Part shown: positions 1-64,000 of the stretch, piece by piece
How the letters are laid out: the number at the start of each line of letters is the position of its first letter
Numbering within the stretch: the stretch's first letter is position 1
Origin: Blastococcus aurantiacus
GTDB lineage: Bacteria > Actinomycetota > Actinomycetes > Mycobacteriales > Geodermatophilaceae
DNA length: 64,000 nt
Direction: 5' to 3'
Assembly (NCBI RefSeq): GCF_900102425.1
Contig: NZ_FNBT01000001.1
Span: 620,001-684,000 of the forward strand
The notes under the pieces: generated by a model
The model's input: the letters and a program-made list of their open reading frames with translations, nothing else
The model's database searches: none
Told to the model about the DNA's origin: nothing
Translations under genes and position numbers: made by a program

Positions 1-128
1 CATCCTCGAGCGGGCCTCGCGCGTTCGTCCCGGTAGGAGCCCGCCGATGCACGAGGCCTCCCCCCGCCGGGGCACGCCGGTGGCCAGGTGGTACCGGGGA
101 GGCGGCCGACACCGGGAGGATGCACGGC

Positions 129-1064
129 ATGGACGGCCATCGGAGCGCACCGGCAGCCACGCTGCTGGCCGTCGTCTACCTCGTCGGCGGGGCGCTGTGC
201 TTCGCCGGCGCGGCGTCACCGATGGCTCCCGAGACCCCGGTGGACCTGCTCTGGGGCCTGGGCGTCGCCGGCGTCGGCATCGGGGCCGCACTGCTCGCGT
301 TCGGGCAGCGGCTCCCCTCGTGGGCCCTCCACGCCGCTCTGGCCCTGGTCTCCGTGCTCGTCGGCGTGCTGGCCTGGCGGTCGGCGACACCGGTGGGGAT
401 CGTGGGCCTCGGCCCGGCCATGACCGCCGTGGCGCTCTACGCCGCGCACGTGCTCCCGCTACCGTCGGCCCGCGCGCACACCGCCTTCGTCGTCGCCGCG
501 GCCAGCGCGGGCGCCGCGGCCGCGGAGCCATCGGGCTTCCTCAACGCATGGCTGGCCCTGTCCGTGACCGTCCTCGTGCTGGCCGAGGCGCAGGGACGCC
601 TGGCCCGCCGCCTGCGGGAGGCCGCCGACACCGACCCGCTCACGGGGGTGGCCAACCGGCGGTCGTGGGAGGTCGACGCCTCGCGCCACCTCGCCGGTGC
701 GCTGCGCACCGGGGACCCGCTGAGCGTGGCCATCCTCGATCTGGACGACTTCAAGCAGGTCAACGACCGGGACGGCCACGGCGCCGGCGACGCCCTGCTG
801 CGCGAGCTCACCGCGAGCTGGGCGCAGCGGCTGCGTTCCGCCGACCTGCTCGGCCGCTACGGCGGGGACGAGTTCGTCCTGTGCCTGCCGGCCACGGACG
901 AGCGGGGAGCGCAGGAGCTGCTCGCCCGCCTCGAGGAGAGCCACGACTTCCGCTGGTCGGTGGGACTGGCGACCGTCCGGCCGGGCGACACCCTGACCGG
1001 CGTGCTTGCCCGGGCCGACGAGGACCTCTACCAGCGCAAGCGCGCCGGCCGCCAGACCCGCTGA
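129..1064 (+). CDS. Membrane-anchored diguanylate cyclase (GGDEF)
   Basis: Predicted to make cyclic di-GMP from two GTP at the inner face of the membrane. The first ~155 residues form about five hydrophobic helices. A GGDEF domain follows, with DTDPLTGVANR near residue 167 and the intact signature GGDEF at 245-249. An RSAD motif at 236-239, five residues before GGDEF, fits the RxxD inhibitory product-binding site, so feedback control is likely. I chose the ATG at 129 because GGGAGG lies nine bases upstream; the ATG at 120 abuts that site. No EAL domain is present, and the N-terminal helices are not a sensor family I recognise. Confidence 0.9.
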   Translation: MDGHRSAPAATLLAVVYLVGGALCFAGAASPMAPETPVDLLWGLGVAGVGIGAALLAFGQRLPSWALHAALALVSVLVGVLAWRSATPVGIVGLGPAMTAVALYAAHVLPLPSARAHTAFVVAAASAGAAAAEPSGFLNAWLALSVTVLVLAEAQGRLARRLREAADTDPLTGVANRRSWEVDASRHLAGALRTGDPLSVAILDLDDFKQVNDRDGHGAGDALLRELTASWAQRLRSADLLGRYGGDEFVLCLPATDERGAQELLARLEESHDFRWSVGLATVRPGDTLTGVLARADEDLYQRKRAGRQTR

Positions 1065-1071
1065 CCGCGGC

Positions 1072-1239
1072 TCAGCCGCGCCGCCAGTCGTCGCTCGTCA
1101 GGTGGGAACCGGCCATCGCACCCATCTCCAGCATGCCGCCGTCCACCGGCCACGACGCCCCGGTGACGTAGCCGGCCGCGGGCGAGGCGAGGAACGCCAC
1201 CACGGCGGCGACCTCCCGGGCGGACCCGGCCGGGTCAGC
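1072..1239 (-). pseudogene. C-terminal remnant of an SDR oxidoreductase
   Basis: An open frame ends in the typical tail of a classical short-chain dehydrogenase: EVAAVVAFLASPAAGYVTG followed by a VDGG motif. Only the last ~55 residues are recognisable. The Rossmann glycine motif, the NNAG motif and the YxxxK active site (about 200 residues) are missing, and the sequence upstream in this frame is not SDR-like. It therefore looks like a decayed or truncated gene. It sits tail to tail with the diguanylate cyclase, seven bases from its stop. Confidence 0.6.
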
Positions 1240-1367
1240 GCCGAATGCGAGGCCCGGGGACTGCGACCGGTCGCGTGGGCCGGATGCGCTCGCCGGAGGA
1301 GGACGGCCCTTCCTGCGGTTGACCGCCACGGTTACCGGACCTGCGGCCCGGGGTAGCGCCCGGGCGG

Positions 1368-2228
1368 ATGGCTGACAACCGGCTGCGACGACGGGTCCTG
1401 CGGATCCGCGACCGCATGCACCGCGGCTACGGCCGGGTGCCCGAGCCGGCGCGAAGGCTGCTCGACTGGGTCCGCAGTCCGGAGTTCGTGACCACGAGCT
1501 CCAGCCTCGCGTTCTACGCGATGATTTCGCTGCCGCCGATGGTGCTGCTCGGCTTCTGGATCGCCGGGTTGTTCGTGGACGCTGCCAGCCTGCAGGACCT
1601 CGGTGTCCAGGTGACCAGCCGGGCGCCCGACCAGCTGCCGATCGCCGATGTGCTGCGTGAACTCATCGACGTCGCCGCGCAGACGGGCCCGTTGGCGGCG
1701 GTGGCCGCCATCTGGCCGGCCACGACCTACGGTGCCGCTCTCGCCCGGGCGTTCAGCGACATCGCGCCGGCGGCCGACCGGCGCATCCGTGGCTGGAAGG
1801 GCCGGCTCCTGGCCCTCGTGATCATCGCCGCGTTGCCCTTCGCAATCTTCTCCGGCCTGGCCACGCTCTACCTGGTCCCGCGCCTGCTGGGTGCCGGCGG
1901 CTGGCTGCAGGCGACGCTCGGGGTGGGCGCAGTAGGGCTGCTCGGGCTGCTCATCGCGCTGGTCTACGGCCTCTTCGAGCTGCGCGAGACCCGCTGGCAC
2001 GACATCGCCGTCGGCGCCGCCACCGCCGTCGGCCTCATCACCGTCGTCACCGCCGGCTACCTGGTCTACCTCGAGGTCGCCGACTTCAGCCGGCGCTACG
2101 GCCCCACCGCGCTGGCCACCGCGGTGCTCCTCGGCCTCTGGCTGCTGCTGGCCAACGCGTCCGTGCTCGCCGGGTACCGGCTCATGTCGCGGCGGGCCGA
2201 CCGCCGCTCCGGGCACGCGACCCGCTGA
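1368..2228 (+). CDS. YihY/virulence factor BrkB family membrane protein
   Basis: An integral membrane protein of 286 residues with about six transmembrane helices, the usual size and pattern for the YihY/BrkB family, whose biochemical role is not established. The family-like segment starts near residue 45 (SSLAFYAMISLPPM), after a basic N-terminal tail likely to lie in the cytoplasm. The last ~47 bases overlap the convergent WYL-regulator gene, which also reads well to its stop, so the overlap appears real. No strong ribosome site precedes the ATG. Confidence 0.85.
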   Translation: MADNRLRRRVLRIRDRMHRGYGRVPEPARRLLDWVRSPEFVTTSSSLAFYAMISLPPMVLLGFWIAGLFVDAASLQDLGVQVTSRAPDQLPIADVLRELIDVAAQTGPLAAVAAIWPATTYGAALARAFSDIAPAADRRIRGWKGRLLALVIIAALPFAIFSGLATLYLVPRLLGAGGWLQATLGVGAVGLLGLLIALVYGLFELRETRWHDIAVGAATAVGLITVVTAGYLVYLEVADFSRRYGPTALATAVLLGLWLLLANASVLAGYRLMSRRADRRSGHATR

Positions 2229-3192
2229 CGTCCGGCGCCGACGCGGCGCGGTCGAAACGGCCCGCCCAGTCGGCCAGGAGGTCGCGCAGCGCGGGCGGGC
2301 GCAGCACGGTGAACTCCGCCTCGACGCTGCCCAGTGCCAGGGCCGCCCAGTTCAGGTCGTGGGTCTCCATGCGCAGCCGGCACCGCGCTCCCGGCTCCTC
2401 CGTCACCGTCGCCCAGGGGCCGATCCGGTGACGGACGTCGTCGGCAGGGGCCTCGACCAGCGCCTCCACGACGTGTGCCGCCGAGCGTGCGTCGGTCCCC
2501 CGGCGGACGAACGCCGCGGCGTCCTCGGCGGGCAGGGTCCGCAGGGCGAAGCGCTGGCCGGTGACCCGGGGTGCGCTGAGCCGGTCGAGGCGGAAGCTGC
2601 GCCAGTCACCGCGGCCGAGGTCGTAGGCGACGAGGTACCACCGCCGGCCCAGCGCGACGAGCCGGAACGGCTCGGTCAGCCGCGCGGTGCGGGCGCCGTC
2701 GGCCGCGACGTAGGCGAACTCCAGCCGCTCGGAGTCGCGGCACGCCCCGGCGACGGCGACGAGCACCTGCGGATCGACCACGGCGCCGGTCGCACCCCAC
2801 GCCGCAGGCACCGTGACCGCGCGCAGCGCATCCGCCCGGCGCCGGAGACGGGGCGGCAGCACCTGCGTCACCGTGGTCAGCGCGCGCACCGACGCCTCGG
2901 CCATCCCGGCGACGGCGCTCTGGGCGGCGGCCTGGAGGCCGACGGTCAGCGCCACCGCCTCGTCGTCGTCCAGCACCAGCGGAGGGAGCACCGCGCCGGG
3001 CGCCAGCCGGTAGCCGCCGTCCACCCCTGGCTGCGCGTCCACCGGGTAGCCGATCTCGCGCAGGCGCTCGACGTCGCGCCGGAGGGTGCGCAGCGAGATG
3101 CCCAGCCGCTCGGCGAGGTCGCCGCCGGGCCAGTGCCGGCGCTGCTGCAGCAGCGAGAGCAGCCGCAGCGTGCGGTTCCCCGGACTGGTCAC
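2182..3192 (-). CDS. WYL-domain transcriptional regulator (DeoR-type HTH)
   Basis: A DNA-binding regulator of 336 residues. An N-terminal winged helix (about residues 8-60, including LAERLGISLRTLRRDVERLR) recognises DNA. A central and C-terminal WYL domain follows, with RRWYLVAYDLGRGDWRSFRL near residue 195, and is presumed to bind a ligand. It starts at a GTG and is transcribed away from the DinB-family gene, separated by 90 bases, an arrangement common for WYL regulators and a plausible target. Its effector cannot be read from the sequence. Confidence 0.9.
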   Translation of the reverse strand: MTSPGNRTLRLLSLLQQRRHWPGGDLAERLGISLRTLRRDVERLREIGYPVDAQPGVDGGYRLAPGAVLPPLVLDDDEAVALTVGLQAAAQSAVAGMAEASVRALTTVTQVLPPRLRRRADALRAVTVPAAWGATGAVVDPQVLVAVAGACRDSERLEFAYVAADGARTARLTEPFRLVALGRRWYLVAYDLGRGDWRSFRLDRLSAPRVTGQRFALRTLPAEDAAAFVRRGTDARSAAHVVEALVEAPADDVRHRIGPWATVTEEPGARCRLRMETHDLNWAALALGSVEAEFTVLRPPALRDLLADWAGRFDRAASAPDVSGSRARSGGRPAAT

Positions 3193-3282
3193 GACTCAGA
3201 TTCTTCCCCATTGCGGTCAGGATCTGTCACCGATGGTCCCTAGCGTCATGGGTGACCGATCCACCGGACGGAAGGCACCACG

Positions 3283-3804
3283 ATGACCACGACCAGCCCC
3301 ACCCTGACCGCCGAGCGCGCCGACCTGCTGGAGCTGCTGCAGACCTCGCGGCACTTCCTCCGATTCACCGTCCAGGGGCTCACCGACGAGCAGGCCCGGC
3401 AGCGGACGACGGCCAGCGAGCTCACCCTCGGCGGCCTGATCAAGCACGTCGCGCGCATCGAGGCCGGCTGGGCACGCTTCGCCATCGAGGGGCCCGAAGC
3501 GGTCGCCGCGCCGCAGGACGAGGCCGGCTACGCCGACTGGGCCGACGGCCACCGGCTGCTCCCCGGGGAGACGCTCGAGGGGGCGCTGGCCGAGTACGAG
3601 GCGGTGGCCGCCCGCACCGACGAGCTCGTCCGCACCCTCGACCTGGACGCCTCCTTCCCGCTGCCGGAGGCGCCGTGGTTCCCGCCCGGTGCGCAGCGCT
3701 CCGTGCGCCGCACGTTCCTGCACATCGCCGCGGAGACCGGCCAGCACGCCGGGCACGCCGACATCCTGCGGGAGTCCCTCGACGGCCAGAAGACGATGGG
3801 CTGA
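3283..3804 (+). CDS. DinB family protein (putative thiol-dependent transferase fold)
   Basis: A 173-residue four-helix-bundle protein of the DinB/DUF664 superfamily, which includes mycothiol- and bacillithiol-dependent enzymes. The expected metal-ligand histidines are visible: HVARIE near residue 50 and the later pair in HIAAETGQHAGH near residues 147-158. The family position supports a metal-dependent thiol-linked reaction, but no substrate can be assigned. It starts at ATG after GGAAGG and lies divergent from the WYL regulator, which probably controls it. Confidence 0.85.
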   Translation: MTTTSPTLTAERADLLELLQTSRHFLRFTVQGLTDEQARQRTTASELTLGGLIKHVARIEAGWARFAIEGPEAVAAPQDEAGYADWADGHRLLPGETLEGALAEYEAVAARTDELVRTLDLDASFPLPEAPWFPPGAQRSVRRTFLHIAAETGQHAGHADILRESLDGQKTMG

Positions 3805-3812
3805 GGTCCGGG

Positions 3813-4766
3813 TCAGTCCCCGCTCAGGGACGCCACGTGCGCGGCGGCGCGGTCCCGCGCCTCCGCCGCGTCGGCCGCCTCGCGCTCGGCGGCCGCGCGG
3901 CGGCGCTCCTCGCGCTTGAGCGCCGCCGCGGCATCGGCGACCTCCCGTTCGGCCTCGGCCAGCTGGTCGGCGAGCTCGTCCACCCGCGCCTGCAGCTCCG
4001 ACCGGCGCCCAGCGAGCTCCTCGGTCTTCTGCCGGTGTTCCTCGAGGACGGCGGCGGCCTCGTCCGCGGCAGCGGCGGCCTCCTCCTCCGCCGCGTGGGC
4101 CTCCGCCAGCTCGCGGAGGCGCCTCTCCTCCGCGGCCCGCCGGCGCTCCTCCTGCTCGCGGGCCCGGCGATCGGCCGCCGACTCCCCCGCCTGCTTCTCG
4201 GGGGCCGGCGACCGCGCCGGCTTCCCGGTGCGCTCGGTCGTGCGTTCCGGCCGGGGTGCCGGGTGGACGAGCCGGAGGTCGGGCTTGGACACCGTCGTCC
4301 CGAGGCCGCTGTAGGACATCGGCGAGGTGAGCCGGCCGGTCAGCAGCGCCCGGCCGGCGTCCGGGTCGGCCATGGCCGCGCGCAGCGTCTCCTCGACCTG
4401 GGTCGCGACGCCCGCGCTCACCGGGTGCTCGCGGGCGGCGGCCAGCCCCCGCGCCTGCCGGGTCAGGGCGGTGACCAGCTGCCGCCGCTGGACGTCGAGG
4501 GCGCGCAGCTGGTCACCGGCCAGGTTCTCCTGGGCCTCCCGGAGCAGGTCGCCCAGCTCGACGAGGTTCTCGATCTCCTCGCGGTGCTCGCGGACCAGCA
4601 GGTTGCAGGCCCAGGCAGCGGCCGAGGGCTTGGGCAGCGCGCCGATCTCCTTGGCCAGCGCCTTGTCCCCCTCCGCCTTGGCCTCGTCCTGTCGGGTCGT
4701 CCGCAGCGCGACGAACTCCTCGGGCGGCACCTCGTACAGCTCGTCGGCCACCTCGTCCAGGTCCAC
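3813..4766 (-). CDS. Coiled-coil protein of unknown function
   Basis: A 317-residue soluble protein with no enzyme motif that I recognise. The N-terminal ~150 residues are helical (including KEIGALPKPSAAAWACNLL). A short linker rich in proline and arginine follows, then from about residue 185 to the end an Ala/Glu/Arg-rich heptad region typical of a long coiled coil. No signal peptide or membrane segment is seen. The start is GTG. It is convergent with the DinB gene, nine bases apart. A structural or scaffold role is only a guess. Confidence 0.75.
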   Translation of the reverse strand: MDLDEVADELYEVPPEEFVALRTTRQDEAKAEGDKALAKEIGALPKPSAAAWACNLLVREHREEIENLVELGDLLREAQENLAGDQLRALDVQRRQLVTALTRQARGLAAAREHPVSAGVATQVEETLRAAMADPDAGRALLTGRLTSPMSYSGLGTTVSKPDLRLVHPAPRPERTTERTGKPARSPAPEKQAGESAADRRAREQEERRRAAEERRLRELAEAHAAEEEAAAAADEAAAVLEEHRQKTEELAGRRSELQARVDELADQLAEAEREVADAAAALKREERRRAAAEREAADAAEARDRAAAHVASLSGD

Positions 4767-4831
4767 GCGCCGAGCCTGTCACGTCCACCCCGAGGGCCGA
4801 CATGGCCATCCTGGCCCTCGGGGCGGCGCAC

Positions 4832-5314
4832 TCAGCAGCAGGAGGCGGCAAGCGGCGCGTCGGTGGCGGACCCCTCGGGCGTGCAGCAGTTGCCGTCGCC
4901 GGAGAGGGCGGCCGGCGCGGCGTCGGTCTTCCCCTCGAGGTCGGGGCGGGCGTCCGCCTTCACGGTGTAGACCTCCCACGGCTCGCCGCCGGGGCCGGTC
5001 ACCCACACCTTGTCCTGGACGGCGTAGCAGCAGGTGGTGTTCTCCTCCGGCCGCGTCGCCAGGCCGGCGTCGGCGAGCCGGTTCGTCGCCGCCGTGACCT
5101 CGTCGGTCGTGGCCACCTCGACGCCGAGGTGGTCCATGCGGGTGGGCTCGCCGGCCTCGCCCTCGAGCAGCACGAGCTTCAGGGGCGGCTCGGCGACGGC
5201 GAAGTTGGCGTACCCGGGACGGCGCTTGGCCGGCTCGGTGTCGAAGAGCCGCGAGTAGAACGCGACGGCGGCGTCGAGGTCGGCGACGCGGAGGGCGAGC
5301 TGGATACGGGACAC
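4832..5314 (-). CDS. arsI: ArsI/CadI family heavy-metal resistance protein (VOC fold)
   Basis: A 160-residue vicinal-oxygen-chelate protein closely resembling mycobacterial CadI and ArsI C-As lyase, the ferrous-iron enzyme that demethylates trivalent methylarsenicals. Expected metal ligands are present as Gln5, His62 and Glu114, and the arsenic-binding cysteine pair as Cys95-Cys96. Further CC pairs occur near the C-terminus. I chose the GTG at 5314 because AGGAGG lies five bases upstream and the family starts there (SRIQLALRV); an in-frame ATG at 5380 would run through the operator. It is divergent from arsR and probably repressed by it. A cadmium-inducible role is the alternative. Confidence 0.9.
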   Translation of the reverse strand: MSRIQLALRVADLDAAVAFYSRLFDTEPAKRRPGYANFAVAEPPLKLVLLEGEAGEPTRMDHLGVEVATTDEVTAATNRLADAGLATRPEENTTCCYAVQDKVWVTGPGGEPWEVYTVKADARPDLEGKTDAAPAALSGDGNCCTPEGSATDAPLAASCC

Positions 5315-5333
5315 GGGGACCTCCTGAGGACAG

Positions 5334-5392
5334 GACATCGACGGACGTCGATGTCTGTACGCCGAATGAACACCTGACATCGATGCTTGTCA
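5334..5392. promoter_or_regulatory. Divergent arsI / arsR operator region
   Basis: Between the two divergent starts lies a perfect inverted repeat, GACATCGACG-GA-CGTCGATGTC at 5334-5355. A second, weaker one follows at 5375-5392, TGACA and TGTCA separated by eight bases. Both suit binding by a dimeric ArsR-type repressor and would cover promoters on both sides. Binding is inferred from position and symmetry. Confidence 0.65.
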
Positions 5393-5446
5393 ATACGATG
5401 GACGTCGTTACGATGGGCACCGATGTTCGCGAACGAGGAGACGACG

Positions 5447-5791
5447 ATGAGCGACCCAGGCCTGGCGTGCTGCACGCCGCTGTCCGGTACGGCGATGTCC
5501 GCCGAGCAGGCCGAGCAGGTCGCCCCGCTGCTCAAGGCGCTGGCCGACCCCGTCCGGCTGCGGCTGGTCAGCCTGATCGCCTCCAGCGCGACCCGTGAGG
5601 CCTGCGTCTGCGACCTCAACGACGCCTTCGACCTCACCCAGGCCACGATCAGCCACCACCTCAAGGTGCTGCACTCCGCCGGCCTGCTGGACCGCGACAA
5701 GCGCGGGGTCTGGGTCTACTACTCCGTCCGCCCCGAGGCGCTGTCCGCCGTCGCCAGCCTCTTCTCCACCTCCGCGCTGGCCCCGGCATGA
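5447..5791 (+). CDS. arsR: ArsR/SmtB family arsenic-responsive repressor
   Basis: A 114-residue winged-helix repressor that should leave DNA when trivalent arsenic binds its cysteines. The DNA-recognition helix reads LTQATISHHLKVLHSAGLL near residues 63-81. Candidate sensor thiols are the N-terminal pair Cys8-Cys9 and the pair Cys53/Cys55 in ACVCDL, resembling corynebacterial ArsR in which an N-terminal cysteine pair joins one helix cysteine. The ATG at 5447 has GAGGAG upstream; an earlier in-frame ATG at 5387 lies inside the operator and is unlikely. It overlaps acr3 by four bases. Confidence 0.93.
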   Translation: MSDPGLACCTPLSGTAMSAEQAEQVAPLLKALADPVRLRLVSLIASSATREACVCDLNDAFDLTQATISHHLKVLHSAGLLDRDKRGVWVYYSVRPEALSAVASLFSTSALAPA

Positions 5792-6912
5792 GCGACGCCG
5801 TCCGCGAGACCGCCCGCACCGACGTCCCCGCCGACGCACCGGTGCTGCAGAAGCTCTCGACGCTCGACCGGTTCCTGCCGGTGTGGATCGTCGCCGCGAT
5901 GGCGCTGGGCCTCGCGCTGGGCCGCTGGGTGCCGGGTCTGGACGACGCCCTGTCCGCCGTCGAGGTCGGCGACGTCAGCCTGCCGATCGCGATCGGGCTG
6001 CTGCTGATGATGTACCCGGTGCTGGCCAAGGTCCGGTACTCCGAACTCGACCGGGTCACCGGCGACCGGAAACTCCTGCTCGCCAGCCTGGCGCTGAACT
6101 GGCTGCTCGGGCCCGCGCTGATGTTCGCCCTGGCCTGGCTGCTGCTGCCCGACCTCCCGGAGTACCGGACCGGCCTGATCATCGTGGGCCTGGCCCGCTG
6201 CATCGCGATGGTGCTGATCTGGAACGACCTGTCCTGCGGCGACCGCGAGGCCGCCGCGGTGCTGGTCGCGATCAACTCGGTGTTCCAGATCGCCGCCTTC
6301 GCCGCGCTGGGCTGGTTCTACCTGCAGGTGCTGCCCGGCTGGCTGGGCCTGTCGACGACGTCGGCGGAGTTCAGCGTCTGGGCGATCCTGCTCAGCGTGC
6401 TGGTGTTCCTCGGCATCCCGCTGCTCGCCGGCTTCCTCACCCGCACGATCGGCGAGCGCCGCCGCGGCCGCGCCTGGTACGAGGAGCGGTTCCTGCCGCG
6501 CATCGGCCCGATCGCGCTCTACGGCCTGCTCTTCACCATCGTCATGCTCTTCGCGCTGCAGGGCGACGCGATCACCTCGAACCCGTGGGACGTCGCCCGC
6601 ATCGCGCTGCCGCTCCTGGCCTACTTCGCCCTGATGTTCGGCGGCTCGTTCCTCCTCGGCATGCGCCTGGGGCTGGGCTACGCGAAGACGGCGACGCTGG
6701 CGTTCACCGCCGCGGGCAACAACTTCGAGCTCGCCATCGCCGTCGCCATCGGCACCTTCGGCGTGACCAGTGGTCAGGCGCTGGCCGGCGTCGTCGGCCC
6801 GCTCATCGAGGTGCCGGTGCTGGTCGGTCTCGTCTACGTCTCCCTGTGGGCGGCCCGCCGCTGGTTCCCCGGCGACCCGACCGTCCCCGACCTCGTCCGG
6901 AGGACCCGATGA
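5788..6912 (+). CDS. acr3: ACR3 family arsenite efflux permease
   Basis: A 374-residue inner-membrane carrier with about ten transmembrane helices that exports arsenite. Conserved ACR3 features are visible: the LARCIAMVLIWN segment with the essential cysteine at 138, and GNNFELAIAVA with the conserved glutamate at 314. It starts with an ATGA overlap on arsR and ends with an ATGA overlap on the first arsC, so the genes are probably translationally coupled. No ATPase partner (arsA) lies nearby, so transport should be secondary. Confidence 0.95.
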   Translation: MSDAVRETARTDVPADAPVLQKLSTLDRFLPVWIVAAMALGLALGRWVPGLDDALSAVEVGDVSLPIAIGLLLMMYPVLAKVRYSELDRVTGDRKLLLASLALNWLLGPALMFALAWLLLPDLPEYRTGLIIVGLARCIAMVLIWNDLSCGDREAAAVLVAINSVFQIAAFAALGWFYLQVLPGWLGLSTTSAEFSVWAILLSVLVFLGIPLLAGFLTRTIGERRRGRAWYEERFLPRIGPIALYGLLFTIVMLFALQGDAITSNPWDVARIALPLLAYFALMFGGSFLLGMRLGLGYAKTATLAFTAAGNNFELAIAVAIGTFGVTSGQALAGVVGPLIEVPVLVGLVYVSLWAARRWFPGDPTVPDLVRRTR

Positions 6913-7559
6913 CCACCGAGAAGTCCCTGCCCGGCCTGCTGACCCCCGAGGCCTCGCTGCACCGGCTCGCCGACGACCTCGCGGCCCGCTTCACCGGCGT
7001 CTTCGCGCGGGAGACGGTCGACCGCTACGTCTTCGAGTCCTACACGGCACTGGCGCGCACCGCGCGGGTCACCGCTCACCTCCCGGCGCTCACCGCCCGG
7101 TTCGCCTCCGAACGGCTCACCGCACTGGCCCAGGCGAAGGGCGCCGTCGCGCACGACGTGCCGGAGGTCTTGTTCGTCTGCGTCCAGAACGCCGGGCGCT
7201 CGCAGATGGCCGCCGGCCTCCTGCAGCTCCTCGGCGCCGACCGGGTGCACGTGCGCTCGGCCGGGTCGCAGCCCGCCGCGTCCATCGACGAGGCGGTGGT
7301 CACGGCCATGGCAGAGGTGGGCGTCGACCTCGCGGCGGAGTTCCCCAAGCCGCTGACCGACGACGTCGTCCGTGCCGCCGACGTCGTCGTCACGATGGGG
7401 TGCGGTGACGCCTGCCCGGTGTACCCCGGCAAGCGGTACCTCGACTGGCAGGTGCGCGACCCCGCCGGCCTGACCCTCGGCGAGGTACGAGCCATCCGCG
7501 ACGACATCCACTCCCGGGTGCGCGCACTGTTCGCCGAACTCCAGCCGACCCACGCCTGA
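6909..7559 (+). CDS. arsC: Arsenate reductase (LMW-phosphatase type) with N-terminal helical domain
   Basis: A 216-residue protein. The last ~130 residues are a low-molecular-weight phosphatase fold with the CX5R loop Cys91-VQNAG-Arg97, and with Cys165/Cys169 in MGCGDACP, the pattern of actinobacterial arsenate-mycothiol transferases. These join arsenate to mycothiol and rely on mycoredoxin for release of arsenite. The first ~80 residues form a three-helix extension absent from the neighbouring arsC and likely for dimerisation. It overlaps acr3 by four bases. The longer open frame extending upstream is only a frame coincidence. Confidence 0.92.
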   Translation: MTTEKSLPGLLTPEASLHRLADDLAARFTGVFARETVDRYVFESYTALARTARVTAHLPALTARFASERLTALAQAKGAVAHDVPEVLFVCVQNAGRSQMAAGLLQLLGADRVHVRSAGSQPAASIDEAVVTAMAEVGVDLAAEFPKPLTDDVVRAADVVVTMGCGDACPVYPGKRYLDWQVRDPAGLTLGEVRAIRDDIHSRVRALFAELQPTHA

Positions 7560-7579
7560 ACCTGATCGAGAGGGAACCC

Positions 7580-7993
7580 GTGCCCGACAAGCCCAGTGTC
7601 CTGTTCGTCTGCGTGCACAACGCCGGCCGCTCGCAGATGGCCGCCGGCTGGCTGCGGCACCTGGCCGGGGACGGCGTCGAGGTCCGGTCGGCCGGCTCGC
7701 TGCCCGGCGACCAGGTGAACCCGGCGGCGGTCGAGGCGATGGCCGAGGTGGGCATCGACATCTCCGACCAGCGGCCGAAGGTGCTCACCACCGACGCCGT
7801 CGAGGCCTCCGACGTCGTCATCACCATGGGCTGCGGCGACGCCTGCCCGATCTTCCCGGGCAAGCGCTACCTGGACTGGCAGCTCGACGACCCGGCCGGC
7901 CAGGGAGTGGATGCGGTCCGCCCCATCCGCGACGAGATCGAGCGTCGGATCCGCGGGCTGCTGGCGGAGCTCGGAGTCAGCGCTCCCGCGTGA
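7580..7993 (+). CDS. arsC: Second arsenate reductase (arsenate-mycothiol transferase type)
   Basis: A 137-residue single-domain LMW-phosphatase-fold reductase, the usual family length. The catalytic loop is Cys11-VHNAG-Arg17, and MGCGDACP supplies Cys85 and Cys89. It shares most motifs with the upstream arsC but lacks the helical N-terminal extension, so the two are diverged paralogues. It starts at GTG 20 bases after the first arsC (GAGAGGGAA upstream) and belongs to the same operon. Its last 17 bases overlap the convergent DUF4334 gene. Confidence 0.93.
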   Translation: MPDKPSVLFVCVHNAGRSQMAAGWLRHLAGDGVEVRSAGSLPGDQVNPAAVEAMAEVGIDISDQRPKVLTTDAVEASDVVITMGCGDACPIFPGKRYLDWQLDDPAGQGVDAVRPIRDEIERRIRGLLAELGVSAPA

Positions 7994-8513
7994 GCAGGAA
8001 GAAGAACGGGTCGGGCAGGCCGCGTAGGTCCATGAGCCCGAGCCGGACGTCGTCGGACACCCGGCGGAAGACGTCGATGATGGGCAGCGCGTCGTAGACC
8101 ATGGCCGCCGTCTGCACGCCGCGGTGCTCCACCGACCGCAGCCGCGCCCGCGGTCGCGGCGTCGTCACCAGCGGGCGTGCCAGCCGGAACACGGCACGGG
8201 CCGCCTGGGAGTGCGCCAGGCCGGGCCGGTCGCGCAGGACCGCCATCGGCACGAAAGCCGGGTCCACCGGCCGGGGCCCGGAGCGGGTGCTGAACAGCAG
8301 CGGGTGCACGGTCTCCGCGTCGAGGAACTCCTTGCCGTACCAGCCGTGGGCCTCGAGCAGACCGTCCAGCGGCGACCCGGTCGGCAGCCCGCTCCCCCGC
8401 CACCGGCCGAGCATCTCCCCGGACTCCACGGGGTCGAGCCCGTCGAACAAGGCCAGCGCCTCCTCCGAGGAGGCGCCGGCCCCGTGCTCGACCAGCCACT
8501 GGTCGGTGCTCAT
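7977..8513 (-). CDS. GXWXG / DUF4334 domain protein
   Basis: A 178-residue cytoplasmic protein with the two-part architecture of the DUF4334 family. An N-terminal GXWXG-like segment (MLGRWRGSGLPTGSPLDGLL, residues ~34-53) includes the nearby WYGKEF. A C-terminal domain carries HRGVQTAAMVYDALPIIDVF near residue 130, ending LMDLRGLPDPFFFLL. The function of the family is unknown; a small-molecule-binding barrel is plausible. It is convergent with the ars operon and overlaps its end, so it is not part of that operon. Confidence 0.85.
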   Translation of the reverse strand: MSTDQWLVEHGAGASSEEALALFDGLDPVESGEMLGRWRGSGLPTGSPLDGLLEAHGWYGKEFLDAETVHPLLFSTRSGPRPVDPAFVPMAVLRDRPGLAHSQAARAVFRLARPLVTTPRPRARLRSVEHRGVQTAAMVYDALPIIDVFRRVSDDVRLGLMDLRGLPDPFFFLLTRER

Positions 8514-8523
8514 GCGACCGGCC

Positions 8524-8733
8524 TCACGCCACCGGCCGCTCGAAGGTCACCAGCACGCCCTCCACACCGCCGGGCCCGATGCGGCCCTTCACCTCGACGG
8601 ACGTGACGGCCTTGAGCTGCCAGCCCTCCCGGGCGTGCTCGTTGAGCACCTTCTCGAGCTTGCCGCCGGACATCTTGCCGCCGACCATCCCCTCGCGGAT
8701 CTCCTCGACCTTGTACTCGAACCGTGCCGCCAT
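8524..8733 (-). CDS. DUF4177 family small protein
   Basis: A 69-residue protein matching the short DUF4177 pattern: FEYKVEEI at the start, then LEKVLNEHAREGWQLKAV and a final strand with LVTFERP. It is probably one small alpha/beta domain. No catalytic residues are evident and the family function is unknown. A strong GAGGAGG ribosome site precedes the ATG. It sits ten bases upstream of the DUF4334 gene on the same strand and may be co-transcribed with it. Confidence 0.8.
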   Translation of the reverse strand: MAARFEYKVEEIREGMVGGKMSGGKLEKVLNEHAREGWQLKAVTSVEVKGRIGPGGVEGVLVTFERPVA

Positions 8734-8790
8734 GCCAGCCTCCTCGTGGAAGCGCCCAGACTGCCCGGACCGCCGTCCCCCGTCGAGGGG

Positions 8791-9660
8791 TCAGCCGAGC
8801 ACGGGCAGGGTCCGCTTGGCCGCCAGCCGGTCCATGCCGGCCTGGATCCGGGCCTCGACCTGGTCGTAGATCTTCTGGACGTAGGCCTCGTCGTCGACCC
8901 GCTCGGGGTCGTCGTCGACCTCGATCGGCTCGAGCAGCTCGGTGCGGATCTTGGCCGGCAGCGGGACGTGCGCCGGCAGGATCTCGACCGCCAGCGGGAA
9001 CGGGAACCCGGCGATGATCGGCAGGTTCGCCCCGCGCAGCGTGGACTTCAGGCCGGTGACCTTGTCCACGGCGTCGGCCAGCCACTTTCCCTCGGAGAGC
9101 ACGAAGACTGTGTCGTGCCCGCCGACGGTCGCCACCGGCACGATCGGCACCCCTGACCGGATGGCCTGCTTCACGAAGCCCTTCCGCCCACCGAGGGTGG
9201 CGACGTCGCGTTTGCGCCAGCTGCGCATGGCGTCCACCTCACCGCCGGGCCACACGACGACGTCCTCGCCCTGCTCCAGGGCTGCGCCGACGCTCGTCCG
9301 GTTCGCCGCGATGACACCGACGGCGCGGAAGTAGTCGCCCAGTCCCGGTGCGGCCATGAGCACGTCGTGCGCGCTGCCGTGCAGCGGACGGCGGCCCTCG
9401 AAGTGGTGGTGCCAGGCGTTGACCAGGGTCCAGGCGTCCATCGTCAGGGCGCCGCCCGAGTGGACCCCGACGACCAGGCTGGTGCGGTCCGGCACGTTCT
9501 CCCAGCCGTCGATCTCGAGCCGGAAGTACCACTTGTCGAGGAGGTCCCAGAGCGGCTGCTGGAGCCGCATGAGGGTCTCGTTCGGCGGGTGCGGCTCCAT
9601 CGCGGCGCCCACGCGCCAGCTGATGAGTCGCTGAAGGAGGTTCTGCTGGTGCTCGGCCAT
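8791..9660 (-). CDS. Lysophospholipid acyltransferase family protein
   Basis: A 289-residue acyltransferase of the PlsC/LPLAT superfamily, probably acting on a lipid or acylglycerol at the membrane. The usual HX4D catalytic box appears altered, with a histidine in VHSGGALTMD near residue 69 and the aspartate further along, a spacing more like MGAT/DGAT-type members. A later block, VVVWPGGEVDAMRSW, resembles the substrate-binding block of the superfamily. I chose the ATG at 9660, preceded by GAGGGAG; an upstream extension to 9744 is not family-like. The exact acceptor is unknown. Confidence 0.8.
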   Translation of the reverse strand: MAEHQQNLLQRLISWRVGAAMEPHPPNETLMRLQQPLWDLLDKWYFRLEIDGWENVPDRTSLVVGVHSGGALTMDAWTLVNAWHHHFEGRRPLHGSAHDVLMAAPGLGDYFRAVGVIAANRTSVGAALEQGEDVVVWPGGEVDAMRSWRKRDVATLGGRKGFVKQAIRSGVPIVPVATVGGHDTVFVLSEGKWLADAVDKVTGLKSTLRGANLPIIAGFPFPLAVEILPAHVPLPAKIRTELLEPIEVDDDPERVDDEAYVQKIYDQVEARIQAGMDRLAAKRTLPVLG

Positions 9661-9753
9661 GCTGCTCCCTCGGCTCTGAAGGACGACGGCTGTTCCGTGC
9701 AGGACAACGGCCGGACCCCGCCCAGGTGACGTGGCCTGCGTCACACTGCCTGG

Positions 9754-11034
9754 TCAGGCCCCCGTCGGCACCTCGGGAGCAGCGGGCCGCGGACCCTCGG
9801 GCCGGTCCAGGAGCCAGCGCCGGATGTGCGCGTAGACCCGTGGGTGGGCGAGCAGCCCGAAGTGGTGCAGCCCGCCGACCCGCTCGACGTGGTCGGCCGG
9901 GAACGCGAGCCGGTCGTCGTCGCCGGTGTCGCCGAGGGCGCTGCGCGGAGAGACGAGCAGATCACCGAGCAGGTCCGCCAGCGGCCCGTCGGGATCGGTG
10001 CTCAGCGTCGCCACGATGACGAAGTGCCGGGCCCCCTCGTGCAGCGGCACGTGGGTGCGGGTGCCGCTCGCGGGGCCGTCGAGGTCCCGGTCGGCCCAAT
10101 CCTCCTCGACCAGGGTGCCGTGGCGGAGGTCCTTGATGCCCACGCTGCGCAGCGACAGCACACGGGCCAGCGGACGGGTCTCCGGAAGCCGGGACAGCTG
10201 CAGGCCGAGCTTGTGCACGCCGCGCTCCAGCGGGGCGCCGGTGTGCGGCGAGCCGAGGGTGACGGTGTCGCGCACCAGCTGCGTCCAGGCCAGCGCGTCG
10301 GTCGTCCCGTCCTGCGCCTGGTGGAGGGCGCTGCGGGCGACCAGCCCGCCCATGGAGTGGCCGACCAGGACGAGGTCCTGCACCTCCTGCGGCCAGGCGG
10401 CGACCAGCTCGGCGAGCAGCCCGGCTAGCTCCCGGCCGTTCTCGGAGATGTGCAGCCCGGTGTTGTAGCGCAGGTACACCGGGGTCAGCCCGAGGTCGGC
10501 CTGCAGCAGGGTCCCGTAGGTGACATCGGCCCGGCCGAAGTGCTTCTCCGCCCCGTAGCCCCAGGAGTCCTCGGTCTCGGTCAGCCCGTGCAGGAAGGCG
10601 ACGATCCGGCCGCTCGCCGCGGGGAACGCCTCCTCCAGCGAACGTGGGTGCAGGGGCACGGCCCGGCCGGCCACCCGCACGGTCATGCCCAGGTCCAGCC
10701 CGGGAGCGGCGCGCTGCACGAGGTCGCCGTGGGCGCCGTTGAGCACGCCGAGAACCATCCGGCCCCGGCGGTCCTCGTCCAGGTCCCGGCCGCTGGCCCG
10801 CGCGGCAGCGGCCCGGCCCACCGCGCGCGCGCCCAGGCCGAGCGCCACTCCCACGCTCGCGTAGGCCAGCCCGGCGACGGCGTCGTGCCACAGCTGCACC
10901 GGGCGCCCGATCGGTCCGACGGTGCGGAACACCCGTCCGGCGATGCTCTGGTGCACCTCGCGCACCCGCGCGGTGCCGCCCCGCAGCGTCAGCCGGGCCA
11001 GCTCCGCCGCGCCCTGGACCTCGTCCGTCCGCAT
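9754..11034 (-). CDS. Alpha/beta hydrolase, lipase/PGAP1-like
   Basis: A 426-residue serine hydrolase. The core carries an oxyanion-type segment FLHGLTETEDSW and the nucleophile elbow GHSMGGLVARS, with the serine in GHSMG near residue 227. A histidine in the late VGGLHHFGLLAHPRVY segment probably completes the triad with an acidic residue such as that in DHVERV. Roughly the first 120 residues form a separate helical region containing an Ala/Gly-rich hydrophobic stretch. A long-chain ester or lipid is the likely substrate. The ATG at 11034 begins MRTDEVQGAAELARLTL; the frame continues upstream without homologous character. Confidence 0.82.
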   Translation of the reverse strand: MRTDEVQGAAELARLTLRGGTARVREVHQSIAGRVFRTVGPIGRPVQLWHDAVAGLAYASVGVALGLGARAVGRAAAARASGRDLDEDRRGRMVLGVLNGAHGDLVQRAAPGLDLGMTVRVAGRAVPLHPRSLEEAFPAASGRIVAFLHGLTETEDSWGYGAEKHFGRADVTYGTLLQADLGLTPVYLRYNTGLHISENGRELAGLLAELVAAWPQEVQDLVLVGHSMGGLVARSALHQAQDGTTDALAWTQLVRDTVTLGSPHTGAPLERGVHKLGLQLSRLPETRPLARVLSLRSVGIKDLRHGTLVEEDWADRDLDGPASGTRTHVPLHEGARHFVIVATLSTDPDGPLADLLGDLLVSPRSALGDTGDDDRLAFPADHVERVGGLHHFGLLAHPRVYAHIRRWLLDRPEGPRPAAPEVPTGA

Positions 11035-11110
11035 GCGTCTCCCCCCGATTGCCGACCGCGGGACGAGGGTCCCTGCCACGCCCCCGGCGGGCAACCGGAG
11101 CGGGCTCGGG

Positions 11111-12277
11111 TCAGTCGGTGCAGCCGGGCACGTCGTCGGCCCAGCGCACGCTGCCGGGCAGGTCCGCCCGGAAGGCGTCGCGCACCTCGGGCGAAGCGGC
11201 GAGCCGCCAGTCCACCGGGTCGCCACCGATCTCCGGCTCGGCCCGGTCGAACTCGAACCACGAGACCATCGCCAGCCGCGGCAGCCGGTCGTGCACCCCC
11301 GGGTCCAGCAGCTGACGCCACCACGCCTGCTTGACGGCCAGCTCGCCGGCTCCACCGCGCCCCGGCGCCCACAGCGCCGCGGTCTCGGCCAGCGCCACCG
11401 GCTTGTCGTGGCCCTCCCCGTAGACGGCGTGGAAGTCCGGCACCGCCCGCTCGTCGCCGCCCTGGCCCGCGTACTCCCCGGTCATCTGCGCGAGGAACTT
11501 TCCCTCCTCGGGCACCTCGTTCTCGCCCCAGGGATAGCTGTGCCCCCAGTGGTAGAGCGACAGGCCGACCCAGTCGACGGCGGAGGCGCCCGGCCAGTAC
11601 GGCGCGTAGGGATCGTCGGCCGCGGTCACCGCGCCGTCCCCGTCGGTGTCGAGCACCGCCGCGTCGGCCCCGCCCGCGACGGCGGCGTACTGCTGGCCCG
11701 CATACGGGTAGCCACCGCCGTAGTGGGGCGCCCACATCATCGCCGAGCCCGGAGCTCCGGCGTGGACGGCGTCGGCCAGCCGCCGGAACGCGGCGACGTA
11801 GGCCTCCGGCTGCTGGCCCCACGGGTACCAGGCACCGTTCATCTCGTGCGCAAAGCGGACGATCACCGGCACGCCGGACTCGTTGTAGCCGGCCAGCCGG
11901 TCGGCCAGGTCACGGGCGAGCTCGTCGGTGACGACGTCGAGGCCCCGGTCCGGTTGCAGGGTGAGCAGCAGCATCCCGCCCTCGGCCCGGACCTGCTCCA
12001 CCGCGAGGTCGAGGTTCCGCTCGTCGTCGGGGCCGAGGGGGAAGGGCATGAAGGTGCCCACGACGGCGGGCCGGGACCCCAGCGAGGAGGCGAGGTCCGC
12101 GAGCGGCTCCACCGCCCAGTCCGGGTACACGCCCAGGTAGACGCCGTCGCCGGGGGCCGTCGCTCCGGCGGCGCAGCCGGCTTCCGCGGTCGGCCGGGAT
12201 CCGGGTTCGGCCGCGGCGCCGCAGCCGGCGGCCACGAGCGAGGTGATCAGCGGGGCGAGCAGCAGCCGTCGTCGCAC
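11111..12277 (-). CDS. GH26-like glycoside hydrolase lipoprotein with EF-hand-type loop
   Basis: A 388-residue exported enzyme. A lipoprotein signal is plain: basic start, hydrophobic core and lipobox VAAG-Cys19. The catalytic part resembles glycoside hydrolase family 26 (beta-mannanase type), with acid/base Glu145 in RFAHEMNGAWYPWG and nucleophile-like Glu298 in VALAETAALW. Residues 210-221 (DTDGDGAVTAAD) form a canonical 12-residue calcium loop inside the domain, which is unusual. I prefer the GTG at 12277, which gives a compact signal peptide; an ATG at 12343 is the alternative start. It probably cleaves a beta-linked polysaccharide outside the cell. Confidence 0.78.
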   Translation of the reverse strand: MRRRLLLAPLITSLVAAGCGAAAEPGSRPTAEAGCAAGATAPGDGVYLGVYPDWAVEPLADLASSLGSRPAVVGTFMPFPLGPDDERNLDLAVEQVRAEGGMLLLTLQPDRGLDVVTDELARDLADRLAGYNESGVPVIVRFAHEMNGAWYPWGQQPEAYVAAFRRLADAVHAGAPGSAMMWAPHYGGGYPYAGQQYAAVAGGADAAVLDTDGDGAVTAADDPYAPYWPGASAVDWVGLSLYHWGHSYPWGENEVPEEGKFLAQMTGEYAGQGGDERAVPDFHAVYGEGHDKPVALAETAALWAPGRGGAGELAVKQAWWRQLLDPGVHDRLPRLAMVSWFEFDRAEPEIGGDPVDWRLAASPEVRDAFRADLPGSVRWADDVPGCTD

Positions 12278-12409
12278 GTCCTCTCTTCGGCCGCGACCGG
12301 ACCGGGGTGCAGCGGAGAGCCGGCCCGGAACCGCGGTCCTCATCCGCTGGAGTGACTGCCGGCGGGCCTAGGCTCGGGGCGGACCCGCCCACCGACCCCT
12401 GGAGTTCCC

Positions 12410-12580
12410 GTGCTGCGTCTGCTCGGCTGGCTGCTGGTGATCTGGCTGGCGCTCAGCATCCTGGGCGCGGTCATCAAGGGGCTGTTCTGGCTGACCGTCC
12501 TCGCGCTGCTGCTCGCCGGCGCGACCGTGGCGCTCGGCTGGACCAAGCGCGACCGGAAGGAACTGCCCCGCCGCTGGTGA
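12410..12580 (+). CDS. Small hydrophobic membrane protein
   Basis: A 56-residue protein starting at GTG with GGAG five bases upstream. It is almost entirely hydrophobic: LLGWLLVIWLALSILGAV, then LFWLTVLALLLAGATVAL, ending in a basic tail rich in Lys and Arg. This predicts two transmembrane helices or a hairpin with a cytoplasmic charged end. It is too short to show a family signature. It is convergent with the next small gene, separated by four bases. Confidence 0.6.
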   Translation: MLRLLGWLLVIWLALSILGAVIKGLFWLTVLALLLAGATVALGWTKRDRKELPRRW

Positions 12581-12584
12581 GGCG

Positions 12585-12752
12585 TCAGTCGCCGTCGGCG
12601 TCCCCGGACATCCCGTCGGCGTACCGCAGCCCGTCCCCGTAGGCGGGCGCAGGGACGGCAGGCTCCGCCTGGACCTCGATCTGCTCGTCGCGGGCGACCT
12701 GCGCCCCGGCGACGAACTCCTCCAGCGGGATGGCGTACCGGGGATCGACCAT
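12585..12752 (-). CDS. Small acidic hypothetical protein
   Basis: A 55-residue open frame beginning MVDPRYAIPLEEFVAGAQVA and ending in an acidic Asp/Gly tail. It is soluble, acidic and without a recognised domain. No strong ribosome site precedes the ATG. The case rests on reading-frame quality and gap-filling between two clear genes, so it could be spurious. Confidence 0.45.
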   Translation of the reverse strand: MVDPRYAIPLEEFVAGAQVARDEQIEVQAEPAVPAPAYGDGLRYADGMSGDADGD

Positions 12753-12793
12753 GCCCGGGAGCCTGCCGCTTCCCGGCGCGACCGTCCACCCCC

Positions 12794-13990
12794 TCAGCGC
12801 ATCTCCCCCGCCCCGACGTAGGGGAACGGGCTGGTGAGCAGGTGCCCCTCGGCGAACCGGGAGAGCCGGAAGTCCGACTCCGGGACGTCGGGGTCCGAGC
12901 TCTTCCCGTCGACGACGAGGTCGGCCACCAGCCGGCCGACGGCGGGCGAGATCTTGAAGCCGTGGCCGCTGAACCCGGCCGCGACCACCAGCCCCTCGAC
13001 CGGCGTCTCGGAGATGACGGGGTTGAAGTCCGGCGTCACGTCGTAGCAGCCAGCGTAGGTGCCGCTGACCGAGGCGTTCTCCAGCCCCGGGAAGCGGTGC
13101 GCGACCTTCCCGACCGCCATCTCGAGGAAGTCGTCGGTGGCCCGGTTGAGGTAGCGGTCGGGGTCGGCGGGCTCGGGCACCGAGAGGTCGCTGTTGCCGA
13201 ACAGCAGCTGCCCCCCGCCCTCGGCGCGGATGTACTGCAGCGAGACCAGGTCGGAGAAGACCGGGACCGCGCCGAGGTCGGTGCCCGGGTCGAGCAGCAC
13301 GATCGCCTCGCGGTGCACCCGGACGGGCAGGTCGATGCCGAGCGGGGCCAGCAGCGCGACCGACCAGGGGCCGGCCGCCACGACGACGGTGCCCGCCGCG
13401 ACGGTGGCGCCGTCGGCCAGTCGCACGCCGGTCGCCCGGCCGCCGTCGACCAGCACCTCGGTGACCGGCGTCCCCTGCCGGATCTGCACCCCCGCCCGGC
13501 GGGCGACGGCGGCGAAGGCCTGCGCGGTCCGGTAGGCGTCGCCGTAGCCGCCGCGCGGCTCCCAGCCGAAGGCGGCGAAGTCGTCGAGGTCCGCCGCCGG
13601 CCAGAGGCGGGCGACCTCGTCGCGGTCGATCTCCTGCGTCTGCACGCCCAGCGCGCGCTGGTTGGCCAGGCTGGCCCGCAGTGCGTCGACGTTCTCGGGG
13701 CCCACGCCGACGACGTAGCCGGTAGAAGTGAAGCCGACGTCCTCCCCCAGCACGTCGGCGGCGTGCTCGAAGACCTCGAGCCCGGCGTTGGCCATCGCGG
13801 CGAGCGAGGAGACGCCGTAGTGGCAGCGCACCACCCCGCTGGACTTGCCGGTGCCGCCGGAGCCGACGGTGTCCCGCTCGCAGACGAGTACGTCGGTGAC
13901 TCCCCGCTGCGCCAGGGCCCAGGCGGTGGCGGCGCCCTCGAGCCCACCGCCGACGATCACGACGTCCGCGCTGGTGCCCCCCGGCGTCAC
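12794..13990 (-). CDS. FAD-dependent amine oxidoreductase (sarcosine oxidase beta / MgdA-like)
   Basis: A 398-residue DAO-superfamily flavoenzyme. The FAD-binding Rossmann motif VIVGGGLEGAATAWAL lies at residues ~10-25, and the family's C-terminal GFSGHGFKISPAVGRLVADL is present. It resembles sarcosine oxidase beta subunits and the MgdA subunit of N-methylglutamate dehydrogenase. The GTG start overlaps the stop of the FMN glutamate-synthase-like gene by four bases, so it ends a five-gene amine operon. By context it may oxidise N-methylglutamate to glutamate and formaldehyde. The other three subunits of the classical enzyme (MgdB, C, D) are absent here. Oxidation of another secondary amine is the alternative. 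Confidence 0.82.
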   Translation of the reverse strand: MTPGGTSADVVIVGGGLEGAATAWALAQRGVTDVLVCERDTVGSGGTGKSSGVVRCHYGVSSLAAMANAGLEVFEHAADVLGEDVGFTSTGYVVGVGPENVDALRASLANQRALGVQTQEIDRDEVARLWPAADLDDFAAFGWEPRGGYGDAYRTAQAFAAVARRAGVQIRQGTPVTEVLVDGGRATGVRLADGATVAAGTVVVAAGPWSVALLAPLGIDLPVRVHREAIVLLDPGTDLGAVPVFSDLVSLQYIRAEGGGQLLFGNSDLSVPEPADPDRYLNRATDDFLEMAVGKVAHRFPGLENASVSGTYAGCYDVTPDFNPVISETPVEGLVVAAGFSGHGFKISPAVGRLVADLVVDGKSSDPDVPESDFRLSRFAEGHLLTSPFPYVGAGEMR

Positions 13991-15288
13991 AGCGGCTGCC
14001 CCGGGATCCACGACGTGCCGGCCAGCGGCACCCGGGCCATGGCGGCGGCCTCGATGCTGAGTGCGACGAGGTCCTCGGGCTCCAGCGAGTGCAGGTGCGC
14101 CTTGCCGCAGGCGCGGGCGATGACCTGAGCCTCCATGGTCATGACGCGGATGAAGTTGGCCAGCCGCCGGCCGCCGACGACGGGGTCGAGGCGGTCGGCG
14201 AGCTCCGGGTCCTGCGTGGTGATGCCCGCGGGGTCCCGGCCGGCCTGCCAGTCGTCGTAGAAGCCGGCCGCGGAGCCGAGCTTCCGATACTCCTCGTCGA
14301 GGTGCGGCGCGTTGTCGCCGAGCGCGATGAGCGCGGCGGTGCCGATCGCCACGGCGTCGGCACCCAGGGCCATGCACTTGGCGAGGTCGGCACCGTTCCG
14401 GATGCCGCCGGAGACCACCAGCTGCACATGCCGGTGCAGGCCCTCCTCCTGCAGCGCCTGCACGGCCTGGGGCAGCGCGGCCAGCGTCGGGATGCCGACG
14501 TGCTCGATGAACACGTCCTGCGTCGCGGCGGTGCCGCCCTGCATGCCGTCGAGCACGATGACGTCGGCGCCGGCCTTGGCCGCGAGCTTGACGTCGTAGT
14601 AGGTGCGGCTGGCGCCGATCTTGACGTAGACCGGCTTCTCCCAGTCGGTGATCTCGCGCAGCTCGCGGATCTTGATCTCCAGGTCGTCGGGCCCGGTCCA
14701 GTCCGGGTGCCGGCAGGCGCTGCGCTGGTCGACGCCCATCGGCAGGGTTCGCATCCCGGCGACCCGCTCGGTGATCTTCTGGCCGAGCAGCATGCCGCCA
14801 CCGCCGGGCTTGGCGCCCTGGCCGAGGACGATCTCGATGGCGTCGGCCATGCGCAGGTGGTCGGGGTTCATCCCGTAGCGCGACGGCAGGTACTGGTAGA
14901 CGAGGTGCTTGGACTGGCCGCGCTCCTCCGGCGTCATCCCGCCGTCCCCGGTGGTGGTGCTGGTGCCGACCTCGCTGGCGCCGCGGCCGAGGGCCTCTTT
15001 GGCGCGGCCGGACAGCGCGCCGAAGCTCATCCCGGCGATGGTGACCGGGGTGGAGAGGTGCAGCGGGTAGCTGGCGTTGCGGTCCCCGAGGACGACGTCG
15101 GTGTCGCACCGCTCCCGGTACCCCTCGAGCGGGTAGCGGGACATGCTCGCGCCGAGGAAGAGCAGGTCGTCGAAGTGCGGGACGCGGCGCTTGGCCCCGC
15201 CACCGCGGATGTCGTAGATGCCGGTCTCGGCCGCGCGCTGGATGTCGGCGATGGTGGCCCGGTCGAAGGTGGCTGATTCGCGGAGCAT
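13987..15288 (-). CDS. glxD: FMN-binding glutamate synthase family protein (GlxD/MgsC-like)
   Basis: A 433-residue protein equal to the FMN and iron-sulphur-type central domain of glutamate synthase. Family blocks are evident: MSFGALSGRAKEALGRGA, a glycine-rich GQGAKPGGGGMLLGQKI, the phosphate-binding VLDGMQGGTAATQD and VVSGGIRNGADLAKCMALGA. In N-methylglutamate synthase the MgsC subunit has this form and works with MgsA (amidotransferase) and MgsB (GXGXG). Those partners lie directly upstream on the same strand, 13 bases away, so the three genes probably encode one complex. The same set is called glxBCD in rhizobia. Confidence 0.9.
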   Translation of the reverse strand: MLRESATFDRATIADIQRAAETGIYDIRGGGAKRRVPHFDDLLFLGASMSRYPLEGYRERCDTDVVLGDRNASYPLHLSTPVTIAGMSFGALSGRAKEALGRGASEVGTSTTTGDGGMTPEERGQSKHLVYQYLPSRYGMNPDHLRMADAIEIVLGQGAKPGGGGMLLGQKITERVAGMRTLPMGVDQRSACRHPDWTGPDDLEIKIRELREITDWEKPVYVKIGASRTYYDVKLAAKAGADVIVLDGMQGGTAATQDVFIEHVGIPTLAALPQAVQALQEEGLHRHVQLVVSGGIRNGADLAKCMALGADAVAIGTAALIALGDNAPHLDEEYRKLGSAAGFYDDWQAGRDPAGITTQDPELADRLDPVVGGRRLANFIRVMTMEAQVIARACGKAHLHSLEPEDLVALSIEAAAMARVPLAGTSWIPGQPL

Positions 15289-15301
15289 CTGGGTCGTCCC
15301 C

Positions 15302-16036
15302 TCAGTACGCCGAGGCGTTGTCGACGTGGAAGTTGTAGAGCTGGCGGGCCGAGCCGTAGCGGCGGAAGCCGGCCGGGTCGGCGGACATGCCGGCGGCGGC
15401 GAGCAGCTCGGCGAGCTCGGCCAGGTGCTCGGCGCGCATCTCCTTCTCGATGCAGTCGGCGCCCAAGGACTTCACCGAGCCCTGCACGTAGATGCGGGCC
15501 TCGTAGAGGGAGTCACCGAGCGCGTCCCCCGCGTCGCCGCAGACGACGAGCCGGCCGGCCTGGCCCATGAACGCGCTCATGTGCCCGACGTCGCCGCCGA
15601 CGACGATGTCCACACCCTTCATGGAGATGCCGCACCGCGCGGCGGCGGACCCCTCCACGACCAGCAGGCCGCCGTGGGCGGTGGCGCCGGCGGACTGGCT
15701 GGCGTTGCCACGCACGCGCACCGTGCCGCTCATCATGTTCTCGGCCACCCCGACGCCGGCGTTGCCGTGGACGGTCACCGTGGCGCTCTTGTTCATGCCG
15801 GCGCAGTAGTAGCCGACGTGGCCGTCGATCTCGACCGACACCTCGGCGTCCAGGCCGACGGCGATGCTGTGCCGCCCGTCGGGGTGGGTGACCCGCCACG
15901 ATGGCACTTTCTCCGCCACGTCGGGCGCGTGCAGCGCGGCGTTCAGCTGCCGGACGTCGGAGACCGAGAGGTCGACCACCGCCTCGGTCGTGCTGTTGGG
16001 CTCGTGCACGTCCAGGGGCGTGCTCAGCGCTGCCAT
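15302..16036 (-). CDS. glxC: Glutamate synthase GXGXG-domain protein (GlxC/MgsB-like)
   Basis: A 244-residue right-handed beta-helix protein equal to the C-terminal domain of the glutamate synthase large subunit. Repeating turns are readable: VTVHGNAGVGVAENMMSGTV, VRGNASQSAGATAHGGLLV, VVGGDVGHMSAFMGQAGRLVV and GDAGDALGDSLYEARIYV. It has no active site of its own and probably forms the wall of an ammonia channel between partner subunits. A GAGGAGG site sits six bases before the ATG. It overlaps the end of the amidotransferase gene by 13 bases. Confidence 0.9.
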   Translation of the reverse strand: MAALSTPLDVHEPNSTTEAVVDLSVSDVRQLNAALHAPDVAEKVPSWRVTHPDGRHSIAVGLDAEVSVEIDGHVGYYCAGMNKSATVTVHGNAGVGVAENMMSGTVRVRGNASQSAGATAHGGLLVVEGSAAARCGISMKGVDIVVGGDVGHMSAFMGQAGRLVVCGDAGDALGDSLYEARIYVQGSVKSLGADCIEKEMRAEHLAELAELLAAAGMSADPAGFRRYGSARQLYNFHVDNASAY

Positions 16037-16917
16037 GCGTAGACCTCCTCCGGCTCGGGTTCGAAGATGCGGGCGTGCTCGACGCCGGGCAGGCCGGCGA
16101 GGGCGCGGTACTCGGACGCCATCGCGACCCACTCCGGGGTCTCGGCGACGACGGCGGGCTTGCAGGCGATGGCATCGCGGACGATCGCGAAGCTGTCCTT
16201 GGTGGAGACGAGCAGCGTGTAGAAGCCGTCGAACCGCTCGCAGAGGAGCTTCAGCGACTTCTCCAGGTCGTAGCCGGCGGCCAGCTGCGCGGCGACGAAG
16301 CGGGCGCCGACCTCGGAGTCGTTGTCGGAGTCGAAGACGGCGCCGCCGGCGACCAGCTCGCGGCGGATGGTGGCGTGGTTGGCGAAGGAGCCGTTGTGCA
16401 CGAGGCACTGGTCGGTGCCGACGGAGAACGGGTGGCAGTGCGCCGGGGTGACGGCCGACTCGGTGGCCATCCGGGTGTGGGCGACCCCCTGCCAGCCCTG
16501 CGCCTGCGCCAGGTCGAACTCGGCGGCCAGCAACTGCGGGTGGCCGACGCCCTTGAGGACGGCGACCTCCTCGCCCGAGCCGATGACGAGCAGGTCGGGC
16601 AGCGCGGTGCGGACGGCGGCGACGAGGGTGTCGACGTCGACCGGCGCGTGCACGACCAGCGTCTGACCGGCGTCGACGACCGCGACCCCGGGGACGGCGG
16701 CACGAAGCGCCGTCGCCACCTCGTCCGGCGTCGTCGTCCCCGGGAGCAGGGAGACCGAGGCGTGCCCGGGCGGTGACCATCGGGGGTCGCCGTAGACGGC
16801 GACGCCGGCGGAGTCGGGGCCGCGCTCGGTGACCTGGCAGAGCATCCCGGTCAGCAGCTCGCCGAGCCGGGGGTACAGGGAGGGCTCCCGCAGGTGGAGC
16901 CCGACGATCCCGCACAT
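16024..16917 (-). CDS. glxB: Class II glutamine amidotransferase (GlxB/MgsA-like)
   Basis: A 297-residue Ntn-type amidotransferase. The catalytic Cys2 is exposed when the initiator Met of MCGIVGLHL is removed, and the glutamine-site blocks TERGPDSAGVAVYG, GVAHTRMATES and VHNGSFANHATIRREL are intact. It should release ammonia, or in the MgsA role handle gamma-glutamylmethylamide, for the neighbouring GXGXG and FMN subunits. AAGGAA precedes the ATG by about seven bases. Being a separate subunit rather than part of a fused glutamate synthase marks it as the GlxB/MgsA type. Confidence 0.9.
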   Translation of the reverse strand: MCGIVGLHLREPSLYPRLGELLTGMLCQVTERGPDSAGVAVYGDPRWSPPGHASVSLLPGTTTPDEVATALRAAVPGVAVVDAGQTLVVHAPVDVDTLVAAVRTALPDLLVIGSGEEVAVLKGVGHPQLLAAEFDLAQAQGWQGVAHTRMATESAVTPAHCHPFSVGTDQCLVHNGSFANHATIRRELVAGGAVFDSDNDSEVGARFVAAQLAAGYDLEKSLKLLCERFDGFYTLLVSTKDSFAIVRDAIACKPAVVAETPEWVAMASEYRALAGLPGVEHARIFEPEPEEVYAWQR

Positions 16918-16952
16918 GGGTGGTTCCTTTCTCGGTCGGTCTTCTCGGCGGG

Positions 16953-18347
16953 TCAGAAGGCGGTCACGTAGCGGTCGACCTCCCAGCTGGAGACCTGGCC
17001 GTGCCACTCGAAGAACTCGTCGCGCTTGAGGCCGGCGAAGTAGCTGCTGACGCCGGCGCCGGCGGCGTCGAGCGCGCCGGTGACGACCGGGTCGGCCTCC
17101 AGCTGCTCGACGGCGTGCAGGAGGGTCGGCGGCAGCGGGTCGCTGCGGTTGGCGCCGGGGTCGCCCGGGTCGAGGTTGCGGCGGATGCCGTCCAGGCCGG
17201 CGGCGAGCGCGGCGGCCGCCGCGAGGTAGGGGTTGGCCGAGCCGTCGCCGCCGCGCAGCTCGACGCGGTTGCCGTCGGGGACGCGCAGCAGGTGGGTGCG
17301 GTCGTTGCCGCCGTAGGTCGCCTGCCGCGGGGACCAGGTGGCGCCCGAGCGGGTCGAGGTGGCGCCGGTGCGCTTGTAGGAGTTGACCGTGGGCGCGAGC
17401 ACGGCCTGCATCCCGCACGCGTGGTCGAGCAGCCCCGCGACGAAGGAGTAGGCCAGGGGGCTCAGCCCGAGGCCGCGGGCGTCGTCGGCGTCCGGGAAGG
17501 CCGGCGCGCCGTCGCGCCACAGCGAGAGGTGCATGTGCAGGCCGCTGCCGGTGCGGTCGGTGAACGGCTTGGGCATGAAGGTCGCGGTCATGCCGCGCTC
17601 CTCGGCCATGACCGAGAGCAGGTACCGGAGGGTGACGACGCGGTCGGCGGTGGTCAGCGCGTCGGCGTAGGCGAAGTTCTGCTCGAACTGGCCGTTGCCG
17701 TCCTCGTGGTCGTTGGCGTAGTTGCCCCAGCCCAGGGAGTTGATCGCCTTGGAGACGGCGGTCAGGTGCTCGTACATGCGGGTCAGGCCGCGGGCGTCGT
17801 AGCAGGGGCGCTCGGCGGTGTCCTTGGCGTCAGCGGGCCGCAGTGCGCCGTCGGGGGCGCGCTCGACGAGGAAGTACTCGACCTCGGCGCCCACCTTGAG
17901 CTCGAGGCCGAGCTCGGCGGCTCTCGCGAGCTGCTCGCGGAGGATGACGCGCGGGGCGTAGGGCCACGGCGTTCCCTCGACGTGCGGGTCGCAGTGCACG
18001 ATCGCCAGCCCCGGCCGGAGGAAGGGCACCGGCATGTAGGACGACGGGTCGGGGATGGCGATGAGGTCGGGGTCCTTCGGCTCCTGGCCCATGGCGCCGA
18101 CGGCGTAGCCGGCGAAGCCGACCCCGTCGGTCTGCAGCTCCTCGACGGCCTCGATCGGGACGAGCTTGGCGCACGGCTTGCCGGTCAGGTCGACGAACAG
18201 GGCGAGGATGAACTCGATGCCGTCGGCGCGGGCCTTCGTCACCAGGTCGGGCGTGGGCTGGCCTTCGACATCGAGCGCTGCACGGCCGGGGGTGGGCACC
18301 TGTTCGGGGACCGGCGGGGCGTCGGGACGGGCGGCGGTGAGCGACAC
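16953..18347 (-). CDS. glnT: Type III glutamine synthetase-like ligase (GlnT / gamma-glutamylmethylamide synthetase candidate)
   Basis: A 464-residue glutamine-synthetase-fold ATP-dependent ligase that joins ammonia or an amine to the gamma-carboxyl of glutamate. Visible family blocks include VGAEVEYFLV (metal-binding glutamates), NDHEDGNGQFEQNF, GSGLHMHLSLW, NSYKRTG and RVELRGGDGSANPYLAAAAALAA. GmaS enzymes of the methylamine route belong to this subgroup, and the downstream mgsABC-like genes favour that role over bulk ammonia assimilation. It starts at GTG with GGAGG upstream and a palindromic site 20 bases away. Substrate choice between ammonia and methylamine cannot be proved from sequence. 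Confidence 0.88.
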   Translation of the reverse strand: MSLTAARPDAPPVPEQVPTPGRAALDVEGQPTPDLVTKARADGIEFILALFVDLTGKPCAKLVPIEAVEELQTDGVGFAGYAVGAMGQEPKDPDLIAIPDPSSYMPVPFLRPGLAIVHCDPHVEGTPWPYAPRVILREQLARAAELGLELKVGAEVEYFLVERAPDGALRPADAKDTAERPCYDARGLTRMYEHLTAVSKAINSLGWGNYANDHEDGNGQFEQNFAYADALTTADRVVTLRYLLSVMAEERGMTATFMPKPFTDRTGSGLHMHLSLWRDGAPAFPDADDARGLGLSPLAYSFVAGLLDHACGMQAVLAPTVNSYKRTGATSTRSGATWSPRQATYGGNDRTHLLRVPDGNRVELRGGDGSANPYLAAAAALAAGLDGIRRNLDPGDPGANRSDPLPPTLLHAVEQLEADPVVTGALDAAGAGVSSYFAGLKRDEFFEWHGQVSSWEVDRYVTAF

Positions 18348-18366
18348 GGGGACCTCCGGAGTAGCT

Positions 18367-18382
18367 GTTCACTGTCGTGAAC
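18367..18382. promoter_or_regulatory. Inverted repeat upstream of the glnT/gmaS-like operon
   Basis: A perfect palindrome, GTTCAC-TGTC-GTGAAC, lies 20 bases before the GTG start of the operon. A related one, GTCCAC-N5-GTGGAC, lies before the dimethylamine monooxygenase operon at 24144. The shared pattern suggests a common regulator, perhaps the XRE-cupin protein encoded at 24259. Confidence 0.5.
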
Positions 18383-18582
18383 CTCTGTCGCATGTGAGTA
18401 GACGGGGCTCCGGTTTCGCCGGCGTTACCGCGGCGCTGAGTTCGTGTTGCCGCGAGTCCCGCGGGGCCGCCCCGTCGCTGCTCGCCGGCGGGCCGGCCGT
18501 CGACAGCCGGGCCGGCGCGCTCCTGCTACCGACGGGCCGCTGACCTGCGGAAGCTGTCGTACCCCCCAGCTAGTTTCGAGGC

Positions 18583-20178
18583 ATGTCCGACGGAGGCTCC
18601 TACGGCGTCACGGTCACGGCCGCCCCGGTCGTGGCCCTGCCGTTCGCCGTGGAGATGCCCCCGCCGGATCTCGACGGACGCCCCGTTCCCCTGGGTCGTC
18701 TGATGCCGGCCGCCCGCCGCACACCGCAGGAGAAGGCCCGGGAACTCGAGCGGGTCGTCGAGGTGGAGGCCCGACTGGCCGCCTACAAGGCCGAGCTGGT
18801 CGTCTCCCTGGCTCGCGACCGAGGCCGCCACGACGATCCGCGTCCAGGCACTGTTGGCGCCCCCTCGCCGCGGTGGGCGCGTGAGGAGGTCGACGAGCCG
18901 CTGCCCGAGGTGAGCGAGTTCTTCGCCGACGAGCTGGCGCTGGTCCTCAACTGCTCGCGCACCGGCGCGACGGTGCTCGCCGAACACGCGCACACGCTGG
19001 TCGAGCGGCTGCCCTCCACCTGGGCCGCGCTCGCCGACGGCGCGCTCGACTGTCCCCGCGCACGGGCCTTCGCCGCGGAGCTCGGCTGGCCGGCCCGGAA
19101 CACCGACCCCGAGGTGGTCGCGGAGGTGGAAACCGCGGCGCTCTCGCGGGCCGCGGAGCTCTCGGTGACGAAGCTGCGGGCGTTCCTCCGCCGCGAGCTG
19201 ATCAGCCGCGACGCGTCCGCAGCCGAGCGGCGCCGCAAGCGGGCCGAGCGCTCCGCCGACGTCACGGTGCACTCAGCCGAGGACGGCATGGCCGAGCTGC
19301 GCGCGTTCCTGCCGGCCCCCGAGGCGGCGGCCGTGCACGCCGCCGTCGACGCCCTGGCCCGCGAGGCCAAGCTCGCCGGTGACGTGCGCCCGATCGGGAT
19401 GCTGCGCGCCGCCTTCCTCACCGACGCCGTGCTCCGGCCCGGGGACAGCGGCGAGTCGACGGTCAGCGCGCACGTCACTGTGATCGCGCCGCTGCCCACG
19501 CTCGGCGGGCCGAGCTGCGACCACCCGGCGGAGGTCCTGCCGCGGGGCGCCCGTCCCGCACCGGTAGAGCCCGGCGAGGTGGACGGGCACCCCATCACCG
19601 CCGGCCAGCTCCGCGACCTGCTGACCCAGCTCGACTCGCTCTGCCCGGGCGGCCTGCAGGCGCCGACCGGCGGGAGCCTCGGCATCGCCCTCACCGATCC
19701 CGCGACCGGAGCCCTGCGCGCCACCGTCAGCCGCGCCGAGCTCGAGCGGCTCGTCCGCCGCGGGTGCCCTACCCACCCCGACGGCGATTGCGGGTGCCCG
19801 GTCCTCGACCGCCCCGCGCCGGTCGACCGGTACCGCCACTCCCCCGCCCAGGAACGCTTCACCCGGACCCGCGACCGGACCTGTCGCCAACCCGGCTGCA
19901 CCGGCCGCGCAGCCTGGACAGATCTCGACCACGTCGTCCCGCACGACGACGGCGGACCCACCGACTGCGGCAACCTCTGCTGCCTGTGCCGCCGGCACCA
20001 CCGTCTGAAGACCCACGCCCGCGGCTGGCGCTACGCGATGACCACGGACGGCGTGCTCTCGGTGACCACTCCCAGCGGAGTCACCCGGATGACCCGCCCA
20101 CCCGGCTGGCGGGCGCACGCGGACGAGCTGGCACACCGGGTTGCCACACCGACGCTCGACGACTCGCCCCCGTTCTGA
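18583..20178 (+). CDS. DUF222 / HNH endonuclease domain protein (13E12 repeat family)
   Basis: A 531-residue member of the actinobacterial 13E12 family. The N-terminal ~350 residues carry the helical DUF222 region (ARLAAYKAELVVSLARDRG; SVTKLRAFLRREL). The C-terminus holds an intact HNH nuclease: CRQPGCTGRAAWTDLDHVVPHDDGG followed by CLCRRHHRLKTH, with zinc-site cysteines and the catalytic His in DHVVPH. These genes are often multicopy and mobile-like, but their role is unproven. It lies between the two halves of the methylated-amine block on the opposite strand, suggesting later insertion. Confidence 0.88.
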   Translation: MSDGGSYGVTVTAAPVVALPFAVEMPPPDLDGRPVPLGRLMPAARRTPQEKARELERVVEVEARLAAYKAELVVSLARDRGRHDDPRPGTVGAPSPRWAREEVDEPLPEVSEFFADELALVLNCSRTGATVLAEHAHTLVERLPSTWAALADGALDCPRARAFAAELGWPARNTDPEVVAEVETAALSRAAELSVTKLRAFLRRELISRDASAAERRRKRAERSADVTVHSAEDGMAELRAFLPAPEAAAVHAAVDALAREAKLAGDVRPIGMLRAAFLTDAVLRPGDSGESTVSAHVTVIAPLPTLGGPSCDHPAEVLPRGARPAPVEPGEVDGHPITAGQLRDLLTQLDSLCPGGLQAPTGGSLGIALTDPATGALRATVSRAELERLVRRGCPTHPDGDCGCPVLDRPAPVDRYRHSPAQERFTRTRDRTCRQPGCTGRAAWTDLDHVVPHDDGGPTDCGNLCCLCRRHHRLKTHARGWRYAMTTDGVLSVTTPSGVTRMTRPPGWRAHADELAHRVATPTLDDSPPF

Positions 20179-20260
20179 TGGCTGTGCCCTGTCCTCCCAG
20201 GTCGCCAACGCTGTCATGCCTCAGGTATCACGTGCCGACGGCGCGGTTAGGGTGCGTGGC

Positions 20261-20872
20261 GTGGTCGCGAAGTCAGCCACCGAGGTGAAGGCGGAACTCG
20301 AGCGGAGAAAGCGCGAGGACCCTGCCTACCGCGCCGAACTGGAGCGCGTGGAATCAGAACGCGCTGAGCGCGCACGGCTCAACAGGATTGCTGAGCAACC
20401 CGTCGTAGCGGACCTCAAGGCCCTCGGTCTCGACCTGGATTCCGTCTGGGACCTGTACAAGATTCCGGACTCGCGTCCGCAGGCCATACCGGTCCTTCTC
20501 CGGCACCTTGCACTCGACTACCCGGAACGGGTCCTTGAAGGCATCGGCCAGGGACTCGACCACCCCTCGGCTCGCGCATGGTGGGGTGACCTCCGCGACA
20601 TGATGCTCGACACCGAAAGAGACGTCGTACGGGATCGACTGTCAGCGGCGCTGAGCAACTGCGCGACCCGTGGGCACTACGAGGAGCTGCTGGGCTTCAT
20701 CCGGGATGACGGCCTCGGCCAGTGCCGCATCTACTTCTTGCGTCCGATCAACAGGATCGGCAATCGGATCGAGGCTGGACAGGGCCGAGCAGTCATCGAA
20801 TCTGTCGCAGCCGACCCCGTCCTCGCCAACGAGGCGACCGCGATACTCAAGGGTCGTAGCCGGAGTCAGTAG
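20261..20872 (+). CDS. Hypothetical helical protein, compositionally distinct
   Basis: A 203-residue soluble protein with no family I recognise. The N-terminal ~40 residues are a charged helix (KAELERRKREDPAYRAELER). The rest is helical with HEAT-like character (QAIPVLLRHLALDYPERVLEGIG; ARAWWGDLRDMMLD). Codon use is less GC-biased than in neighbouring genes, with AGA, AGG and GTA codons present, which hints at transfer. I chose the GTG at 20261; an in-frame ATG at 20216 is possible. It follows the HNH gene on the same strand and may have arrived with it. Confidence 0.65.
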   Translation: MVAKSATEVKAELERRKREDPAYRAELERVESERAERARLNRIAEQPVVADLKALGLDLDSVWDLYKIPDSRPQAIPVLLRHLALDYPERVLEGIGQGLDHPSARAWWGDLRDMMLDTERDVVRDRLSAALSNCATRGHYEELLGFIRDDGLGQCRIYFLRPINRIGNRIEAGQGRAVIESVAADPVLANEATAILKGRSRSQ

Positions 20873-21058
20873 ATGGCCGGCTACAGCCGCGATGAGGGCG
20901 CCACCCCTGGCACGCAACGGCGCACCGTGCCGCGGCCGTCCCCAGTCAGCCTCCCCGTTCCAGGCCCGCAGATCATCCCGCGACCGCTGCCCGGCAATGT
21001 GGCTCGCGACTGAGTCAGCCCGCCCGGAGGATGGCGACATGGACCCGGGGAGAGCTGC

Positions 21059-21289
21059 ATGACGCTTCTGTGGGTGGGCGGGTTCGCCGTTGCGCTGGGC
21101 ACGGGGTTGCTCCTCTTCCGCCGCCCGCTGACCGCATGGAACGCGCGTGGAGCCGACGCCATGCGGAGCAGGCACAAAACTCAGGTCAGCGACCCGAACG
21201 ACGGCTACCCCCGCTACATCGTGGGCGTCGGCGCACTCATCCTCGGAGTCGGTGTCGTCCTGGTGGTCCTCGGCACCCTCCGGCTCTGA
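21059..21289 (+). CDS. Small two-helix membrane protein
   Basis: A 76-residue protein with a hydrophobic helix at residues ~3-20 (LLWVGGFAVALGTGLLLF) and a second at ~54-74 (IVGVGALILGVGVVLVVLGTL), joined by a hydrophilic segment. Both ends are probably on the same side of the membrane. No conserved motif is recognised. GGGGAGAGCTGC precedes the ATG. It is convergent with the dimethylamine monooxygenase heme-subunit gene, 24 bases away. Confidence 0.65.
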   Translation: MTLLWVGGFAVALGTGLLLFRRPLTAWNARGADAMRSRHKTQVSDPNDGYPRYIVGVGALILGVGVVLVVLGTLRL

Positions 21290-21313
21290 GCAGGCCTCCC
21301 CACAGGCGAACGG

Positions 21314-22285
21314 TCAGCGCGAGGTCAGCCAGTCGACAGCGGCTCCGCGGAAGCGGGTCAGGCCCTTGTAGTCCGCCATGTCATCGGGCAGTTCGGCGAG
21401 GACGGCGGCGAAGCGCTGCCGCCACTCCGGCACGGTGGCCAGCTCGCGCAGCGACAGCACGTGCGTGCGCACCAGGAAGCAGACGGCGTTCGAGACGCCG
21501 AGCCGGATCAGGTGCTGCACCTCGACCCGCAGGTGCAGCCGGTCGGGCAGTGCCGGATCGTCGACCACCAGCCGCCGGTCGCGGCCCCAGTCGGCGTAGG
21601 TCTCGGTGGAGGTGTCCAACCGCCGGTCGACGGTCATCGTCCAGTTGGTCCGCCGGTACTCCTCCCCCGGCTGCAGCCGCATGAGGAACTGCTCGGCCCG
21701 CTGCACCACCCCCGCCTCGTGCACCCGCGGCACCGGGCCGTGCACCTCCAGGAACCGCATCCCGACGTCGAAGCCCATCGACCAGTCGGCCGCGAAGGTC
21801 ACCAGCCCGGCGTCGGCCCACAGCGCGCCCTCGCGCTGGTCGAGCAGCACCACGTCGTCCTGGATCTGGCTGCCCAGGAACGCCAGCGGCCCCTCCGGCA
21901 GCGAGTCGTCGTCGCCGACGGTGAACGTGCGCGCGGTGCCGAGCCGGTCGTTGCGCCACGTCCAGCGGTCGCCGACCCGGTCCAGCGACGTCGTACCCGG
22001 CAAGGTGTCGGCCAGCTCGGGCAGCAGCGTGGTCAGCGCGTCCCACGAGGCCACCCGCATGTGCGGCAGCTCCTGGCAGCGGGTCGGGTCCGCGGCAAGG
22101 ACGGCGCGGCGCTCCGCCAGCTCCGCGGCGTAGTCGTCGTCCACGTCGAGCACGCCGGCCCCCCAGCCGCCGGCCGCCGTCGTGACCGGCCGGCGCGCGG
22201 GCTCGACGTTGGTCGAGTACCGGTAGCTGTCCGTCGCGAACGGGAACGGGAAGCGGGCAACCCGGGAAGAGAGTGCAGTGGTCAC
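21314..22285 (-). CDS. dmmC: Heme-dependent oxidative N-demethylase (dimethylamine monooxygenase, DmmC-like)
   Basis: A 323-residue DUF3445 protein. This family is the heme-binding, PAS-derived catalytic subunit of oxidative N-demethylase / dimethylamine monooxygenase, which turns dimethylamine into methylamine and formaldehyde with O2 and electrons. The assignment rests on full-length resemblance, with blocks such as FAADWSMGFDVGMRFLEVHGPVP, FLMRLQPGEEYRRTNW and the C-terminal CFLVRTHVLSLRELATVPEW. The GTG start overlaps the dmmB stop by four bases. It is the last gene of a four-gene operon. Confidence 0.88.
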   Translation of the reverse strand: MTTALSSRVARFPFPFATDSYRYSTNVEPARRPVTTAAGGWGAGVLDVDDDYAAELAERRAVLAADPTRCQELPHMRVASWDALTTLLPELADTLPGTTSLDRVGDRWTWRNDRLGTARTFTVGDDDSLPEGPLAFLGSQIQDDVVLLDQREGALWADAGLVTFAADWSMGFDVGMRFLEVHGPVPRVHEAGVVQRAEQFLMRLQPGEEYRRTNWTMTVDRRLDTSTETYADWGRDRRLVVDDPALPDRLHLRVEVQHLIRLGVSNAVCFLVRTHVLSLRELATVPEWRQRFAAVLAELPDDMADYKGLTRFRGAAVDWLTSR

Positions 22286-23253
22286 AGGTCCAGCTCCAGC
22301 TCGTCGTCGACGCTGCGGGAGACGCAGCACATGACCGCGTCGCCGGCGGCGCGCTCGGCCTCGGACAGGTACAGGTCGCGGTGCAGCGGCCGCCCGCTGC
22401 GCACCGGCACGCGGCACTCCCCGCACACGCCCTGCCGGCACAGGTTCGGCACCGCCACCCCCGCCTCCTCCAGCGCGCTGAGCAGGCTGGTGCCCGACGG
22501 CACCGGCACCCGCGTGCCGGAGCGCGCCAGCCGGGCGGTGAACGGCTCGCCCGGGTCGAGGTCGGCCGCCGAGAACCGCTCCGCGTGCACCCGCTCCGCC
22601 GGCCAGCCCAGCTCCGCGGCGGTCTCCTCGACGAAGGCGATCAACGGCGCCGGGCCGCACACGTACACGTGGGTGCCCAGCGGCCGGTCGGCCAGCGCCG
22701 CCCGCACCGCTGCCAGCATTTCCGGCGTCGACCCGTAGGCGGCCAGCCGGTCGCCGCACAGGTCCCGGAGTTCGTCCAGGTGGGCGCCGGCACCCGGTCG
22801 GTGCCCGTAGAGCAGCTCGAACGAGCGCTTCCAGCGCACCGCGGCGCGCGCATGCGACAGCATCGGCGTGATCCCGATACCCCCCGCGACCAGCAGGTGG
22901 TGCCGCGCCGTCGACACCGGGGCGAACGCGCTCCGCGGCCGGGAGGCGGTGACGACGTCGCCCACCGCCAGGCGGTGCACGAACGCCGAGCCGCCGTCCC
23001 CGTCGGGGCACAGCAGCACCGACACCCGGTACTCCTCGGCCGGCGAGCCGTCGCCGGTCAGCGAGTAGGCGTTGCGCCGGTCCCCGCAGTCCATGACGAG
23101 GTGGCTGCCCGCCGGGTAGGCGGGGAGCGGTCCGCCCTCGGACCGGCGGAGGGTCAGCGTCCGGATCCCGGGGACGTCGTCGGCCACCGCGGCCACCGCG
23201 AGCACGAGGACGCCGGTGCGTGCGGCAGTCCGCGCCGGGAGGGTGGCGGTCAC
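22282..23253 (-). CDS. dmmB: Flavin / 2Fe-2S oxidoreductase (dimethylamine monooxygenase reductase, DmmB-like)
   Basis: A 323-residue PDR/VanB-type reductase that should pass NAD(P)H electrons to the heme subunit. The flavin domain shows RNAYSLTGDGSP, and the nucleotide domain shows LLVAGGIGITPMLSHARA and YVCGPAPLIAFV. A C-terminal plant-type ferredoxin has cysteines in CRQGVCGECR and the last ligand in the CC of AVMCCVS. The GTG at 23253 overlaps the dmmA stop, and its own stop overlaps dmmC, so all three are coupled. The longer upstream frame is not homologous. Confidence 0.9.
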   Translation of the reverse strand: MTATLPARTAARTGVLVLAVAAVADDVPGIRTLTLRRSEGGPLPAYPAGSHLVMDCGDRRNAYSLTGDGSPAEEYRVSVLLCPDGDGGSAFVHRLAVGDVVTASRPRSAFAPVSTARHHLLVAGGIGITPMLSHARAAVRWKRSFELLYGHRPGAGAHLDELRDLCGDRLAAYGSTPEMLAAVRAALADRPLGTHVYVCGPAPLIAFVEETAAELGWPAERVHAERFSAADLDPGEPFTARLARSGTRVPVPSGTSLLSALEEAGVAVPNLCRQGVCGECRVPVRSGRPLHRDLYLSEAERAAGDAVMCCVSRSVDDELELDL

Positions 23254-23762
23254 GCGACCTCCTCGGCGTCGGCCATGAAGCCCAGGTACGCACCCGCTCG
23301 GCGCGAGACGTGGGCGTAGACGTGCAGCCGGCGACCGCACCCGTCGCACGGGGTCTCCCCCGCCACGGGCGCCGTCGTCGCCGTCGTGGTGCGGCAGTGC
23401 GGGCAGTACACCCGCTTGCGCTCGGTGCTGGTCACCGCGCAGCGGATCTCCGCGTCCAGCACCCCCGCCCGCAGCGCGACGGCGCGGGCGGCCAGCACGT
23501 CGGCCTCCGGACCGGCCAGCATCAGCCGCCAGCCCACGCGGGCCCCGGCGATCCGGGCGGTCAGGACGGCGAGCACGGCCTCGTCGGCGTCGTCCGCGGC
23601 CAGCACCTCGACCGCGCGGCCGGCCGGGACGTCGGCGGCCCAGGCGGTGGTGATTGCGCAGCCCCGCGCGCCGAAGCCGACCAGCAGCAGTGCGCGGGCC
23701 GATGGGTCCGGCGCCGGCCGCTCGGTGCCCCAGCGCGGCACGCTGGTGTGCTCTGCGCCCAC
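23250..23762 (-). CDS. dmmA: Dimethylamine monooxygenase small subunit (DmmA family), zinc-ribbon end
   Basis: A 170-residue protein of the DmmA family. The first ~115 residues form an alpha/beta domain (LLLVGFGARGCAITTAW). The C-terminus has a zinc-ribbon pattern, CPHC followed by CDGCGRRL, then the family ending HVYAHVSRRAGAYLGF. In characterised systems this subunit is needed for the monooxygenase complex; its exact role is unclear. It starts at GTG five bases after the cupin gene and overlaps dmmB. Confidence 0.85.
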   Translation of the reverse strand: MGAEHTSVPRWGTERPAPDPSARALLLVGFGARGCAITTAWAADVPAGRAVEVLAADDADEAVLAVLTARIAGARVGWRLMLAGPEADVLAARAVALRAGVLDAEIRCAVTSTERKRVYCPHCRTTTATTAPVAGETPCDGCGRRLHVYAHVSRRAGAYLGFMADAEEVA

Positions 23763-23767
23763 GGCGG

Positions 23768-24127
23768 TCAGGGCGCGAACGAGCGGTGGCCGGTGTAGAA
23801 ACCCAGCGCCCGGTCCGGCGTCTCGAACCGGATCCGCGAGCCCTTCGGGAAGAACAGCACGTCCTTCGGGCCGGCGACGACCTGCTGGCCGCTGTCGAGG
23901 TCGGTCAGGTGGAACTCGCCCTCGACGACGACCTTCATCTCGTCGTACGTGTACTCGTAGTCCAGCGGAGCGCCGGCGAACAACTCGAAGAAGCCGCTGC
24001 AGATCTCGGCTCCGCCGGGGTTGGCGAGGGCGTCACCGATGTAGGCGCGGGTGCCCGGGTCCGCCATCCGCGGCAGGTTGCGGAAGGCTCCGCTCACGTG
24101 TCCGATACGGGTCGCGCTGGTGGTCAT
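23768..24127 (-). CDS. Cupin protein of the dimethylamine monooxygenase operon
   Basis: A 119-residue single-domain cupin resembling EutQ-type proteins: YTYDEMKVVVEGEFHLTD forms the first cupin motif and PKDVLFFPKGSRIRFETPD the second. The typical metal-binding histidines of the first motif appear replaced by Tyr/Asp/Lys, so it may not bind iron in the usual way. It is the first gene of the dmm operon, preceded by a palindrome at 24144 and a CGGAG site. It could be a fourth subunit or an assembly or sensing protein; the sequence does not decide. Confidence 0.8.
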   Translation of the reverse strand: MTTSATRIGHVSGAFRNLPRMADPGTRAYIGDALANPGGAEICSGFFELFAGAPLDYEYTYDEMKVVVEGEFHLTDLDSGQQVVAGPKDVLFFPKGSRIRFETPDRALGFYTGHRSFAP

Positions 24128-24143
24128 GTCCGCTCCGGAGGTC

Positions 24144-24160
24144 GTCCACTGGTGGTGGAC
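24144..24160. promoter_or_regulatory. Inverted repeat upstream of the dmm operon
   Basis: GTCCAC-TGGTG-GTGGAC lies 17 bases from the cupin start, in the divergent region shared with the XRE-cupin regulator gene. It resembles the palindrome at 18367 before the glnT-like operon, with a five-base rather than four-base spacer. An operator role is inferred. Confidence 0.45.
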
Positions 24161-24258
24161 AGACGGTATGGAGGGTGGACCCCCGGACGGGTTACCCGGC
24201 AGTTACGTTCTCGCGGCATCGCCGTTCGGGACCCTTCACCGCACCTAAGCTGGGCCGC

Positions 24259-24879
24259 GTGGAGGCTCTGCCGGTGCCCGAGGGCACCCCCCGGGAGGAG
24301 ACCCCGAGCGGTCATCTCGAGGACGTCATCGCCATGCGGGTCCGCGAGCTGCGGCTGGCCAAGGGCATCTCGCTGGCCGAGCTGGCGCGGCTGACCGGCA
24401 TGAGCAAGGCGATGCTGTCGAAGATCGAGAACGCGCAGACCTCGTGCAGCCTGTCCAGCCTCGCCCGGCTCGCCGAGGCGCTCGCCGTCCCGGTCACCGC
24501 GCTCTTCCGCGGTCTGGACGCCGAGCGCGAGGCCGTGCACACGCCGGCCGGTCACGGCGCCCAGATCGCCCGTCGCGGCAGCAACGTCGGCCACCTCTAC
24601 CAGCTGCTGGGCGCGCTCCGCGGTGAGCACAAGCGCCTCGAGCCGCTCCTGGTGACGCTCACGGAGGCCAGCGAGGTCTTCCCGCTGTTCCAGCACCCGG
24701 GCACCGAGTTCCTCTACATGCTCGACGGCGTGATGGTCTACGGCCACGGGCAGGCGCGCTACGAGATGCACCCGGGCGACTCCCTGGTCTTCGACGGGGA
24801 GGGCCCGCACGGCCCGGCCGAGCTGGTCGAGCTGCCGATCCGCTTCCTCGCCGTCACCGCCTACGGCCACGTGGCCTGA
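24259..24879 (+). CDS. XRE-family regulator with C-terminal cupin
   Basis: A 206-residue regulator. A helix-turn-helix lies at residues ~25-75 (RELRLAKGISLAELARLTGMSKAMLSKIENAQTSCSLSSLARLAEAL), with a short linker and a cupin sensor domain at ~125-200 (VFPLFQHPGTEFLYMLDGVMVY; MHPGDSLVFDGEGPHGPAEL). Such proteins often control amine and amino-acid catabolism by binding a small molecule in the cupin. It is divergent from the dmm operon and is the best candidate to control it. The GTG at 24259 has no clear ribosome site and may be leaderless. Confidence 0.88.
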   Translation: MEALPVPEGTPREETPSGHLEDVIAMRVRELRLAKGISLAELARLTGMSKAMLSKIENAQTSCSLSSLARLAEALAVPVTALFRGLDAEREAVHTPAGHGAQIARRGSNVGHLYQLLGALRGEHKRLEPLLVTLTEASEVFPLFQHPGTEFLYMLDGVMVYGHGQARYEMHPGDSLVFDGEGPHGPAELVELPIRFLAVTAYGHVA

Positions 24880-24914
24880 CGCGCAGCACCGCACGACAGC
24901 CCTTCCACGACACA

Positions 24915-24942
24915 GGGGCCGGCACCTCGCGGTGCCGGCCCC
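24915..24942. terminator. Bidirectional terminator hairpin
   Basis: A perfect 12-bp stem, GGGGCCGGCACC and its complement with a TCGC loop, sits between the convergent XRE-cupin and amt genes. It should end transcription from both sides. Confidence 0.75.
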
Positions 24943-24960
24943 CACGTCGTCGCGGGTGGA

Positions 24961-26310
24961 TCAGGTCGTCGGCCGGCCCTCGGCGGCGGACGACGCCACC
25001 AGCCGCTCGGCCGAGGCGATGACCGCCTGCGGCGTCGGCGAGGTGCCCGGCGTGTGCACCGTGCCCTCGAGGTCGTAGGCGACCTCCGCGTGCTGGTCGA
25101 GGTCGACGCCCGTGGACTCCGACTCCGGCGTCAGCCGCAGGCCCATCGTCTTGTGCACCGCGAGGGCGATGAGCAGCGAGACGACGAACCCGTACCCGAC
25201 AACGGCGGCCGTGGCCGTCGCCTGCACGCCGAGCAGCTCCAGGCCACCGCCGTAGAACAGGCCGTCCCGGCCGCTGGGCGCCTCGGCGGACCCGAGGAAC
25301 CCGACAAGCAGGGTGCCGACGACGCCGCCGACCAGGTGGACGCCGACGACGTCGAGCGAGTCGTCGTAGCCGAAGCGGTACTTCAGCGCGATGGCCAGCG
25401 GGCAGACGACGCCGGCGACGGCGCCCACCGCGAGCGCACCGAGCGGGGTCACCGCGCCGCACGCCGGGGTGATGGCGACCAGGCCGGCGATGGCGCCGGA
25501 CATCCCGCCCAGCGTGGTGGCGTGCCCGTCGCGCAGCTTCTCGACGACCAGCCACGCGAGGATCGCGGCGCAGGTGGCGTTGAAGGTGTTGAGCATGACG
25601 ACCGAGGCGCTGTTGCCCGCGGCCAGCGCGGAGCCGCCGTTGAAGCCGAACCACCCGAACCAGAGGATGCCGGCGCCCAGGGCGACCAGCGGGAGGTTGT
25701 TGGGGCGGGCCTGCCGCGGCCAGCCGGTCCGCTTGCCGACGACGAGGACCAGGGCGAGCGCGCCGATGCCGGCGTTGATGTGCACCGCGGTGCCACCGGC
25801 GAAGTCGACGGCGGCCAGCTTGTTGGCGATCCAGCCACCGGAGACGCTGCCGTCGGCGGAGTCGAACGCGAAGACCCAGTGGGCGACCGGGAAGTAGACC
25901 AGCGCCGCCCACAGCCCCGCGAACACCAGCCACGGGCCGAAGCGCACCCGGTCGGAGACGGCTCCGGCGATCAGCGCGGTGGTGATCACCGCGAACAGCG
26001 CCTGGAACACCGCCACCAGCGCCGGTGGGAGCGCCGCCTCCTCGTCCCCGGCGACCAGCGACCCGAGGCCGGCGTACTCGGTGAGGTTGCCGAGCAGCCC
26101 CACTCCGCCGTAGGAGTCGCCGAAGACGGCGGAGAAACCGAAGAGGGTCCACAGCACGCCCACGACCGCGACGGCGCCGAACACCATCATGATCATGTTG
26201 AGGATGCCGCGGGAGGAGACCATGCCGCCGTAGAACAGCGCCAGGCCAGGGATCATGAGCGCGACGGCCATCGTCGCCGCGAGGATGAATGCAGTGCTGC
26301 CGACGTCCAC
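24961..26310 (-). CDS. amt: Ammonium transporter (Amt family)
   Basis: A 449-residue inner-membrane channel with about eleven helices. Amt hallmarks are visible: LFYGGMVSSRG near residue 27, GGTAVHINAGIGALALVL with the first pore histidine, WFGWFGFNGGSAL, and VVGVHLVGGVVGTLLVG with the second. A ~45-residue polar tail is cytoplasmic. The GTG at 26310 has GAAGGG upstream. No glnK or glnD follows, unlike many actinobacterial amt operons. Next to the dimethylamine and glutamate-ligase genes it suggests nitrogen scavenging; it could also admit methylammonium. Confidence 0.93.
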   Translation of the reverse strand: MDVGSTAFILAATMAVALMIPGLALFYGGMVSSRGILNMIMMVFGAVAVVGVLWTLFGFSAVFGDSYGGVGLLGNLTEYAGLGSLVAGDEEAALPPALVAVFQALFAVITTALIAGAVSDRVRFGPWLVFAGLWAALVYFPVAHWVFAFDSADGSVSGGWIANKLAAVDFAGGTAVHINAGIGALALVLVVGKRTGWPRQARPNNLPLVALGAGILWFGWFGFNGGSALAAGNSASVVMLNTFNATCAAILAWLVVEKLRDGHATTLGGMSGAIAGLVAITPACGAVTPLGALAVGAVAGVVCPLAIALKYRFGYDDSLDVVGVHLVGGVVGTLLVGFLGSAEAPSGRDGLFYGGGLELLGVQATATAAVVGYGFVVSLLIALAVHKTMGLRLTPESESTGVDLDQHAEVAYDLEGTVHTPGTSPTPQAVIASAERLVASSAAEGRPTT

Positions 26311-26462
26311 GGGAGCCCTTCGTCTACTGAGAGTGGTCGCTGTCCTGCGGGAGTAGACGGTTCCTCTGTTGCCCCGGCTGTCCATCCACGTGACGTTCAG
26401 GTGACATCGGTGTCCGCCCGGCGCGTCCGCGGCGCCAGGGCGCCCGTGCAACTCTCGGTCCC

Positions 26463-27839
26463 GTGACGACCGACCCCACCGCGACCATCCGCGACGCCGC
26501 GACCTACCTGCGCACGTGGCTGGAGTCGCAGGCGGCGCACCGGCGGGTGCCCGGCGTCCAGGTCGCCGTCCGCTCGGGTGGCGAGCCGGTGCTCTCCGCC
26601 GCGGTCGGGGTCGCGGACGCCGCCGGCACTCCCCTGACGCCCGAGCACCTCTTCCACGTCGCGTCGCACTCCAAGACGTTCACCGCCACCGTCGTCCTGC
26701 AGCTGGTCGAGGCCGGCCGGATGCGGCTCGACGACCCGATCGGCGTTCACGTCCCCGAGCTCGCCGACGGCGGATCGCCGCTGGCGCAGGCCACCGTGCG
26801 CGAACTGCTCGGGCACCAGGCCGGCGTCACCCGCGACGGCACGCACGCCGACTTCTGGCAGCTGGAGGCGCCGTTCCCCGACCGCGCCGCGCTGGTGGCC
26901 GCGGTGCTCGGGGGCGGTGCCGTCCACGGGCGCAACGAGCGCTTCAAGTACTCCAACGTCGGCTACGCGCTGGTCGGCCTGGCCGTCGAGGCCGTCACGG
27001 GCGTCCCGTACGCCGAGCACGTCCGTCGCGCCGTCCTCGAGCCGCTGGGCCTGACCCGTACCGGCGCCGACCACGACCCCGGGCGGGCCGGGGAGTACGC
27101 CGCCGGCCACACCGCACTGCTGCTGGGCGAGCGGACCCGCCGACCCCTCGGGCACGCGCGCACCGGCGCCTACGCACCGGCGACCGGCTTCTTCTCCACC
27201 GCCGAGGAGCTCAGCGCCTTCGCCGAGGCCGCCCTCGTGCACGGGGACGAGCGGCTGCTCTCCACCGTCGCCCAGCGGATCATGCAGCGGCTCGAGTCGG
27301 AGGTGACCGCCTACGGCACGGAGATCGGCAGGTACGGGCTCGGCGTGGACCTGAGCACCGTCGGTGACCGGAAGCTGGTCGGGCACAGCGGCGGCTGGCC
27401 CGGGCACATCACCCTGACGCTCGCCGACCCGGCCGCGGGACTGGTCGTCAGCGTGCTCACCAACGCCATCGACGGTCCCGCCCAGGAACTCGCGCACGGC
27501 CTGGTGAAGCTGGTCGACGCGGCGTTGCAGCCACGCGCCACGGTGCCGTCGCCGCCGGTGGACGCGCCGCCGCCGCACTCGTTCACCGGCCGGTTCGCCG
27601 GGCTGTGGGGCGTGCTCGACGTCGTCGAGCTCGGCGGCCGGCTGGTGCTGGTCCGCCCGACCGCGCCCGATCCGCTGCCCGGGATGGAGGAGCTGCAGAT
27701 CGTCGCCGCCGACACGCTGCGCGTGGCCCCCGAGCCGGGGTTCGGCGGCACCGGCGAAGCCGTCCACCTCGAGCGGGCCCCCGACGGGAGCGTGCGCTCC
27801 CTCCGGCTGGCCGGGGTCACCCACCGATCGATCGAGTAG
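26463..27839 (+). CDS. Serine hydrolase (class C beta-lactamase / esterase family)
   Basis: A 458-residue hydrolase of the beta-lactamase-related serine hydrolase family. The nucleophile SxxK appears as SHSK in HVASHSKTFTATVVLQL near residue 75. The tyrosine motif is YSN in KYSNVGYALVGLA, and the third-box motif is HSGG in LVGHSGGWPGHITL. No signal peptide is seen, so it is probably cytoplasmic and acts on esters or small peptides rather than cell wall. A C-terminal ~100-residue domain follows the catalytic part. It starts at GTG. Confidence 0.87.
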   Translation: MTTDPTATIRDAATYLRTWLESQAAHRRVPGVQVAVRSGGEPVLSAAVGVADAAGTPLTPEHLFHVASHSKTFTATVVLQLVEAGRMRLDDPIGVHVPELADGGSPLAQATVRELLGHQAGVTRDGTHADFWQLEAPFPDRAALVAAVLGGGAVHGRNERFKYSNVGYALVGLAVEAVTGVPYAEHVRRAVLEPLGLTRTGADHDPGRAGEYAAGHTALLLGERTRRPLGHARTGAYAPATGFFSTAEELSAFAEAALVHGDERLLSTVAQRIMQRLESEVTAYGTEIGRYGLGVDLSTVGDRKLVGHSGGWPGHITLTLADPAAGLVVSVLTNAIDGPAQELAHGLVKLVDAALQPRATVPSPPVDAPPPHSFTGRFAGLWGVLDVVELGGRLVLVRPTAPDPLPGMEELQIVAADTLRVAPEPGFGGTGEAVHLERAPDGSVRSLRLAGVTHRSIE

Positions 27840-27892
27840 CTCCTCCGCCGACGCGCCGACCTCGCGGGCCCAGCACGTGCCCGGTGGACGGG

Positions 27893-28321
27893 TCAGCTCC
27901 CGGAGTCACCACGGCGGCGACTCGACTCCCCGCGTGCCCGGGCCGCGAAGTCGGCGTAGTCGTGCTCGGACTGCAGAACGCAGAACTCGTTCCCTTCCGG
28001 ATCCTCGAGCACGGTCCATCGCGACTCGGCCCTCCCCCACGGTGCACGCCGCGCGCCCAGCGCGATCGCTCGCTCGACCGTGGCCGCCCGGTCCGCAGGA
28101 CGGAGATCGAGATGCAACCTGCTCTTCTCCCTCGTCGGTGTCGCGTTCGGCGCGAACAGCAGGACCGGGCCGGCGCCGGAACGCGGTCCGATGCGTACGG
28201 ACGCCGTGAAGTTCTCCTGGCGCTGGTAGCCCAGCAGAGCGCACCAGAAGGTCGCGAGGCCCACGGGATCGTCGGACCCGATGGTCAGGCAGTCGATGCG
28301 CACGTCGGGCGACTCGGTCAC
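27893..28321 (-). CDS. VOC family (glyoxalase-like) protein
   Basis: A 142-residue glyoxalase/bleomycin-resistance-fold protein: paired beta-alpha modules beginning RIDCLTIGSDDPVGLATFWCALLGY and ending with the common actinobacterial WTVLEDPEGNEFCVLQ. A metal-ligand-like HLDL near residue 72 and the final Glu are present. The substrate is unknown; this subgroup is abundant and mostly unassigned. I chose the GTG at 28321; upstream in-frame sequence is not family-like. Confidence 0.8.
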   Translation of the reverse strand: MTESPDVRIDCLTIGSDDPVGLATFWCALLGYQRQENFTASVRIGPRSGAGPVLLFAPNATPTREKSRLHLDLRPADRAATVERAIALGARRAPWGRAESRWTVLEDPEGNEFCVLQSEHDYADFAARARGESSRRRGDSGS

Positions 28322-28451
28322 CGGCTCATCATCGTGCCCGACGCCTTCGGGTGATCGTGCCGCGCGCCTCCACGCACCTCGGAGGACACCGGCGTCGGCT
28401 GCGAGTGACCCGCTCGCGCGGGGATCCCCGCGCGCTCCTAGTGTCCGGGGA

Positions 28452-29276
28452 ATGCCCAGCAACCCCAGCACGCCCGGAATCCCTCGTCGCGTCCTGGTGA
28501 CCGGTGGCGCCTCCGGCCTGGGAGCCGCGCTCGCAGCCCGGTTCGCCGCCCGTGGGGACCGCGTGCTGGTGACCGATCTGGCACCGGACGCGGACGTGCC
28601 CGACGGTGCGGTCTACCAGCACCTCGACATCACGTCGCAGGAGGACTGGTCCGCCGCGCTCGAGCGCGTGCGCACCGGGTTCGGCGGGCTGGACGTCCTG
28701 GTCAACAACGCCGGCATCGCCGCCGGCGGCCGGATCGACCGGCTGGGCGCCGACCACTGGCGCCGCGTGCTGGACGTCAACGTCCTCGGCGCGGTGACCG
28801 GCTGCCGCACCTTCGTCCCGCTGCTCAAGGAGCAGGGCTCGGGCCGGATCGTCAACGTCGCCTCCGCGGCCGGGCTGGTGCACCCGCCGGCGATGACCTC
28901 CTACGACGCGGGCAAGGCCGCCGTCGTCGCGCTGTCGGAGAGCCTGCGGTGGGAGCTGGCCCCGTGGGGGATCGACGTCTCGGTCGTCTGCCCCTCCTTC
29001 TTCCGCACCAACCTCGCGGCCTCCCTCGGCGGCGACGACCCGATGATGGAGACGGTCGCCACCCGGCTCATCGAGGGCTCGAAGCTGGGCGCCGAGCAGA
29101 TCGCCGAGCGCGTCGTGGGCGCCGTCGACGCCGGCCGCTTCCTGATCCTCCCCGACCGCAACGCCCGCATCGCCTACTGGACCAAGCGGCTGGCCCGGCC
29201 GCTCTACGACCGGCAGATGCTGCGGATGGGTGCCCGCATCCACGGCGCCGAGCAGCAGGACGGGGCGACGGCGTGA
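28452..29276 (+). CDS. Short-chain dehydrogenase/reductase (first of pair)
   Basis: A 274-residue classical SDR. The cofactor motif is TGGASGLG near residue 18, NNAG near 86, the catalytic serine lies in NVASAAG, and YxxxK reads YDAGK. The C-terminus (RIAYWTKRLARPLYDRQM) is longer than minimal SDRs and basic, suggesting membrane association or a lipid substrate. It starts an operon with a second SDR and an acyl-CoA-type phosphotransferase, overlapping the second by GTGA. The substrate is not assignable. Confidence 0.88.
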   Translation: MPSNPSTPGIPRRVLVTGGASGLGAALAARFAARGDRVLVTDLAPDADVPDGAVYQHLDITSQEDWSAALERVRTGFGGLDVLVNNAGIAAGGRIDRLGADHWRRVLDVNVLGAVTGCRTFVPLLKEQGSGRIVNVASAAGLVHPPAMTSYDAGKAAVVALSESLRWELAPWGIDVSVVCPSFFRTNLAASLGGDDPMMETVATRLIEGSKLGAEQIAERVVGAVDAGRFLILPDRNARIAYWTKRLARPLYDRQMLRMGARIHGAEQQDGATA

Positions 29277-30019
29277 GCCGCGGCGTCGTCCTGATCACCG
29301 GCGCCAGCGCCGGCCTCGGCGAGGAGATGGCCCGGCAGTTCGCCGACCTGGGCTACGACCTCGCCCTGTGCGCCCGGCGCACCGAACGGCTCGACGCCCT
29401 GGCCGCGGAGATCACCGCGCGCACCGGCCGCAGGGTGGAGACCGCGGCGCTCGACGTGACCGACGCCGACGCCGTCCCCGCGGTGTTCGGCCGGTTCGCC
29501 GATGCGTTCGGTTCGATCGACCGGGTGGTCGTCAACGCCGGGATCGGCAAGGGCGCCGCCCTGGGCACCGGCCGCGCGGACGCGAACCGGGCGACCGCCA
29601 TGACCAACTTCGTCGGCGCGCTGGCCCAGACCGAGGCGGCGCTGGAGATCTTCCGGCGCCAGCAGCGTGGCCACCTCGTGCTGATCTCCTCGATGTCCGC
29701 GCTGCGCGGCATGCGCAAGGCCATGACCACCTACGCCGCGACCAAGGCCGGTGTCGCCGCGCTGGCCGAGGGGCTGCGGTCCGAACGCATCCCGGGCCTG
29801 GACGTCTCGGTGATCTACCCGGGCTACATCCGGTCGGAGATGAACGCGCACGTCGAGCAGAAGGTGCGCTTCATGGTCGACACCCCGACCGGCGTGCGCA
29901 GCATGGTCGAGGCCATCGAGAAGCGCCGTCCCAAGGCCTACGTCCCCGCCTGGCCGTGGGTGCCGATCGGCGTGCTCATGAAGGTGCTGCCCCTGTCGGT
30001 CGTCCGGAAGCTGACGTGA
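29273..30019 (+). CDS. Short-chain dehydrogenase/reductase (second of pair)
   Basis: A 248-residue classical SDR with TGASAGLG near residue 9, NAGIGKG near 84, the catalytic serine in LISSMSALRG and YAATK as YxxxK. The tail (AYVPAWPWVPIGVLMKVLPLSVVRKL) is hydrophobic and basic and may contact the membrane. It is coupled to the gene before by GTGA and to the phosphotransferase after by GTGA, so all three are made together. It is not a close copy of its neighbour. Confidence 0.88.
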   Translation: MSRGVVLITGASAGLGEEMARQFADLGYDLALCARRTERLDALAAEITARTGRRVETAALDVTDADAVPAVFGRFADAFGSIDRVVVNAGIGKGAALGTGRADANRATAMTNFVGALAQTEAALEIFRRQQRGHLVLISSMSALRGMRKAMTTYAATKAGVAALAEGLRSERIPGLDVSVIYPGYIRSEMNAHVEQKVRFMVDTPTGVRSMVEAIEKRRPKAYVPAWPWVPIGVLMKVLPLSVVRKLT

Positions 30020-31146
30020 CCGCACCGGACTCCGGGGGCGCCCGCGACGTCCGGTCCGAGGACGCCTTCGACGTCGAGGCGATGGCTGCCTGGCTGGCCA
30101 CCCACGCGCAGGACGCCGGCATGGACCTGACCGCCGTCCCCGAGGTGCGGCAGTTCTCCGGGGGCGTCTCCAACCTGACCTACCTGCTGCGCTTCCCCGA
30201 CGGCGACCTGATCCTGCGGCGCCCGCCGAAGGGCACCCACGCCGGGGGCGCGCACGACATGGCGCGCGAGCACCGCATCCAGACCGAGCTGGGCCGGGTC
30301 CTGCCCTACGTCCCTCGCACCGTCGCCCTGTGCGAGGACGCCGGCGTCATCGGCACGCCGTTCTACGTCATGCAGCGGCTGGCCGGACCCATCCCCCGCA
30401 AGGAGCTGCCGCCCGGCGTGGACCTGGACCGCGACCAGGTGGCCGCGCTGTGCCGCAACGTGCTGGACCTGCTCGTCGGCCTGCACGCTGTCGACGTCGC
30501 GGGCACCGGCCTGGCCGACCTCGGCAAGGGCCCGGGCTACGTGCGCCGCCAGGTCGACGGCTGGTCGCAGCGCTACCGCCGCGCCCGTACCTGGAACGTC
30601 GGCACGTTCGGGTCGGTGATGGCCTGGCTCGACGAGAACCAGCCCGCCGACCGCCGGCACACCCTGGTCCACAACGACTTCCGCTTCGACAACGTCGTCC
30701 TCGACCCGGCCGACCCCACCCGCCCGATCGGGCTGCTCGACTGGGAGCTGGCCACCGTCGGCGACCCGCTGATGGATCTCGCCGGCGCGCTCGGCTACTG
30801 GGTGCAGGCCGACGACGGCCGCCTCATGCAGGCCTTCCGCCGGCAGCCGACCCACCTCCCGGGCATGCTCACCCGCGAGCAGGTGGTCGCCCACTACTGC
30901 GCGCGCACCGGCACGTCGGTGACCAACCGCGAGTGGGCGTGGTACGAGGTCTTCGGCCTGTTCCGCGTCGCCGTCATCGCCCAGCAGGTCTACGCGCGCT
31001 ACCTGGCGAAGCAGACGACGAATCCGCAGTTCCGGCTGTTCGGCGTCGCCGTCGTCGTCCTCGAGCTGCGCTGCCGCCGGATCATCGCCCGCACCCGCCG
31101 GATGAGCGCGGAGCGCGCTGCCGCACCCGTCGGGAGCGCCTCCTGA
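30016..31146 (+). CDS. Phosphotransferase family protein (ACAD10/11 kinase-like)
   Basis: A 376-residue APH-fold kinase like the kinase domain of ACAD10/11, which phosphorylates hydroxyacyl-CoAs before elimination. The nucleotide-binding lysine region is shown by GDLILRRPPKGTH; the catalytic loop is LVHNDFRFDNVVLD (HxDxxxxN) and the metal-binding segment is LLDWELATVGDPLMDLA. With two SDR genes it may serve oxidation of hydroxylated fatty acids or sterol-type compounds, though no acyl-CoA dehydrogenase lies next to it. The GTG start overlaps the preceding gene by four bases. Confidence 0.87.
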   Translation: MTAPDSGGARDVRSEDAFDVEAMAAWLATHAQDAGMDLTAVPEVRQFSGGVSNLTYLLRFPDGDLILRRPPKGTHAGGAHDMAREHRIQTELGRVLPYVPRTVALCEDAGVIGTPFYVMQRLAGPIPRKELPPGVDLDRDQVAALCRNVLDLLVGLHAVDVAGTGLADLGKGPGYVRRQVDGWSQRYRRARTWNVGTFGSVMAWLDENQPADRRHTLVHNDFRFDNVVLDPADPTRPIGLLDWELATVGDPLMDLAGALGYWVQADDGRLMQAFRRQPTHLPGMLTREQVVAHYCARTGTSVTNREWAWYEVFGLFRVAVIAQQVYARYLAKQTTNPQFRLFGVAVVVLELRCRRIIARTRRMSAERAAAPVGSAS

Positions 31147-31147
31147 G

Positions 31148-31672
31148 TCAGTCGGCCCGGCGCGCGCGCACGGTCGCGACCGTGCCCCAGACGGCGGCGG
31201 CGAGCAGCACCGCGAGGTCGATCAGCAGCACGTTGCGGCCGATGTCGTGCGGCAGGAACGAGGAGTTGTCCGACCTGGCGCCCGGGCCCAGCACGTAGGG
31301 CAGGGCGATCAGGGTGAGCACGCCCGCCACCGCGACGCCGACGACGGCGGCCGGCCGCGCCGGTCGCGGGAGGATCTTCGCGGACAGCCAGCCCAGGCCG
31401 ATCCAGAGCGGCGCGACGACCAGGTCGTTGAGCAGCGCGCTGCCCACGAACCAGGTCGCCCAGGCGGGCAGCGGCACCCGCTCGCCGGCGGTGAGCAGGC
31501 CGTAGGCGCCGTAGCCGACCGCCAGCAGGCCCGGCAGCAGGAACAGCCAGCGCCACCACGGGCCGCGCGCCGACGTCGCCGGGCGGGCCGGGTCGGAGGC
31601 GTAGGGATCACCGGGCACCAGCGCCGCGGCGCGGTCGTCGACCACCCGGTCGGACTCGTCGGCGAGGCTCAT
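31148..31672 (-). CDS. Four-helix membrane protein of unknown function
   Basis: A 174-residue membrane protein with about four transmembrane helices (WLFLLPGLLAVGYGAYGLL; FVGSALLNDLVVAPLWIGLGW; VVGVAVAGVLTLIALPYVL; LLIDLAVLLAAAVWGTVATV) and an acidic N-terminal tail. No catalytic motif is recognised. Its ATG overlaps the stop of the membrane molybdopterin oxidoreductase by four bases, so it is probably a partner or assembly factor of that enzyme. The earlier ATG at 31696 is an alternative start. Confidence 0.75.
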   Translation of the reverse strand: MSLADESDRVVDDRAAALVPGDPYASDPARPATSARGPWWRWLFLLPGLLAVGYGAYGLLTAGERVPLPAWATWFVGSALLNDLVVAPLWIGLGWLSAKILPRPARPAAVVGVAVAGVLTLIALPYVLGPGARSDNSSFLPHDIGRNVLLIDLAVLLAAAVWGTVATVRARRAD

Positions 31673-32901
31673 ACCGGCGTCACCTTGGTGACCCACTTGG
31701 TCTGCATCACGCCGGGGCGGTTGGGCGCGATCAGCCGGACGGGGTAACCGTGGTCGGGTACCAGGGGCGATCCGTTCAGCCCGGTGGCCAGCAGCGTGCG
31801 CGGGCTGCGCGCGTGCGGCGGTGCCACGATCGACCGCCGGTAGAGCCCGCCCTCCTGCAGCGACTCGACGGCGACCTCGGTGTCCCGCGCGAGCCCCGCC
31901 TCCTCGAGCAGGTCACCGAGCCGGACGCCGGTCCAGGTCGCGTCGGCGCTCCAGCCCTCGACGCAGGCGATCGGCAGCCGCTCGGTGCGCTGGGTGAACT
32001 GCGCCAGCTCGTCCAGGGTGAGCTCGAGCCGGTTCGGGCCCTCGATCACGAGCCGGTACTCCGGGCCGACGTCGGTGACCCGGGCGGCGCGCGCGGTCTG
32101 CCGGACCGGGAGCGCCTGCGGGCCGACGCCGGGCTGCCGGGGGGCCAGCACCGACACCTGCCCCAGCGGGGAGAAGCTCTGCCCCACGGTGGTGAGGGTG
32201 ACCGCGCCGACGCCCAGCCCCGCGGCCAGCACGAAGGCACGGCGCGGCACGCTGCCGGTCTCGGCGGCCTCGTCCACGGCCTCGCGCTCGGTGGCCTGCT
32301 CCGCGGTCAGCCCGGCGGCGGCGCCCGGGGTGCCCCGGCGGGCCAGCCCGCGGCGGATCTCCGGCGCCTTGGCGCCGACGTGCACCGCGACGGCGCCGAT
32401 CGCGATCCAACCGGTCCAGTAGTGCGCCGTCGTGAAGAAGAAGCCGAACGGGTACCACTGCGCGGTGTTGATGACGCCGGTGACCAGCTGCATCGCCGCC
32501 GCCCCCACCAGCACGAGGATCGACAGCCGGCTGACCACCCGGGAGACCGAGCCTGCCGGCGGCCACTCGAAGAGCTTCGGGTAGACCGCCCAGAGCTTGA
32601 CCAGCAACAGCGGGATCGCGGCCAGGCCGGCGGCCACGTGCAGCCCCTGGGTGAACCGGTAGAGCCAGGCCGGGGACGCCGGCCAGACGAACCAGCCGGA
32701 CGGGTTCTGGATCAGGTGGCTGATCAGCCCGGTGACGAAGCAGATGGCGAACGCGACGCCGAGCCACAGCCCGACGCGGGCCGACCGGCGTTCGGAGTGC
32801 AGCGGGCTGGGAAACTTCCCGGCGCGGAACGGGCCCCGGCGCAACGCCTCGGGCGGCCCGGGCACGCGGGCGCCCAGCAGCCGGTCCAGCGCGCTGCTCA
32901 C
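31669..32901 (-). CDS. Membrane molybdopterin oxidoreductase with cytochrome b561-like domain
   Basis: A 410-residue two-part enzyme. The first ~180 residues form several helices with histidines (62, 88, 160, 174) suited to heme ligation, like cytochrome b561. After a linker comes a twin-arginine-like motif at 220-221 (VPRRAFVLAAGLGVG) and then a sulphite-oxidase-type molybdopterin domain whose metal-binding cysteine is Cys313 in LPIACVEGWS. This matches actinobacterial proteins inserted by Sec and then Tat, placing the cofactor outside the membrane. The substrate is unknown. The gene is coupled at both ends by 4-base overlaps. Confidence 0.85.
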   Translation of the reverse strand: MSSALDRLLGARVPGPPEALRRGPFRAGKFPSPLHSERRSARVGLWLGVAFAICFVTGLISHLIQNPSGWFVWPASPAWLYRFTQGLHVAAGLAAIPLLLVKLWAVYPKLFEWPPAGSVSRVVSRLSILVLVGAAAMQLVTGVINTAQWYPFGFFFTTAHYWTGWIAIGAVAVHVGAKAPEIRRGLARRGTPGAAAGLTAEQATEREAVDEAAETGSVPRRAFVLAAGLGVGAVTLTTVGQSFSPLGQVSVLAPRQPGVGPQALPVRQTARAARVTDVGPEYRLVIEGPNRLELTLDELAQFTQRTERLPIACVEGWSADATWTGVRLGDLLEEAGLARDTEVAVESLQEGGLYRRSIVAPPHARSPRTLLATGLNGSPLVPDHGYPVRLIAPNRPGVMQTKWVTKVTPV

Positions 32902-33572
32902 GCCGGGCTCCCCACGGCCGCGGCCACCGACGCGACGACACGGGCCGTCCGGCTGTCCGGTGGGCACTGCGCGGCGACGGCGAGGGCGTCGGGGAAGTGG
33001 TCGATGTCGGTCAGCTCGGGCAGGTCGAGCACCAGCAACCCGATCGCCTCCAGCGCCGCCCGGGTGCGGACGGCGGTGTCCTCGCGGGACATGGGAACGG
33101 TCGCCAGCACCGCCGCGCCGTCGGCGGAGTGCAGGCCCAGCGCCCACCAGCCACCGTCCGGGGCCGTGCCGAGGACGGCGGTGCCCGGACCCCCGAACTC
33201 GAGCCGCTCCGCGCACCGGACGAGCAGGTCGGCGGTCACCTGAGGGGTGTCCATGCCGATGAGCAGCGTGGGCGGAACGGTGCCGGACATGGCATCGGCG
33301 AACGCGGCCGCCAGCCGGGTGCCGAGGTCACCCTCGACCTGGGGCACCACGGTGAAGCCGTCGAGGTCCAGGCTGCCCGGCGCGCCGTCGAGGGCCACGA
33401 CCCGGCGGGAGACCGGGGCGGCCCGCACCGCGTCGAGGGTGTCGCCCACCGCGGCGGCGGCGATGCCGGCCGCCTGCTCCGGGCTGCAGGGCGGGGTGAG
33501 CCGGGTCTTGCTCCGGCCGGGCACCGGCGCCTTGGTGATGACCAGAACCTGGGTGCGCAGGAGGCCGGTCAT
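32898..33572 (-). CDS. DUF2064 nucleotidyl/glycosyl-transferase-like protein
   Basis: A 224-residue protein of the DUF2064 (TIGR04282-like) family, a GT-A/nucleotidyltransferase fold. The family opening VITKAPVPGRSKTRLTPP (residues ~11-28) is clear, with LLIGMDTPQVTADLL as the acidic metal-site region and GTAPDGGWWALGL later. Relatives sit in arsenosugar and other glycan clusters; actual donors are unknown. Here it lies between a GT2 and the membrane molybdoenzyme, overlapping both by four bases. Confidence 0.85.
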   Translation of the reverse strand: MTGLLRTQVLVITKAPVPGRSKTRLTPPCSPEQAAGIAAAAVGDTLDAVRAAPVSRRVVALDGAPGSLDLDGFTVVPQVEGDLGTRLAAAFADAMSGTVPPTLLIGMDTPQVTADLLVRCAERLEFGGPGTAVLGTAPDGGWWALGLHSADGAAVLATVPMSREDTAVRTRAALEAIGLLVLDLPELTDIDHFPDALAVAAQCPPDSRTARVVASVAAAVGSPA

Positions 33573-34243
33573 CGGGCCAGCACCCCGCGCATGTCGCGGA
33601 TCGTGCGCACGGTGCCCAGGACGGTGCCGGTCACCTTCGATTTCGATCCCTCGGTGCGCAGCGAGTAGTCCACGTCGACCTCCCGGACGCGCCAGCCGTC
33701 GTCGGCCGCGGCGGTCACCATCTCGAGCGGGTAGCCGAACCGCCGGTCGGTGAGCCCCAGCGCGACGAGCTCGTGACGCCGGGCCGCGCGCATGGGGCCC
33801 AGGTCGTGCAACCGCAGGCCGGTGCGGCGGCGCAGCATGCGTGCCAGCGCGATGTTGGCGACCCGGGCGTGCACCGGCCACGCACCGCGCGCCGGGCGGC
33901 GCCGGCCGAGCACCAGATCGGCCTGATCGGCCAGGACCGGGTCGGCGACGCGCGGCAGCTGGGCCGGGTCCATCGAGCCGTCGGCGTCGCAGAAGCAGAC
34001 CACGTCCGCGTCGGCGGCCAGCAGCCCGGCGTGCGCGGCGGCACCGAACCCGCGCTGCGGCACGCCCACGACGGTCGCGCCGAGCTCCGCGGCGATCGTC
34101 GCGGAGCCGTCGGTCGAGCCGTTGTCCGCGACGATCGCGCGGTAGCCGGCGGGGAGCCGCGAGAGGACCCACGGCAGCGAGGCGGCCTCGTCCAGGCAGG
34201 GCAGGACGACGTCGACCGTCGGGGCGTAGGCAGAGTCGTCCAC
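33569..34243 (-). CDS. Glycosyltransferase family 2
   Basis: A 224-residue GT-A-fold transferase: VVLPCLDEAASLPWVLSRLP at the N-terminus, ADNGSTDGS as the nucleotide-sugar motif, and the DxD-like FCDADGSMD near residue 88. No membrane helices are present, as in dolichyl-phosphate mannose synthase-like members lacking the C-terminal anchor. It overlaps the DUF2064 gene by ATGA and is divergent from a polytopic membrane protein at 34319 that could use its product. The GTG start has little ribosome-site support. Confidence 0.86.
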   Translation of the reverse strand: MDDSAYAPTVDVVLPCLDEAASLPWVLSRLPAGYRAIVADNGSTDGSATIAAELGATVVGVPQRGFGAAAHAGLLAADADVVCFCDADGSMDPAQLPRVADPVLADQADLVLGRRRPARGAWPVHARVANIALARMLRRRTGLRLHDLGPMRAARRHELVALGLTDRRFGYPLEMVTAAADDGWRVREVDVDYSLRTEGSKSKVTGTVLGTVRTIRDMRGVLAR

Positions 34244-34318
34244 GCACGGTGTTCGTGCCCGACGCCGAACCGGTTCACTGCCGGGCACCGCCCGTCCCGG
34301 CCACCTACTCTCCGGCGG

Positions 34319-35686
34319 GTGACCTCCGCCCCTCCCCAGGCCGCTGCCGCGCCGACGACCTCCGCGCGGGGTCGCGTGGTCCGCGGGCTCGCCGTCGCGG
34401 TGGTCGCGGCAGGCGTGCTGGCCGTCTGGCTGTGGGGGCGGCAGATCACCCGGGACGGCGGCGACCTGCACCTGCGCGAGGGGTACGTCGTCGTCGGCCC
34501 GTTCGACGTCGTGCTGTCGGCGCGGGTGCTGCTGCCCGTGGCGCTCGCCGCCGCGGTCGTGCTGTGGGGTCCGGCGCTGGCCCGGCGGCTGGGCTGGCGG
34601 GGGCTGCTCGCCGCGAGCACCGCCGGGGCCGCCGGGTGGGCGGTCGCGCTGGCGGTGAACGGCGGATGGGACGCGCTCGCCGCACCCATGGCCACCGAGT
34701 ACGAGTACGTGGCGGACGTCGGCCGGGTCGGCGACCTGGGCACGTTCCTGTCCACCTACGTCGACTCGGTGCCGGTGGGCTCGGCCGACCCGTGGGTGAC
34801 CCACGTGTCCGGGCATCCGCCAGGCGCCCTGCTGGCGTTCGTGTTCCTGGACCGGATCGGCCTCGGCGGCGCGGGGTGGGCGGCGGCGCTCTGCATCGCC
34901 GGTGGCGCGCTCGCCGTGCCGGCCGTGCTGGTCGCCGTCCGGGTGGTCGCGGACGAGGCGGCCGCCCGCGCCGTGGCGCCCTTCGCCGTCCTCCTCCCGG
35001 GCGCGGTCTGGATCGCCACCAGCGCGGACGCCCTGTTCGCCGGGGTGACCGCGTGGGGGGTGGCGCTGCTGGCGCTCGCCGCCGCGCGGGCGCCGTCCGG
35101 GACCGGTTGGGCGCATGCGCTGGCCGGCGGCGTCGTGCTCGGCCTGAGCCTGTACCTGTCCTTCGGGCTGACCGCCGCCGGGCTGCTGGCGCTGACCGTC
35201 GTGCTGGTGCAGCGGTCACGGCTCGGCTGGGCCGGTGTGGTGCGCGTGCTCGCGGTGGCTGCCGTCGGCGTGGCGCTGGTCGCGGCGGTGTACACGGTGG
35301 GCGGCTACTGGTGGTTCGAGGGCATCGAGGTGGTCACCCAGCGGGTGCGCGACGGCGCCGCCTACGCCGACCGGGAGGAGCAGTCGACCTGGTTCCTGGC
35401 CGGCAACCTCGCCGCCGGTGCCCTGGCGGCCGGGCCGGCGGTCGTCGCCGGGCTGGCCGGCATCCGCGGGCGGCTCGCCCTGCTCCCGCCGGCGGCACTG
35501 GCGGGGATGCTGGGCAGCGATCTCTCCGGCTTCGTCCTGGGCGAGACGGAGCGCATCTGGCTGCCCTTCGTCGTCTGGTTGCTGCCGGCGACGGCCTCGT
35601 TGCCCGCCCGCTCGCACCGGTTCTGGCTGACGCTGTCCGCCCTGCTGGCGATCGCCGTGGAGGTGACCGTCCGCACCCCGTGGTGA
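34319..35686 (+). CDS. Polytopic membrane protein, GT-C-like
   Basis: A 455-residue protein with about ten to twelve transmembrane helices. A large loop after the third helix contains VADVGRVGDLGTFLSTYVDSVPVG and VTHVSGHPPGALLAFVFLD. An acidic loop and an HPPG motif of this kind recall GT-C glycosyltransferases that use polyprenyl-linked sugars, but no named family can be assigned with confidence. It begins at GTG, 75 bases from the divergent GT2, and is convergent with the epimerase gene, four bases apart. Confidence 0.75.
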   Translation: MTSAPPQAAAAPTTSARGRVVRGLAVAVVAAGVLAVWLWGRQITRDGGDLHLREGYVVVGPFDVVLSARVLLPVALAAAVVLWGPALARRLGWRGLLAASTAGAAGWAVALAVNGGWDALAAPMATEYEYVADVGRVGDLGTFLSTYVDSVPVGSADPWVTHVSGHPPGALLAFVFLDRIGLGGAGWAAALCIAGGALAVPAVLVAVRVVADEAAARAVAPFAVLLPGAVWIATSADALFAGVTAWGVALLALAAARAPSGTGWAHALAGGVVLGLSLYLSFGLTAAGLLALTVVLVQRSRLGWAGVVRVLAVAAVGVALVAAVYTVGGYWWFEGIEVVTQRVRDGAAYADREEQSTWFLAGNLAAGALAAGPAVVAGLAGIRGRLALLPPAALAGMLGSDLSGFVLGETERIWLPFVVWLLPATASLPARSHRFWLTLSALLAIAVEVTVRTPW

Positions 35687-35690
35687 GACC

Positions 35691-36746
35691 TCAGGGGGCG
35701 GGGCGCAGCGGGTCCGTCGCGAAGGCGCGCATGCCGTCGGCGAAGGAGACCTGCGCGCGGAACCCGAGCTCCTCGGCAGCGCGCCCGGGGCCGGCCACGA
35801 CGTGCCGCACGTCGCCGATCCGGTACTGCCCGGTGACCTCGGGGTCCGGGCCGCCGAAGGCGTCGGCCAGTGCCCGGGCCATGTCGCCGACGGTGTGCGG
35901 GTGCCCGGAGGCGACGTTGCACGCCCGCAGGGCGGCATCCGGCGGGTCGGCGGTCAGCGCCGCGAGGTTGGCCCGCGCGACGTCGGTGACGTGCACGAAG
36001 TCCCGCTGCTGGCCGCCGTCCTCGAACACCCGCGGTGCCCGGCCGGCCTCCAGCGAGCTGCGGAAGATGGCCGCCACCCCCGAGTAGGGGGTGTCGCGTG
36101 GCATGTGGGGGCCGTAGACGTTGTGGTACCGCAGGGCGACGCCGCCACCGCCGGTCGAGGAGGCCCAGGCGGCCGAGAGGTGCTCCTGGTCGAGCTTGGT
36201 CGCCGCGTAGGTGTTGCGCGGGTCCAGCGGGGCATCCTCGGGCACCGTCCGCCATGCGAGCTGCCGGCCGCACCGCGGGCACGGGGGCTCGAAGCGACCG
36301 TCGTCGAGGTCTGCCCGGCGTCGTGCGGCGGCCGGGACGACGCCGTCGACCGGGCACTCGTAGCGGCCCTCGCCGTAGACGACCATCGAGCTGGCCAGCA
36401 CCAGCCGACCGACGTCGGCGCGCGCCATCCCCGCCAGCAGCACCGCGGTGCCGAGCCCGTTGATGCCGGCGTACTCGGGCATGTCCTGGACGTCGACGCC
36501 CAGGCCGACCATGGCGGCCTGGTGGCAGACGGCGTCCACCCCGCGCAACGCGCGGTCGACCATCGCCGCGTCGCGGACGTCGCCGTGGAGGAACTCGACC
36601 CCTGCGGGCAATCGGGGCACGGTGCCCGCGGGGTGCACGGCCGGCAGCAGCGCGTCGAGCACCCGGACGTCGTGGCCGGCGTCGACGAACGCCTCCACCA
36701 CGTGCGAGCCGATGAACCCGGCGCCGCCGGTGACCAGGACGCGCAC
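35691..36746 (-). CDS. NAD-dependent sugar epimerase/dehydratase with cysteine-rich insert
   Basis: A 351-residue extended SDR. The NAD motif is TGGAGFIG at residues 7-14, the catalytic Ser lies in LASSMVVYG, and YxxxK is Tyr180-AATK. An insert at about 128-165 carries Cys131, Cys156 and Cys159 in a CPRCG-type knuckle, not usual in sugar epimerases and suggestive of zinc. It probably alters a nucleotide sugar. The GTG start is two bases after the methyltransferase stop. Confidence 0.85.
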   Translation of the reverse strand: MRVLVTGGAGFIGSHVVEAFVDAGHDVRVLDALLPAVHPAGTVPRLPAGVEFLHGDVRDAAMVDRALRGVDAVCHQAAMVGLGVDVQDMPEYAGINGLGTAVLLAGMARADVGRLVLASSMVVYGEGRYECPVDGVVPAAARRRADLDDGRFEPPCPRCGRQLAWRTVPEDAPLDPRNTYAATKLDQEHLSAAWASSTGGGGVALRYHNVYGPHMPRDTPYSGVAAIFRSSLEAGRAPRVFEDGGQQRDFVHVTDVARANLAALTADPPDAALRACNVASGHPHTVGDMARALADAFGGPDPEVTGQYRIGDVRHVVAGPGRAAEELGFRAQVSFADGMRAFATDPLRPAP

Positions 36747-36748
36747 GG

Positions 36749-37453
36749 TCAGGACATCCGGTCCAGCCGGACCACCGGCCGTTCGCCGGCGGCCAGGGCG
36801 GCGAACCAGCGCCCGTCCTGCTCCCAGGTCGCAGTCACCTCGAGCCCGGCGGCGGCGGCCGGTCCGGCAACGGCGTCGGCCCCGACGTGCGCCCACGGGA
36901 ACCAGCTCCCCCGCTCTGCGCCGCGCTCCAGGCGCACCCGGGCGGAGCGCAGCCCGGTGCCCGGGCGGTCGAGCTCGGCGAGGACGCGCCCGTCCGGGGC
37001 CAGGAGGTCGCGGCACCGGGTCAGCAGGGCGACCGGGTCGCCGCCGATGCCGATGTTGCCGTCGGCGAGCAGCACGGTGTCCCAGCCGCCCTCCCCCGGG
37101 AGCGGCTGGAAGATCGACCGGCGCACGGCGGCGGCTCCGAGGGCCCGGGTCAGCGCGATGGCGACCCGGGAGGTGTCGATGCCGACGGCCTCACGGCCCT
37201 GGGCGGCGAGCTCGGCGACGAGCCGGCCGGGACCGCAGCCGGCGTCGAGGACGGCGCCCCTGGCGCGGGCGAGCAGATGGCGGTCGGCGTCGTCGGCACG
37301 GCCGACCCACTGGCCCAGCGCCCCCGCGAGGGAGTGCCGCGGGCCGCCCTCGTAGCGGGCGAACCACCGCCACCGCTCCTCCGGACGGCCGGCCGACCGC
37401 AACGCGGTGTCGTAGAGGTCGGCCGGCGCCGGATCGGCGATCGCGAGGCTCAT
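36749..37453 (-). CDS. Class I SAM-dependent methyltransferase
   Basis: A 234-residue methyltransferase with the SAM-binding motif VLDAGCGPGRLVAELAAQG near residue 65, the acidic end of strand 2 in AVGIDTS, and DTVLLADGNIGIGGDP as the motif near strand 4. It resembles the methyltransferases found with GT2, DUF2064 and molybdoenzyme genes in actinobacteria. The acceptor is unknown. I chose the ATG at 37453; an in-frame ATG at 37495 is possible and neither has a clear ribosome site. Confidence 0.85.
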   Translation of the reverse strand: MSLAIADPAPADLYDTALRSAGRPEERWRWFARYEGGPRHSLAGALGQWVGRADDADRHLLARARGAVLDAGCGPGRLVAELAAQGREAVGIDTSRVAIALTRALGAAAVRRSIFQPLPGEGGWDTVLLADGNIGIGGDPVALLTRCRDLLAPDGRVLAELDRPGTGLRSARVRLERGAERGSWFPWAHVGADAVAGPAAAAGLEVTATWEQDGRWFAALAAGERPVVRLDRMS

Positions 37454-37704
37454 CGACCGGCGCCCGGGAACAGGGGGCTGAGGGCGACGACGCATCGGTT
37501 TCGGCTCACGGGTGGCGTTCGTGCGGGCGCGCCGGATCGGTTCATGTCGTCCCCTGCTCGCACCCGCGGCTCCGGTCGTCGTCGGGTGCCCGCTGCCGAC
37601 CACCCACAACCCGCCGCCGAAAAAAGATTCGGTAGGACGCAATCCAATCGGACGCATGGGGCCGAAGACCTCGTGACATCGACCGATCGACGCAAGGAGT
37701 TCCC

Positions 37705-38403
37705 ATGAACACCTCCTCCCGCCCCGCGAAGCTCCTGGTCGCCGGCATCGCCCTCAGCGCGGCCCTCGGCCTCAGCGCCTGTGGCAGCGACGACTCGGCG
37801 GCCGCAGGCTCGTCGAGCTCCTCCTCCTCGTCCTCGAGCCCGGAGTTCGCCCGCCCGGAGCCGGTCGCCTCGCTCCCCGCTATCCCCGCTGGTGGCAGCA
37901 CCGCCGTCGCCCTCGACCAGGGCTTCGTCGACGCCCTCGGCACCCTCGGCCTGACCCCCGGCACCATCGGCGAGGCCACGCTGGCCGACGGCTCCGTGAG
38001 CTTCCCGATCACCGGCGGCACCGTGACGGTGTTCGACAAGGAGTCCGGCTACAAGCCCTACGTGCAGGGCACCCTGTTCCACCAGGGCAGCGGCCTGAGC
38101 CTGACCGCCGGCGGCACCACGGTCGAGCTGACCAACTTCACCATCGACCCGGGCACCCCGTCGCGCCTGTTCGGTGACGTCAGCGTGAACGGCCAGCTGG
38201 CCGCTCCCAGCGCCCCGCTGTTCGACCTGGACGGCAGCACGCTGAACCCGCCGACCATCGAGGGTGGCGAGGCAGTCCTGCAGGGCACCGAGGTGCTGCT
38301 CAGCGCCGAGGCCGCCGAGCTGCTGAACTCGACGTTCATGACCGATGCCCTCGCGGGCGACTTCCTGATCGGCACCGCCACCATCACCGTGCCGACCAGC
38401 TGA
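37705..38403 (+). CDS. Secreted lipoprotein of unknown function
   Basis: A 232-residue exported lipoprotein. The signal peptide is clear, with a hydrophobic core and the lipobox LSAC near residue 26. A run of serines (residues ~36-45) tethers a beta-rich domain with the segments TVTVFDKESGYKPYVQGTLF and GSGLSLTAGGTTVELTNFTI. This resembles the beta-sandwich of unassigned actinobacterial surface proteins; a loose likeness to HtaA-type domains is not enough to call heme binding. AAGGAG lies six bases before the ATG. The upstream 250 bases include an AT-rich tract near 37616-37650 that could hold the promoter. Confidence 0.8.
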   Translation: MNTSSRPAKLLVAGIALSAALGLSACGSDDSAAAGSSSSSSSSSSPEFARPEPVASLPAIPAGGSTAVALDQGFVDALGTLGLTPGTIGEATLADGSVSFPITGGTVTVFDKESGYKPYVQGTLFHQGSGLSLTAGGTTVELTNFTIDPGTPSRLFGDVSVNGQLAAPSAPLFDLDGSTLNPPTIEGGEAVLQGTEVLLSAEAAELLNSTFMTDALAGDFLIGTATITVPTS

Positions 38404-38440
38404 TCGCGTAGTACCGGCGGCCCCGCGGCCGCGCACGCAC

Positions 38441-38474
38441 AGGAGGGGTGGAGCCACACGGCTCCACCCCTCCT
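38441..38474. terminator. Bidirectional terminator hairpin
   Basis: A perfect 15-bp stem, AGGAGGGGTGGAGCC and its complement around an ACAC loop, lies between the convergent lipoprotein and M20 amidohydrolase genes. Confidence 0.8.
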
Positions 38475-38493
38475 GCGTCGTGCGAGGGGCGGT

Positions 38494-39747
38494 TCAGCCC
38501 CGGCCCTCGACGGGCAGCCAGGTGCGCGCAGCCGAGACGAGGGCCGCGACGCCCGTGGTCAGGGTGGGCTCGATGACGGGCGCGAACTGCGGGGAGTGGT
38601 TCGAGGGCAGCTCGCGCACCACCCGGGCGAGTCCGTCCCGGTCGGTCACGCCCGCGAACGCAGCCGGGTCCGCACCGCCGAGCAGCCAGTAGACCAGCGG
38701 CACCCCGGCGGCGGTGGCCAGCATGCCGACGTCCTCGCTGCCGGTGACCTGCCCCGGGTCGACCGTGAGCCCCGGACCGAGGTCGCGGTCGAAGCCGGCC
38801 TGCGTGCGGGCGCTGGCGTCCGGGTCGTTGACCAGGACCGGGAAGGACTCCTTGAGGTTCACCTCGGGCTCCTCCGGCGCGCCGGAGGCGGCCGCCTCGG
38901 CACGCACGATCCGGTCGATGGAGGTCATCAGCCGCTCGCGGACCTCGGCGTCGTAGGAGCGCAGGCTGACCCGCATCTCGGCGCGCTCCGGGATGACGTT
39001 GCCGGCGTTGCCCGCGTGCAGCGCCCCGACGGTGACGACGGCGGACTCGCCACCGGCCACCTCGCGGGAGACCACGGTCTGCAACCGCATGACCGTGGCT
39101 GCGGCCATCACGACGGGGTCGACGGTCGTCTCGGGCCGGGAGCCGTGGCCACCGCGCCCGTGCAGCACGATGTGCAGCATGTCGGCGCCCGCGAAGGCCG
39201 GGCCCTTCCGCAGGCCCAGGAGCCCGGCGGGCAGCGGCCCGACGTGCTGGCCGAGCACCACGTCCGGGCGGCCGAAGCGGTCGAAGATGCCGTCGTCGAT
39301 CATCGACTGGGCGCCGCCGCCGACCTCCTCGGCGGGCTGGAAGACCAGCTGCACGGTCCCGCTCCAGGTGTCCCGCTCGGCGGCCAGCGTGGCGGCCGCA
39401 CCGAGCAGGCAGGTGACGTGGACGTCGTGCCCGCAGGCGTGCATGACCGGGGTCTCGACGCCGTCGGCGCCGGTGCCCGTGGCCGTGCTGCTGTAGGGCA
39501 GGCCGGTCTCCTCGAGCACCGGCAGGGCGTCCATGTCGGCGCGCAGCAGGGCGGTCGGGCCGGGTCCGTTGCGCAGGATGCCGACGACGCCGGTGCCCCC
39601 GACCCCGGTGGCCGTCTCGTAGCCGAGCGCCTCGAGCCGCTCCGCGACGATGCCCGCGGTGCGGTGCTCGGCGAAGGCGAGTTCCGGGTGCTGGTGCAGG
39701 TCCCGGTAGATGTTCTCGAGATCGGCGAGAACGTCGGCAGGGCTCAC
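38494..39747 (-). CDS. M20 family amidohydrolase (hippurate hydrolase-like)
   Basis: A 417-residue metal-dependent amidohydrolase. Family landmarks are IYRDLHQHPELAFAEHRTAG, LLRADMDALPVLEETGLPY, MHACGHDVHVTCLLGAA (metal-binding His and Asp), VFQPAEEVGGGAQSMI with the catalytic Glu pair, and the dimerisation-domain GRGGHGSRPE. It should cleave N-acyl amino acids, such as hippurate or indole-acetyl conjugates, in the cytoplasm. It starts at GTG. It ends next to a strong hairpin and is not obviously linked to its neighbours. Confidence 0.9.
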   Translation of the reverse strand: MSPADVLADLENIYRDLHQHPELAFAEHRTAGIVAERLEALGYETATGVGGTGVVGILRNGPGPTALLRADMDALPVLEETGLPYSSTATGTGADGVETPVMHACGHDVHVTCLLGAAATLAAERDTWSGTVQLVFQPAEEVGGGAQSMIDDGIFDRFGRPDVVLGQHVGPLPAGLLGLRKGPAFAGADMLHIVLHGRGGHGSRPETTVDPVVMAAATVMRLQTVVSREVAGGESAVVTVGALHAGNAGNVIPERAEMRVSLRSYDAEVRERLMTSIDRIVRAEAAASGAPEEPEVNLKESFPVLVNDPDASARTQAGFDRDLGPGLTVDPGQVTGSEDVGMLATAAGVPLVYWLLGGADPAAFAGVTDRDGLARVVRELPSNHSPQFAPVIEPTLTTGVAALVSAARTWLPVEGRG

Positions 39748-39836
39748 GGCGGCGGCTCCAAGCGTGGTCGGCGGGCGGGAGGCGACCGTATCCCGCGCTG
39801 TTGCGCGCGTCACCGCACCCGGCCGCGGGCGTCCGG

Positions 39837-42266
39837 TCAGCCGGCCGGGCTCGCCGTCGCCGACGAGGTGGCCGCGCCAGAACCGGACGTGGGCTCCTCC
39901 GACGCGGGTGCCTCGGACGTCGGCTCGGCCGTCGTCGTCGGTGCGGACCCGGTCGTGCCCGCGGCAGGGTCGTTCGTCGCCGGGGACCCGGTCGGGCCGG
40001 CCGAGGTCGTCGGCTCCGCGACACCGCTGCCGTCCGACGGCTCGGCGGGGTCCTCGCCGTCGGGCCCGGTGCCGTCCGTCCCGGGATCGGTCACGCTGTC
40101 CCCTGTGGTGGCGCCGTCCTCCGTGGGGTCCGGCTCGTCCGCCCCGTCCCGCTGGACGACGTCGAGGATGCGAACCTCGAAGTCGGTCAGCCGGTCGCGG
40201 AGTTGGGAGAGCGGCAGCCCCTCGAGATCCTCGCCGAAGGACTGCAGCTCCGCCCAGATCTCCGCGAGCTCGTCGGTGCCGGACCGGCTCAGCTCCCCGG
40301 GCAGGGTGACGACGAGCTGGGTGGCGAGCGCCTGGGTCACGCACTCCACGCAGGCGTAATTGACCGCGACCGCGACATTCTCCGGCACGACGACGTCGAC
40401 CGATCCGACGAGCAGGACGATCTGGAAGGCCACCGCGACCGTCCGGCAGTCCCGGCAGCTGGCCAGCGCGTAGGCCTCGTTGCGGTTGACCGCGGTGTCG
40501 TCCTCGACCCAGACGAGCGCGAACGAGACGTCGTAGGCCACCGACCCGTCCGTGGTGTTGACCGCCAGGGCCTGGTTGTCGCCCTCGCCCGGAGGCAGGG
40601 GCGCGTCGAAGGGGAAGACCCAGGTGGGGGGGTCCGCCGTTCCGGCGCCCTCCTCCCCCGCGGTCGACGCTCCGTCCTCCCCGTCGGTCGCGGCCCCGGT
40701 CTGCTGCGACGTGGGGGTGAGCACCAGCGCCAGGGACGGCTCGTCCGCCGTCGGGAGAGGCCCGGACTCCGCCGGCCAGACCGTGAGGGTCGAGCCCAGG
40801 GAGCCGCGCTCCGGGCTCGTGCCGGCGCTCGCCGGCACCACGTCCAGGAGCGTCCCGTCCTCCCACGCGCGCACCGGCCGGTACCGGTCACCGTCGGGCC
40901 ACCAAGCCCAGCCGAGGCCGGCCACGAGCAGCGCGACGAGCACGACGGCGACACCTCGCCGGACCGGCCGGTCCTCCGTGCGCCGCCACACCGCGGCGGC
41001 GGTCCGGCGGACCAGGCTGGCCAGCACGTAGCCGATGCCGAGCAGCGGGATGACCACGGCGACGATCGCCAGCAGCCGGACCAGCACCCCGAGGATGTCG
41101 CCGTCGCCGAACGCGGCCCCGAGCAGCTGCCCGTGCTCGGTCAGCGACGCCCAGGCCGTGGCCAGCAGCCGCGGCAGCGTCCAGACGATCAGCAGCAGCG
41201 AGACCACCATCAGCGGCACCACGACGAGGACCCACGCGACGACGACGACGCGGGCCCACGTCTTCAGCGCGGTCGCCTCGGGTCGCGACCGCCCGGGCAC
41301 GAGACCGGACAGGACCGGCCCGATGCGCTGGTAGAGGTCCGGGACACCGGTGAGGTCGGCGAGGACGTGGTAGCCGTCGAACCGAAGCAGCGGCGCGAGC
41401 TGCCGCACCATCTGCAGCACCTGGGTGGCCACGAGCAGCAGGACGGCGTCCCACCCGGTCAGCCACCACACCAGGAAGGAGGCCAGCACGACCAGCGCGT
41501 TGAAGTAGAGCCCGCCCAGGTCGGTCCGCACCCGGCCCGCCCGGCCGAGCCGGTAGCTGTCGGTGACGTCGGTGTAGAAAGCCGGCCAGAACAGGTAGAT
41601 CCCGAAGCCCATGGCGCCCGGGGTCGAGCCGCCGTAGCGGGCGCCGGCCGCGTGCCCGAACTCGTGGAAGCCCGCCGACAGCACGGTCACGCCGACGACG
41701 GCGAGGAAGAGCGCGGGATTGCCGAACGCCTGGGCGGTGGCCGCGGCCAGCCCCTGGCTGAACAGCACCCAGCCGGCGACGGCGACGAAGGCGAGCACGA
41801 CCGGCACGACCACCAGTGGGTGGAAGAGCGCGGCGAACGGCGTCGTGAGCCGGCGGGTGACCTCCGGATCGGTGACCACCCGCCGGAAGCGCAGCGCGAG
41901 CAACGGGTCCGAGCGGCGGAGCTCCGGCTCGGTGCCGTCGGCTCGGCGCAGCAGGCCGAGCGGGCGCAGCGAGGAGTCGACCAGCTGCTGCACGTCGTCG
42001 GGGGCCACGAGCCGGCCGGACGAGTCGCTGACCGCCTCGGCGATCTCGGGCACCGTCCGCCGCCCGTCGACGGCGACGAGCACCTGGTGCAGCAGGGGCG
42101 TCAGCTGCACGACCTGGCCGTCCTGGCGACGGGCCAGTGCCGGGGGTCGACGGTAGCCCGAGCCCTGCACCTCGCCGAGGAGCTGAACGCCGTCGGCCCG
42201 GGCCGGCACCTCGATGCCGGCCCCGACCGACGGCTGACCGCCCGGCGCGGCCGCCTGCGTGCTCAC
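39837..42266 (-). CDS. M50-type membrane metalloprotease with PqqD-like N-terminal domain
   Basis: An 809-residue membrane protein, probably a peptide zinc metalloprotease. Residues ~25-110 look like a PqqD/RRE peptide-recognition domain (VVQLTPLLHQVLVAVDGRRTVPEIAEAV). Site-2-protease-type helices follow with the zinc motif HEFGH at 201-205 and a later FDGYH segment. Further helices reach about residue 370, then one more near 385-405. A large exported part ends in a Ser/Thr/Pro/Glu-rich tail of ~130 residues; two CxxC-like pairs (ASCRDC, NYACVEC) lie before the tail. It starts ten bases after a repeat-protein gene, its likely substrate or partner. Confidence 0.8.
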   Translation of the reverse strand: MSTQAAAPGGQPSVGAGIEVPARADGVQLLGEVQGSGYRRPPALARRQDGQVVQLTPLLHQVLVAVDGRRTVPEIAEAVSDSSGRLVAPDDVQQLVDSSLRPLGLLRRADGTEPELRRSDPLLALRFRRVVTDPEVTRRLTTPFAALFHPLVVVPVVLAFVAVAGWVLFSQGLAAATAQAFGNPALFLAVVGVTVLSAGFHEFGHAAGARYGGSTPGAMGFGIYLFWPAFYTDVTDSYRLGRAGRVRTDLGGLYFNALVVLASFLVWWLTGWDAVLLLVATQVLQMVRQLAPLLRFDGYHVLADLTGVPDLYQRIGPVLSGLVPGRSRPEATALKTWARVVVVAWVLVVVPLMVVSLLLIVWTLPRLLATAWASLTEHGQLLGAAFGDGDILGVLVRLLAIVAVVIPLLGIGYVLASLVRRTAAAVWRRTEDRPVRRGVAVVLVALLVAGLGWAWWPDGDRYRPVRAWEDGTLLDVVPASAGTSPERGSLGSTLTVWPAESGPLPTADEPSLALVLTPTSQQTGAATDGEDGASTAGEEGAGTADPPTWVFPFDAPLPPGEGDNQALAVNTTDGSVAYDVSFALVWVEDDTAVNRNEAYALASCRDCRTVAVAFQIVLLVGSVDVVVPENVAVAVNYACVECVTQALATQLVVTLPGELSRSGTDELAEIWAELQSFGEDLEGLPLSQLRDRLTDFEVRILDVVQRDGADEPDPTEDGATTGDSVTDPGTDGTGPDGEDPAEPSDGSGVAEPTTSAGPTGSPATNDPAAGTTGSAPTTTAEPTSEAPASEEPTSGSGAATSSATASPAG

Positions 42267-42276
42267 GCGGCGCCGG

Positions 42277-42942
42277 TCACTGGGTGACGGTGGACTGCTG
42301 GTCGGCGGTCGCCTCCGCGTTCGCGTCGATGTCCTGCGTGATGATCGCGTCCTGCTGCGCGACGGCCGTGGCCGCGGAGTCGACCGAACCGACGTTGGCC
42401 GCCACCGCGGCGTCGATCGGTGCGGCGACGTTGGCGTTCGCCGCGACGGCCCCGGCGATCGGCGACGCCAGGTCGAGGTCGGCGGCCAGGTCGACGTCGA
42501 CGTTGAGCAGGTTGCCGTCCAGCATGCCCCCGGTCGTGGTCGGCACAGCGCCGACGTCGGTGCCACCGGTGGTCGCGTCGGGAGCGGGTGCCGGCTCCGA
42601 CGTCCCCACCGTGTCGTCGGACTGGTCGATGGTGCTGTCCTGCGGGGCGTTCGCCACCGCCTCGCCGGTGATGCCCTGGTCGATGAGCACGCCCTGGTCG
42701 GACAGCGCCTGAGCGGTCGACCCGGTCGACAGCACGTTGGCGCCGACGGCGGCGTCGATGGGTGCCGCCACGTTGGCGTTCGCAGCCACCGCGAGGTCGA
42801 TCGGGGCCGCGGCGTCGAGAGCGATGTCGAGATCGGCGTTGAGGTCGAGGAGGGAGATGACCTCCTTGTCGGGCAGCGCCGCTCCCGTCTCGGCGGCGAG
42901 CTCCTCCGGCGAGAGCGGTCGGCGTGCGTCGTCCTGGCTCAC
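42277..42942 (-). CDS. Repeat protein paired with the M50 metalloprotease
   Basis: A 221-residue acidic Ala/Asp/Val-rich protein lacking Cys and a signal peptide. The N-terminal ~35 residues (LSPEELAAETGAALPDKEV) are leader-like. Two related blocks follow, each built on AVAANANVAAPIDAAVxANV (about residues 53-75 and again ~170-192), and a Thr/Pro-rich spacer separates them. A strong GAAGGAGGAG site lies before the GTG. Being ten bases from an RRE-bearing protease suggests a recognised, processed or exported peptide, though some annotations call relatives peptidoglycan-binding without clear motif support. Confidence 0.75.
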   Translation of the reverse strand: MSQDDARRPLSPEELAAETGAALPDKEVISLLDLNADLDIALDAAAPIDLAVAANANVAAPIDAAVGANVLSTGSTAQALSDQGVLIDQGITGEAVANAPQDSTIDQSDDTVGTSEPAPAPDATTGGTDVGAVPTTTGGMLDGNLLNVDVDLAADLDLASPIAGAVAANANVAAPIDAAVAANVGSVDSAATAVAQQDAIITQDIDANAEATADQQSTVTQ

Positions 42943-43061
42943 AGCTCCTCCTTCGTGGGACCGGCCCGCTGGCTTCCCGGTCGGACCTGGGACAAACGCG
43001 CAGGCAGGGATCCCGGGCGAGCTGTCACTCCCCCGAGTTACCGGTGGCCTAGCGTCCGGTC

Positions 43062-44831
43062 ATGACCGATCGCTCCCCGATCCGCATCGGGAACTTCTCC
43101 GGCTACCTCGGTGACCGCTTCAGCGCCATCGAGGAGGCGCTGGCCGGGGACCCGGTCGACGTCCTCATGGGCGACTACCTGGCCGAGGTGACGCTCGCCG
43201 GGATGGCGACCGCGCACCGGCAGAACCCGGAGCGGGGCGGGTACGCGCCCTCCTTCCTCCGCCAGCTGGCGCCGCACCTGCCGGTGATCGCCGAGCGCGG
43301 GATCAAGGTGGTCACCAACGCCGGTGGGTTCGACCCTGCCGGGATGGCCGCCGCGGTGCGCGGCCTGGTCGGCGACGCGGGCGTCGCGCTGCGGGTGGCG
43401 CACGTGGAGGGCGACAACCTGCTGGGCCGGCTGGACGAGTTCCACGCCGACGGCTTCGCCCTGGAGAACCTGGACACCTCCGCCCCGCTCAAGGACTGGG
43501 GCGTGGAACCCATCGCGGCGAACGCCTACCTCGGCGGCTTCGGCATCGCCGAGGCGCTGCGGGCCGGCGCCGACATCGTCATCACCGGCAGGGTCACCGA
43601 CGCCTCGCTCACCGTCGGGCCCGCCGCCTGGTGGCACGGGTGGACGCCGGACGACTGGGACGCCCTCGCCGGCGCGGTGACCGCCGGGCACATCATCGAG
43701 TGCGGCGCGCACGCCACCGGCGGCAACTTCTCCGGCTTCCTGACCGTGCCCGGCATGGCCCGGCCCGGCTTTCCGATCGCCGAGATCGCCGCCGACGGCA
43801 GCAGCGTGATCACCAAGCACGCGCGGGACGGCGGGATGGTCACCGTCGACACGGTCACCGCCCAGCTGGTGTACGAGATCCAGGGGCCGCGCTACCTCAA
43901 CCCGGACGCCACGGTGCACCTGGAGACGGTGCACCTGACGCAGGTCGGCCAGGACCGGGTGGCCATCGGCCCGGTGACCGGGTCTCCCCCGCCGGTCACC
44001 GCGAAGGTCGCCGTCTTCGCGCCGATCGGCTTCGAGATCTCCACGATGCTGTTCTGCACGTCGCCGCACGTGCCGGAGAAGGTGGCCCTGCTGCGCGAGC
44101 AGCTCGGGTTGCTGCTGGACGGCGTCGTCGACGAGCTGGACGTGACCGCGCTCGGCACCGCTGCCCCGGACCCGGCCACCCAGTGGGAGGCGACCGTGCC
44201 GATCCGCGTCATCGCCACCGCGCGGGACCGCGAGCGGCTGCGCGGCTTCCACGCGGCCGTGGGCAGCCTGTACCTGCAGGGCTTCCCGGGCTTCCACCAC
44301 GACGGGCACGCGCAGGCCGCCCGGGAGCCGTGGCCACGCATCGACTACTGGCCGGCGCTGGTCCCCGCCGAGGTGCTGGTGCACCGGGCGGTGCTGGAGG
44401 ACGGCACGGTCCTGGACGCGCCGACGCCGTCCCGGACGGCGACCGACGACGAGATCGCCCAGCCGCGGCACCCCGAGCCCGCCGCCTGCGCTGCACCGTC
44501 GGGCGGTCGGCAGGTCCCGCTCGGGGACCTGGCGCACGCGCGGGCCGGCGACAAGGGCGGCAACTCCAACGTCGGGATCTGGGTGAGCGACCCGGCGCAC
44601 TGGGAGTGGCTGCGGACGACGCTGTCGAGCGACGGACTCCGGGCGCTCCTGCCGGAGGTCGCGGACCTCGGGGTGGTGCGGCACGAGTTCCCGCACCTGC
44701 GGGCGGTGCACTTCGTGCTGCAGGGACTGCTCGGTACCGGCGGCTCGTCCAACCTGCGGGTGGACCAGATCGGGAAGTCGGTCGGCGAGTACCTGCGCTC
44801 CAAGACCGTCACGGCGCCCTCCGACCTCTGA
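43062..44831 (+). CDS. AtuA family protein (DUF1446), acyclic terpene utilisation-like
   Basis: A 589-residue two-domain protein. The N-terminal ~450 residues match DUF1446/AtuA (RIGNFSGYLGDRFSAIEEAL; VVTNAGGFDPAGMA; IVITGRVTDASLTVGPAAWW; IIECGAHATGGNFSGF). The last ~100 residues are the AtuA-like ferredoxin-fold domain (LARAGDKGGNSNVGIWV in outline). AtuA is needed for citronellol/geraniol growth in Pseudomonas, but its reaction is unresolved and the other atu genes are absent here. It is followed 57 bases later by a quinone oxidoreductase-like gene on the same strand. Confidence 0.87.
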   Translation: MTDRSPIRIGNFSGYLGDRFSAIEEALAGDPVDVLMGDYLAEVTLAGMATAHRQNPERGGYAPSFLRQLAPHLPVIAERGIKVVTNAGGFDPAGMAAAVRGLVGDAGVALRVAHVEGDNLLGRLDEFHADGFALENLDTSAPLKDWGVEPIAANAYLGGFGIAEALRAGADIVITGRVTDASLTVGPAAWWHGWTPDDWDALAGAVTAGHIIECGAHATGGNFSGFLTVPGMARPGFPIAEIAADGSSVITKHARDGGMVTVDTVTAQLVYEIQGPRYLNPDATVHLETVHLTQVGQDRVAIGPVTGSPPPVTAKVAVFAPIGFEISTMLFCTSPHVPEKVALLREQLGLLLDGVVDELDVTALGTAAPDPATQWEATVPIRVIATARDRERLRGFHAAVGSLYLQGFPGFHHDGHAQAAREPWPRIDYWPALVPAEVLVHRAVLEDGTVLDAPTPSRTATDDEIAQPRHPEPAACAAPSGGRQVPLGDLAHARAGDKGGNSNVGIWVSDPAHWEWLRTTLSSDGLRALLPEVADLGVVRHEFPHLRAVHFVLQGLLGTGGSSNLRVDQIGKSVGEYLRSKTVTAPSDL

Positions 44832-44887
44832 CCGGGCCCCCGTACGGTCCAGGTGACCCAGACCACCCGACGCCCAGGAGCGCATGC

Positions 44888-45853
44888 ATGAAGGCTGCCG
44901 TCTACCACCGCAACGGTCCCCCGGAGGTCCTCCAGTACGAGGAGGTCCCCGATCCGGTCGTCGCGCCGGGAGGCGTCGTCATCCAGGTCGAGGCCGTCTC
45001 GATCGAGGGCGGGGACACCCTCAACCGGCTGGGTGGCCCGCTGCTCTCGCAGCCGCACATCGTGGGCTACCAGGCGGCCGGGACGATCGTGGCGGTCGCC
45101 GACGACGTGACCGACCGGGCCGTCGGCGACCGGGTCGTGGCCACCAATAGCCACGGTTCGCACGCCGAGCTCTGGGCCGTGTCCGCCAGGACCACCTGGA
45201 AGATCCCCGAGGGCGCCGACGTCGCGTCCGTCGCCTGCGTGCCGATCCCGTTCGGCACCGCGCACGACTGCCTGTTCGAGTTCGGGCGGCTGCAGGAGGG
45301 CGAGACGGTCCTCATCCAGGCCGGCGCCGGCGGGGTGGGCGTGGCCGCGATCCAGCTCGCCAAGCGGGCCGGGGCGACGGTCATCGCGACCGCGTCGTCC
45401 CTCGCCCGGCTCGAGCCCCTCGCCGCGCTCGGCCTCGACCACGCCGTCGACTACTCGCAGAGCGGCTGGGTCGAGGAGGTGCGGAGCCTCTCCGACCGTG
45501 GACGCGGCGTCGACCTCGTCGTCGACTCGGTGGGCGGCTCTACCCTGCAGCAGTCCGTCGCCTGCCTGGGCCGCCGCGGCCGCGCCATCACCGTCGGGAA
45601 CGCCGGGCGGGACTTCTCGCCGTTCAACGCCGGCGTGCTGGGCCGGCAGAACCAGTCGCTGACCGGCGTCTACCTGGGTGGCGAGATCACCACCCCGCGG
45701 GTGCAGGCGATGGTGCAGGTACTGGTGGACGACGTCGCCGCCGGCCGGCTGACCGTCCTGGTCGACCGCACCTTCCCGCTCGCCGAGGCCGCCGCCGCGC
45801 ACGAGTACATCGAGAGCCGCCGGGCGATCGGGCGCGTCGTCCTCACCCCCTGA
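44888..45853 (+). CDS. Zinc-independent alcohol dehydrogenase / quinone oxidoreductase family
   Basis: A 321-residue MDR-superfamily enzyme. An N-terminal GroES-like domain begins MKAAVYHRNGPPEVLQYEEVP. The nucleotide-binding motif is AGAGGVGVAAIQLAK near residue 140, and VDLVVDSVGGSTLQQSVACL is typical of the quinone oxidoreductase branch. The structural-zinc cysteine cluster is absent, so zinc is probably not used. It should reduce an enone or quinone with NADPH. AGGAG lies before the ATG. It may be co-transcribed with the AtuA gene. Confidence 0.88.
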   Translation: MKAAVYHRNGPPEVLQYEEVPDPVVAPGGVVIQVEAVSIEGGDTLNRLGGPLLSQPHIVGYQAAGTIVAVADDVTDRAVGDRVVATNSHGSHAELWAVSARTTWKIPEGADVASVACVPIPFGTAHDCLFEFGRLQEGETVLIQAGAGGVGVAAIQLAKRAGATVIATASSLARLEPLAALGLDHAVDYSQSGWVEEVRSLSDRGRGVDLVVDSVGGSTLQQSVACLGRRGRAITVGNAGRDFSPFNAGVLGRQNQSLTGVYLGGEITTPRVQAMVQVLVDDVAAGRLTVLVDRTFPLAEAAAAHEYIESRRAIGRVVLTP

Positions 45854-45862
45854 CCCGGCCTG

Positions 45863-46867
45863 TCAGGCGGGCGCCGGCCGCTCGACGGCCGGCCGGACGG
45901 CAGGCGCCTGGGCGTCGCCCTCCGGCCGGTCGGTCGGGAAGGGCACGCCGGTCAGCTCCTCGGACAGCTCCCAGACCCTCCGGGCGTCCTCGAAGCTCCG
46001 CAGCCGACGGTAGGCAGTCTGCTCGGCCGGCGGCCCACTGATGTGCCCCCACCGGCGCGGGCCGTAGAACCGGCCGCCGGACGCGTCCGGCGACGTCGCG
46101 GCGAGCAGGGCGGGGAGGGCGGCGGTCTCGGGCGTCCCCGCGATGCCCAACGCCGACAGCCGCCGGATCACGCGGATGTTCCGCGTCTCCTCGGCCCGGC
46201 CGATCTCGGGCCGGGCAGCGAGCAGGTTCGTGGGAGCCACCCCCGGGTGCGAGATGTTGCTGGTGATCCCCCACCCGCCGGCCGTGCTGCGCCGGTCGAG
46301 CTCGAGGCCGAACAGGCCCAGAGCGATCTTCGACTGGCTGTAGGCCCGGAACGGGTCGTACGAGCGCTGCCACTGCAGGTCGTCCCAGTTGATGGCGTTT
46401 CTGTTGGCGGCGATGCTCACCTGCGACGTGACACGCGCCCGGCCGGCGCGCAGTAGCGGCAGGAGGCCGGCCACGAGCGCGACGTGCCCGAGGTGGTTGG
46501 TGCCGAACTGCAGCTCGTGCCCGTCGACCGTCGTCCGCCGCTGCGGCGGCGTCATGACGCCGGCGTTGTTGACCAGGACGTCGATCGGCCGGCCCTCGCC
46601 GAGCAGGACGTCGGAGAGGCGGGCGACCGACTCCAGCGAGGACAGGTCGAGCGGGTGGAGGGTGAGGCGCGCGCCCGGGACGCGTGACCGGATCTCGGCG
46701 AGTGCCGCTTCCCCCTTCCCGTGGTTGCGGACCGGGAGGACCAGGTCGGCGCCGGCGGCCGCCAGGCGCCGGGCGAGGACCAAGCCGATGCCGTCGCTGC
46801 CTCCGGTGAGCACTGCTCGCTTGCCCGATAGGTCGGGAACGGGGATGTCGATCGTGGTGCTGGCCAT
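45863..46867 (-). CDS. SDR oxidoreductase of the retinol-dehydrogenase-like type
   Basis: A 334-residue SDR with TGGSDGIG near residue 22, [18 protein letters not shown], the serine in [10 protein letters not shown] and YSQSK as YxxxK. The long C-terminal region is usual in protochlorophyllide-reductase/retinol-dehydrogenase-like members. The substrate is unknown. AGGAGT lies six bases before the ATG. It is divergent from a frameshifted MmyB-like regulator, the usual partner that controls such SDR genes, with a palindrome between them. Confidence 0.87.
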
Positions 46868-46920
46868 CGTCGGACTCCTGTGTCGTCGAGGCGCTCGGTG
46901 CGCGGTGACACCACCGTCTC

Positions 46921-46989
46921 CCCGCCGATCGACACGAGGCAGGACCCGTCGATCCCCCTCTGCCGACGCTCGAGAGGGGGATCGGCGGG
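46921..46989. promoter_or_regulatory. Nested palindromes in SDR/regulator intergenic region
   Basis: An inner inverted repeat, GATCCCCCTCT at 46951-46961 and AGAGGGGGATC at 46973-46983, lies within an outer one, CCCGCCGATC at 46921-46930 and GATCGGCGGG at 46980-46989. The right arms overlap at GATC, so the two hairpins compete. It may be an operator for the divergent pair. Confidence 0.5.
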
Positions 46990-47076
46990 CCGTGGCTGCG
47001 CCGTGAGCGCACCGGTAGACACGTCCTCGACGCGCTGCACCAGGCCGGCGCAGCGCACCGCATCCGGAGGAGACAC

Positions 47077-47953
47077 GTGGCCGTCGATCGAGCCGGGATG
47101 GCGGAGTTCCTCCGGCGCCGCCGGGAGTCGCTCCAGCCCGAGGACGTCGGCCTGCCCCGTGGGCCCCGCCGTCGCACCGCGGGGCTGCGCCGCGAGGAAG
47201 TGGCCGTCCTCTGCCACATGTCGACCGACTACTACTCGCGGCTGGAGCGGGAGCGGGGCCCTCAGCCGTCCGAGCAGATGCTGGCCTCGATGGCCCAGGG
47301 GCTGCACCTGTCACTCGACGAGCGGGACCACCTGTTCCGGCTGGCCGGCCAGCAGCCCCCGCCCCGCGGGCCGAGCAGCGAGCACGGGGTTGCTGCGGAT
47401 CTTCGACCGGCTCGGGGACACCGCTGCCGAGATCGTCACCGAACTCGGCGAGACGCTCCGGCAGACTCCGCTCGCCGTCGCCCTCACCGGCGACACGACG
47501 CGGTTCACCGGCCCCGCGCGCAGCAGGGGTTACCGGTGGTTCACCGACGCGGCGGCCCGAGCGCGCCACGTGCCGGAGGACCACGCCTTCCTCTCGCGCA
47601 TGTACGTCGCCGGGCTCCGCTCCATCGTCACGCTCCGGGGGCCCGGATCCCGGGCGGCGCAGCTGACCGACCTGCTGCTGGAGCGGAGCGACGAGTTCAG
47701 GACCTTGTGGGGAGCGCACGAGGTCGGCGTCCACCCGGATGAGGTGAAGCGGTACCAGCACCCCGAGGTGGGCCGGATGGAACTCAACTGCCAGACGCTG
47801 ATCGACCCCCACCAGGCCCACCATCTGATGGTCTACACCGCCCTCCCTGGTACGGAGAGCCACGACCGGCTCGAGATGCTCGCGGTGATCGGCGCCCAGT
47901 CCCTCGCTCTCTCGCCGTCGGGCAGCGGTACCGGAGCATCCCCGGATCGGTGA
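47077..47953 (+). pseudogene. MmyB-like XRE transcriptional regulator, frameshifted
   Basis: A helix-turn-helix regulator of the MmyB family, broken by a frame change. Positions 47077 to about 47385 encode the N-terminal HTH ([42 protein letters not shown]). The ligand-binding half ([38 protein letters not shown]) continues in the +1 frame to 47953. The switch lies in or next to a run of four Gs in GAGCACGGGGTTGCTG; removing one G restores a typical ~290-residue protein. The GTG start has GGAGGAG upstream. It may be inactive or reflect a sequencing error. Confidence 0.8.
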
Positions 47954-47982
47954 CGCGCGTGCGACGCGGGCACCTGGGAACG

Positions 47983-48021
47983 CCACCGGCCCGGCCCCTC
48001 GATGAGGGACCGGGCCGGTGG
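47983..48021. terminator. Terminator hairpin after the MmyB-like gene
   Basis: A perfect 12-bp stem, CCACCGGCCCGG with its complement, encloses a second 5-bp stem CCCTC-GAT-GAGGG. It lies 30 bases after the regulator stop. Confidence 0.75.
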
Positions 48022-48026
48022 ACGGA

Positions 48027-48059
48027 CCGGGCGAGCGGAGCGGTACCGCGCTCGCCCGG
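48027..48059. terminator. Terminator hairpin after nrdJ
   Basis: An 11-bp perfect stem, CCGGGCGAGCG and its complement, ends six bases from the nrdJ stop codon and should end nrdJ transcription from the minus strand. Confidence 0.75.
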
Positions 48060-48065
48060 GCTACA

Positions 48066-50948
48066 TCAGCTGCAGCCGCTGGTGGAGCCGCAGCCCTCGC
48101 AGACGTAGCAGCTGCCGGCGGGACGCATCTTCGTGCCGCAGGTCATGCACAGCGGCGCGTCGGTGGCGGTGCCGGTGACCAGCTCCAGCAGCTCGGCCGA
48201 GGAGTGGGCCTCCTTGACCGACTTCGGGCCCGCCGGGGTGACCTTCTCCTCCACCTTGGCGGTCTCGATCGGCGCGGAGCCGCGCAGCTGCTCCAGGTCG
48301 ACCTCGTCCTCCTCGGTGACGGCCGGGGTGCTGGCCGACGAGCCGTAGGAGCCGGCGACCTGGGCGGCCCGCTCCTCGGCGGTGAAGATGCCGAGACCGG
48401 CCCGCTTGTCGACGGGCAGGTGGTCCAGGGCCAGGCGACGGAAGATGTAGTCCATCACCGACTGGGCGATCCGGATGTCCGGGTCGTCGGTCATGCCGGC
48501 CGGCTCGAAGCGCATGTTGGTGAACTTGGAGATGTAGGTCTCCAGCGGCACACCGTGCTGCAGCGCCAGCGAGATGCCGATCGAGAAGGCGTCCATGACA
48601 CCGGCCAGGGTCGAGCCCTGCTTGCCGAGCTTCAGGAACACCTCACCGAGGCTGCCGTCCTCGTACATGCCCGCGGTCATGTAGCCCTCGGCGCCGGCGA
48701 CGCTGAACGAGGTGGTGACGCTCGTCCGCTTCTTGGGCAGGCGCTTGCGCACGGGGTGCGAGAGCGCGGCCGGGGCGGTCGCCTCGACCTTGACCTCGTC
48801 CTTGGTGCCGTCGTTCTTGCCCTTGCCGCCGGACAGCGGCTGGCCGACCTTGCAGTTGTCGCGGTAGATCGCCAGCGCCTTGAGGCCGAGCTTCCAGCCC
48901 TCGAAGTAGATCTTCTCGACGTCCTCGATGGTGGCGGTCTCCGGCATGTTGACCGTCTTGCTGATCGCGCCGGAGATGAACGGCTGCACCGCGGCCATCA
49001 TGCGGACGTGGCCCATGGGCTGGATGGCGCGCTCGCCCATGGCGCAGTCGAAGACCTCGTAGTGCTCGGGGCGCAGGGTCGGCGCGTCCACGACGTGGCC
49101 GTGCTCGGCGATGTACTCGACGATCGCCTCGATCTGCTCCTCCTGGTAGCCCAGGCTGCGCAGCGCCCGCGGCACCGTCTGGTTGACGATCTGCATCGAG
49201 CCGCCACCGACGAGCTTCTTGAACTTGACCAGCGAGAAGTCCGGCTCGATGCCGGTCGTGTCGCAGTCCATCATGAAGCCGATCGTGCCGGTCGGGGCCA
49301 GCACCGAGGCCTGCGCGTTGCGCCAGCCGTTCTCGGCGCCGATCTCGAGGCAGTCCTGCCACTCCTTGGTAGCCGCGCGGAGCACGTCGGCGTCGTCGGC
49401 ACCTACCGGGCGGATCGCGTCGTTGGCCGCGGAGTGCTTGCGCATGACCCGGGCGTGGGCGTCGGCGTTGCGGGCGAAGCCCTCGTAGGCGCCGACGATG
49501 CCGGCCAGCTCGGCCGAGCGGCGGTAGGCGGTGCCGGTCATCAGCGAGGTGATGGCGGCGGCCAGGCTCTGGCCACCGCGCGAGTCGTAGGCGTGGCCGG
49601 TCGCCATGAGCAGGGCGCCCAGGTTGGCGTAGCCGATGCCCAGCTGGCGGTAGGCCCGGGTGGTCTCGCCGATCGGCTCGGTCGGGAAGTCGGCGAAGCA
49701 GATCGAGATGTCCATCGCGGTGATGACCAGCTCGACGGCCTTGACGAAGTTCTTCGAGTCGAATGTGCCGTCGGCCTTGAGGAACTTCATGAGGTTCAGC
49801 GACGCCAGGTTGCACGAGCTGTTGTCCAGGCTCATGTACTCCGAGCAGGGGTTGGACGCGTTGATGCGGCCGGTCTCGGGGTTGGTGTGCCAGTCGTTGA
49901 TCGTGTCGTCGTACTGGATGCCCGGGTCGGCGCACTCCCAGGCCGCCTGGGTGACCTTGCGGAACAGGGTCTTGGCGTCGACGGTCTCGATGACCGAGCC
50001 GTCCATGCGGGCACGGAGGCCGAACTCGGTGCCCTCCTCCACGGCGCGCATGAACTCGTCGGAGACGCGCACCGAGTTGTTGGCGTTCTGGTACTGGACG
50101 CTGGTGATGTCCTTGCCACCGAGGTCCATGTCGTAGCCGGCGTCGCGCAGCGCGCGGATCTTGTCCTCCTCGCGCGCCTTGGTCTCGATGAACTCCTCGA
50201 TGTCGGGGTGGTCGATGTCGAGGACGACCATCTTCGCCGCACGGCGGGTGGCGCCACCGGACTTGATGGTCCCGGCCGAGGCGTCGGCGCCGCGCATGAA
50301 GCTGACCGGGCCGGACGCGGTGCCGCCGGAGGAGAGCAGCTCCTTGGAGGAGCGGATGCGGGAGAGGTTGAGGCCTGCACCGGAGCCGCCCTTGAAGATC
50401 AGGCCCTCCTCGCGGTACCAGTTGAGGATCGAGTCCATCTCGTCGTCGACGGCGAGGATGAAGCAGGCGCTGACCTGCTGGGGAGAGCTCGTGCCGACGT
50501 TGAACCACACGGGCGAGTTGAAGCTGAAGTACTGGTGCATGAGCATCCAGGTCAGCTCGTGCTCGAAGATCTCGGCGTCGCCCTCGCTGGCGAAGTAGCC
50601 GTGCTCGCGACCGGCCGCGCCGTAGGTGAGCACCACCCGGTCGATGAGCTGGCGCAGGCTCGTCTCGCGCTGCGGGGTGCCCACGGCACCGCGGAAGTAC
50701 TTTGTCGTGACGATGTTGGTGGCGTTGATGCTCCACTCGGAGGGGAACTCGACACCGCGCTGCTCGAAGTTGATCGAGCCGTCGCGCCAGTTGGTCATGA
50801 CGACGTCGCGGCGCTCCCACGTCACGTCGTCGTAGGGGTGCACACCGGCGGTGGTGAAGACGCGCTTGATCTTGAGGCCCTTCCGGCTGGGCGCCTTGGG
50901 GGTGCGCCGTGCGCGGCTGCTTGCCAAGCGGTCGTCGGTCTCGGTCAT
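48066..50948 (-). CDS. nrdJ: Vitamin B12-dependent (class II) ribonucleotide reductase
   Basis: A 960-residue adenosylcobalamin-dependent enzyme that reduces ribonucleotides to deoxyribonucleotides. Visible features are the redox cysteine in [13 protein letters not shown], the finger-loop cysteine and glutamate in [16 protein letters not shown], and the barrel segments [15 protein letters not shown] and [24 protein letters not shown]-terminal cysteine-rich tail ([21 protein letters not shown]) is used for re-reduction or metal binding. It lies 144 bases after nrdR on the same strand, so NrdR probably represses it. The ATG is preceded by GGGAGAGC. Confidence 0.97.
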
Positions 50949-50969
50949 GGTGTGGAGCTCTCCCTGGTC

Positions 50970-50993
50970 GTGTGGTGCTCGGTGTGGTGCTCG
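50970..50993. repeat. Tandem 12-bp repeat in the nrdJ leader
   Basis: Two perfect head-to-tail copies of GTGTGGTGCTCG lie 21 bases before the nrdJ start. They could be chance or an element in the mRNA leader; no function is evident. Confidence 0.5.
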
Positions 50994-51092
50994 GCGCGCG
51001 CCGTGGAGCCGCGCGGTGACGGATCGGAGGGCTGGGGAAGAGCCGCGATCGAAGTGCTCGACGTGCTGTCTAGCCGTGGGTAGTGACAGTTC

Positions 51093-51581
51093 TCAGGGGC
51101 CGTCGGACGGGCCGGCGGCGGGGGCGGCCGCACCGGTGGGGCGGGCCTTCAGCTCGGCGATCTCCTTCTCGAAGTCGGCCACCGAGGTGAAGGCGCGGTA
51201 GACGCTGGCGAAGCGCAGGTAGGCGACCTCGTCGAGCTCGCGCAGCGGACCGAGGATGGCGAGCCCCACCTCGTGGGCGGGGACCTCCGCCGCGCCGCTG
51301 GCGCGGATCGTGTCCTCGACCTGCTGGGCGAGCTTGGCCAGCTGGTCCTCGTCGACCGGCCGGCCCTGGCAGGCCCGGCGGACACCGGCGACGACCTTGG
51401 AGCGGTTGAACGGCTCGCTGACGCCGCTGCGCTTGACGACGGCGAGGACGGCCTCCTCGACGGTGGTGAACCGCCGACCGCACTGCGGGCAGGAACGGCG
51501 GCGACGCGTGGTCGCCCCCTCGTCGGCCTCCCGCGAGTCGATCACCCGACTGTCCGGGTTGTGGCAGAACGGGCAACGCAT
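51093..51581 (-). CDS. nrdR: NrdR ribonucleotide reductase repressor
   Basis: A 162-residue regulator that senses ATP/dATP and represses nrd genes. The N-terminal zinc ribbon has CPFC at residues 3-6 and CPQC at 31-34, and the ATP-cone follows at about 45-135 ([45 protein letters not shown]). The C-terminus is an Ala/Pro-rich tail slightly longer than usual. GGGAGG precedes the ATG. Two NrdR-type boxes lie about 130-170 bases upstream, so it probably controls itself and nrdJ. Confidence 0.97.
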
Positions 51582-51703
51582 CGCGGTCCACCTCCCTCAG
51601 CGACTCCTCGTCCGGGACGTCCTGTGGACCCTCCTGGGGACATCCGGTGGACGTCGCGGGGAGAACCTGAGGACCGGCCTGTGGACGAGTCTTACAGCTC
51701 TGT

Positions 51704-51755
51704 AACTACTAGATCTAGTGGAACCCTATGCCTGGCCCCACTAGATGTGCAAGAC
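51704..51755 (-). promoter_or_regulatory. Pair of NrdR boxes upstream of nrdR
   Basis: Box 1 is the perfect palindrome ACTAGATCTAGT at 51708-51719 and box 2 the partial copy CACTAGATGTGC at 51739-51750. Their centres are 32 bases apart, three helical turns, which is the classic spacing of NrdR sites. The surrounding DNA is unusually AT-rich for this genome, and the sites suit control of the nrdR-nrdJ transcript. Confidence 0.7.
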
Positions 51756-51759
51756 ATCT

Positions 51760-52038
51760 ACCGGTCGGCGTGTTCCGCCCTGACCCGGCTGTCACCCGCA
51801 GGAACACGGCATCCCACCCGTCACACGACACGCCCGCACGGCGCGCCGGAGGGTGTACCGGGACGTCGACGCTGCGCGCTCACGACCACCCCTGCCGGTG
51901 CCGGACGCGGCACCTCAGGGCCGTGCTGACCCGTCAGCGTGGTGCGGACGCCGCCCTTCCCTCAGCGGTGAGCGACGGGGGTGCCGGGCCGGCGGACGAC
52001 GCGACCAGTGAGCGCGCCCGCAGACGGAGCGGCGGGCC
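51760..52038. other. Intergenic stretch without a supported gene
   Basis: This completes the 457-base gap between nrdR and the next gene. Open frames here have no homology-like character or ribosome site. Apart from the NrdR boxes to its left I see no hairpin, repeat or RNA signature. Confidence 0.5.
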
Positions 52039-52845
52039 TCAGGCCCCGAAGACGGAGTTGCCGACCCGGGGCCGGCGCGAGCTCGCGGACAGGTCACCGA
52101 GCCGCATGGGGCGGGTCAGCAGGTCGGCCTCGGCGTCGACGCGGCCGGCGCAGACCTCGGACCGCCCGTAGGACTCCTCGGGCCGGGCGCTGCGCGCCTG
52201 CGGGACCGACCACCCGGCGCCGACGTGCGGCCGCGCCGCGCGGCGCGACTCCGCTGTCGTCGCCGACTCCACAAGGTCCCGGTCGCCCTGGTCGGCGATC
52301 GCCGCGAAGATCTCCGTGTCCGCCGCCCGGTGCCGGCCCTCGTCACGGTCTGCGCGGTGCCGGCCGGGCGGGACCGCGACCTCGGCAGCGACGGCGACCT
52401 GGACGTCGGTGTCCTCGGGAGCCCGCCGGCGCCCGGCGGGGCGCGACACGGAGACGGTGGGCGCCACGGCGGCGGCACCTGCCACCGAGGGCGCCGGGGC
52501 CTCGTCCCGGATCATCGGCAGCGCAGCGGTCGTCGCCGCATCGATCGTGAGGGGGCGGCCCCGCATGGCGGAGATCGCCTGGGCGGGCGGGAGCTCCTGC
52601 TTCACCCGGGAGTCGATCCGGTTGGGCGCCGTGACCGGGGAGACCTGCTGTTCCGGCAGGCGGAGGGCGGCGAGATCGATCCACGCCGTCTCCTCGACAC
52701 CGCCGACGACCACCCGCACCCACATCTGGCAGGTCCCGGAGGCGTCGTGCCGCCAGCCGAGCAGCTCGCCGCGCCACCACGTCCCCGCCTGGTAGACCTC
52801 GACGGCCTGGGGGGAACTGGTGAACACAGCGGCTCGGCTGTCCAT
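52039..52845 (-). CDS. Hypothetical protein with small N-terminal beta domain
   Basis: A 268-residue soluble protein with no named family. Residues ~1-65 form a compact beta-like domain (VEVYQAGTWWRGELLGWRHD; CQMWVRVVVGGVEETAWIDLAALRLPE) resembling a small barrel that might bind nucleic acid or protein. The remainder is Ala/Pro/Arg-rich and probably disordered. It lies between nrdR and the SOS-controlled LysM gene on the same strand. The ATG at 52845 was chosen because the recognisable domain begins soon after; the longer upstream frame is not coding-like. Confidence 0.7.
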   Translation of the reverse strand: MDSRAAVFTSSPQAVEVYQAGTWWRGELLGWRHDASGTCQMWVRVVVGGVEETAWIDLAALRLPEQQVSPVTAPNRIDSRVKQELPPAQAISAMRGRPLTIDAATTAALPMIRDEAPAPSVAGAAAVAPTVSVSRPAGRRRAPEDTDVQVAVAAEVAVPPGRHRADRDEGRHRAADTEIFAAIADQGDRDLVESATTAESRRAARPHVGAGWSVPQARSARPEESYGRSEVCAGRVDAEADLLTRPMRLGDLSASSRRPRVGNSVFGA

Positions 52846-52988
52846 GGAACCTGACACGCGACGACCGTATGCGCTCGACCGGCCACTGTGGGTGAAGACG
52901 CCCGGGCTGATGATTGACGAACTCGCCGCCTCAGCTTGGCCAGGTGTTGCCCTGTCGCCCGGCCGGGCGGGAGGCGTGCTGCCCTCGC

Positions 52989-53567
52989 TCACGGGAGGAG
53001 GAGGACCTGACCCGGGACCACGACGGCGTCCGGCAGCTCGTTCAGCTCGCGGATGTCGGCGACGACGTCCCGGACGTCGTCCCCCTCGCCGGCGACGGCT
53101 GCTGCGATGGACCAGAGCGTGTCGCCCGGGTGCACGACGACGCTGCTCTCCCCCGCCAGGCGCAGGCCACCCTCGTCGTCCCCGGCGACGGCGGACCCCA
53201 CGCAGGACCCCACCGCGATCCCCACGGCCAGACCGAGCACCACGCCGAGCCGGCGCGCGCGGCGCGTGAGCCGGACGCCCGGGACGCTGCGCTCGTCGAC
53301 GGCGCGACCGGGGACGGCCGGGCGGCGGGGGCTCGCCGTGCCCGCCGGGAGGGGGCGGCGCAGCTGGTTCCCCGACGGCCGCGGGCGGGAGGCCGCGGCG
53401 TCCGCCGCCATCCGGCCGGCGCGCGCGGACGCGGCGGGGGTGCGAGGTGCCAGGTCCGGCACCGCCCGCAGCGTCCGCACACGACCGGACCCACTCGCAA
53501 GCGGCGGCCGCCACGGAGCCTGGACCGCCTCGTCGAACTCCACCACGGCCTGCGCCACGCCACCCAT
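52989..53567 (-). CDS. LysM membrane protein, SOS cell-division inhibitor candidate
   Basis: A 192-residue single-pass membrane protein. A long basic, disordered cytoplasmic part (residues ~1-105) leads to one helix at ~108-128 (LGVVLGLAVGIAVGSCVGSAVA). An extracytoplasmic LysM domain of ~50 residues follows (VVVHPGDTLWSIAAAVAGEGDDVRDVV). This order, divergent from lexA and with LexA boxes between, equals mycobacterial ChiZ (Rv2719c) and is analogous to YneA, which halt division during DNA damage. GGAGGAG precedes the ATG. Confidence 0.85.
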   Translation of the reverse strand: MGGVAQAVVEFDEAVQAPWRPPLASGSGRVRTLRAVPDLAPRTPAASARAGRMAADAAASRPRPSGNQLRRPLPAGTASPRRPAVPGRAVDERSVPGVRLTRRARRLGVVLGLAVGIAVGSCVGSAVAGDDEGGLRLAGESSVVVHPGDTLWSIAAAVAGEGDDVRDVVADIRELNELPDAVVVPGQVLLLP

Positions 53568-53601
53568 GACCACTCCTCCGACCTGCACCGTCGTCACCGT
53601 C

Positions 53602-53619
53602 TTCGAACGGCTGTTCGAA
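53602..53619. promoter_or_regulatory. LexA box 1 (LysM gene side)
   Basis: TTCGAAC-GGCT-GTTCGAA is a perfect 7-bp inverted repeat matching the actinobacterial and Bacillus-type SOS box CGAAC-N4-GTTCG. It lies 35 bases before the LysM gene and should make it DNA-damage inducible. Confidence 0.85.
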
Positions 53620-53683
53620 TCGAACGTCTGTGCGATGTCTACCGGAGACCACCGACAGAAGCGACCCGACACGGCGTCCCGGT

Positions 53684-53701
53684 TTCGAACAGGTGTTTGA
53701 A
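53684..53701. promoter_or_regulatory. LexA box 2 (lexA side)
   Basis: TTCGAAC-AGGT-GTTTGAA differs from a perfect SOS box by one base. It lies 75 bases before the lexA start and suits autorepression. Confidence 0.8.
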
Positions 53702-53775
53702 AGGTGCGGTGATCAGCGCTACGGTTCCGGGGACGCGACCAGCACGGCTGCACCGGCAGCCCGCGAGGAGGAGAC

Positions 53776-54543
53776 GTGGCGGAGACCAGCGGGACGTCGG
53801 GTGGCCGGCGGACGCGCAGCACGGCGACGGAACCGGACCGGGAGAACGGCACCGCGTCCGTGCGCTCCTTCCCCGACCGCGGCACCGACGGCGACGGGCT
53901 GACCCAGCGGCAGCGCCGGGTCCTGGAGGTCATCCGCGACTCCATCGACCGGCGCGGGTACCCCCCGTCGGTGCGCGAGATCGGCGAGGCGGTCGGTCTC
54001 TCCTCGGCCTCGTCGGTGGCCCACCAGCTCTCCGTGCTGCAGAAGAAGGGGTGGCTGCGGCGCGACCCGAACCGCCCCCGCGCGCTGGACGTCCGGCTCC
54101 CGGGCGACACCTCGCGCCCGACGGCGCCCCTCGCGGAGCCGGTGGCCGGCACCGACGAGCCGCTCGCGGCCCCGACCTACGTGCCGCTGGTCGGCCGGAT
54201 CGCCGCCGGTGGCCCGGTGCTCGCCGAGCAGGCGGTGGAGGACGTCTTCCCCCTCCCCCGCGAGCTGGTCGGCGAGGGGACGCTCTTCATGCTGAAGGTC
54301 GTCGGCGACTCGATGGTCGAGGCCGCCATCTGCGACGGCGACTGGGTGGTCGTGCGCCAGCAGCCCACCGCGGAGAACGGTGAGATCGTCGCCGCCATGA
54401 TCGACGGCGAGGCGACGGTCAAGACCTACAAGCGCCGGGACGGGCACGTCTGGCTGCTGCCGCACAACCCGGCCTACGAGCCGATCCCCGGCGACGACGC
54501 CACGGTCCTCGGCCGCGTCGTCTCGGTGCTGCGCAGGGTCTAG
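53776..54543 (+). CDS. lexA: LexA SOS repressor
   Basis: A 255-residue self-cleaving repressor. A disordered ~40-residue N-terminus precedes the winged helix ([40 protein letters not shown] in pieces at 42-81). The S24 protease domain has the cleavage bond Ala144-Gly145 in [10 protein letters not shown], catalytic Ser179 in GDSM and Lys216 in ATVKTYKR. RecA filaments trigger cleavage. The GTG start has GAGGAGGAG upstream. It probably represses itself and the divergent LysM gene through two boxes. Confidence 0.97.
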
Positions 54544-54556
54544 GGCTCTTGAGCTG

Positions 54557-54591
54557 CCGGAGTCCCGTCCGTCGTCCGGACGGGGCTCCGG
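54557..54591. terminator. Terminator hairpin after lexA
   Basis: A 15-bp stem (CCGGAGTCCCGTCCG and its complement with one wobble pair) around a five-base loop starts 14 bases after the lexA stop and also faces the end of the convergent gene. Confidence 0.75.
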
Positions 54592-54637
54592 TGGCACCGG
54601 TGTCCAGGACCGGTCGCAGGCCCGTCCAGCACAGGAC

Positions 54638-55708
54638 TCACGGCTTGGGTCGCCTGCGGAACTTCGCGCCCAGCCACACCACGACGGTCGCCACCGCGGC
54701 TGCGATCAGCGCCGAGGTCACCGGTGACCGACCCGAGCTGGTCAGGTCGCTGAGGCTGGGCACCGGGCCGTCCGACGGCTCGGCCGCCGGCGACGCCGAG
54801 CCGGCCGGGATCGGCACCACGACGACGTCCCCCGGCACGCCCTCGCTGGCGACCAGGAGCTGGGCGTTGTCCGCGGTGAAGCTGATCGCCTCGCCCTGCG
54901 GCGAGTCGGGCAGCGCCGTCCGCACCGGCGTGCCGGCCAGTGCCCCCACGACGTCGGAGCCGACCAGCGGCCACACGTAGGCGTCGGTGTACGTGCGCAG
55001 CGCCAGGGCGTGCCCGTCCCCCGCCACCGCTCCCCCGGTGACGAGCAACTGCCCCGCCCGGCCGACCGGGCCGCCAGCGGTGCCGGTGAGCGTCATGTTG
55101 ACCGTCGCCACCCGCTCCATGGGCACGGTCGCCTCGGCCGAGACAGGAGCGGTGGGCCGGTAGACGCCACTGGACCCGAGCACCTCCTTGGTGACCAGGT
55201 ACGGCGTGCCGTCCGGGGCCAGCAGCAGCGCTTCCGAGTCGTGGGCACCGTCGGGGTAGCTGAGCCGGTGCACCACGGCCGAGCCGTTCGGTCGCAGCGC
55301 GATCAGCGCGACGGTCGCGCGGGTGGCGTTGTTGTCGCCGGCGTCGGCCAGCCAGATGGTGCCGTCGGCCCCGAGCGCGAGGTCCTCGGGGTCGTAGGGG
55401 TCGACATCGGCGGTGCGCGTCTCCAGCACCTGGCACCCGCCGTCGAGCACGGTGACGCTCACCCGATCGCCGCCGTCGTTCATGACGAGCATGCGCTCCC
55501 CGAGGTCGACGAGGCCGGAGATCTCGGCCAGCGCCGGCTCGGTGATCGAGCAGCGGACCGCCGGTGCAGCCGGCTCCTCGGCGGCCGCGACACCGGCAGC
55601 ACCGACGGGCAGCACGACGCCGAGGAGGACCGCCACGCCGAGGGGGAACGCCCGGGTGGCACGCCGTCCTGCGATGCCGCTACGCGGTCTGCCGGCCTGC
55701 TCGGGCAC
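54638..55708 (-). CDS. Exported beta-propeller-like protein with C-terminal membrane anchor
   Basis: A 356-residue extracytoplasmic protein. A signal peptide runs to about residue 43 (FPLGVAVLLGVVLPVGAAGVAAAEE). The body has strand repeats such as LVDLGERMLVMNDGGDRVSV, PEDLALGADGTIWLADAGDN and SEALLLAPDGTPYLVTKE, like a beta-propeller. A Ser/Pro linker leads to a final helix (VTSALIAAAVATVVVWLGAKF) and a basic tail. No catalytic site is clear. It starts at GTG and overlaps the PAP2 gene by 29 bases. Confidence 0.78.
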   Translation of the reverse strand: MPEQAGRPRSGIAGRRATRAFPLGVAVLLGVVLPVGAAGVAAAEEPAAPAVRCSITEPALAEISGLVDLGERMLVMNDGGDRVSVTVLDGGCQVLETRTADVDPYDPEDLALGADGTIWLADAGDNNATRATVALIALRPNGSAVVHRLSYPDGAHDSEALLLAPDGTPYLVTKEVLGSSGVYRPTAPVSAEATVPMERVATVNMTLTGTAGGPVGRAGQLLVTGGAVAGDGHALALRTYTDAYVWPLVGSDVVGALAGTPVRTALPDSPQGEAISFTADNAQLLVASEGVPGDVVVVPIPAGSASPAAEPSDGPVPSLSDLTSSGRSPVTSALIAAAVATVVVWLGAKFRRRPKP

Positions 55709-56402
55709 GGACCCAGCGTGACAGAACGAATGCGTCCAGTGCGTGAACCACGCCCAGCAGCAGGATGCCCACGGCCGCGCCCACCACGGCGTCGGTGACC
55801 CAGTGGAAGTCCAGCGAGATCATCGACAGCCCGGTGAGCACCGGCCCCACGACGCTCAGCCACCAGAAGAGGCGCTGCACCCGGGCGGGCAGTCCGTACT
55901 CCACGGCCTGCCACCGGGCCACGCCCCACATGAGCACGGCGTTGGCGACGTGCCCCGACGGGAACGACGCGCCGTCGTCGTGGAAGAAGTAGCTGCCGGG
56001 ATAGCGGGGGGCGGTGCGGCCGGTCCCGTACTTGAGCGCGTACACCGCTCCGGTCAGCAGCACCACGGCCACCAGCACGCGGAGCAGCGGCAGCACGGTC
56101 CGCCGGGTCCAGGCCAGGTAGCCGACCAGGCCCGCGAGGACCACCAGGATGGTGACCCGCCCACCGAGCTGGGTCACGAGCCAGACCAGCGGGTAGGCCG
56201 CCGAGTCGGCGAGACCCCAGCCCTTGACGACGTCGGACACCCGCACGTCGAAACGCTCGGTGGCGCCGTAGGTGAGCAGGTCCAGGGTCACGAGCCCACC
56301 GACGACCAGGGCGGCGAGCATCGCCCACCACGACGGCCGGCCCACCGGCGTCCCCGAGGTGCTCCCTCGGGGGCCGGCGTCGTGCACCACGCCGCTCGTC
56401 AC
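55680..56402 (-). CDS. PAP2 family phosphatase
   Basis: A 240-residue membrane phosphatase with about six helices. The three PAP2 motifs are intact: KYGTGRTAPRYP (KX6RP-like), SFPSGHVAN (PSGH with catalytic His) and SLDFHWVTDAVVG (the second catalytic His). It should dephosphorylate a lipid phosphate, for example phosphatidic acid or undecaprenyl pyrophosphate, on the outer face of the membrane. GTG start, with no strong ribosome site. Confidence 0.9.
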   Translation of the reverse strand: MTSGVVHDAGPRGSTSGTPVGRPSWWAMLAALVVGGLVTLDLLTYGATERFDVRVSDVVKGWGLADSAAYPLVWLVTQLGGRVTILVVLAGLVGYLAWTRRTVLPLLRVLVAVVLLTGAVYALKYGTGRTAPRYPGSYFFHDDGASFPSGHVANAVLMWGVARWQAVEYGLPARVQRLFWWLSVVGPVLTGLSMISLDFHWVTDAVVGAAVGILLLGVVHALDAFVLSRWVRARAGRQTA

Positions 56403-56466
56403 CGGGTCACCGTACCGGTCCGTGACCTGCCTGTGATCCGGCCGAGCCGGGCGCCGCGCGGACCGG

Positions 56467-57930
56467 TCAGCCGACCGGCGCCCCGAACTCCTCGAGCGCC
56501 GCGGCCAGTGCGCCGTCCACGCGGGCGGTGAGCCGGGTGCCGCCGGCCTCGTGCGCCTCGGCGAGCACTTCGCCGTCCCGGTGCACCCGGGCCACGAGGT
56601 CCCCGCGGTCGTAGGGCACCAGCACGTCGACGTCGACGTCGGGGTGCGGGAGCCGGGCCGCGATCAGCTCGCGCAGCTCGTCCATGCCCGCACCCGTCCG
56701 CGCCGAGACCCACACGGCCTTGGGCAGGGCCTGGCGCAGGGTGAGGATCGACTCCTCGTCCATGGCGTCGACCTTGTTCACGACGATCACCTCGGGCACC
56801 GACGAGGCGTCGATGTCCTGCAGGACGACGTGGACGGCGTTGATCTGACCGAGCGGGTCGGGGTCGGAACCGTCGACGACGTGCAGCAGCAGATCGGCGG
56901 CGGCCACCTCCTCCAGCGTCGACCGGAACGCGTCGACCAGCTGGTGCGGCAGGTGCCGGACGAACCCGACGGTGTCGGTCAGCGTGTACTCGCGGCCGTC
57001 GGGGCCCTCGGCCCGGCGGACGGTGGGGTCCAGGGTGGCGAACAGCGCGTTCTCCACCAGGACCCCTGCGCCGGTGAGCTGGTTGAGCAGGCTGGACTTG
57101 CCGGCGTTGGTGTACCCGGCGATCGCCACGGACGGCGTCGCGTTGCGGTCCCGGCTGTTGCGCTGGGTCGCGCGGGCCGTCGCCATGCCGGCGATCTCGC
57201 GGCGCAGCTTGCTGACCCGGGTCCGGATGCGCCGCCGGTCGGTCTCGATCTTGGTCTCACCGGGGCCACGGGTACCGATACCGCCACCGCCGGCCACACG
57301 ACCACCGGCCTGCCGGGACAGCGACTCACCCCAGCCACGCAGTCGAGGCAGCATGTACTGCATCTGCGCCAGCTCGACCTGGGCCTTGCCCTCCCGGCTG
57401 GTGGCGTGCTGGGCGAAGATGTCCAAGATCAGCGCGGTCCGGTCGACGACCTTGACCTTGAGCACCTTCTCCAGCTGGTTGAGCTGGCCGGGGGTGAGCT
57501 CCCCGTCGCAGATCACGGTGTCGGCGCCGGTCGCGGCGACGATGTCGCGGATCTCGTTGGCCTTGCCCGAGCCGACGTAGGTGGCGGCGTCCGGCTTGTC
57601 CCGTCGCTGGCTCACGGCCTCGAGGACCTCGGAACCGGCGGTCTCGGCCAGCGCCGCGAGCTCGGCGAGCGAGCGGTCGGCGTCGACCTGCGTCCCCTCG
57701 GTCCAGACTCCGACGAGCACCACGCGCTCGAGGCGCAGCTGCCGGTACTCGACCTCGGTGACGTCGGCCAGCTCGGTGCCCAGCCCGGCCACGCGGCGCA
57801 GCGCGCCACGGGCCTCGAGGGCGTAGGAACCGGTGGTGTCGTCCTTCCCCTCCCGGCGGTCGGCGGCGGGGGCAGGACGGGTCGAGGGGGCGGTGGGCTC
57901 CTCGACGGGGGTGTTCGCGGCGGTCGTCAT
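56467..57930 (-). CDS. hflX: GTPase HflX
   Basis: A 487-residue ribosome-associated GTPase that splits stalled or heat-damaged ribosomes. The N-terminal HflX domain (ATYVGSGKANEIRDIV; ICDGELTPGQLNQLEKVL) is followed by the coiled-coil and glycine loop GGGGIGTRGPGETKIETDRR. The G domain carries GYTNAGKS (P-loop), the switch DPTVR, DTVGF (G3) and NKVD (G4). The ATG at 57930 has GGAG just before it. A disordered ~40-residue N-terminus is typical in actinobacteria. Confidence 0.95.
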   Translation of the reverse strand: MTTAANTPVEEPTAPSTRPAPAADRREGKDDTTGSYALEARGALRRVAGLGTELADVTEVEYRQLRLERVVLVGVWTEGTQVDADRSLAELAALAETAGSEVLEAVSQRRDKPDAATYVGSGKANEIRDIVAATGADTVICDGELTPGQLNQLEKVLKVKVVDRTALILDIFAQHATSREGKAQVELAQMQYMLPRLRGWGESLSRQAGGRVAGGGGIGTRGPGETKIETDRRRIRTRVSKLRREIAGMATARATQRNSRDRNATPSVAIAGYTNAGKSSLLNQLTGAGVLVENALFATLDPTVRRAEGPDGREYTLTDTVGFVRHLPHQLVDAFRSTLEEVAAADLLLHVVDGSDPDPLGQINAVHVVLQDIDASSVPEVIVVNKVDAMDEESILTLRQALPKAVWVSARTGAGMDELRELIAARLPHPDVDVDVLVPYDRGDLVARVHRDGEVLAEAHEAGGTRLTARVDGALAAALEEFGAPVG

Positions 57931-58072
57931 CGTCTCCAGCGTGGCACGGTCTGCGGCAGGTAGCACCTGAGTTGTCATCACCGGGCACAACGCCGGGAGG
58001 GCCCCGGTGCATCCCGATCCGGTGCGCGGGTACGGCCTTTCGGAACGAGATCCCGCACACGAGGAGGAACCG

Positions 58073-58282
58073 ATGAGCAGCACCGGATCGAGCAGCGTGG
58101 GTTCGAACAGCGAGCTCGAGGACCCGGGCCGGGAGCCGAAGGGCATCGGCGGGCCGCCCCGCAACCCCATGGGCGGTGGCCCCGACCAGGACAGCGGTCG
58201 GGGCGAACCGACCGGCAGCCCGGGCACCGAGGGCCAGTCGATGATGCCGGAGTCGCCGACCGACGACGACGACCGCGTCTGA
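58073..58282 (+). CDS. Small disordered acidic protein
   Basis: A 69-residue protein rich in Gly, Ser, Pro and Asp, with a Ser-rich start (SSTGSSSVGSNSELEDPG) and an acidic end (SPTDDDDRV). It has no hydrophobic core and should be unfolded. The strong GAGGAGGAAC ribosome site favours real translation. It lies between hflX and dapF on the opposite strand. Function unknown. Confidence 0.65.
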   Translation: MSSTGSSSVGSNSELEDPGREPKGIGGPPRNPMGGGPDQDSGRGEPTGSPGTEGQSMMPESPTDDDDRV

Positions 58283-58285
58283 GCC

Positions 58286-59158
58286 TCAGGCCCCCAGCCA
58301 CTCCTGCGACAGCGAGCCGGCCGCCACCAGCACCGCGGGGCCGGTGAGCACCGTCGTCCGGGGGTCGATCTGCACCGACAGGCGACCCCCGGGCACGTCG
58401 ACGACGACGGTGCCCTCGGTCCGGCCGGCATGGGTGAGCGCGGCGTAGGCCGCCGCGCAGGCACCGGTGCCGCACGAGCGCGTCTCCCCCACGCCTCGCT
58501 CGTGGACCCGCATGCGGATGTGGGTGCCGGGCTCCAGCTCGTTGATCAGCTCGACGTTGACGCCCTCGGGGAACAGCGCGGCGTCGAACGCGGGCTCGCG
58601 GGTGAGGTCGAGGCCGTCGACGTCGACGTCGGTGAGGGCGGCCAGGTGCGGGTTGCCCATCGAGATCGCGAGCCCGGGGAAGGTGTGGCCGTCGAGGTCG
58701 GCCGACCCGCGGCCGAACTCGCGGGCGGGACCCATGTCGACCCAGTAGCCGCCGCCCTCGGCCGCCCCCACGCGGCGCGGTCCTCCGCGGGTGCCCACCA
58801 GGAGGCCCTCGATGCACGCCGCCCGGTCGAGCAGCCCCTCGCTGATCAGCGCGTGGAGGAACAGCCGGATGCCGTTGCCGCACATCTCCGCGAAGGAGCC
58901 GTCGGCGTTGCGGTGGTCCATGAACCACTCGCAGGCGGCGAGGTCCGCGCCCAGCACCGCCGGGGCGTCGGGTACGTGCGCGGTGCGCACGAGGCGCAGC
59001 ACGCCGTCGCCACCGAGTCCGGCACGGCGGTCGCACAGCCGGCGCACCAGAGCCGCGTCCAGGCGCGCCTCGGGCCACACCGTCCCGTCGGGGTCGGGCA
59101 GCACGACGAAGTCGTTCTCGGTGCCGTGCCCGATCAGCACGCGCGGGGAGGCGGTCAC
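58286..59158 (-). CDS. dapF: Diaminopimelate epimerase
   Basis: A 290-residue enzyme converting LL- to meso-diaminopimelate for lysine and peptidoglycan synthesis. The two catalytic cysteines are Cys93 in [10 protein letters not shown] and Cys229 in [18 protein letters not shown] near the start and MGNPHLAAL in the middle are family blocks. The GTG overlaps the miaA stop by four bases, so miaA and dapF are coupled, as in mycobacteria. Confidence 0.97.
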
Positions 59159-60078
59159 GGGCCGATCGTACGGTCGGCGATCACGCCGGCCGCCGCGTCG
59201 AGCAGGTCGGGCCGGGCGGCGTCGAGCCAGGTGGTGGCGGCGTCACGGCGGAACCAGGAGCGCTGCCGGCGGACGAAGCGGCGGGTGGTGACGACCGTCC
59301 GTTCCCGCGCCTCCGCCGGGCTGAGGGCGCCGTCGAGCTGGGCCAGCACCTGCGCGTAGCCCAGCGCGCGCGAGGCCGTGGGCCCCTCGCGCAGGCCGTC
59401 GGCGGCGAGCGCCTCCACCTCCGCGACCAGCCCCCGGTCCCACATCCGGTCCACCCGCAGGGCGATCCGCTCGTCGAGCTCGGCGGGTTCCCGGTCCAGG
59501 CCGAGCACCACCGCCGGGTAGTGCGGCACCGGGTCGGGCATCGTGGCGCGGAAGGGTGCGCCGGTGATCTCGACGACCTCGAGGGCCCGCACGATGCGCC
59601 GTCCGTTGCCGGGCAGGACGGCGGCCGCCGCGGCCGGGTCGACCGTGGCCAACCGGGAGTGGAGCGCGGCCGGACCCAGCTCGGCGAGCTCCGCCTCCAG
59701 CCGCGCCCGCACGCCGGCGTCGGTGCCCGGGAAGTCCAGCTCGTCCAGGACCGCCCGGACGTACAGCCCGGACCCCCCGACGAGCAACGGGACGACGCCC
59801 GCGGCCCGCAGCCGGTCGATCTCCGCCCGCGCCCGCTGCCGGTACTCGGCCACCGACGCCGGCTCGCGCACGTGCCACAGGTCCAGCAGGTGGTGCGGCA
59901 CCCCGCCCCGCTCGGCGGCGTCGGGCTTGGCCGTGCCGATGTCCATGCCCCGGTAGAGCTGCATGGAGTCGGCGTTGACCACCTCGCCGCCGAGCCGGCG
60001 GGCCAGCTCCACGGCGAGGGCGGTCTTGCCGGTGGCGGTCGGCCCGACGACGGCCACCACCGGCGGCGCCTCGCTCAC
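59155..60078 (-). CDS. miaA: tRNA dimethylallyltransferase
   Basis: A 307-residue enzyme that adds a dimethylallyl group to A37 of tRNAs reading U-starting codons; MiaB, encoded nearby, can then methylthiolate it. P-loop [15 protein letters not shown] lies at residues ~10-24, followed by [32 protein letters not shown] and [16 protein letters not shown]. The C-terminal tRNA-binding part includes [17 protein letters not shown] start overlapping the preceding gene by four bases. Confidence 0.96.
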
Positions 60079-60800
60079 TGCGGCGTCCACTCGGCCACGA
60101 GGTAGCCGACGCCGAACGGGGCGACGTCGGCGTGCAGCCGGCCGGACACCGCGCATCCGGCCAGCGCGCCGCCCACGGCCCGCCACACCGGCACCCCGGC
60201 GGCCAGCAGCCGCTCCCCCTCGGCCGCGTCCAGACCCGCGAGCGCGGCGGTGTCCCCGTCCGCCAGCGCCGTGGCGACGGCGGCGTCGAAGGGCGCGGCC
60301 CGGTCGTCGAGGTAGCCCGGCGCCTTGACCCCGCGGCGCGCCGATCCGTCGGCCAGTGCGAGCACCCCGACCGGCTCGGCGCTCTCCGCGAGCACGCGGG
60401 CCAGCTCACCGGGCCCGACGCCGATCCGCCCGCCCCGGTACGCGACCTCGTCCAGCAGCCAGGCGCCCACGGCGAACTCCGGCCCGGCGACCCCCGGCCG
60501 CGCTGCCGGCGGGCCCGCGAAGGGCACGTCGAGCTCGAAGCCCAGGCCGTGCAGCCGGGCGACGTCGCCTTCGCCGTAGCGCGCCCCCGCCGGGGCCCCG
60601 CCCGCCACCACGACGACGGAGTCCGGACCGCTCGCGAGCATCGCGGCGACGGCGGCGAGGCAGGCGCCGCGCAGCTCGGTCGTCTCCGGCGACGGGCCGC
60701 CCTCGACCGCGGGCAGGAGCAGCGGCGCGGAGGGGCAGAAGGCGACGGGAGGGCCACTCGGGCTGGAGGAGAGGGACGGTCCTCCGGATTCGCGGCTCAC
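60075..60800 (-). CDS. Class III extradiol dioxygenase-like protein
   Basis: A 241-residue protein resembling the LigB/class III extradiol dioxygenase fold ([48 protein letters not shown]). The iron-ligand histidines of true dioxygenases are not evident at the expected sites, so catalysis is doubtful. The same gene precedes miaA in mycobacteria (Rv2728c position). The GTG start is divergent from the DUF349 gene by 39 bases. Confidence 0.82.
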
Positions 60801-60839
60801 GCCCTCAGTCTCGCCGATGCGACGTGGGACACTGCCCAC

Positions 60840-62582
60840 GTGTCGAGCACGGACAACCCCGGCAGCGGGGCGCAGCAGGCCACTCCACCGATTGTGGAGA
60901 CCCCCGACGGAGCGAGCCCGGAGGTGGAGCAGGGACCGGACGCGGTGACGCCAGAGGCCGGTACGCCCGACGCCCCGATTCCGGCCGGGGCCGCCCTCCC
61001 CGACCCGACGGCCGAGCCGGCCCCCGAGGCGGCTGCTCCCGAGGTCGCTGCTCCCGAGGTGGCGGTCCCGGCGGCCGAGACGCTCGAGACGGTCGCCCCC
61101 GAGGCCGCGGTGCCGCCACCGGCACCCGGCGCCGCCGAGGAGCCGCCGGCAGAGCCCGTCGCCGCGGCAGCGGACCCCGAGCCGGTGGTCGCGCCGGCCG
61201 AGACCCTCGCGCCGGCCGAGACCCTCGAGGCGGTCGCCCCTGAGGTAGCCGTCCCCACGGTCGCGCCCGACGCCGAGACGCCGCCCGCGGCGGCTGCCGC
61301 CGGCCCCGCCGCGCCGATCCCCGCTCCCGCGGTGCCCTCACCCGCGACCATGGCGCCCTCGGCCGAGGCGGTCGTCGACCCCTCCCGCTGGGGCCGTGTC
61401 GACGAGGACGGCACCGTCTACGTCCGCACCGCCGACGGCGAGCGGGCCGTCGGCTCCTGGCAGGCCGGTGAGCCCGTGGCGGGCCTGGCCCACTACGCCC
61501 GCCGATTCGACGACCTGGCCACCGAGGTCTCCCTGCTCGAGGCCCGGCTGAAGGCGCACACCGGCAACCCCTCGGAGATCAAGGGCAAGGCGCAGGCACT
61601 GGCCGAGTCGATCCCGACCGCCGCCGCGGTCGGCGACCTCGACGGGCTCGCCGCCCGGGCGCGCGCCATGGTCGGCACGGCCGACTCCGCCGCGGCGGAG
61701 TCCCGCGCCGAGAAGGCCGCCCAGCGCGCCGCCCAGGTGGCACGCAAGGAGGCGCTGGCCGCCGAGGCCGAGAAGATCGCCGAGGAGTCGACGGCGTGGA
61801 AGGCCGCCGGCGACCGGCTCAAGGCGATCGTCGAGGAGTGGAAGACGATCCGCGGCATCGACCGCAAGACCGACGAGGCGCTGTGGACGCGCTTCGCCGC
61901 GGCGCGGGACGCCTTCGGTCGCCGGCGGGGTGCGCACTTCGCCCAGCTCGACGCCCAGCGCGGTGAGGCACGCGCCGCCAAGCAGGAGCTGATCAAGGAG
62001 GCGCAGCGGCTGTCGGCGTCCACCGACTGGGGCCCGACCAGCGCCGCGATGCGCTCGCTCATGGACCGCTGGAAGGCGGTGCCGCGCACCGGCCGCGACG
62101 GCGACGACGACCTGTGGAAGCAGTTCCGCGCCGCGCAGGACGTCTTCTTCGCTGCCCGCACGGAGTCGGACAAGGCGCGCACCGGCGAGGAGGCGGCCAA
62201 CCAGAAGCTCAAGGAGGAGCTGCTGGCCGAGGCCGAGCGGATCGACCCGTCCAAGGACCTCCGCGGGGCGCAGACCGCGCTGCGCAAGATCCAGGAGCGC
62301 TACGACGCCGTCGGGCACGTGCCGCGCGGGGCCATGCGCCAGCTCGAGGACCGCATGCAGGCCGTCGAGCAGAAGGTCCGCGGCGCCGCCGACGCCGGTC
62401 GCCCCCGGGCCGCCGCCGAGAACCCGATGGTCACGTCCATGCGGGCCGCCGTGACCAAGGCCGAGGAGCAGCTGGCCAAGGCCGAGGCCGCCGGCGACCA
62501 GCGGCGGATCGGCGAGGCACAGGCCAACCTCGCCACCCGCCGCGAGTGGCTGGCAGAAGCCGAGAAGTCCGCCCGTCGCTGA
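60840..62582 (+). CDS. DUF349 protein with Pro/Ala/Glu-rich N-terminus
   Basis: A 580-residue mainly helical protein. Residues ~1-180 are low complexity with repeats based on AAPEVAVPAAETLETVAPE and are probably disordered. From about 180 a conserved start (VDPSRWGRVDEDGTVYVRTADGERAVGSWQ in outline) leads to DUF349 coiled-coil repeats, each carrying W-KA-style cores such as SLMDRWKAVPRTGRDGDDDLWKQF. The function is unknown, perhaps nucleic-acid or ribosome related. It occupies the Rv2731-like position next to miaB and begins at GTG. Confidence 0.88.
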   Translation: MSSTDNPGSGAQQATPPIVETPDGASPEVEQGPDAVTPEAGTPDAPIPAGAALPDPTAEPAPEAAAPEVAAPEVAVPAAETLETVAPEAAVPPPAPGAAEEPPAEPVAAAADPEPVVAPAETLAPAETLEAVAPEVAVPTVAPDAETPPAAAAAGPAAPIPAPAVPSPATMAPSAEAVVDPSRWGRVDEDGTVYVRTADGERAVGSWQAGEPVAGLAHYARRFDDLATEVSLLEARLKAHTGNPSEIKGKAQALAESIPTAAAVGDLDGLAARARAMVGTADSAAAESRAEKAAQRAAQVARKEALAAEAEKIAEESTAWKAAGDRLKAIVEEWKTIRGIDRKTDEALWTRFAAARDAFGRRRGAHFAQLDAQRGEARAAKQELIKEAQRLSASTDWGPTSAAMRSLMDRWKAVPRTGRDGDDDLWKQFRAAQDVFFAARTESDKARTGEEAANQKLKEELLAEAERIDPSKDLRGAQTALRKIQERYDAVGHVPRGAMRQLEDRMQAVEQKVRGAADAGRPRAAAENPMVTSMRAAVTKAEEQLAKAEAAGDQRRIGEAQANLATRREWLAEAEKSARR

Positions 62583-62590
62583 ACCACCCA

Positions 62591-62632
62591 CGACGACGCC
62601 CCCGCCCGGAACTCCGGAAGGGGGCGTCGTCG
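62591..62632. terminator. Bidirectional terminator hairpin
   Basis: A perfect 13-bp stem, CGACGACGCCCCC and its complement, lies exactly between the stops of the convergent DUF349 and miaB genes, ending one base before the miaB stop codon. Confidence 0.82.
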
Positions 62633-64000
62633 TCAGGACACCGAGCAGCCGGTGGCGAGGACCGGGAGCGGATCCGGGACGCCGATCCGAGGCATCCCCA
62701 GCGTGACGCCGGCCGTGGTCGGGCGGGTGCCTGCCTCGCTCGCGTCGCCCGCGCGCGTCCGGCGGTGGGACAGCGGCACGCCGTCGGCGACGAGGAAGTG
62801 CGGCTTGGCGTCGGTCACCACCGTCTCGACGACGTCGCCGGGGCGGACGCCGTCCGCTGCCGTGAAGTGCACCAGGCGGCCGTCGCGGGCGCGGCCGGAG
62901 AGCCGGCCGGTGGCGGCGTCCTTGCTGCCCTCTCCCGCGGCGACGAGCAGCTCGACCCGCCGGCCGACCCGCGCGCGGTTCTCGGCCCAGCTGATCTCCT
63001 CCTGCAGGGCGGTCAGCCGCATGTACCGCTCCTGGACGACCGCCTTGGGCAGCTGGTCGTCCATGTCGGCGGCCGGCGTCCCGGGGCGCTTGGAGTACTG
63101 GAAGGTGAAGGCGCTGGCGAAGCGGGCCTGCCGGACGACCTCGAGGGTCTGCTCGAAGTCGGCCTCGGTCTCGCCGGGGAATCCCACGATGATGTCGGTG
63201 GTGATCGCGGCGTCGGGCATGGCGGCGCGGACGCGGTCGATGATGCCGAGGTAGCGGTCCTGCCGGTAGCCGCGGCGCATGCGGCGCAGCACGTCGTCCG
63301 ACCCGCTCTGCAGCGGCATGTGCAGCTGGTGGCAGACGGCGGGGGTCTCCGCCATCGCCTCGATGACGTCGTCGGTGAACTCGCGCGGGTGCGGGCTGGT
63401 GAAGCGGATGCGCTCCAGGCCCTCGATCCGCCCCGCCGTCCGCAGCAGGTCGGCGAAGGCCCCCCGCTCGCGGAACTCCACCCCGTAGGCGTTCACGTTC
63501 TGGCCGAGCAGGGTCACCTCGAGCACACCCTGGTCGACCAGCGCCTGCACCTCGGCCAGGATCTCGCCGGGACGGCGGTCCTTCTCCTTGCCGCGCAGCG
63601 CCGGGACGATGCAGAACGTGCAGGTGTTGTTGCACCCCACGCTGATCGACACCCAGCCCGAGTAGGCCGAGTCCCGCTTCGCCGGCAGCGTCGAGGGGAA
63701 CACCTCGAGCGACTCGACGATCTCCACCTGCGCCTCGGCGTTGTGGCGGGCACGGTCCAGCAGCGCCGGCAGCGACCCCACGTTGTGCGTACCGAAGACG
63801 ACGTCGACCCAGGGGGCGCGCCGCACGATCTCGCCGCGGTCCTTCTGCGCCAGGCAGCCGCCGACGGCGATCTGCATGCCGGGGCGGGCGTCCTTCACCG
63901 GGCGCAGGTGGCCGAGGTTGCCGTAGAGCCGGTTGTCGGCGTTCTCCCGGACCGCGCAGGTGTTGAGGACGACGACGTCGGCGTCGTCCCCCTCGGCGGC
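62633..64000 (-). CDS. miaB: tRNA-2-methylthio-N6-dimethylallyladenosine synthase (partial)
   Basis: The C-terminal 455 residues of a radical-SAM methylthiotransferase; the start lies beyond the window. Seen are part of the N-terminal cluster domain ([28 protein letters not shown]), the radical-SAM CxxxCxxC in [27 protein letters not shown] and a C-terminal TRAM domain ([27 protein letters not shown]). It methylthiolates i6A37 made by MiaA. A ~45-residue tail extends past TRAM. Confidence 0.96.

Follow-up and report, generated by a model that had tools for sequence, protein, structure and literature searches.

A conserved actinobacterial gmaS-mgsABC unit with a single-chain FAD enzyme and its predicted role in a variant N-methylglutamate pathway

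The N-methylglutamate pathway has so far been described around a folate-linked four-subunit dehydrogenase, and a locus of Blastococcus aurantiacus raises the question of how the pathway might run where a lone flavoprotein gene stands in the place of mgdABCD. The locus lies in a 64,000-nucleotide stretch of contig NZ_FNBT01000001.1 (positions 620,001 to 684,000), hereafter the window, and comprises amt, an XRE-cupin gene, cupin-dmmABC and gmaS-mgsABC-FAD (Table 1). We think it likely that the locus encodes a pathway variant in which a single-chain FAD enzyme, encoded beside mgsC, replaces the tetrahydrofolate-linked MgdABCD, and the block is predicted to convert dimethylamine to glutamate under nitrogen scarcity. 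Judging from protein families and residues, DmmABC would split dimethylamine into methylamine and formaldehyde, GmaS would join methylamine to glutamate at the expense of ATP, and MgsABC would pass the methylamino group to 2-oxoglutarate, yielding N-methylglutamate. The FAD enzyme would then oxidise the N-methyl group, and the resulting imine would break up into glutamate and formaldehyde. The formaldehyde would be captured by mycothiol and S-(hydroxymethyl)mycothiol dehydrogenase. Gene content and order, conservation, residues and the lack of matches to SoxG, full SoxA and DmmD in the host genome are direct observations.

Table 1. Genes and candidate regulatory sites of the block, in window coordinates
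Feature	Position	Strand	Basis or remark
Single-chain FAD dehydrogenase (type 1), predicted N-methylglutamate demethylase	12794..13990	-	DAO domain, 224 bits
mgsC-like FMN glutamate-synthase subunit	13987..15288	-	Glu_synthase, 309.6 bits
mgsB-like GXGXG subunit	15302..16036	-	PF01493
mgsA-like class II glutamine amidotransferase	16024..16917	-	GATase_6 / GATase_7; N-terminus MCGIVG
gmaS, gamma-glutamylmethylamide synthetase, type III ligase	16953..18347	-	TIGR03105, 610 bits (cut-off 469.6)
GlnR-box-like site	18413..18428	-	exact match, ~65 nt upstream of gmaS
DUF222/HNH-type gene dividing the block; outside the pathway	18583..20178	+	PF02720
dmmC, haem-dependent oxidative N-demethylase alpha subunit	21314..22285	-	PF11927, 200.6 bits
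dmmB, reductase with 2Fe-2S domain	22282..23253	-	PF22290, PF00111, PF00175
dmmA	23250..23762	-	NF041259, 116.7 bits (cut-off 60)
EutQ-like cupin	23768..24127	-	PF06249
GlnR-box-like site	24191..24206	-	exact match, ~64 nt upstream of the cupin-dmm operon
XRE-cupin regulator	~24259..24879	+	HTH_3 + Cupin_2; start codon uncertain, alternative 24175
amt, ammonium/methylammonium transporter	24961..26310	-	TIGR00836, 411.5 bits (cut-off 343.3)
Weak GlnR-box-like site	26390..26405	.	upstream of amt, one mismatch

All genes that a preliminary description had named between 12,794 and 26,310 were recovered in the same order and at the same coordinates. Its three separate glutamate-synthase-like subunits were borne out by family profiles as the MgsABC set, namely an amidotransferase with an N-terminal Cys, a GXGXG protein and an FMN glutamate-synthase domain, and the DmmA family protein, the reductase and the haem subunit of DmmABC lie together in one operon. 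The start of the FAD gene and the stop of mgsC share four bases (GTGA). The idea of one neighbourhood held for the genes but not for contiguity, as the DUF222 gene and a small opposite-strand ORF (18,583 to 20,872) separate the two operons. Among 80 related loci, which were collected with the FAD protein as the sole query, the DUF222 gene recurs in one, that of Blastococcus TF02-09.

The gmaS-mgsABC-FAD group is a conserved actinobacterial unit, all five genes being present in 75 of the 80 loci; in 73 of 78 the FAD gene is the same-strand neighbour of mgsC. Relatives of the XRE-cupin gene occur in 73/80 loci and of amt in 53/80, and dmmC is found nearby in 15/80. In a co-occurrence survey of 249 genomes from the host's order, 17 carry the FAD gene and 22 carry mgsC, and all 17 fall inside the 22; the remaining five carry, at or close to mgsC, a single-chain FAD gene of another, MSOX-like kind. 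The five-gene match in 75 loci and the presence of mgsC in all 17 FAD genomes go beyond chance. G100 and G109, which are among the 17, have the FAD gene apart from mgs and directly behind dmmA-dmmB, and no dmmC was found in the 20-kb stretch of either, which hints at a different partner. MgsC shares about 79-86% identity with the MgsC/GlxD copies of the best 40 of 447 plasmid records. An apparent MgsC-FAD fusion (P0110) shifts reading frame before its FAD part and has the appearance of a frameshift or an error of assembly, so that it gives no evidence of contact between the two proteins. The genes flanking the mycobacterial loci (leuA-like, aspartate kinase, aspartate-semialdehyde dehydrogenase and DnaQ-like, named by eye) were set aside as housekeeping genes outside the pathway.

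Two exact matches to GTNACN6GNAAC, which we take to be the GlnR box consensus, were found in the window, one ahead of each operon. Since at least two exact boxes arise in 8 of 60 random sequences, their count alone is not significant, and the argument for GlnR lies in the position of the sites and in the 80 loci; sites with at most one mismatch number 27 in the window against 26.85 expected, so that the weak amt site taken alone is not above chance. In nitrogen-starved M. smegmatis, expression of msmeg_6259-6264 (amt1, glnT, amidotransferase, FwdC, glutamate synthase and oxidoreductase) exceeds that in the absence of GlnR by 16.1 to 5.1 fold when GlnR is present (PMC4222082), and the order of this operon agrees with the block, gene by gene, in annotation. 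Boxes ahead of both operons and a GlnR-dependent counterpart uphold the earlier suggestion of nitrogen scavenging, and on this pattern GlnR probably turns on expression of the block during nitrogen starvation.

The proposal that the ligase is GmaS-like stood up to a residue test, in which it matches 16 of 17 functional RhGmaS residues. The ammonia-site Asp and flap Glu of glutamine synthetase are replaced by A79 and W338 (RhGmaS A48 and W300), and the host's own GSI, used as a control, has D and E at these positions. The sole differing pocket residue is Q175 of RhGmaS, here A211, and the position is Ala in 21/21 actinobacterial ligases examined. This change would suit a pathway that keeps the same logic for broader or different substrates, such as ethylamine, ethanolamine or other small primary amines; the FAD enzyme would then remove the alkyl group from the corresponding N-alkylglutamate. 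We hold this to be unlikely, though it is the best placed of the alternatives. When 10 mM methylamine was the only nitrogen supply, M. smegmatis failed to grow, and on ethanolamine it showed GlnR-dependent growth (PMC4222082), but the latter growth may use other routes, and a C1 product is indicated both by the linkage to dmmABC and by two relatives (G238 and Blastococcus MG754426) in which the FAD gene is directly followed by an S-(hydroxymethyl)mycothiol dehydrogenase gene. The lack of growth on methylamine, the Q175 change and the loci of the wider FAD family that have no mgs were all counted against the methylamine pathway.

Slightly less probable again is that the block serves high-affinity ammonia assimilation, in which the ligase would make glutamine, the three synthase-like subunits glutamate, and the FAD enzyme would be unrelated. 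Such a role would fit the amt gene beside the block and its frequent relatives, as well as the GlnR-type boxes and the GlnR control in a species where methylamine gave no growth, and sequence records do label the ligase glnT. It is opposed by the GmaS-like exchange of the residues that bind and deprotonate ammonia, by the presence of dmmABC in the same block and by the steady position of the FAD gene after mgsC. In the ligase tree, actinobacterial ligases form one group (86/91) and proteobacterial ligases with two PDB proteins another (90/78), with R. etli GlnT grouping with RhGmaS. The phylogeny that had been suggested for telling GmaS from GlnT thus resolved the groups but not the specificity, because R. 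etli "GlnT" is itself encoded within an mgs (glx) operon and matches GmaS at all 17 residues.

A literature search found no assayed enzyme of the clade to which the FAD enzyme belongs, which counts against the predicted pathway variant. Type-1 proteins form one clade in the FAD tree (97/95), but support for their grouping with the ETF type is 66/48 and a grouping with SoxB is not rejected (p-AU 0.415), so that kinship with the ETF type is based on 38% identity and residues. R55 and K346 occupy the carboxylate-binding positions of sarcosine oxidase, and the AlphaFold model of the protein has pLDDT 88.7 and pTM 0.90. Unlike MSOX, which has the O2-activating Lys265 and the covalent Cys315, the block's enzyme lacks both, with Leu and Gly at these positions in 16/16 type-1 rows and Lys and Cys in 6/6 rows of the type-2 enzymes of other genomes. 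Because the O2-activating Lys is absent, the choice left earlier between dehydrogenase and oxidase leans to the dehydrogenase, and electrons probably pass to a protein acceptor, either ETF or an iron-sulfur reductase, and not to O2. The ETF route stays putative, as ETF-QO (PF05187) was found in none of 22 genomes (control matches in 3/14) and no match to the Cupriavidus ETF chains was found in the 80 loci at E <= 1e-15. The lack of an ETF-QO match in the 22 genomes, together with an Asp in MgsC in place of the first iron-sulfur Cys of glutamate synthase, the lack of a GltD-like partner in the block, the missing Lys and an FAD gene that overlaps or abuts mgsC, would also suit a closed redox loop, in which methylamine nitrogen would reach glutamate while the FAD enzyme returns the two electrons of N-methylglutamate directly to the FMN of MgsC, with no outside donor or acceptor; we consider such a loop improbable.

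The preliminary description had taken the FAD protein for an MgdA/SoxB-like subunit, and this part of it falls. The protein scores 144 bits against the soxB model (cut-off 529), stands in its own clade and lacks the FMN-linking His of SoxB (His173 position), which is Ala in 16/16 type-1 rows. What survives is a single chain instead of MgdABCD, along with GmaS, MgsABC and nitrogen scavenging. In the host genome (97% complete), a search for SoxG, soxA and soxB gave no match to SoxG, no full SoxA and nothing above the soxB cut-off, whereas the SoxG model matches in 49/249 genomes; SoxG and full soxA are both missing from 12/17 FAD genomes, and 4/17 do carry SoxG with full or split soxA. With none of these three parts found in the host, most FAD genomes without SoxG and full soxA, and Ala in place of the FMN-linking His, it is very improbable that the FAD protein is a subunit of an ordinary MgdABCD or sarcosine-oxidase-type complex with partners elsewhere in the genome.

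The single host match to Cupriavidus DmmD (34%) is the glycine-cleavage GcvT (401 bits, cut-off 300). As searches of the genome found neither SoxG nor DmmD nor a full SoxA, neither demethylation appears tied to tetrahydrofolate, and since DmmD and the SoxA-like MgdC are the tetrahydrofolate-binding parts of the known pathway, formaldehyde would be freed at both steps. This state is not general, as two Streptomyces loci have a GcvT-domain gene close to dmm, and one Actinomycetospora locus has purU close to the FAD gene. The host encodes, by homology, S-(hydroxymethyl)mycothiol dehydrogenase elsewhere in its genome; the earlier remark that dedicated formaldehyde genes are missing nearby therefore holds beside the host copy but fails in the two relatives mentioned above. 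N-formylglutamate deformylase (PF05013), looked for because its gene adjoins Burkholderiales FAD genes, occurs in 3/30 genomes (G000, G058 and G276), and the link was dropped because the copy in G000 is on a separate contig, where its neighbour is a gene that by eye resembles hisH, and because G000 and G058 are near relatives.

Should the pathway variant prove true, the 22 sampled mgs-bearing genomes of the order would use single-chain flavoenzymes from two separate clades, the C1 unit would probably pass to mycothiol as formaldehyde, and surveys based on mgdABCD would overlook these organisms. It would also give a function to the GlnR-controlled M. smegmatis operon, whose oxidoreductase is listed merely as "putative," and make a one-gene N-methyl amino acid dehydrogenase available for enzyme work.

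Compared with the proteobacterial N-methylglutamate pathway, the block shares GmaS and MgsABC, judged by family and by residues (proteobacterial MgsC copies listed are ~79-84% identical to that of the block), but has one FAD chain for MgdABCD, and no tetrahydrofolate-binding part was found in the host genome. The glxBCD-glnT and soxBDAG-2 genes of Rhizobium etli and the soxBDAG-purU-folD-mgsABC-glnT cluster of Sphingobium share clustered ligase and synthase genes with the block, whereas their dehydrogenase is a four-subunit enzyme of the Sox/Mgd kind, accompanied by folate genes. A report on Mycobacterium sp. 141 and 155 (PMC5023230) notes Gma-MgsABC and a cupin "EutQ", with the same ligase and synthase genes as in the block; there MgdA-D are assigned to a distant cluster, unlike here, and a whole-word search of the text for FAD gave no match. 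The nearest relatives of the FAD protein found outside Actinobacteria (37-38% identity) come from Burkholderiales, and lie near gmaS-mgsABC in 3/5 records, two of which have ETF genes. In the other two records (P. phymatum and P. largidicola) the FAD gene stands with hutG and ETF without mgs in the stretch, and the wider family may therefore use other N-methyl amino acids. Cupriavidus and P. sprentiae carry ETF and ETF-QO genes alongside the FAD gene, and Burkholderiales an N-formylglutamate deformylase gene, none of which is in the block; yet their gmaS-mgsABC with FAD-ETF-HutD-ETF-QO and hutG resembles the block in having a single-chain FAD enzyme with the same catalytic residues.

The genes that the preliminary description had placed between positions 12794 and 26310, namely amt, the XRE-cupin regulator, the cupin gene, dmmABC, gmaS, mgsABC and the FAD gene, were all recovered when the stretch was read again. 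Two operons are parted by a DUF222 gene and a small ORF; each dmm gene overlaps the next by 4 bases, and the FAD start overlaps the mgsC stop by 4 bases. This DUF222 gene recurs in one of 80 relatives, that of Blastococcus sp. TF02-09, the nearest named locus (93-98% for the shared pathway proteins). The contig is contig 9 of a 4.16 Mb genome (97% complete). The table also lists two genes outside the block.

Genes of the block and two other features of the window
Feature	Position	Strand	Remark
amt	24961-26310	-	
XRE-cupin regulator	between amt and cupin	+	
cupin, then dmmA-dmmB-dmmC	24127 down to 21314	-	
DUF222 gene and small ORF	18583-20872	+	parts the two operons
gmaS-mgsA-mgsB-mgsC-FAD	18347 down to 12794	-	
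family 26 glycoside-hydrolase-like protein	11111-12343		downstream of block
class II ribonucleotide reductase	48066-50948		within 4-kb stretch of lowest G+C

Linkage of the single-chain FAD enzyme to the synthase is widely conserved. The collection was scanned with the FAD protein and the best 80 of 269 relatives were kept as loci, their genera including Mycobacterium/Mycolicibacterium, Gordonia, Pseudonocardia, Actinomycetospora, Amycolatopsis, Streptomyces, Frankia and Blastococcus. Among these best 80, all five core genes were matched in 75, and mgsC and FAD were both present in 78, adjoining on the same strand in 73; relatives of the XRE-cupin, amt and dmmC genes occurred in 73, 53 and 15 loci, respectively. 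The spacing is 1.9-2.2 kb in three loci (L012-L014) and 152 bases in L040, the strands are opposite in L015, and mgsC was not found within the stretch compared in L011 and L044. A plasmid of Candidatus Mycobacterium methanotrophicum carries gmaS-mgsABC-FAD with transposase genes close by, and this five-gene unit may thus be mobile.

Across 249 genomes from the order to which the window belongs (presumably Mycobacteriales), the FAD gene (E <= 1e-100) was found in 17 and mgsC in 22, the 17 lying wholly inside the 22 (hypergeometric 3e-22, a value which ignores kinship). By coordinates the two genes adjoin in 15/17; in genomes G100 and G109 the FAD gene lies away from mgs, on another contig or 108 kb apart. 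The five remaining mgsC genomes have a different single-chain FAD protein, 26-31% identical to the window's and with Arg, Lys and Cys residues like those of monomeric sarcosine oxidase (MSOX), whose gene adjoins mgsC in four and stands next but one in G093; therefore 22/22 mgsC genomes encode a single-chain enzyme of either kind. A Streptomyces plasmid also carries this alternative gene, followed by that for S-(hydroxymethyl)mycothiol dehydrogenase.

The suggestion that only a reduced dehydrogenase is present held when the rest of the genome was checked for parts of the four-subunit, THF-linked MgdABCD: neither SoxG (matched by the same model in 49/249 genomes), nor a full soxA, nor a soxB above cut-off was found. 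Twelve of the 17 FAD genomes likewise yielded neither SoxG nor full soxA, four (G100, G148, G239, G265) have SoxG with a full or split soxA, and in G160, which has no full soxA, SoxG is matched weakly within a frame of 820 residues. Plasmid pLVM1 of Methylobacterium sp. DM1 has dmmABC-mgsABC-gmaS with genes for an aldehyde-activating protein and a globin behind gmaS and no dehydrogenase in the 19-kb stretch, and an Acinetobacter sp. PK01 plasmid has dmm-amt-XRE-gmaS-mgsABC, with a transposase-like ORF (by eye) after mgsC and no FAD or sox match within the stretch.

MgsC is about 79-86% identical to plasmid copies from Rhizobium, Methylobacterium, Acinetobacter, Cupriavidus and Streptomyces (40 best of 447 records). 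MgsA begins with MCGIVG, in which Cys is the N-terminal residue typical of class II amidotransferases, and all seven MgsC proteins inspected have Asp at what is presumably the first iron-sulfur Cys position of glutamate synthase. The ligase scores 610 bits against the type III model (cut-off 469.6), and its top PDB matches are Rhodovulum GmaS 7cql (401 bits) and 9qur (361 bits), deposited as glutamate-methylamine ligase. It is identical at 16 of the 17 functional residues that a structural study of GmaS names (PMC7948447). Among the 16 are A48 and W300, at the positions of the ammonia-site Asp and flap Glu of glutamine synthetase, which are D and E in the GSI of this genome. The sole mismatch, Q175, is Ala in 21/21 actinobacterial ligases examined and Gln in 7/7 proteobacterial ligases and both PDB proteins. 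Phylogenetic separation of GmaS from GlnT had been proposed as the criterion of specificity, an unsafe dividing line, since R. etli GlnT, whose gene sits with glxBCD and soxBDAG-2, has all 17 GmaS residues.

The closest non-actinobacterial FAD relatives found are from Burkholderiales (37-38%; plasmid collection, 5 of 11 such records examined). In Cupriavidus and P. sprentiae, ETF beta/alpha and ETF-QO genes accompany the FAD gene beside gmaS-mgsABC, Aquabacterium has HutD and no ETF, and two further records have ETF with FAD and without mgs; by analogy ETF is a likely acceptor. No ETF gene occurs in any of the 80 loci and ETF-QO is found in 0/22 genomes; Actinobacteria may use a different ETF oxidase, EtfD. 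DmmB, an iron-sulfur reductase, is another candidate, because in G100 and G109 (loci L143, L144) the FAD gene directly follows dmmA-dmmB in place of dmmC, with no dmmC match within the 20-kb stretch, and in these two genomes DmmB may act as partner of the FAD enzyme. Six haloarchaeal plasmid records (H53-H58) encode FAD proteins that share 32-37% identity with that of the window. Paraburkholderia phymatum and P. largidicola plasmids carry an FAD-ETF-hutG module with no mgs in the stretch; the latter module adjoins putA and genes of an ABC transporter, a hint that its substrate may be a different N-methyl amino acid, e.g., N-methylproline.

As for formaldehyde, neither DmmD, for which only the glycine-cleavage GcvT matched, nor a GcvT-bearing SoxA-like chain was found in the genome. 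This lack of THF parts is not general, since two Streptomyces loci (L029, L057) have a GcvT-domain gene (32-33% to DmmD) near dmm and the Actinomycetospora locus L044 has purU. In 21/22 block genomes a match for S-(hydroxymethyl)mycothiol dehydrogenase exceeds the cut-off, the own copy lying on contig 14. Its gene rarely follows FAD: in 1/17 genomes (G238, about 60-70 bases behind) and 1/80 loci (Blastococcus MG754426, starting about 125 bases behind and cut by the contig end), which belong to different families. On the Cupriavidus, P. sprentiae and Aquabacterium plasmids (L155-L157, L159), the FAD gene beside gmaS-mgsABC is accompanied by hutG (for N-formylglutamate deformylase) and HutD, which suggests that N-methylglutamate might there be oxidized to N-formylglutamate and cleaved to formate, bypassing formaldehyde. 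A gene of this deformylase family lies on contig 11 of genome G000 (2308-2922), unlinked to the block; the family is present in both same-genus genomes with the block and was not found in four others tested.

The GlnR box, GTNACN6GNAAC, has two exact matches in the 64 kb, one lying about 65 nt ahead of gmaS and the other about 64 nt ahead of the cupin-dmm operon. With gene starts estimated from tblastn across the 80 loci, the 350 nt upstream of amt contain a box in 16/53 and those upstream of gmaS in 4/71 (0.0135 expected per 350 nt). M. smegmatis msmeg_6259-6264, which gene order and annotation lead us to equate with the block, are annotated in turn as ammonium transporter, glnT, amidotransferase, FwdC-FmdC, glutamate synthase and putative oxidoreductase, and under nitrogen starvation were 11.7, 16.1, 10.4, 7.4, 7.0 and 5.1 fold up in wild type vs. 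glnR mutant, with GlnR binding upstream of amt1 (PMC4222082); four of them had expression ratios of 2.07-2.73 in a nitrogen-limited chemostat (PMC4617892). PMC4222082 also records no growth of M. smegmatis with 10 mM methylamine, a result that speaks more strongly than any other against the simple reading of the block.

No description of a single-chain N-methylglutamate dehydrogenase turned up in the literature searched. Gma-MgsABC was noted for two mycobacteria by McTaggart et al. (2015; PMC5023230), who placed MgdA-D in a distant cluster. PMC5520151 describes what DmmABC and DmmD do, and PMC10781810 likewise regards GmaS and MGS as a GS/GOGAT-like pair. The block is a genuine, conserved form of the N-methylglutamate pathway in which the dehydrogenase has been exchanged, with its function predicted.
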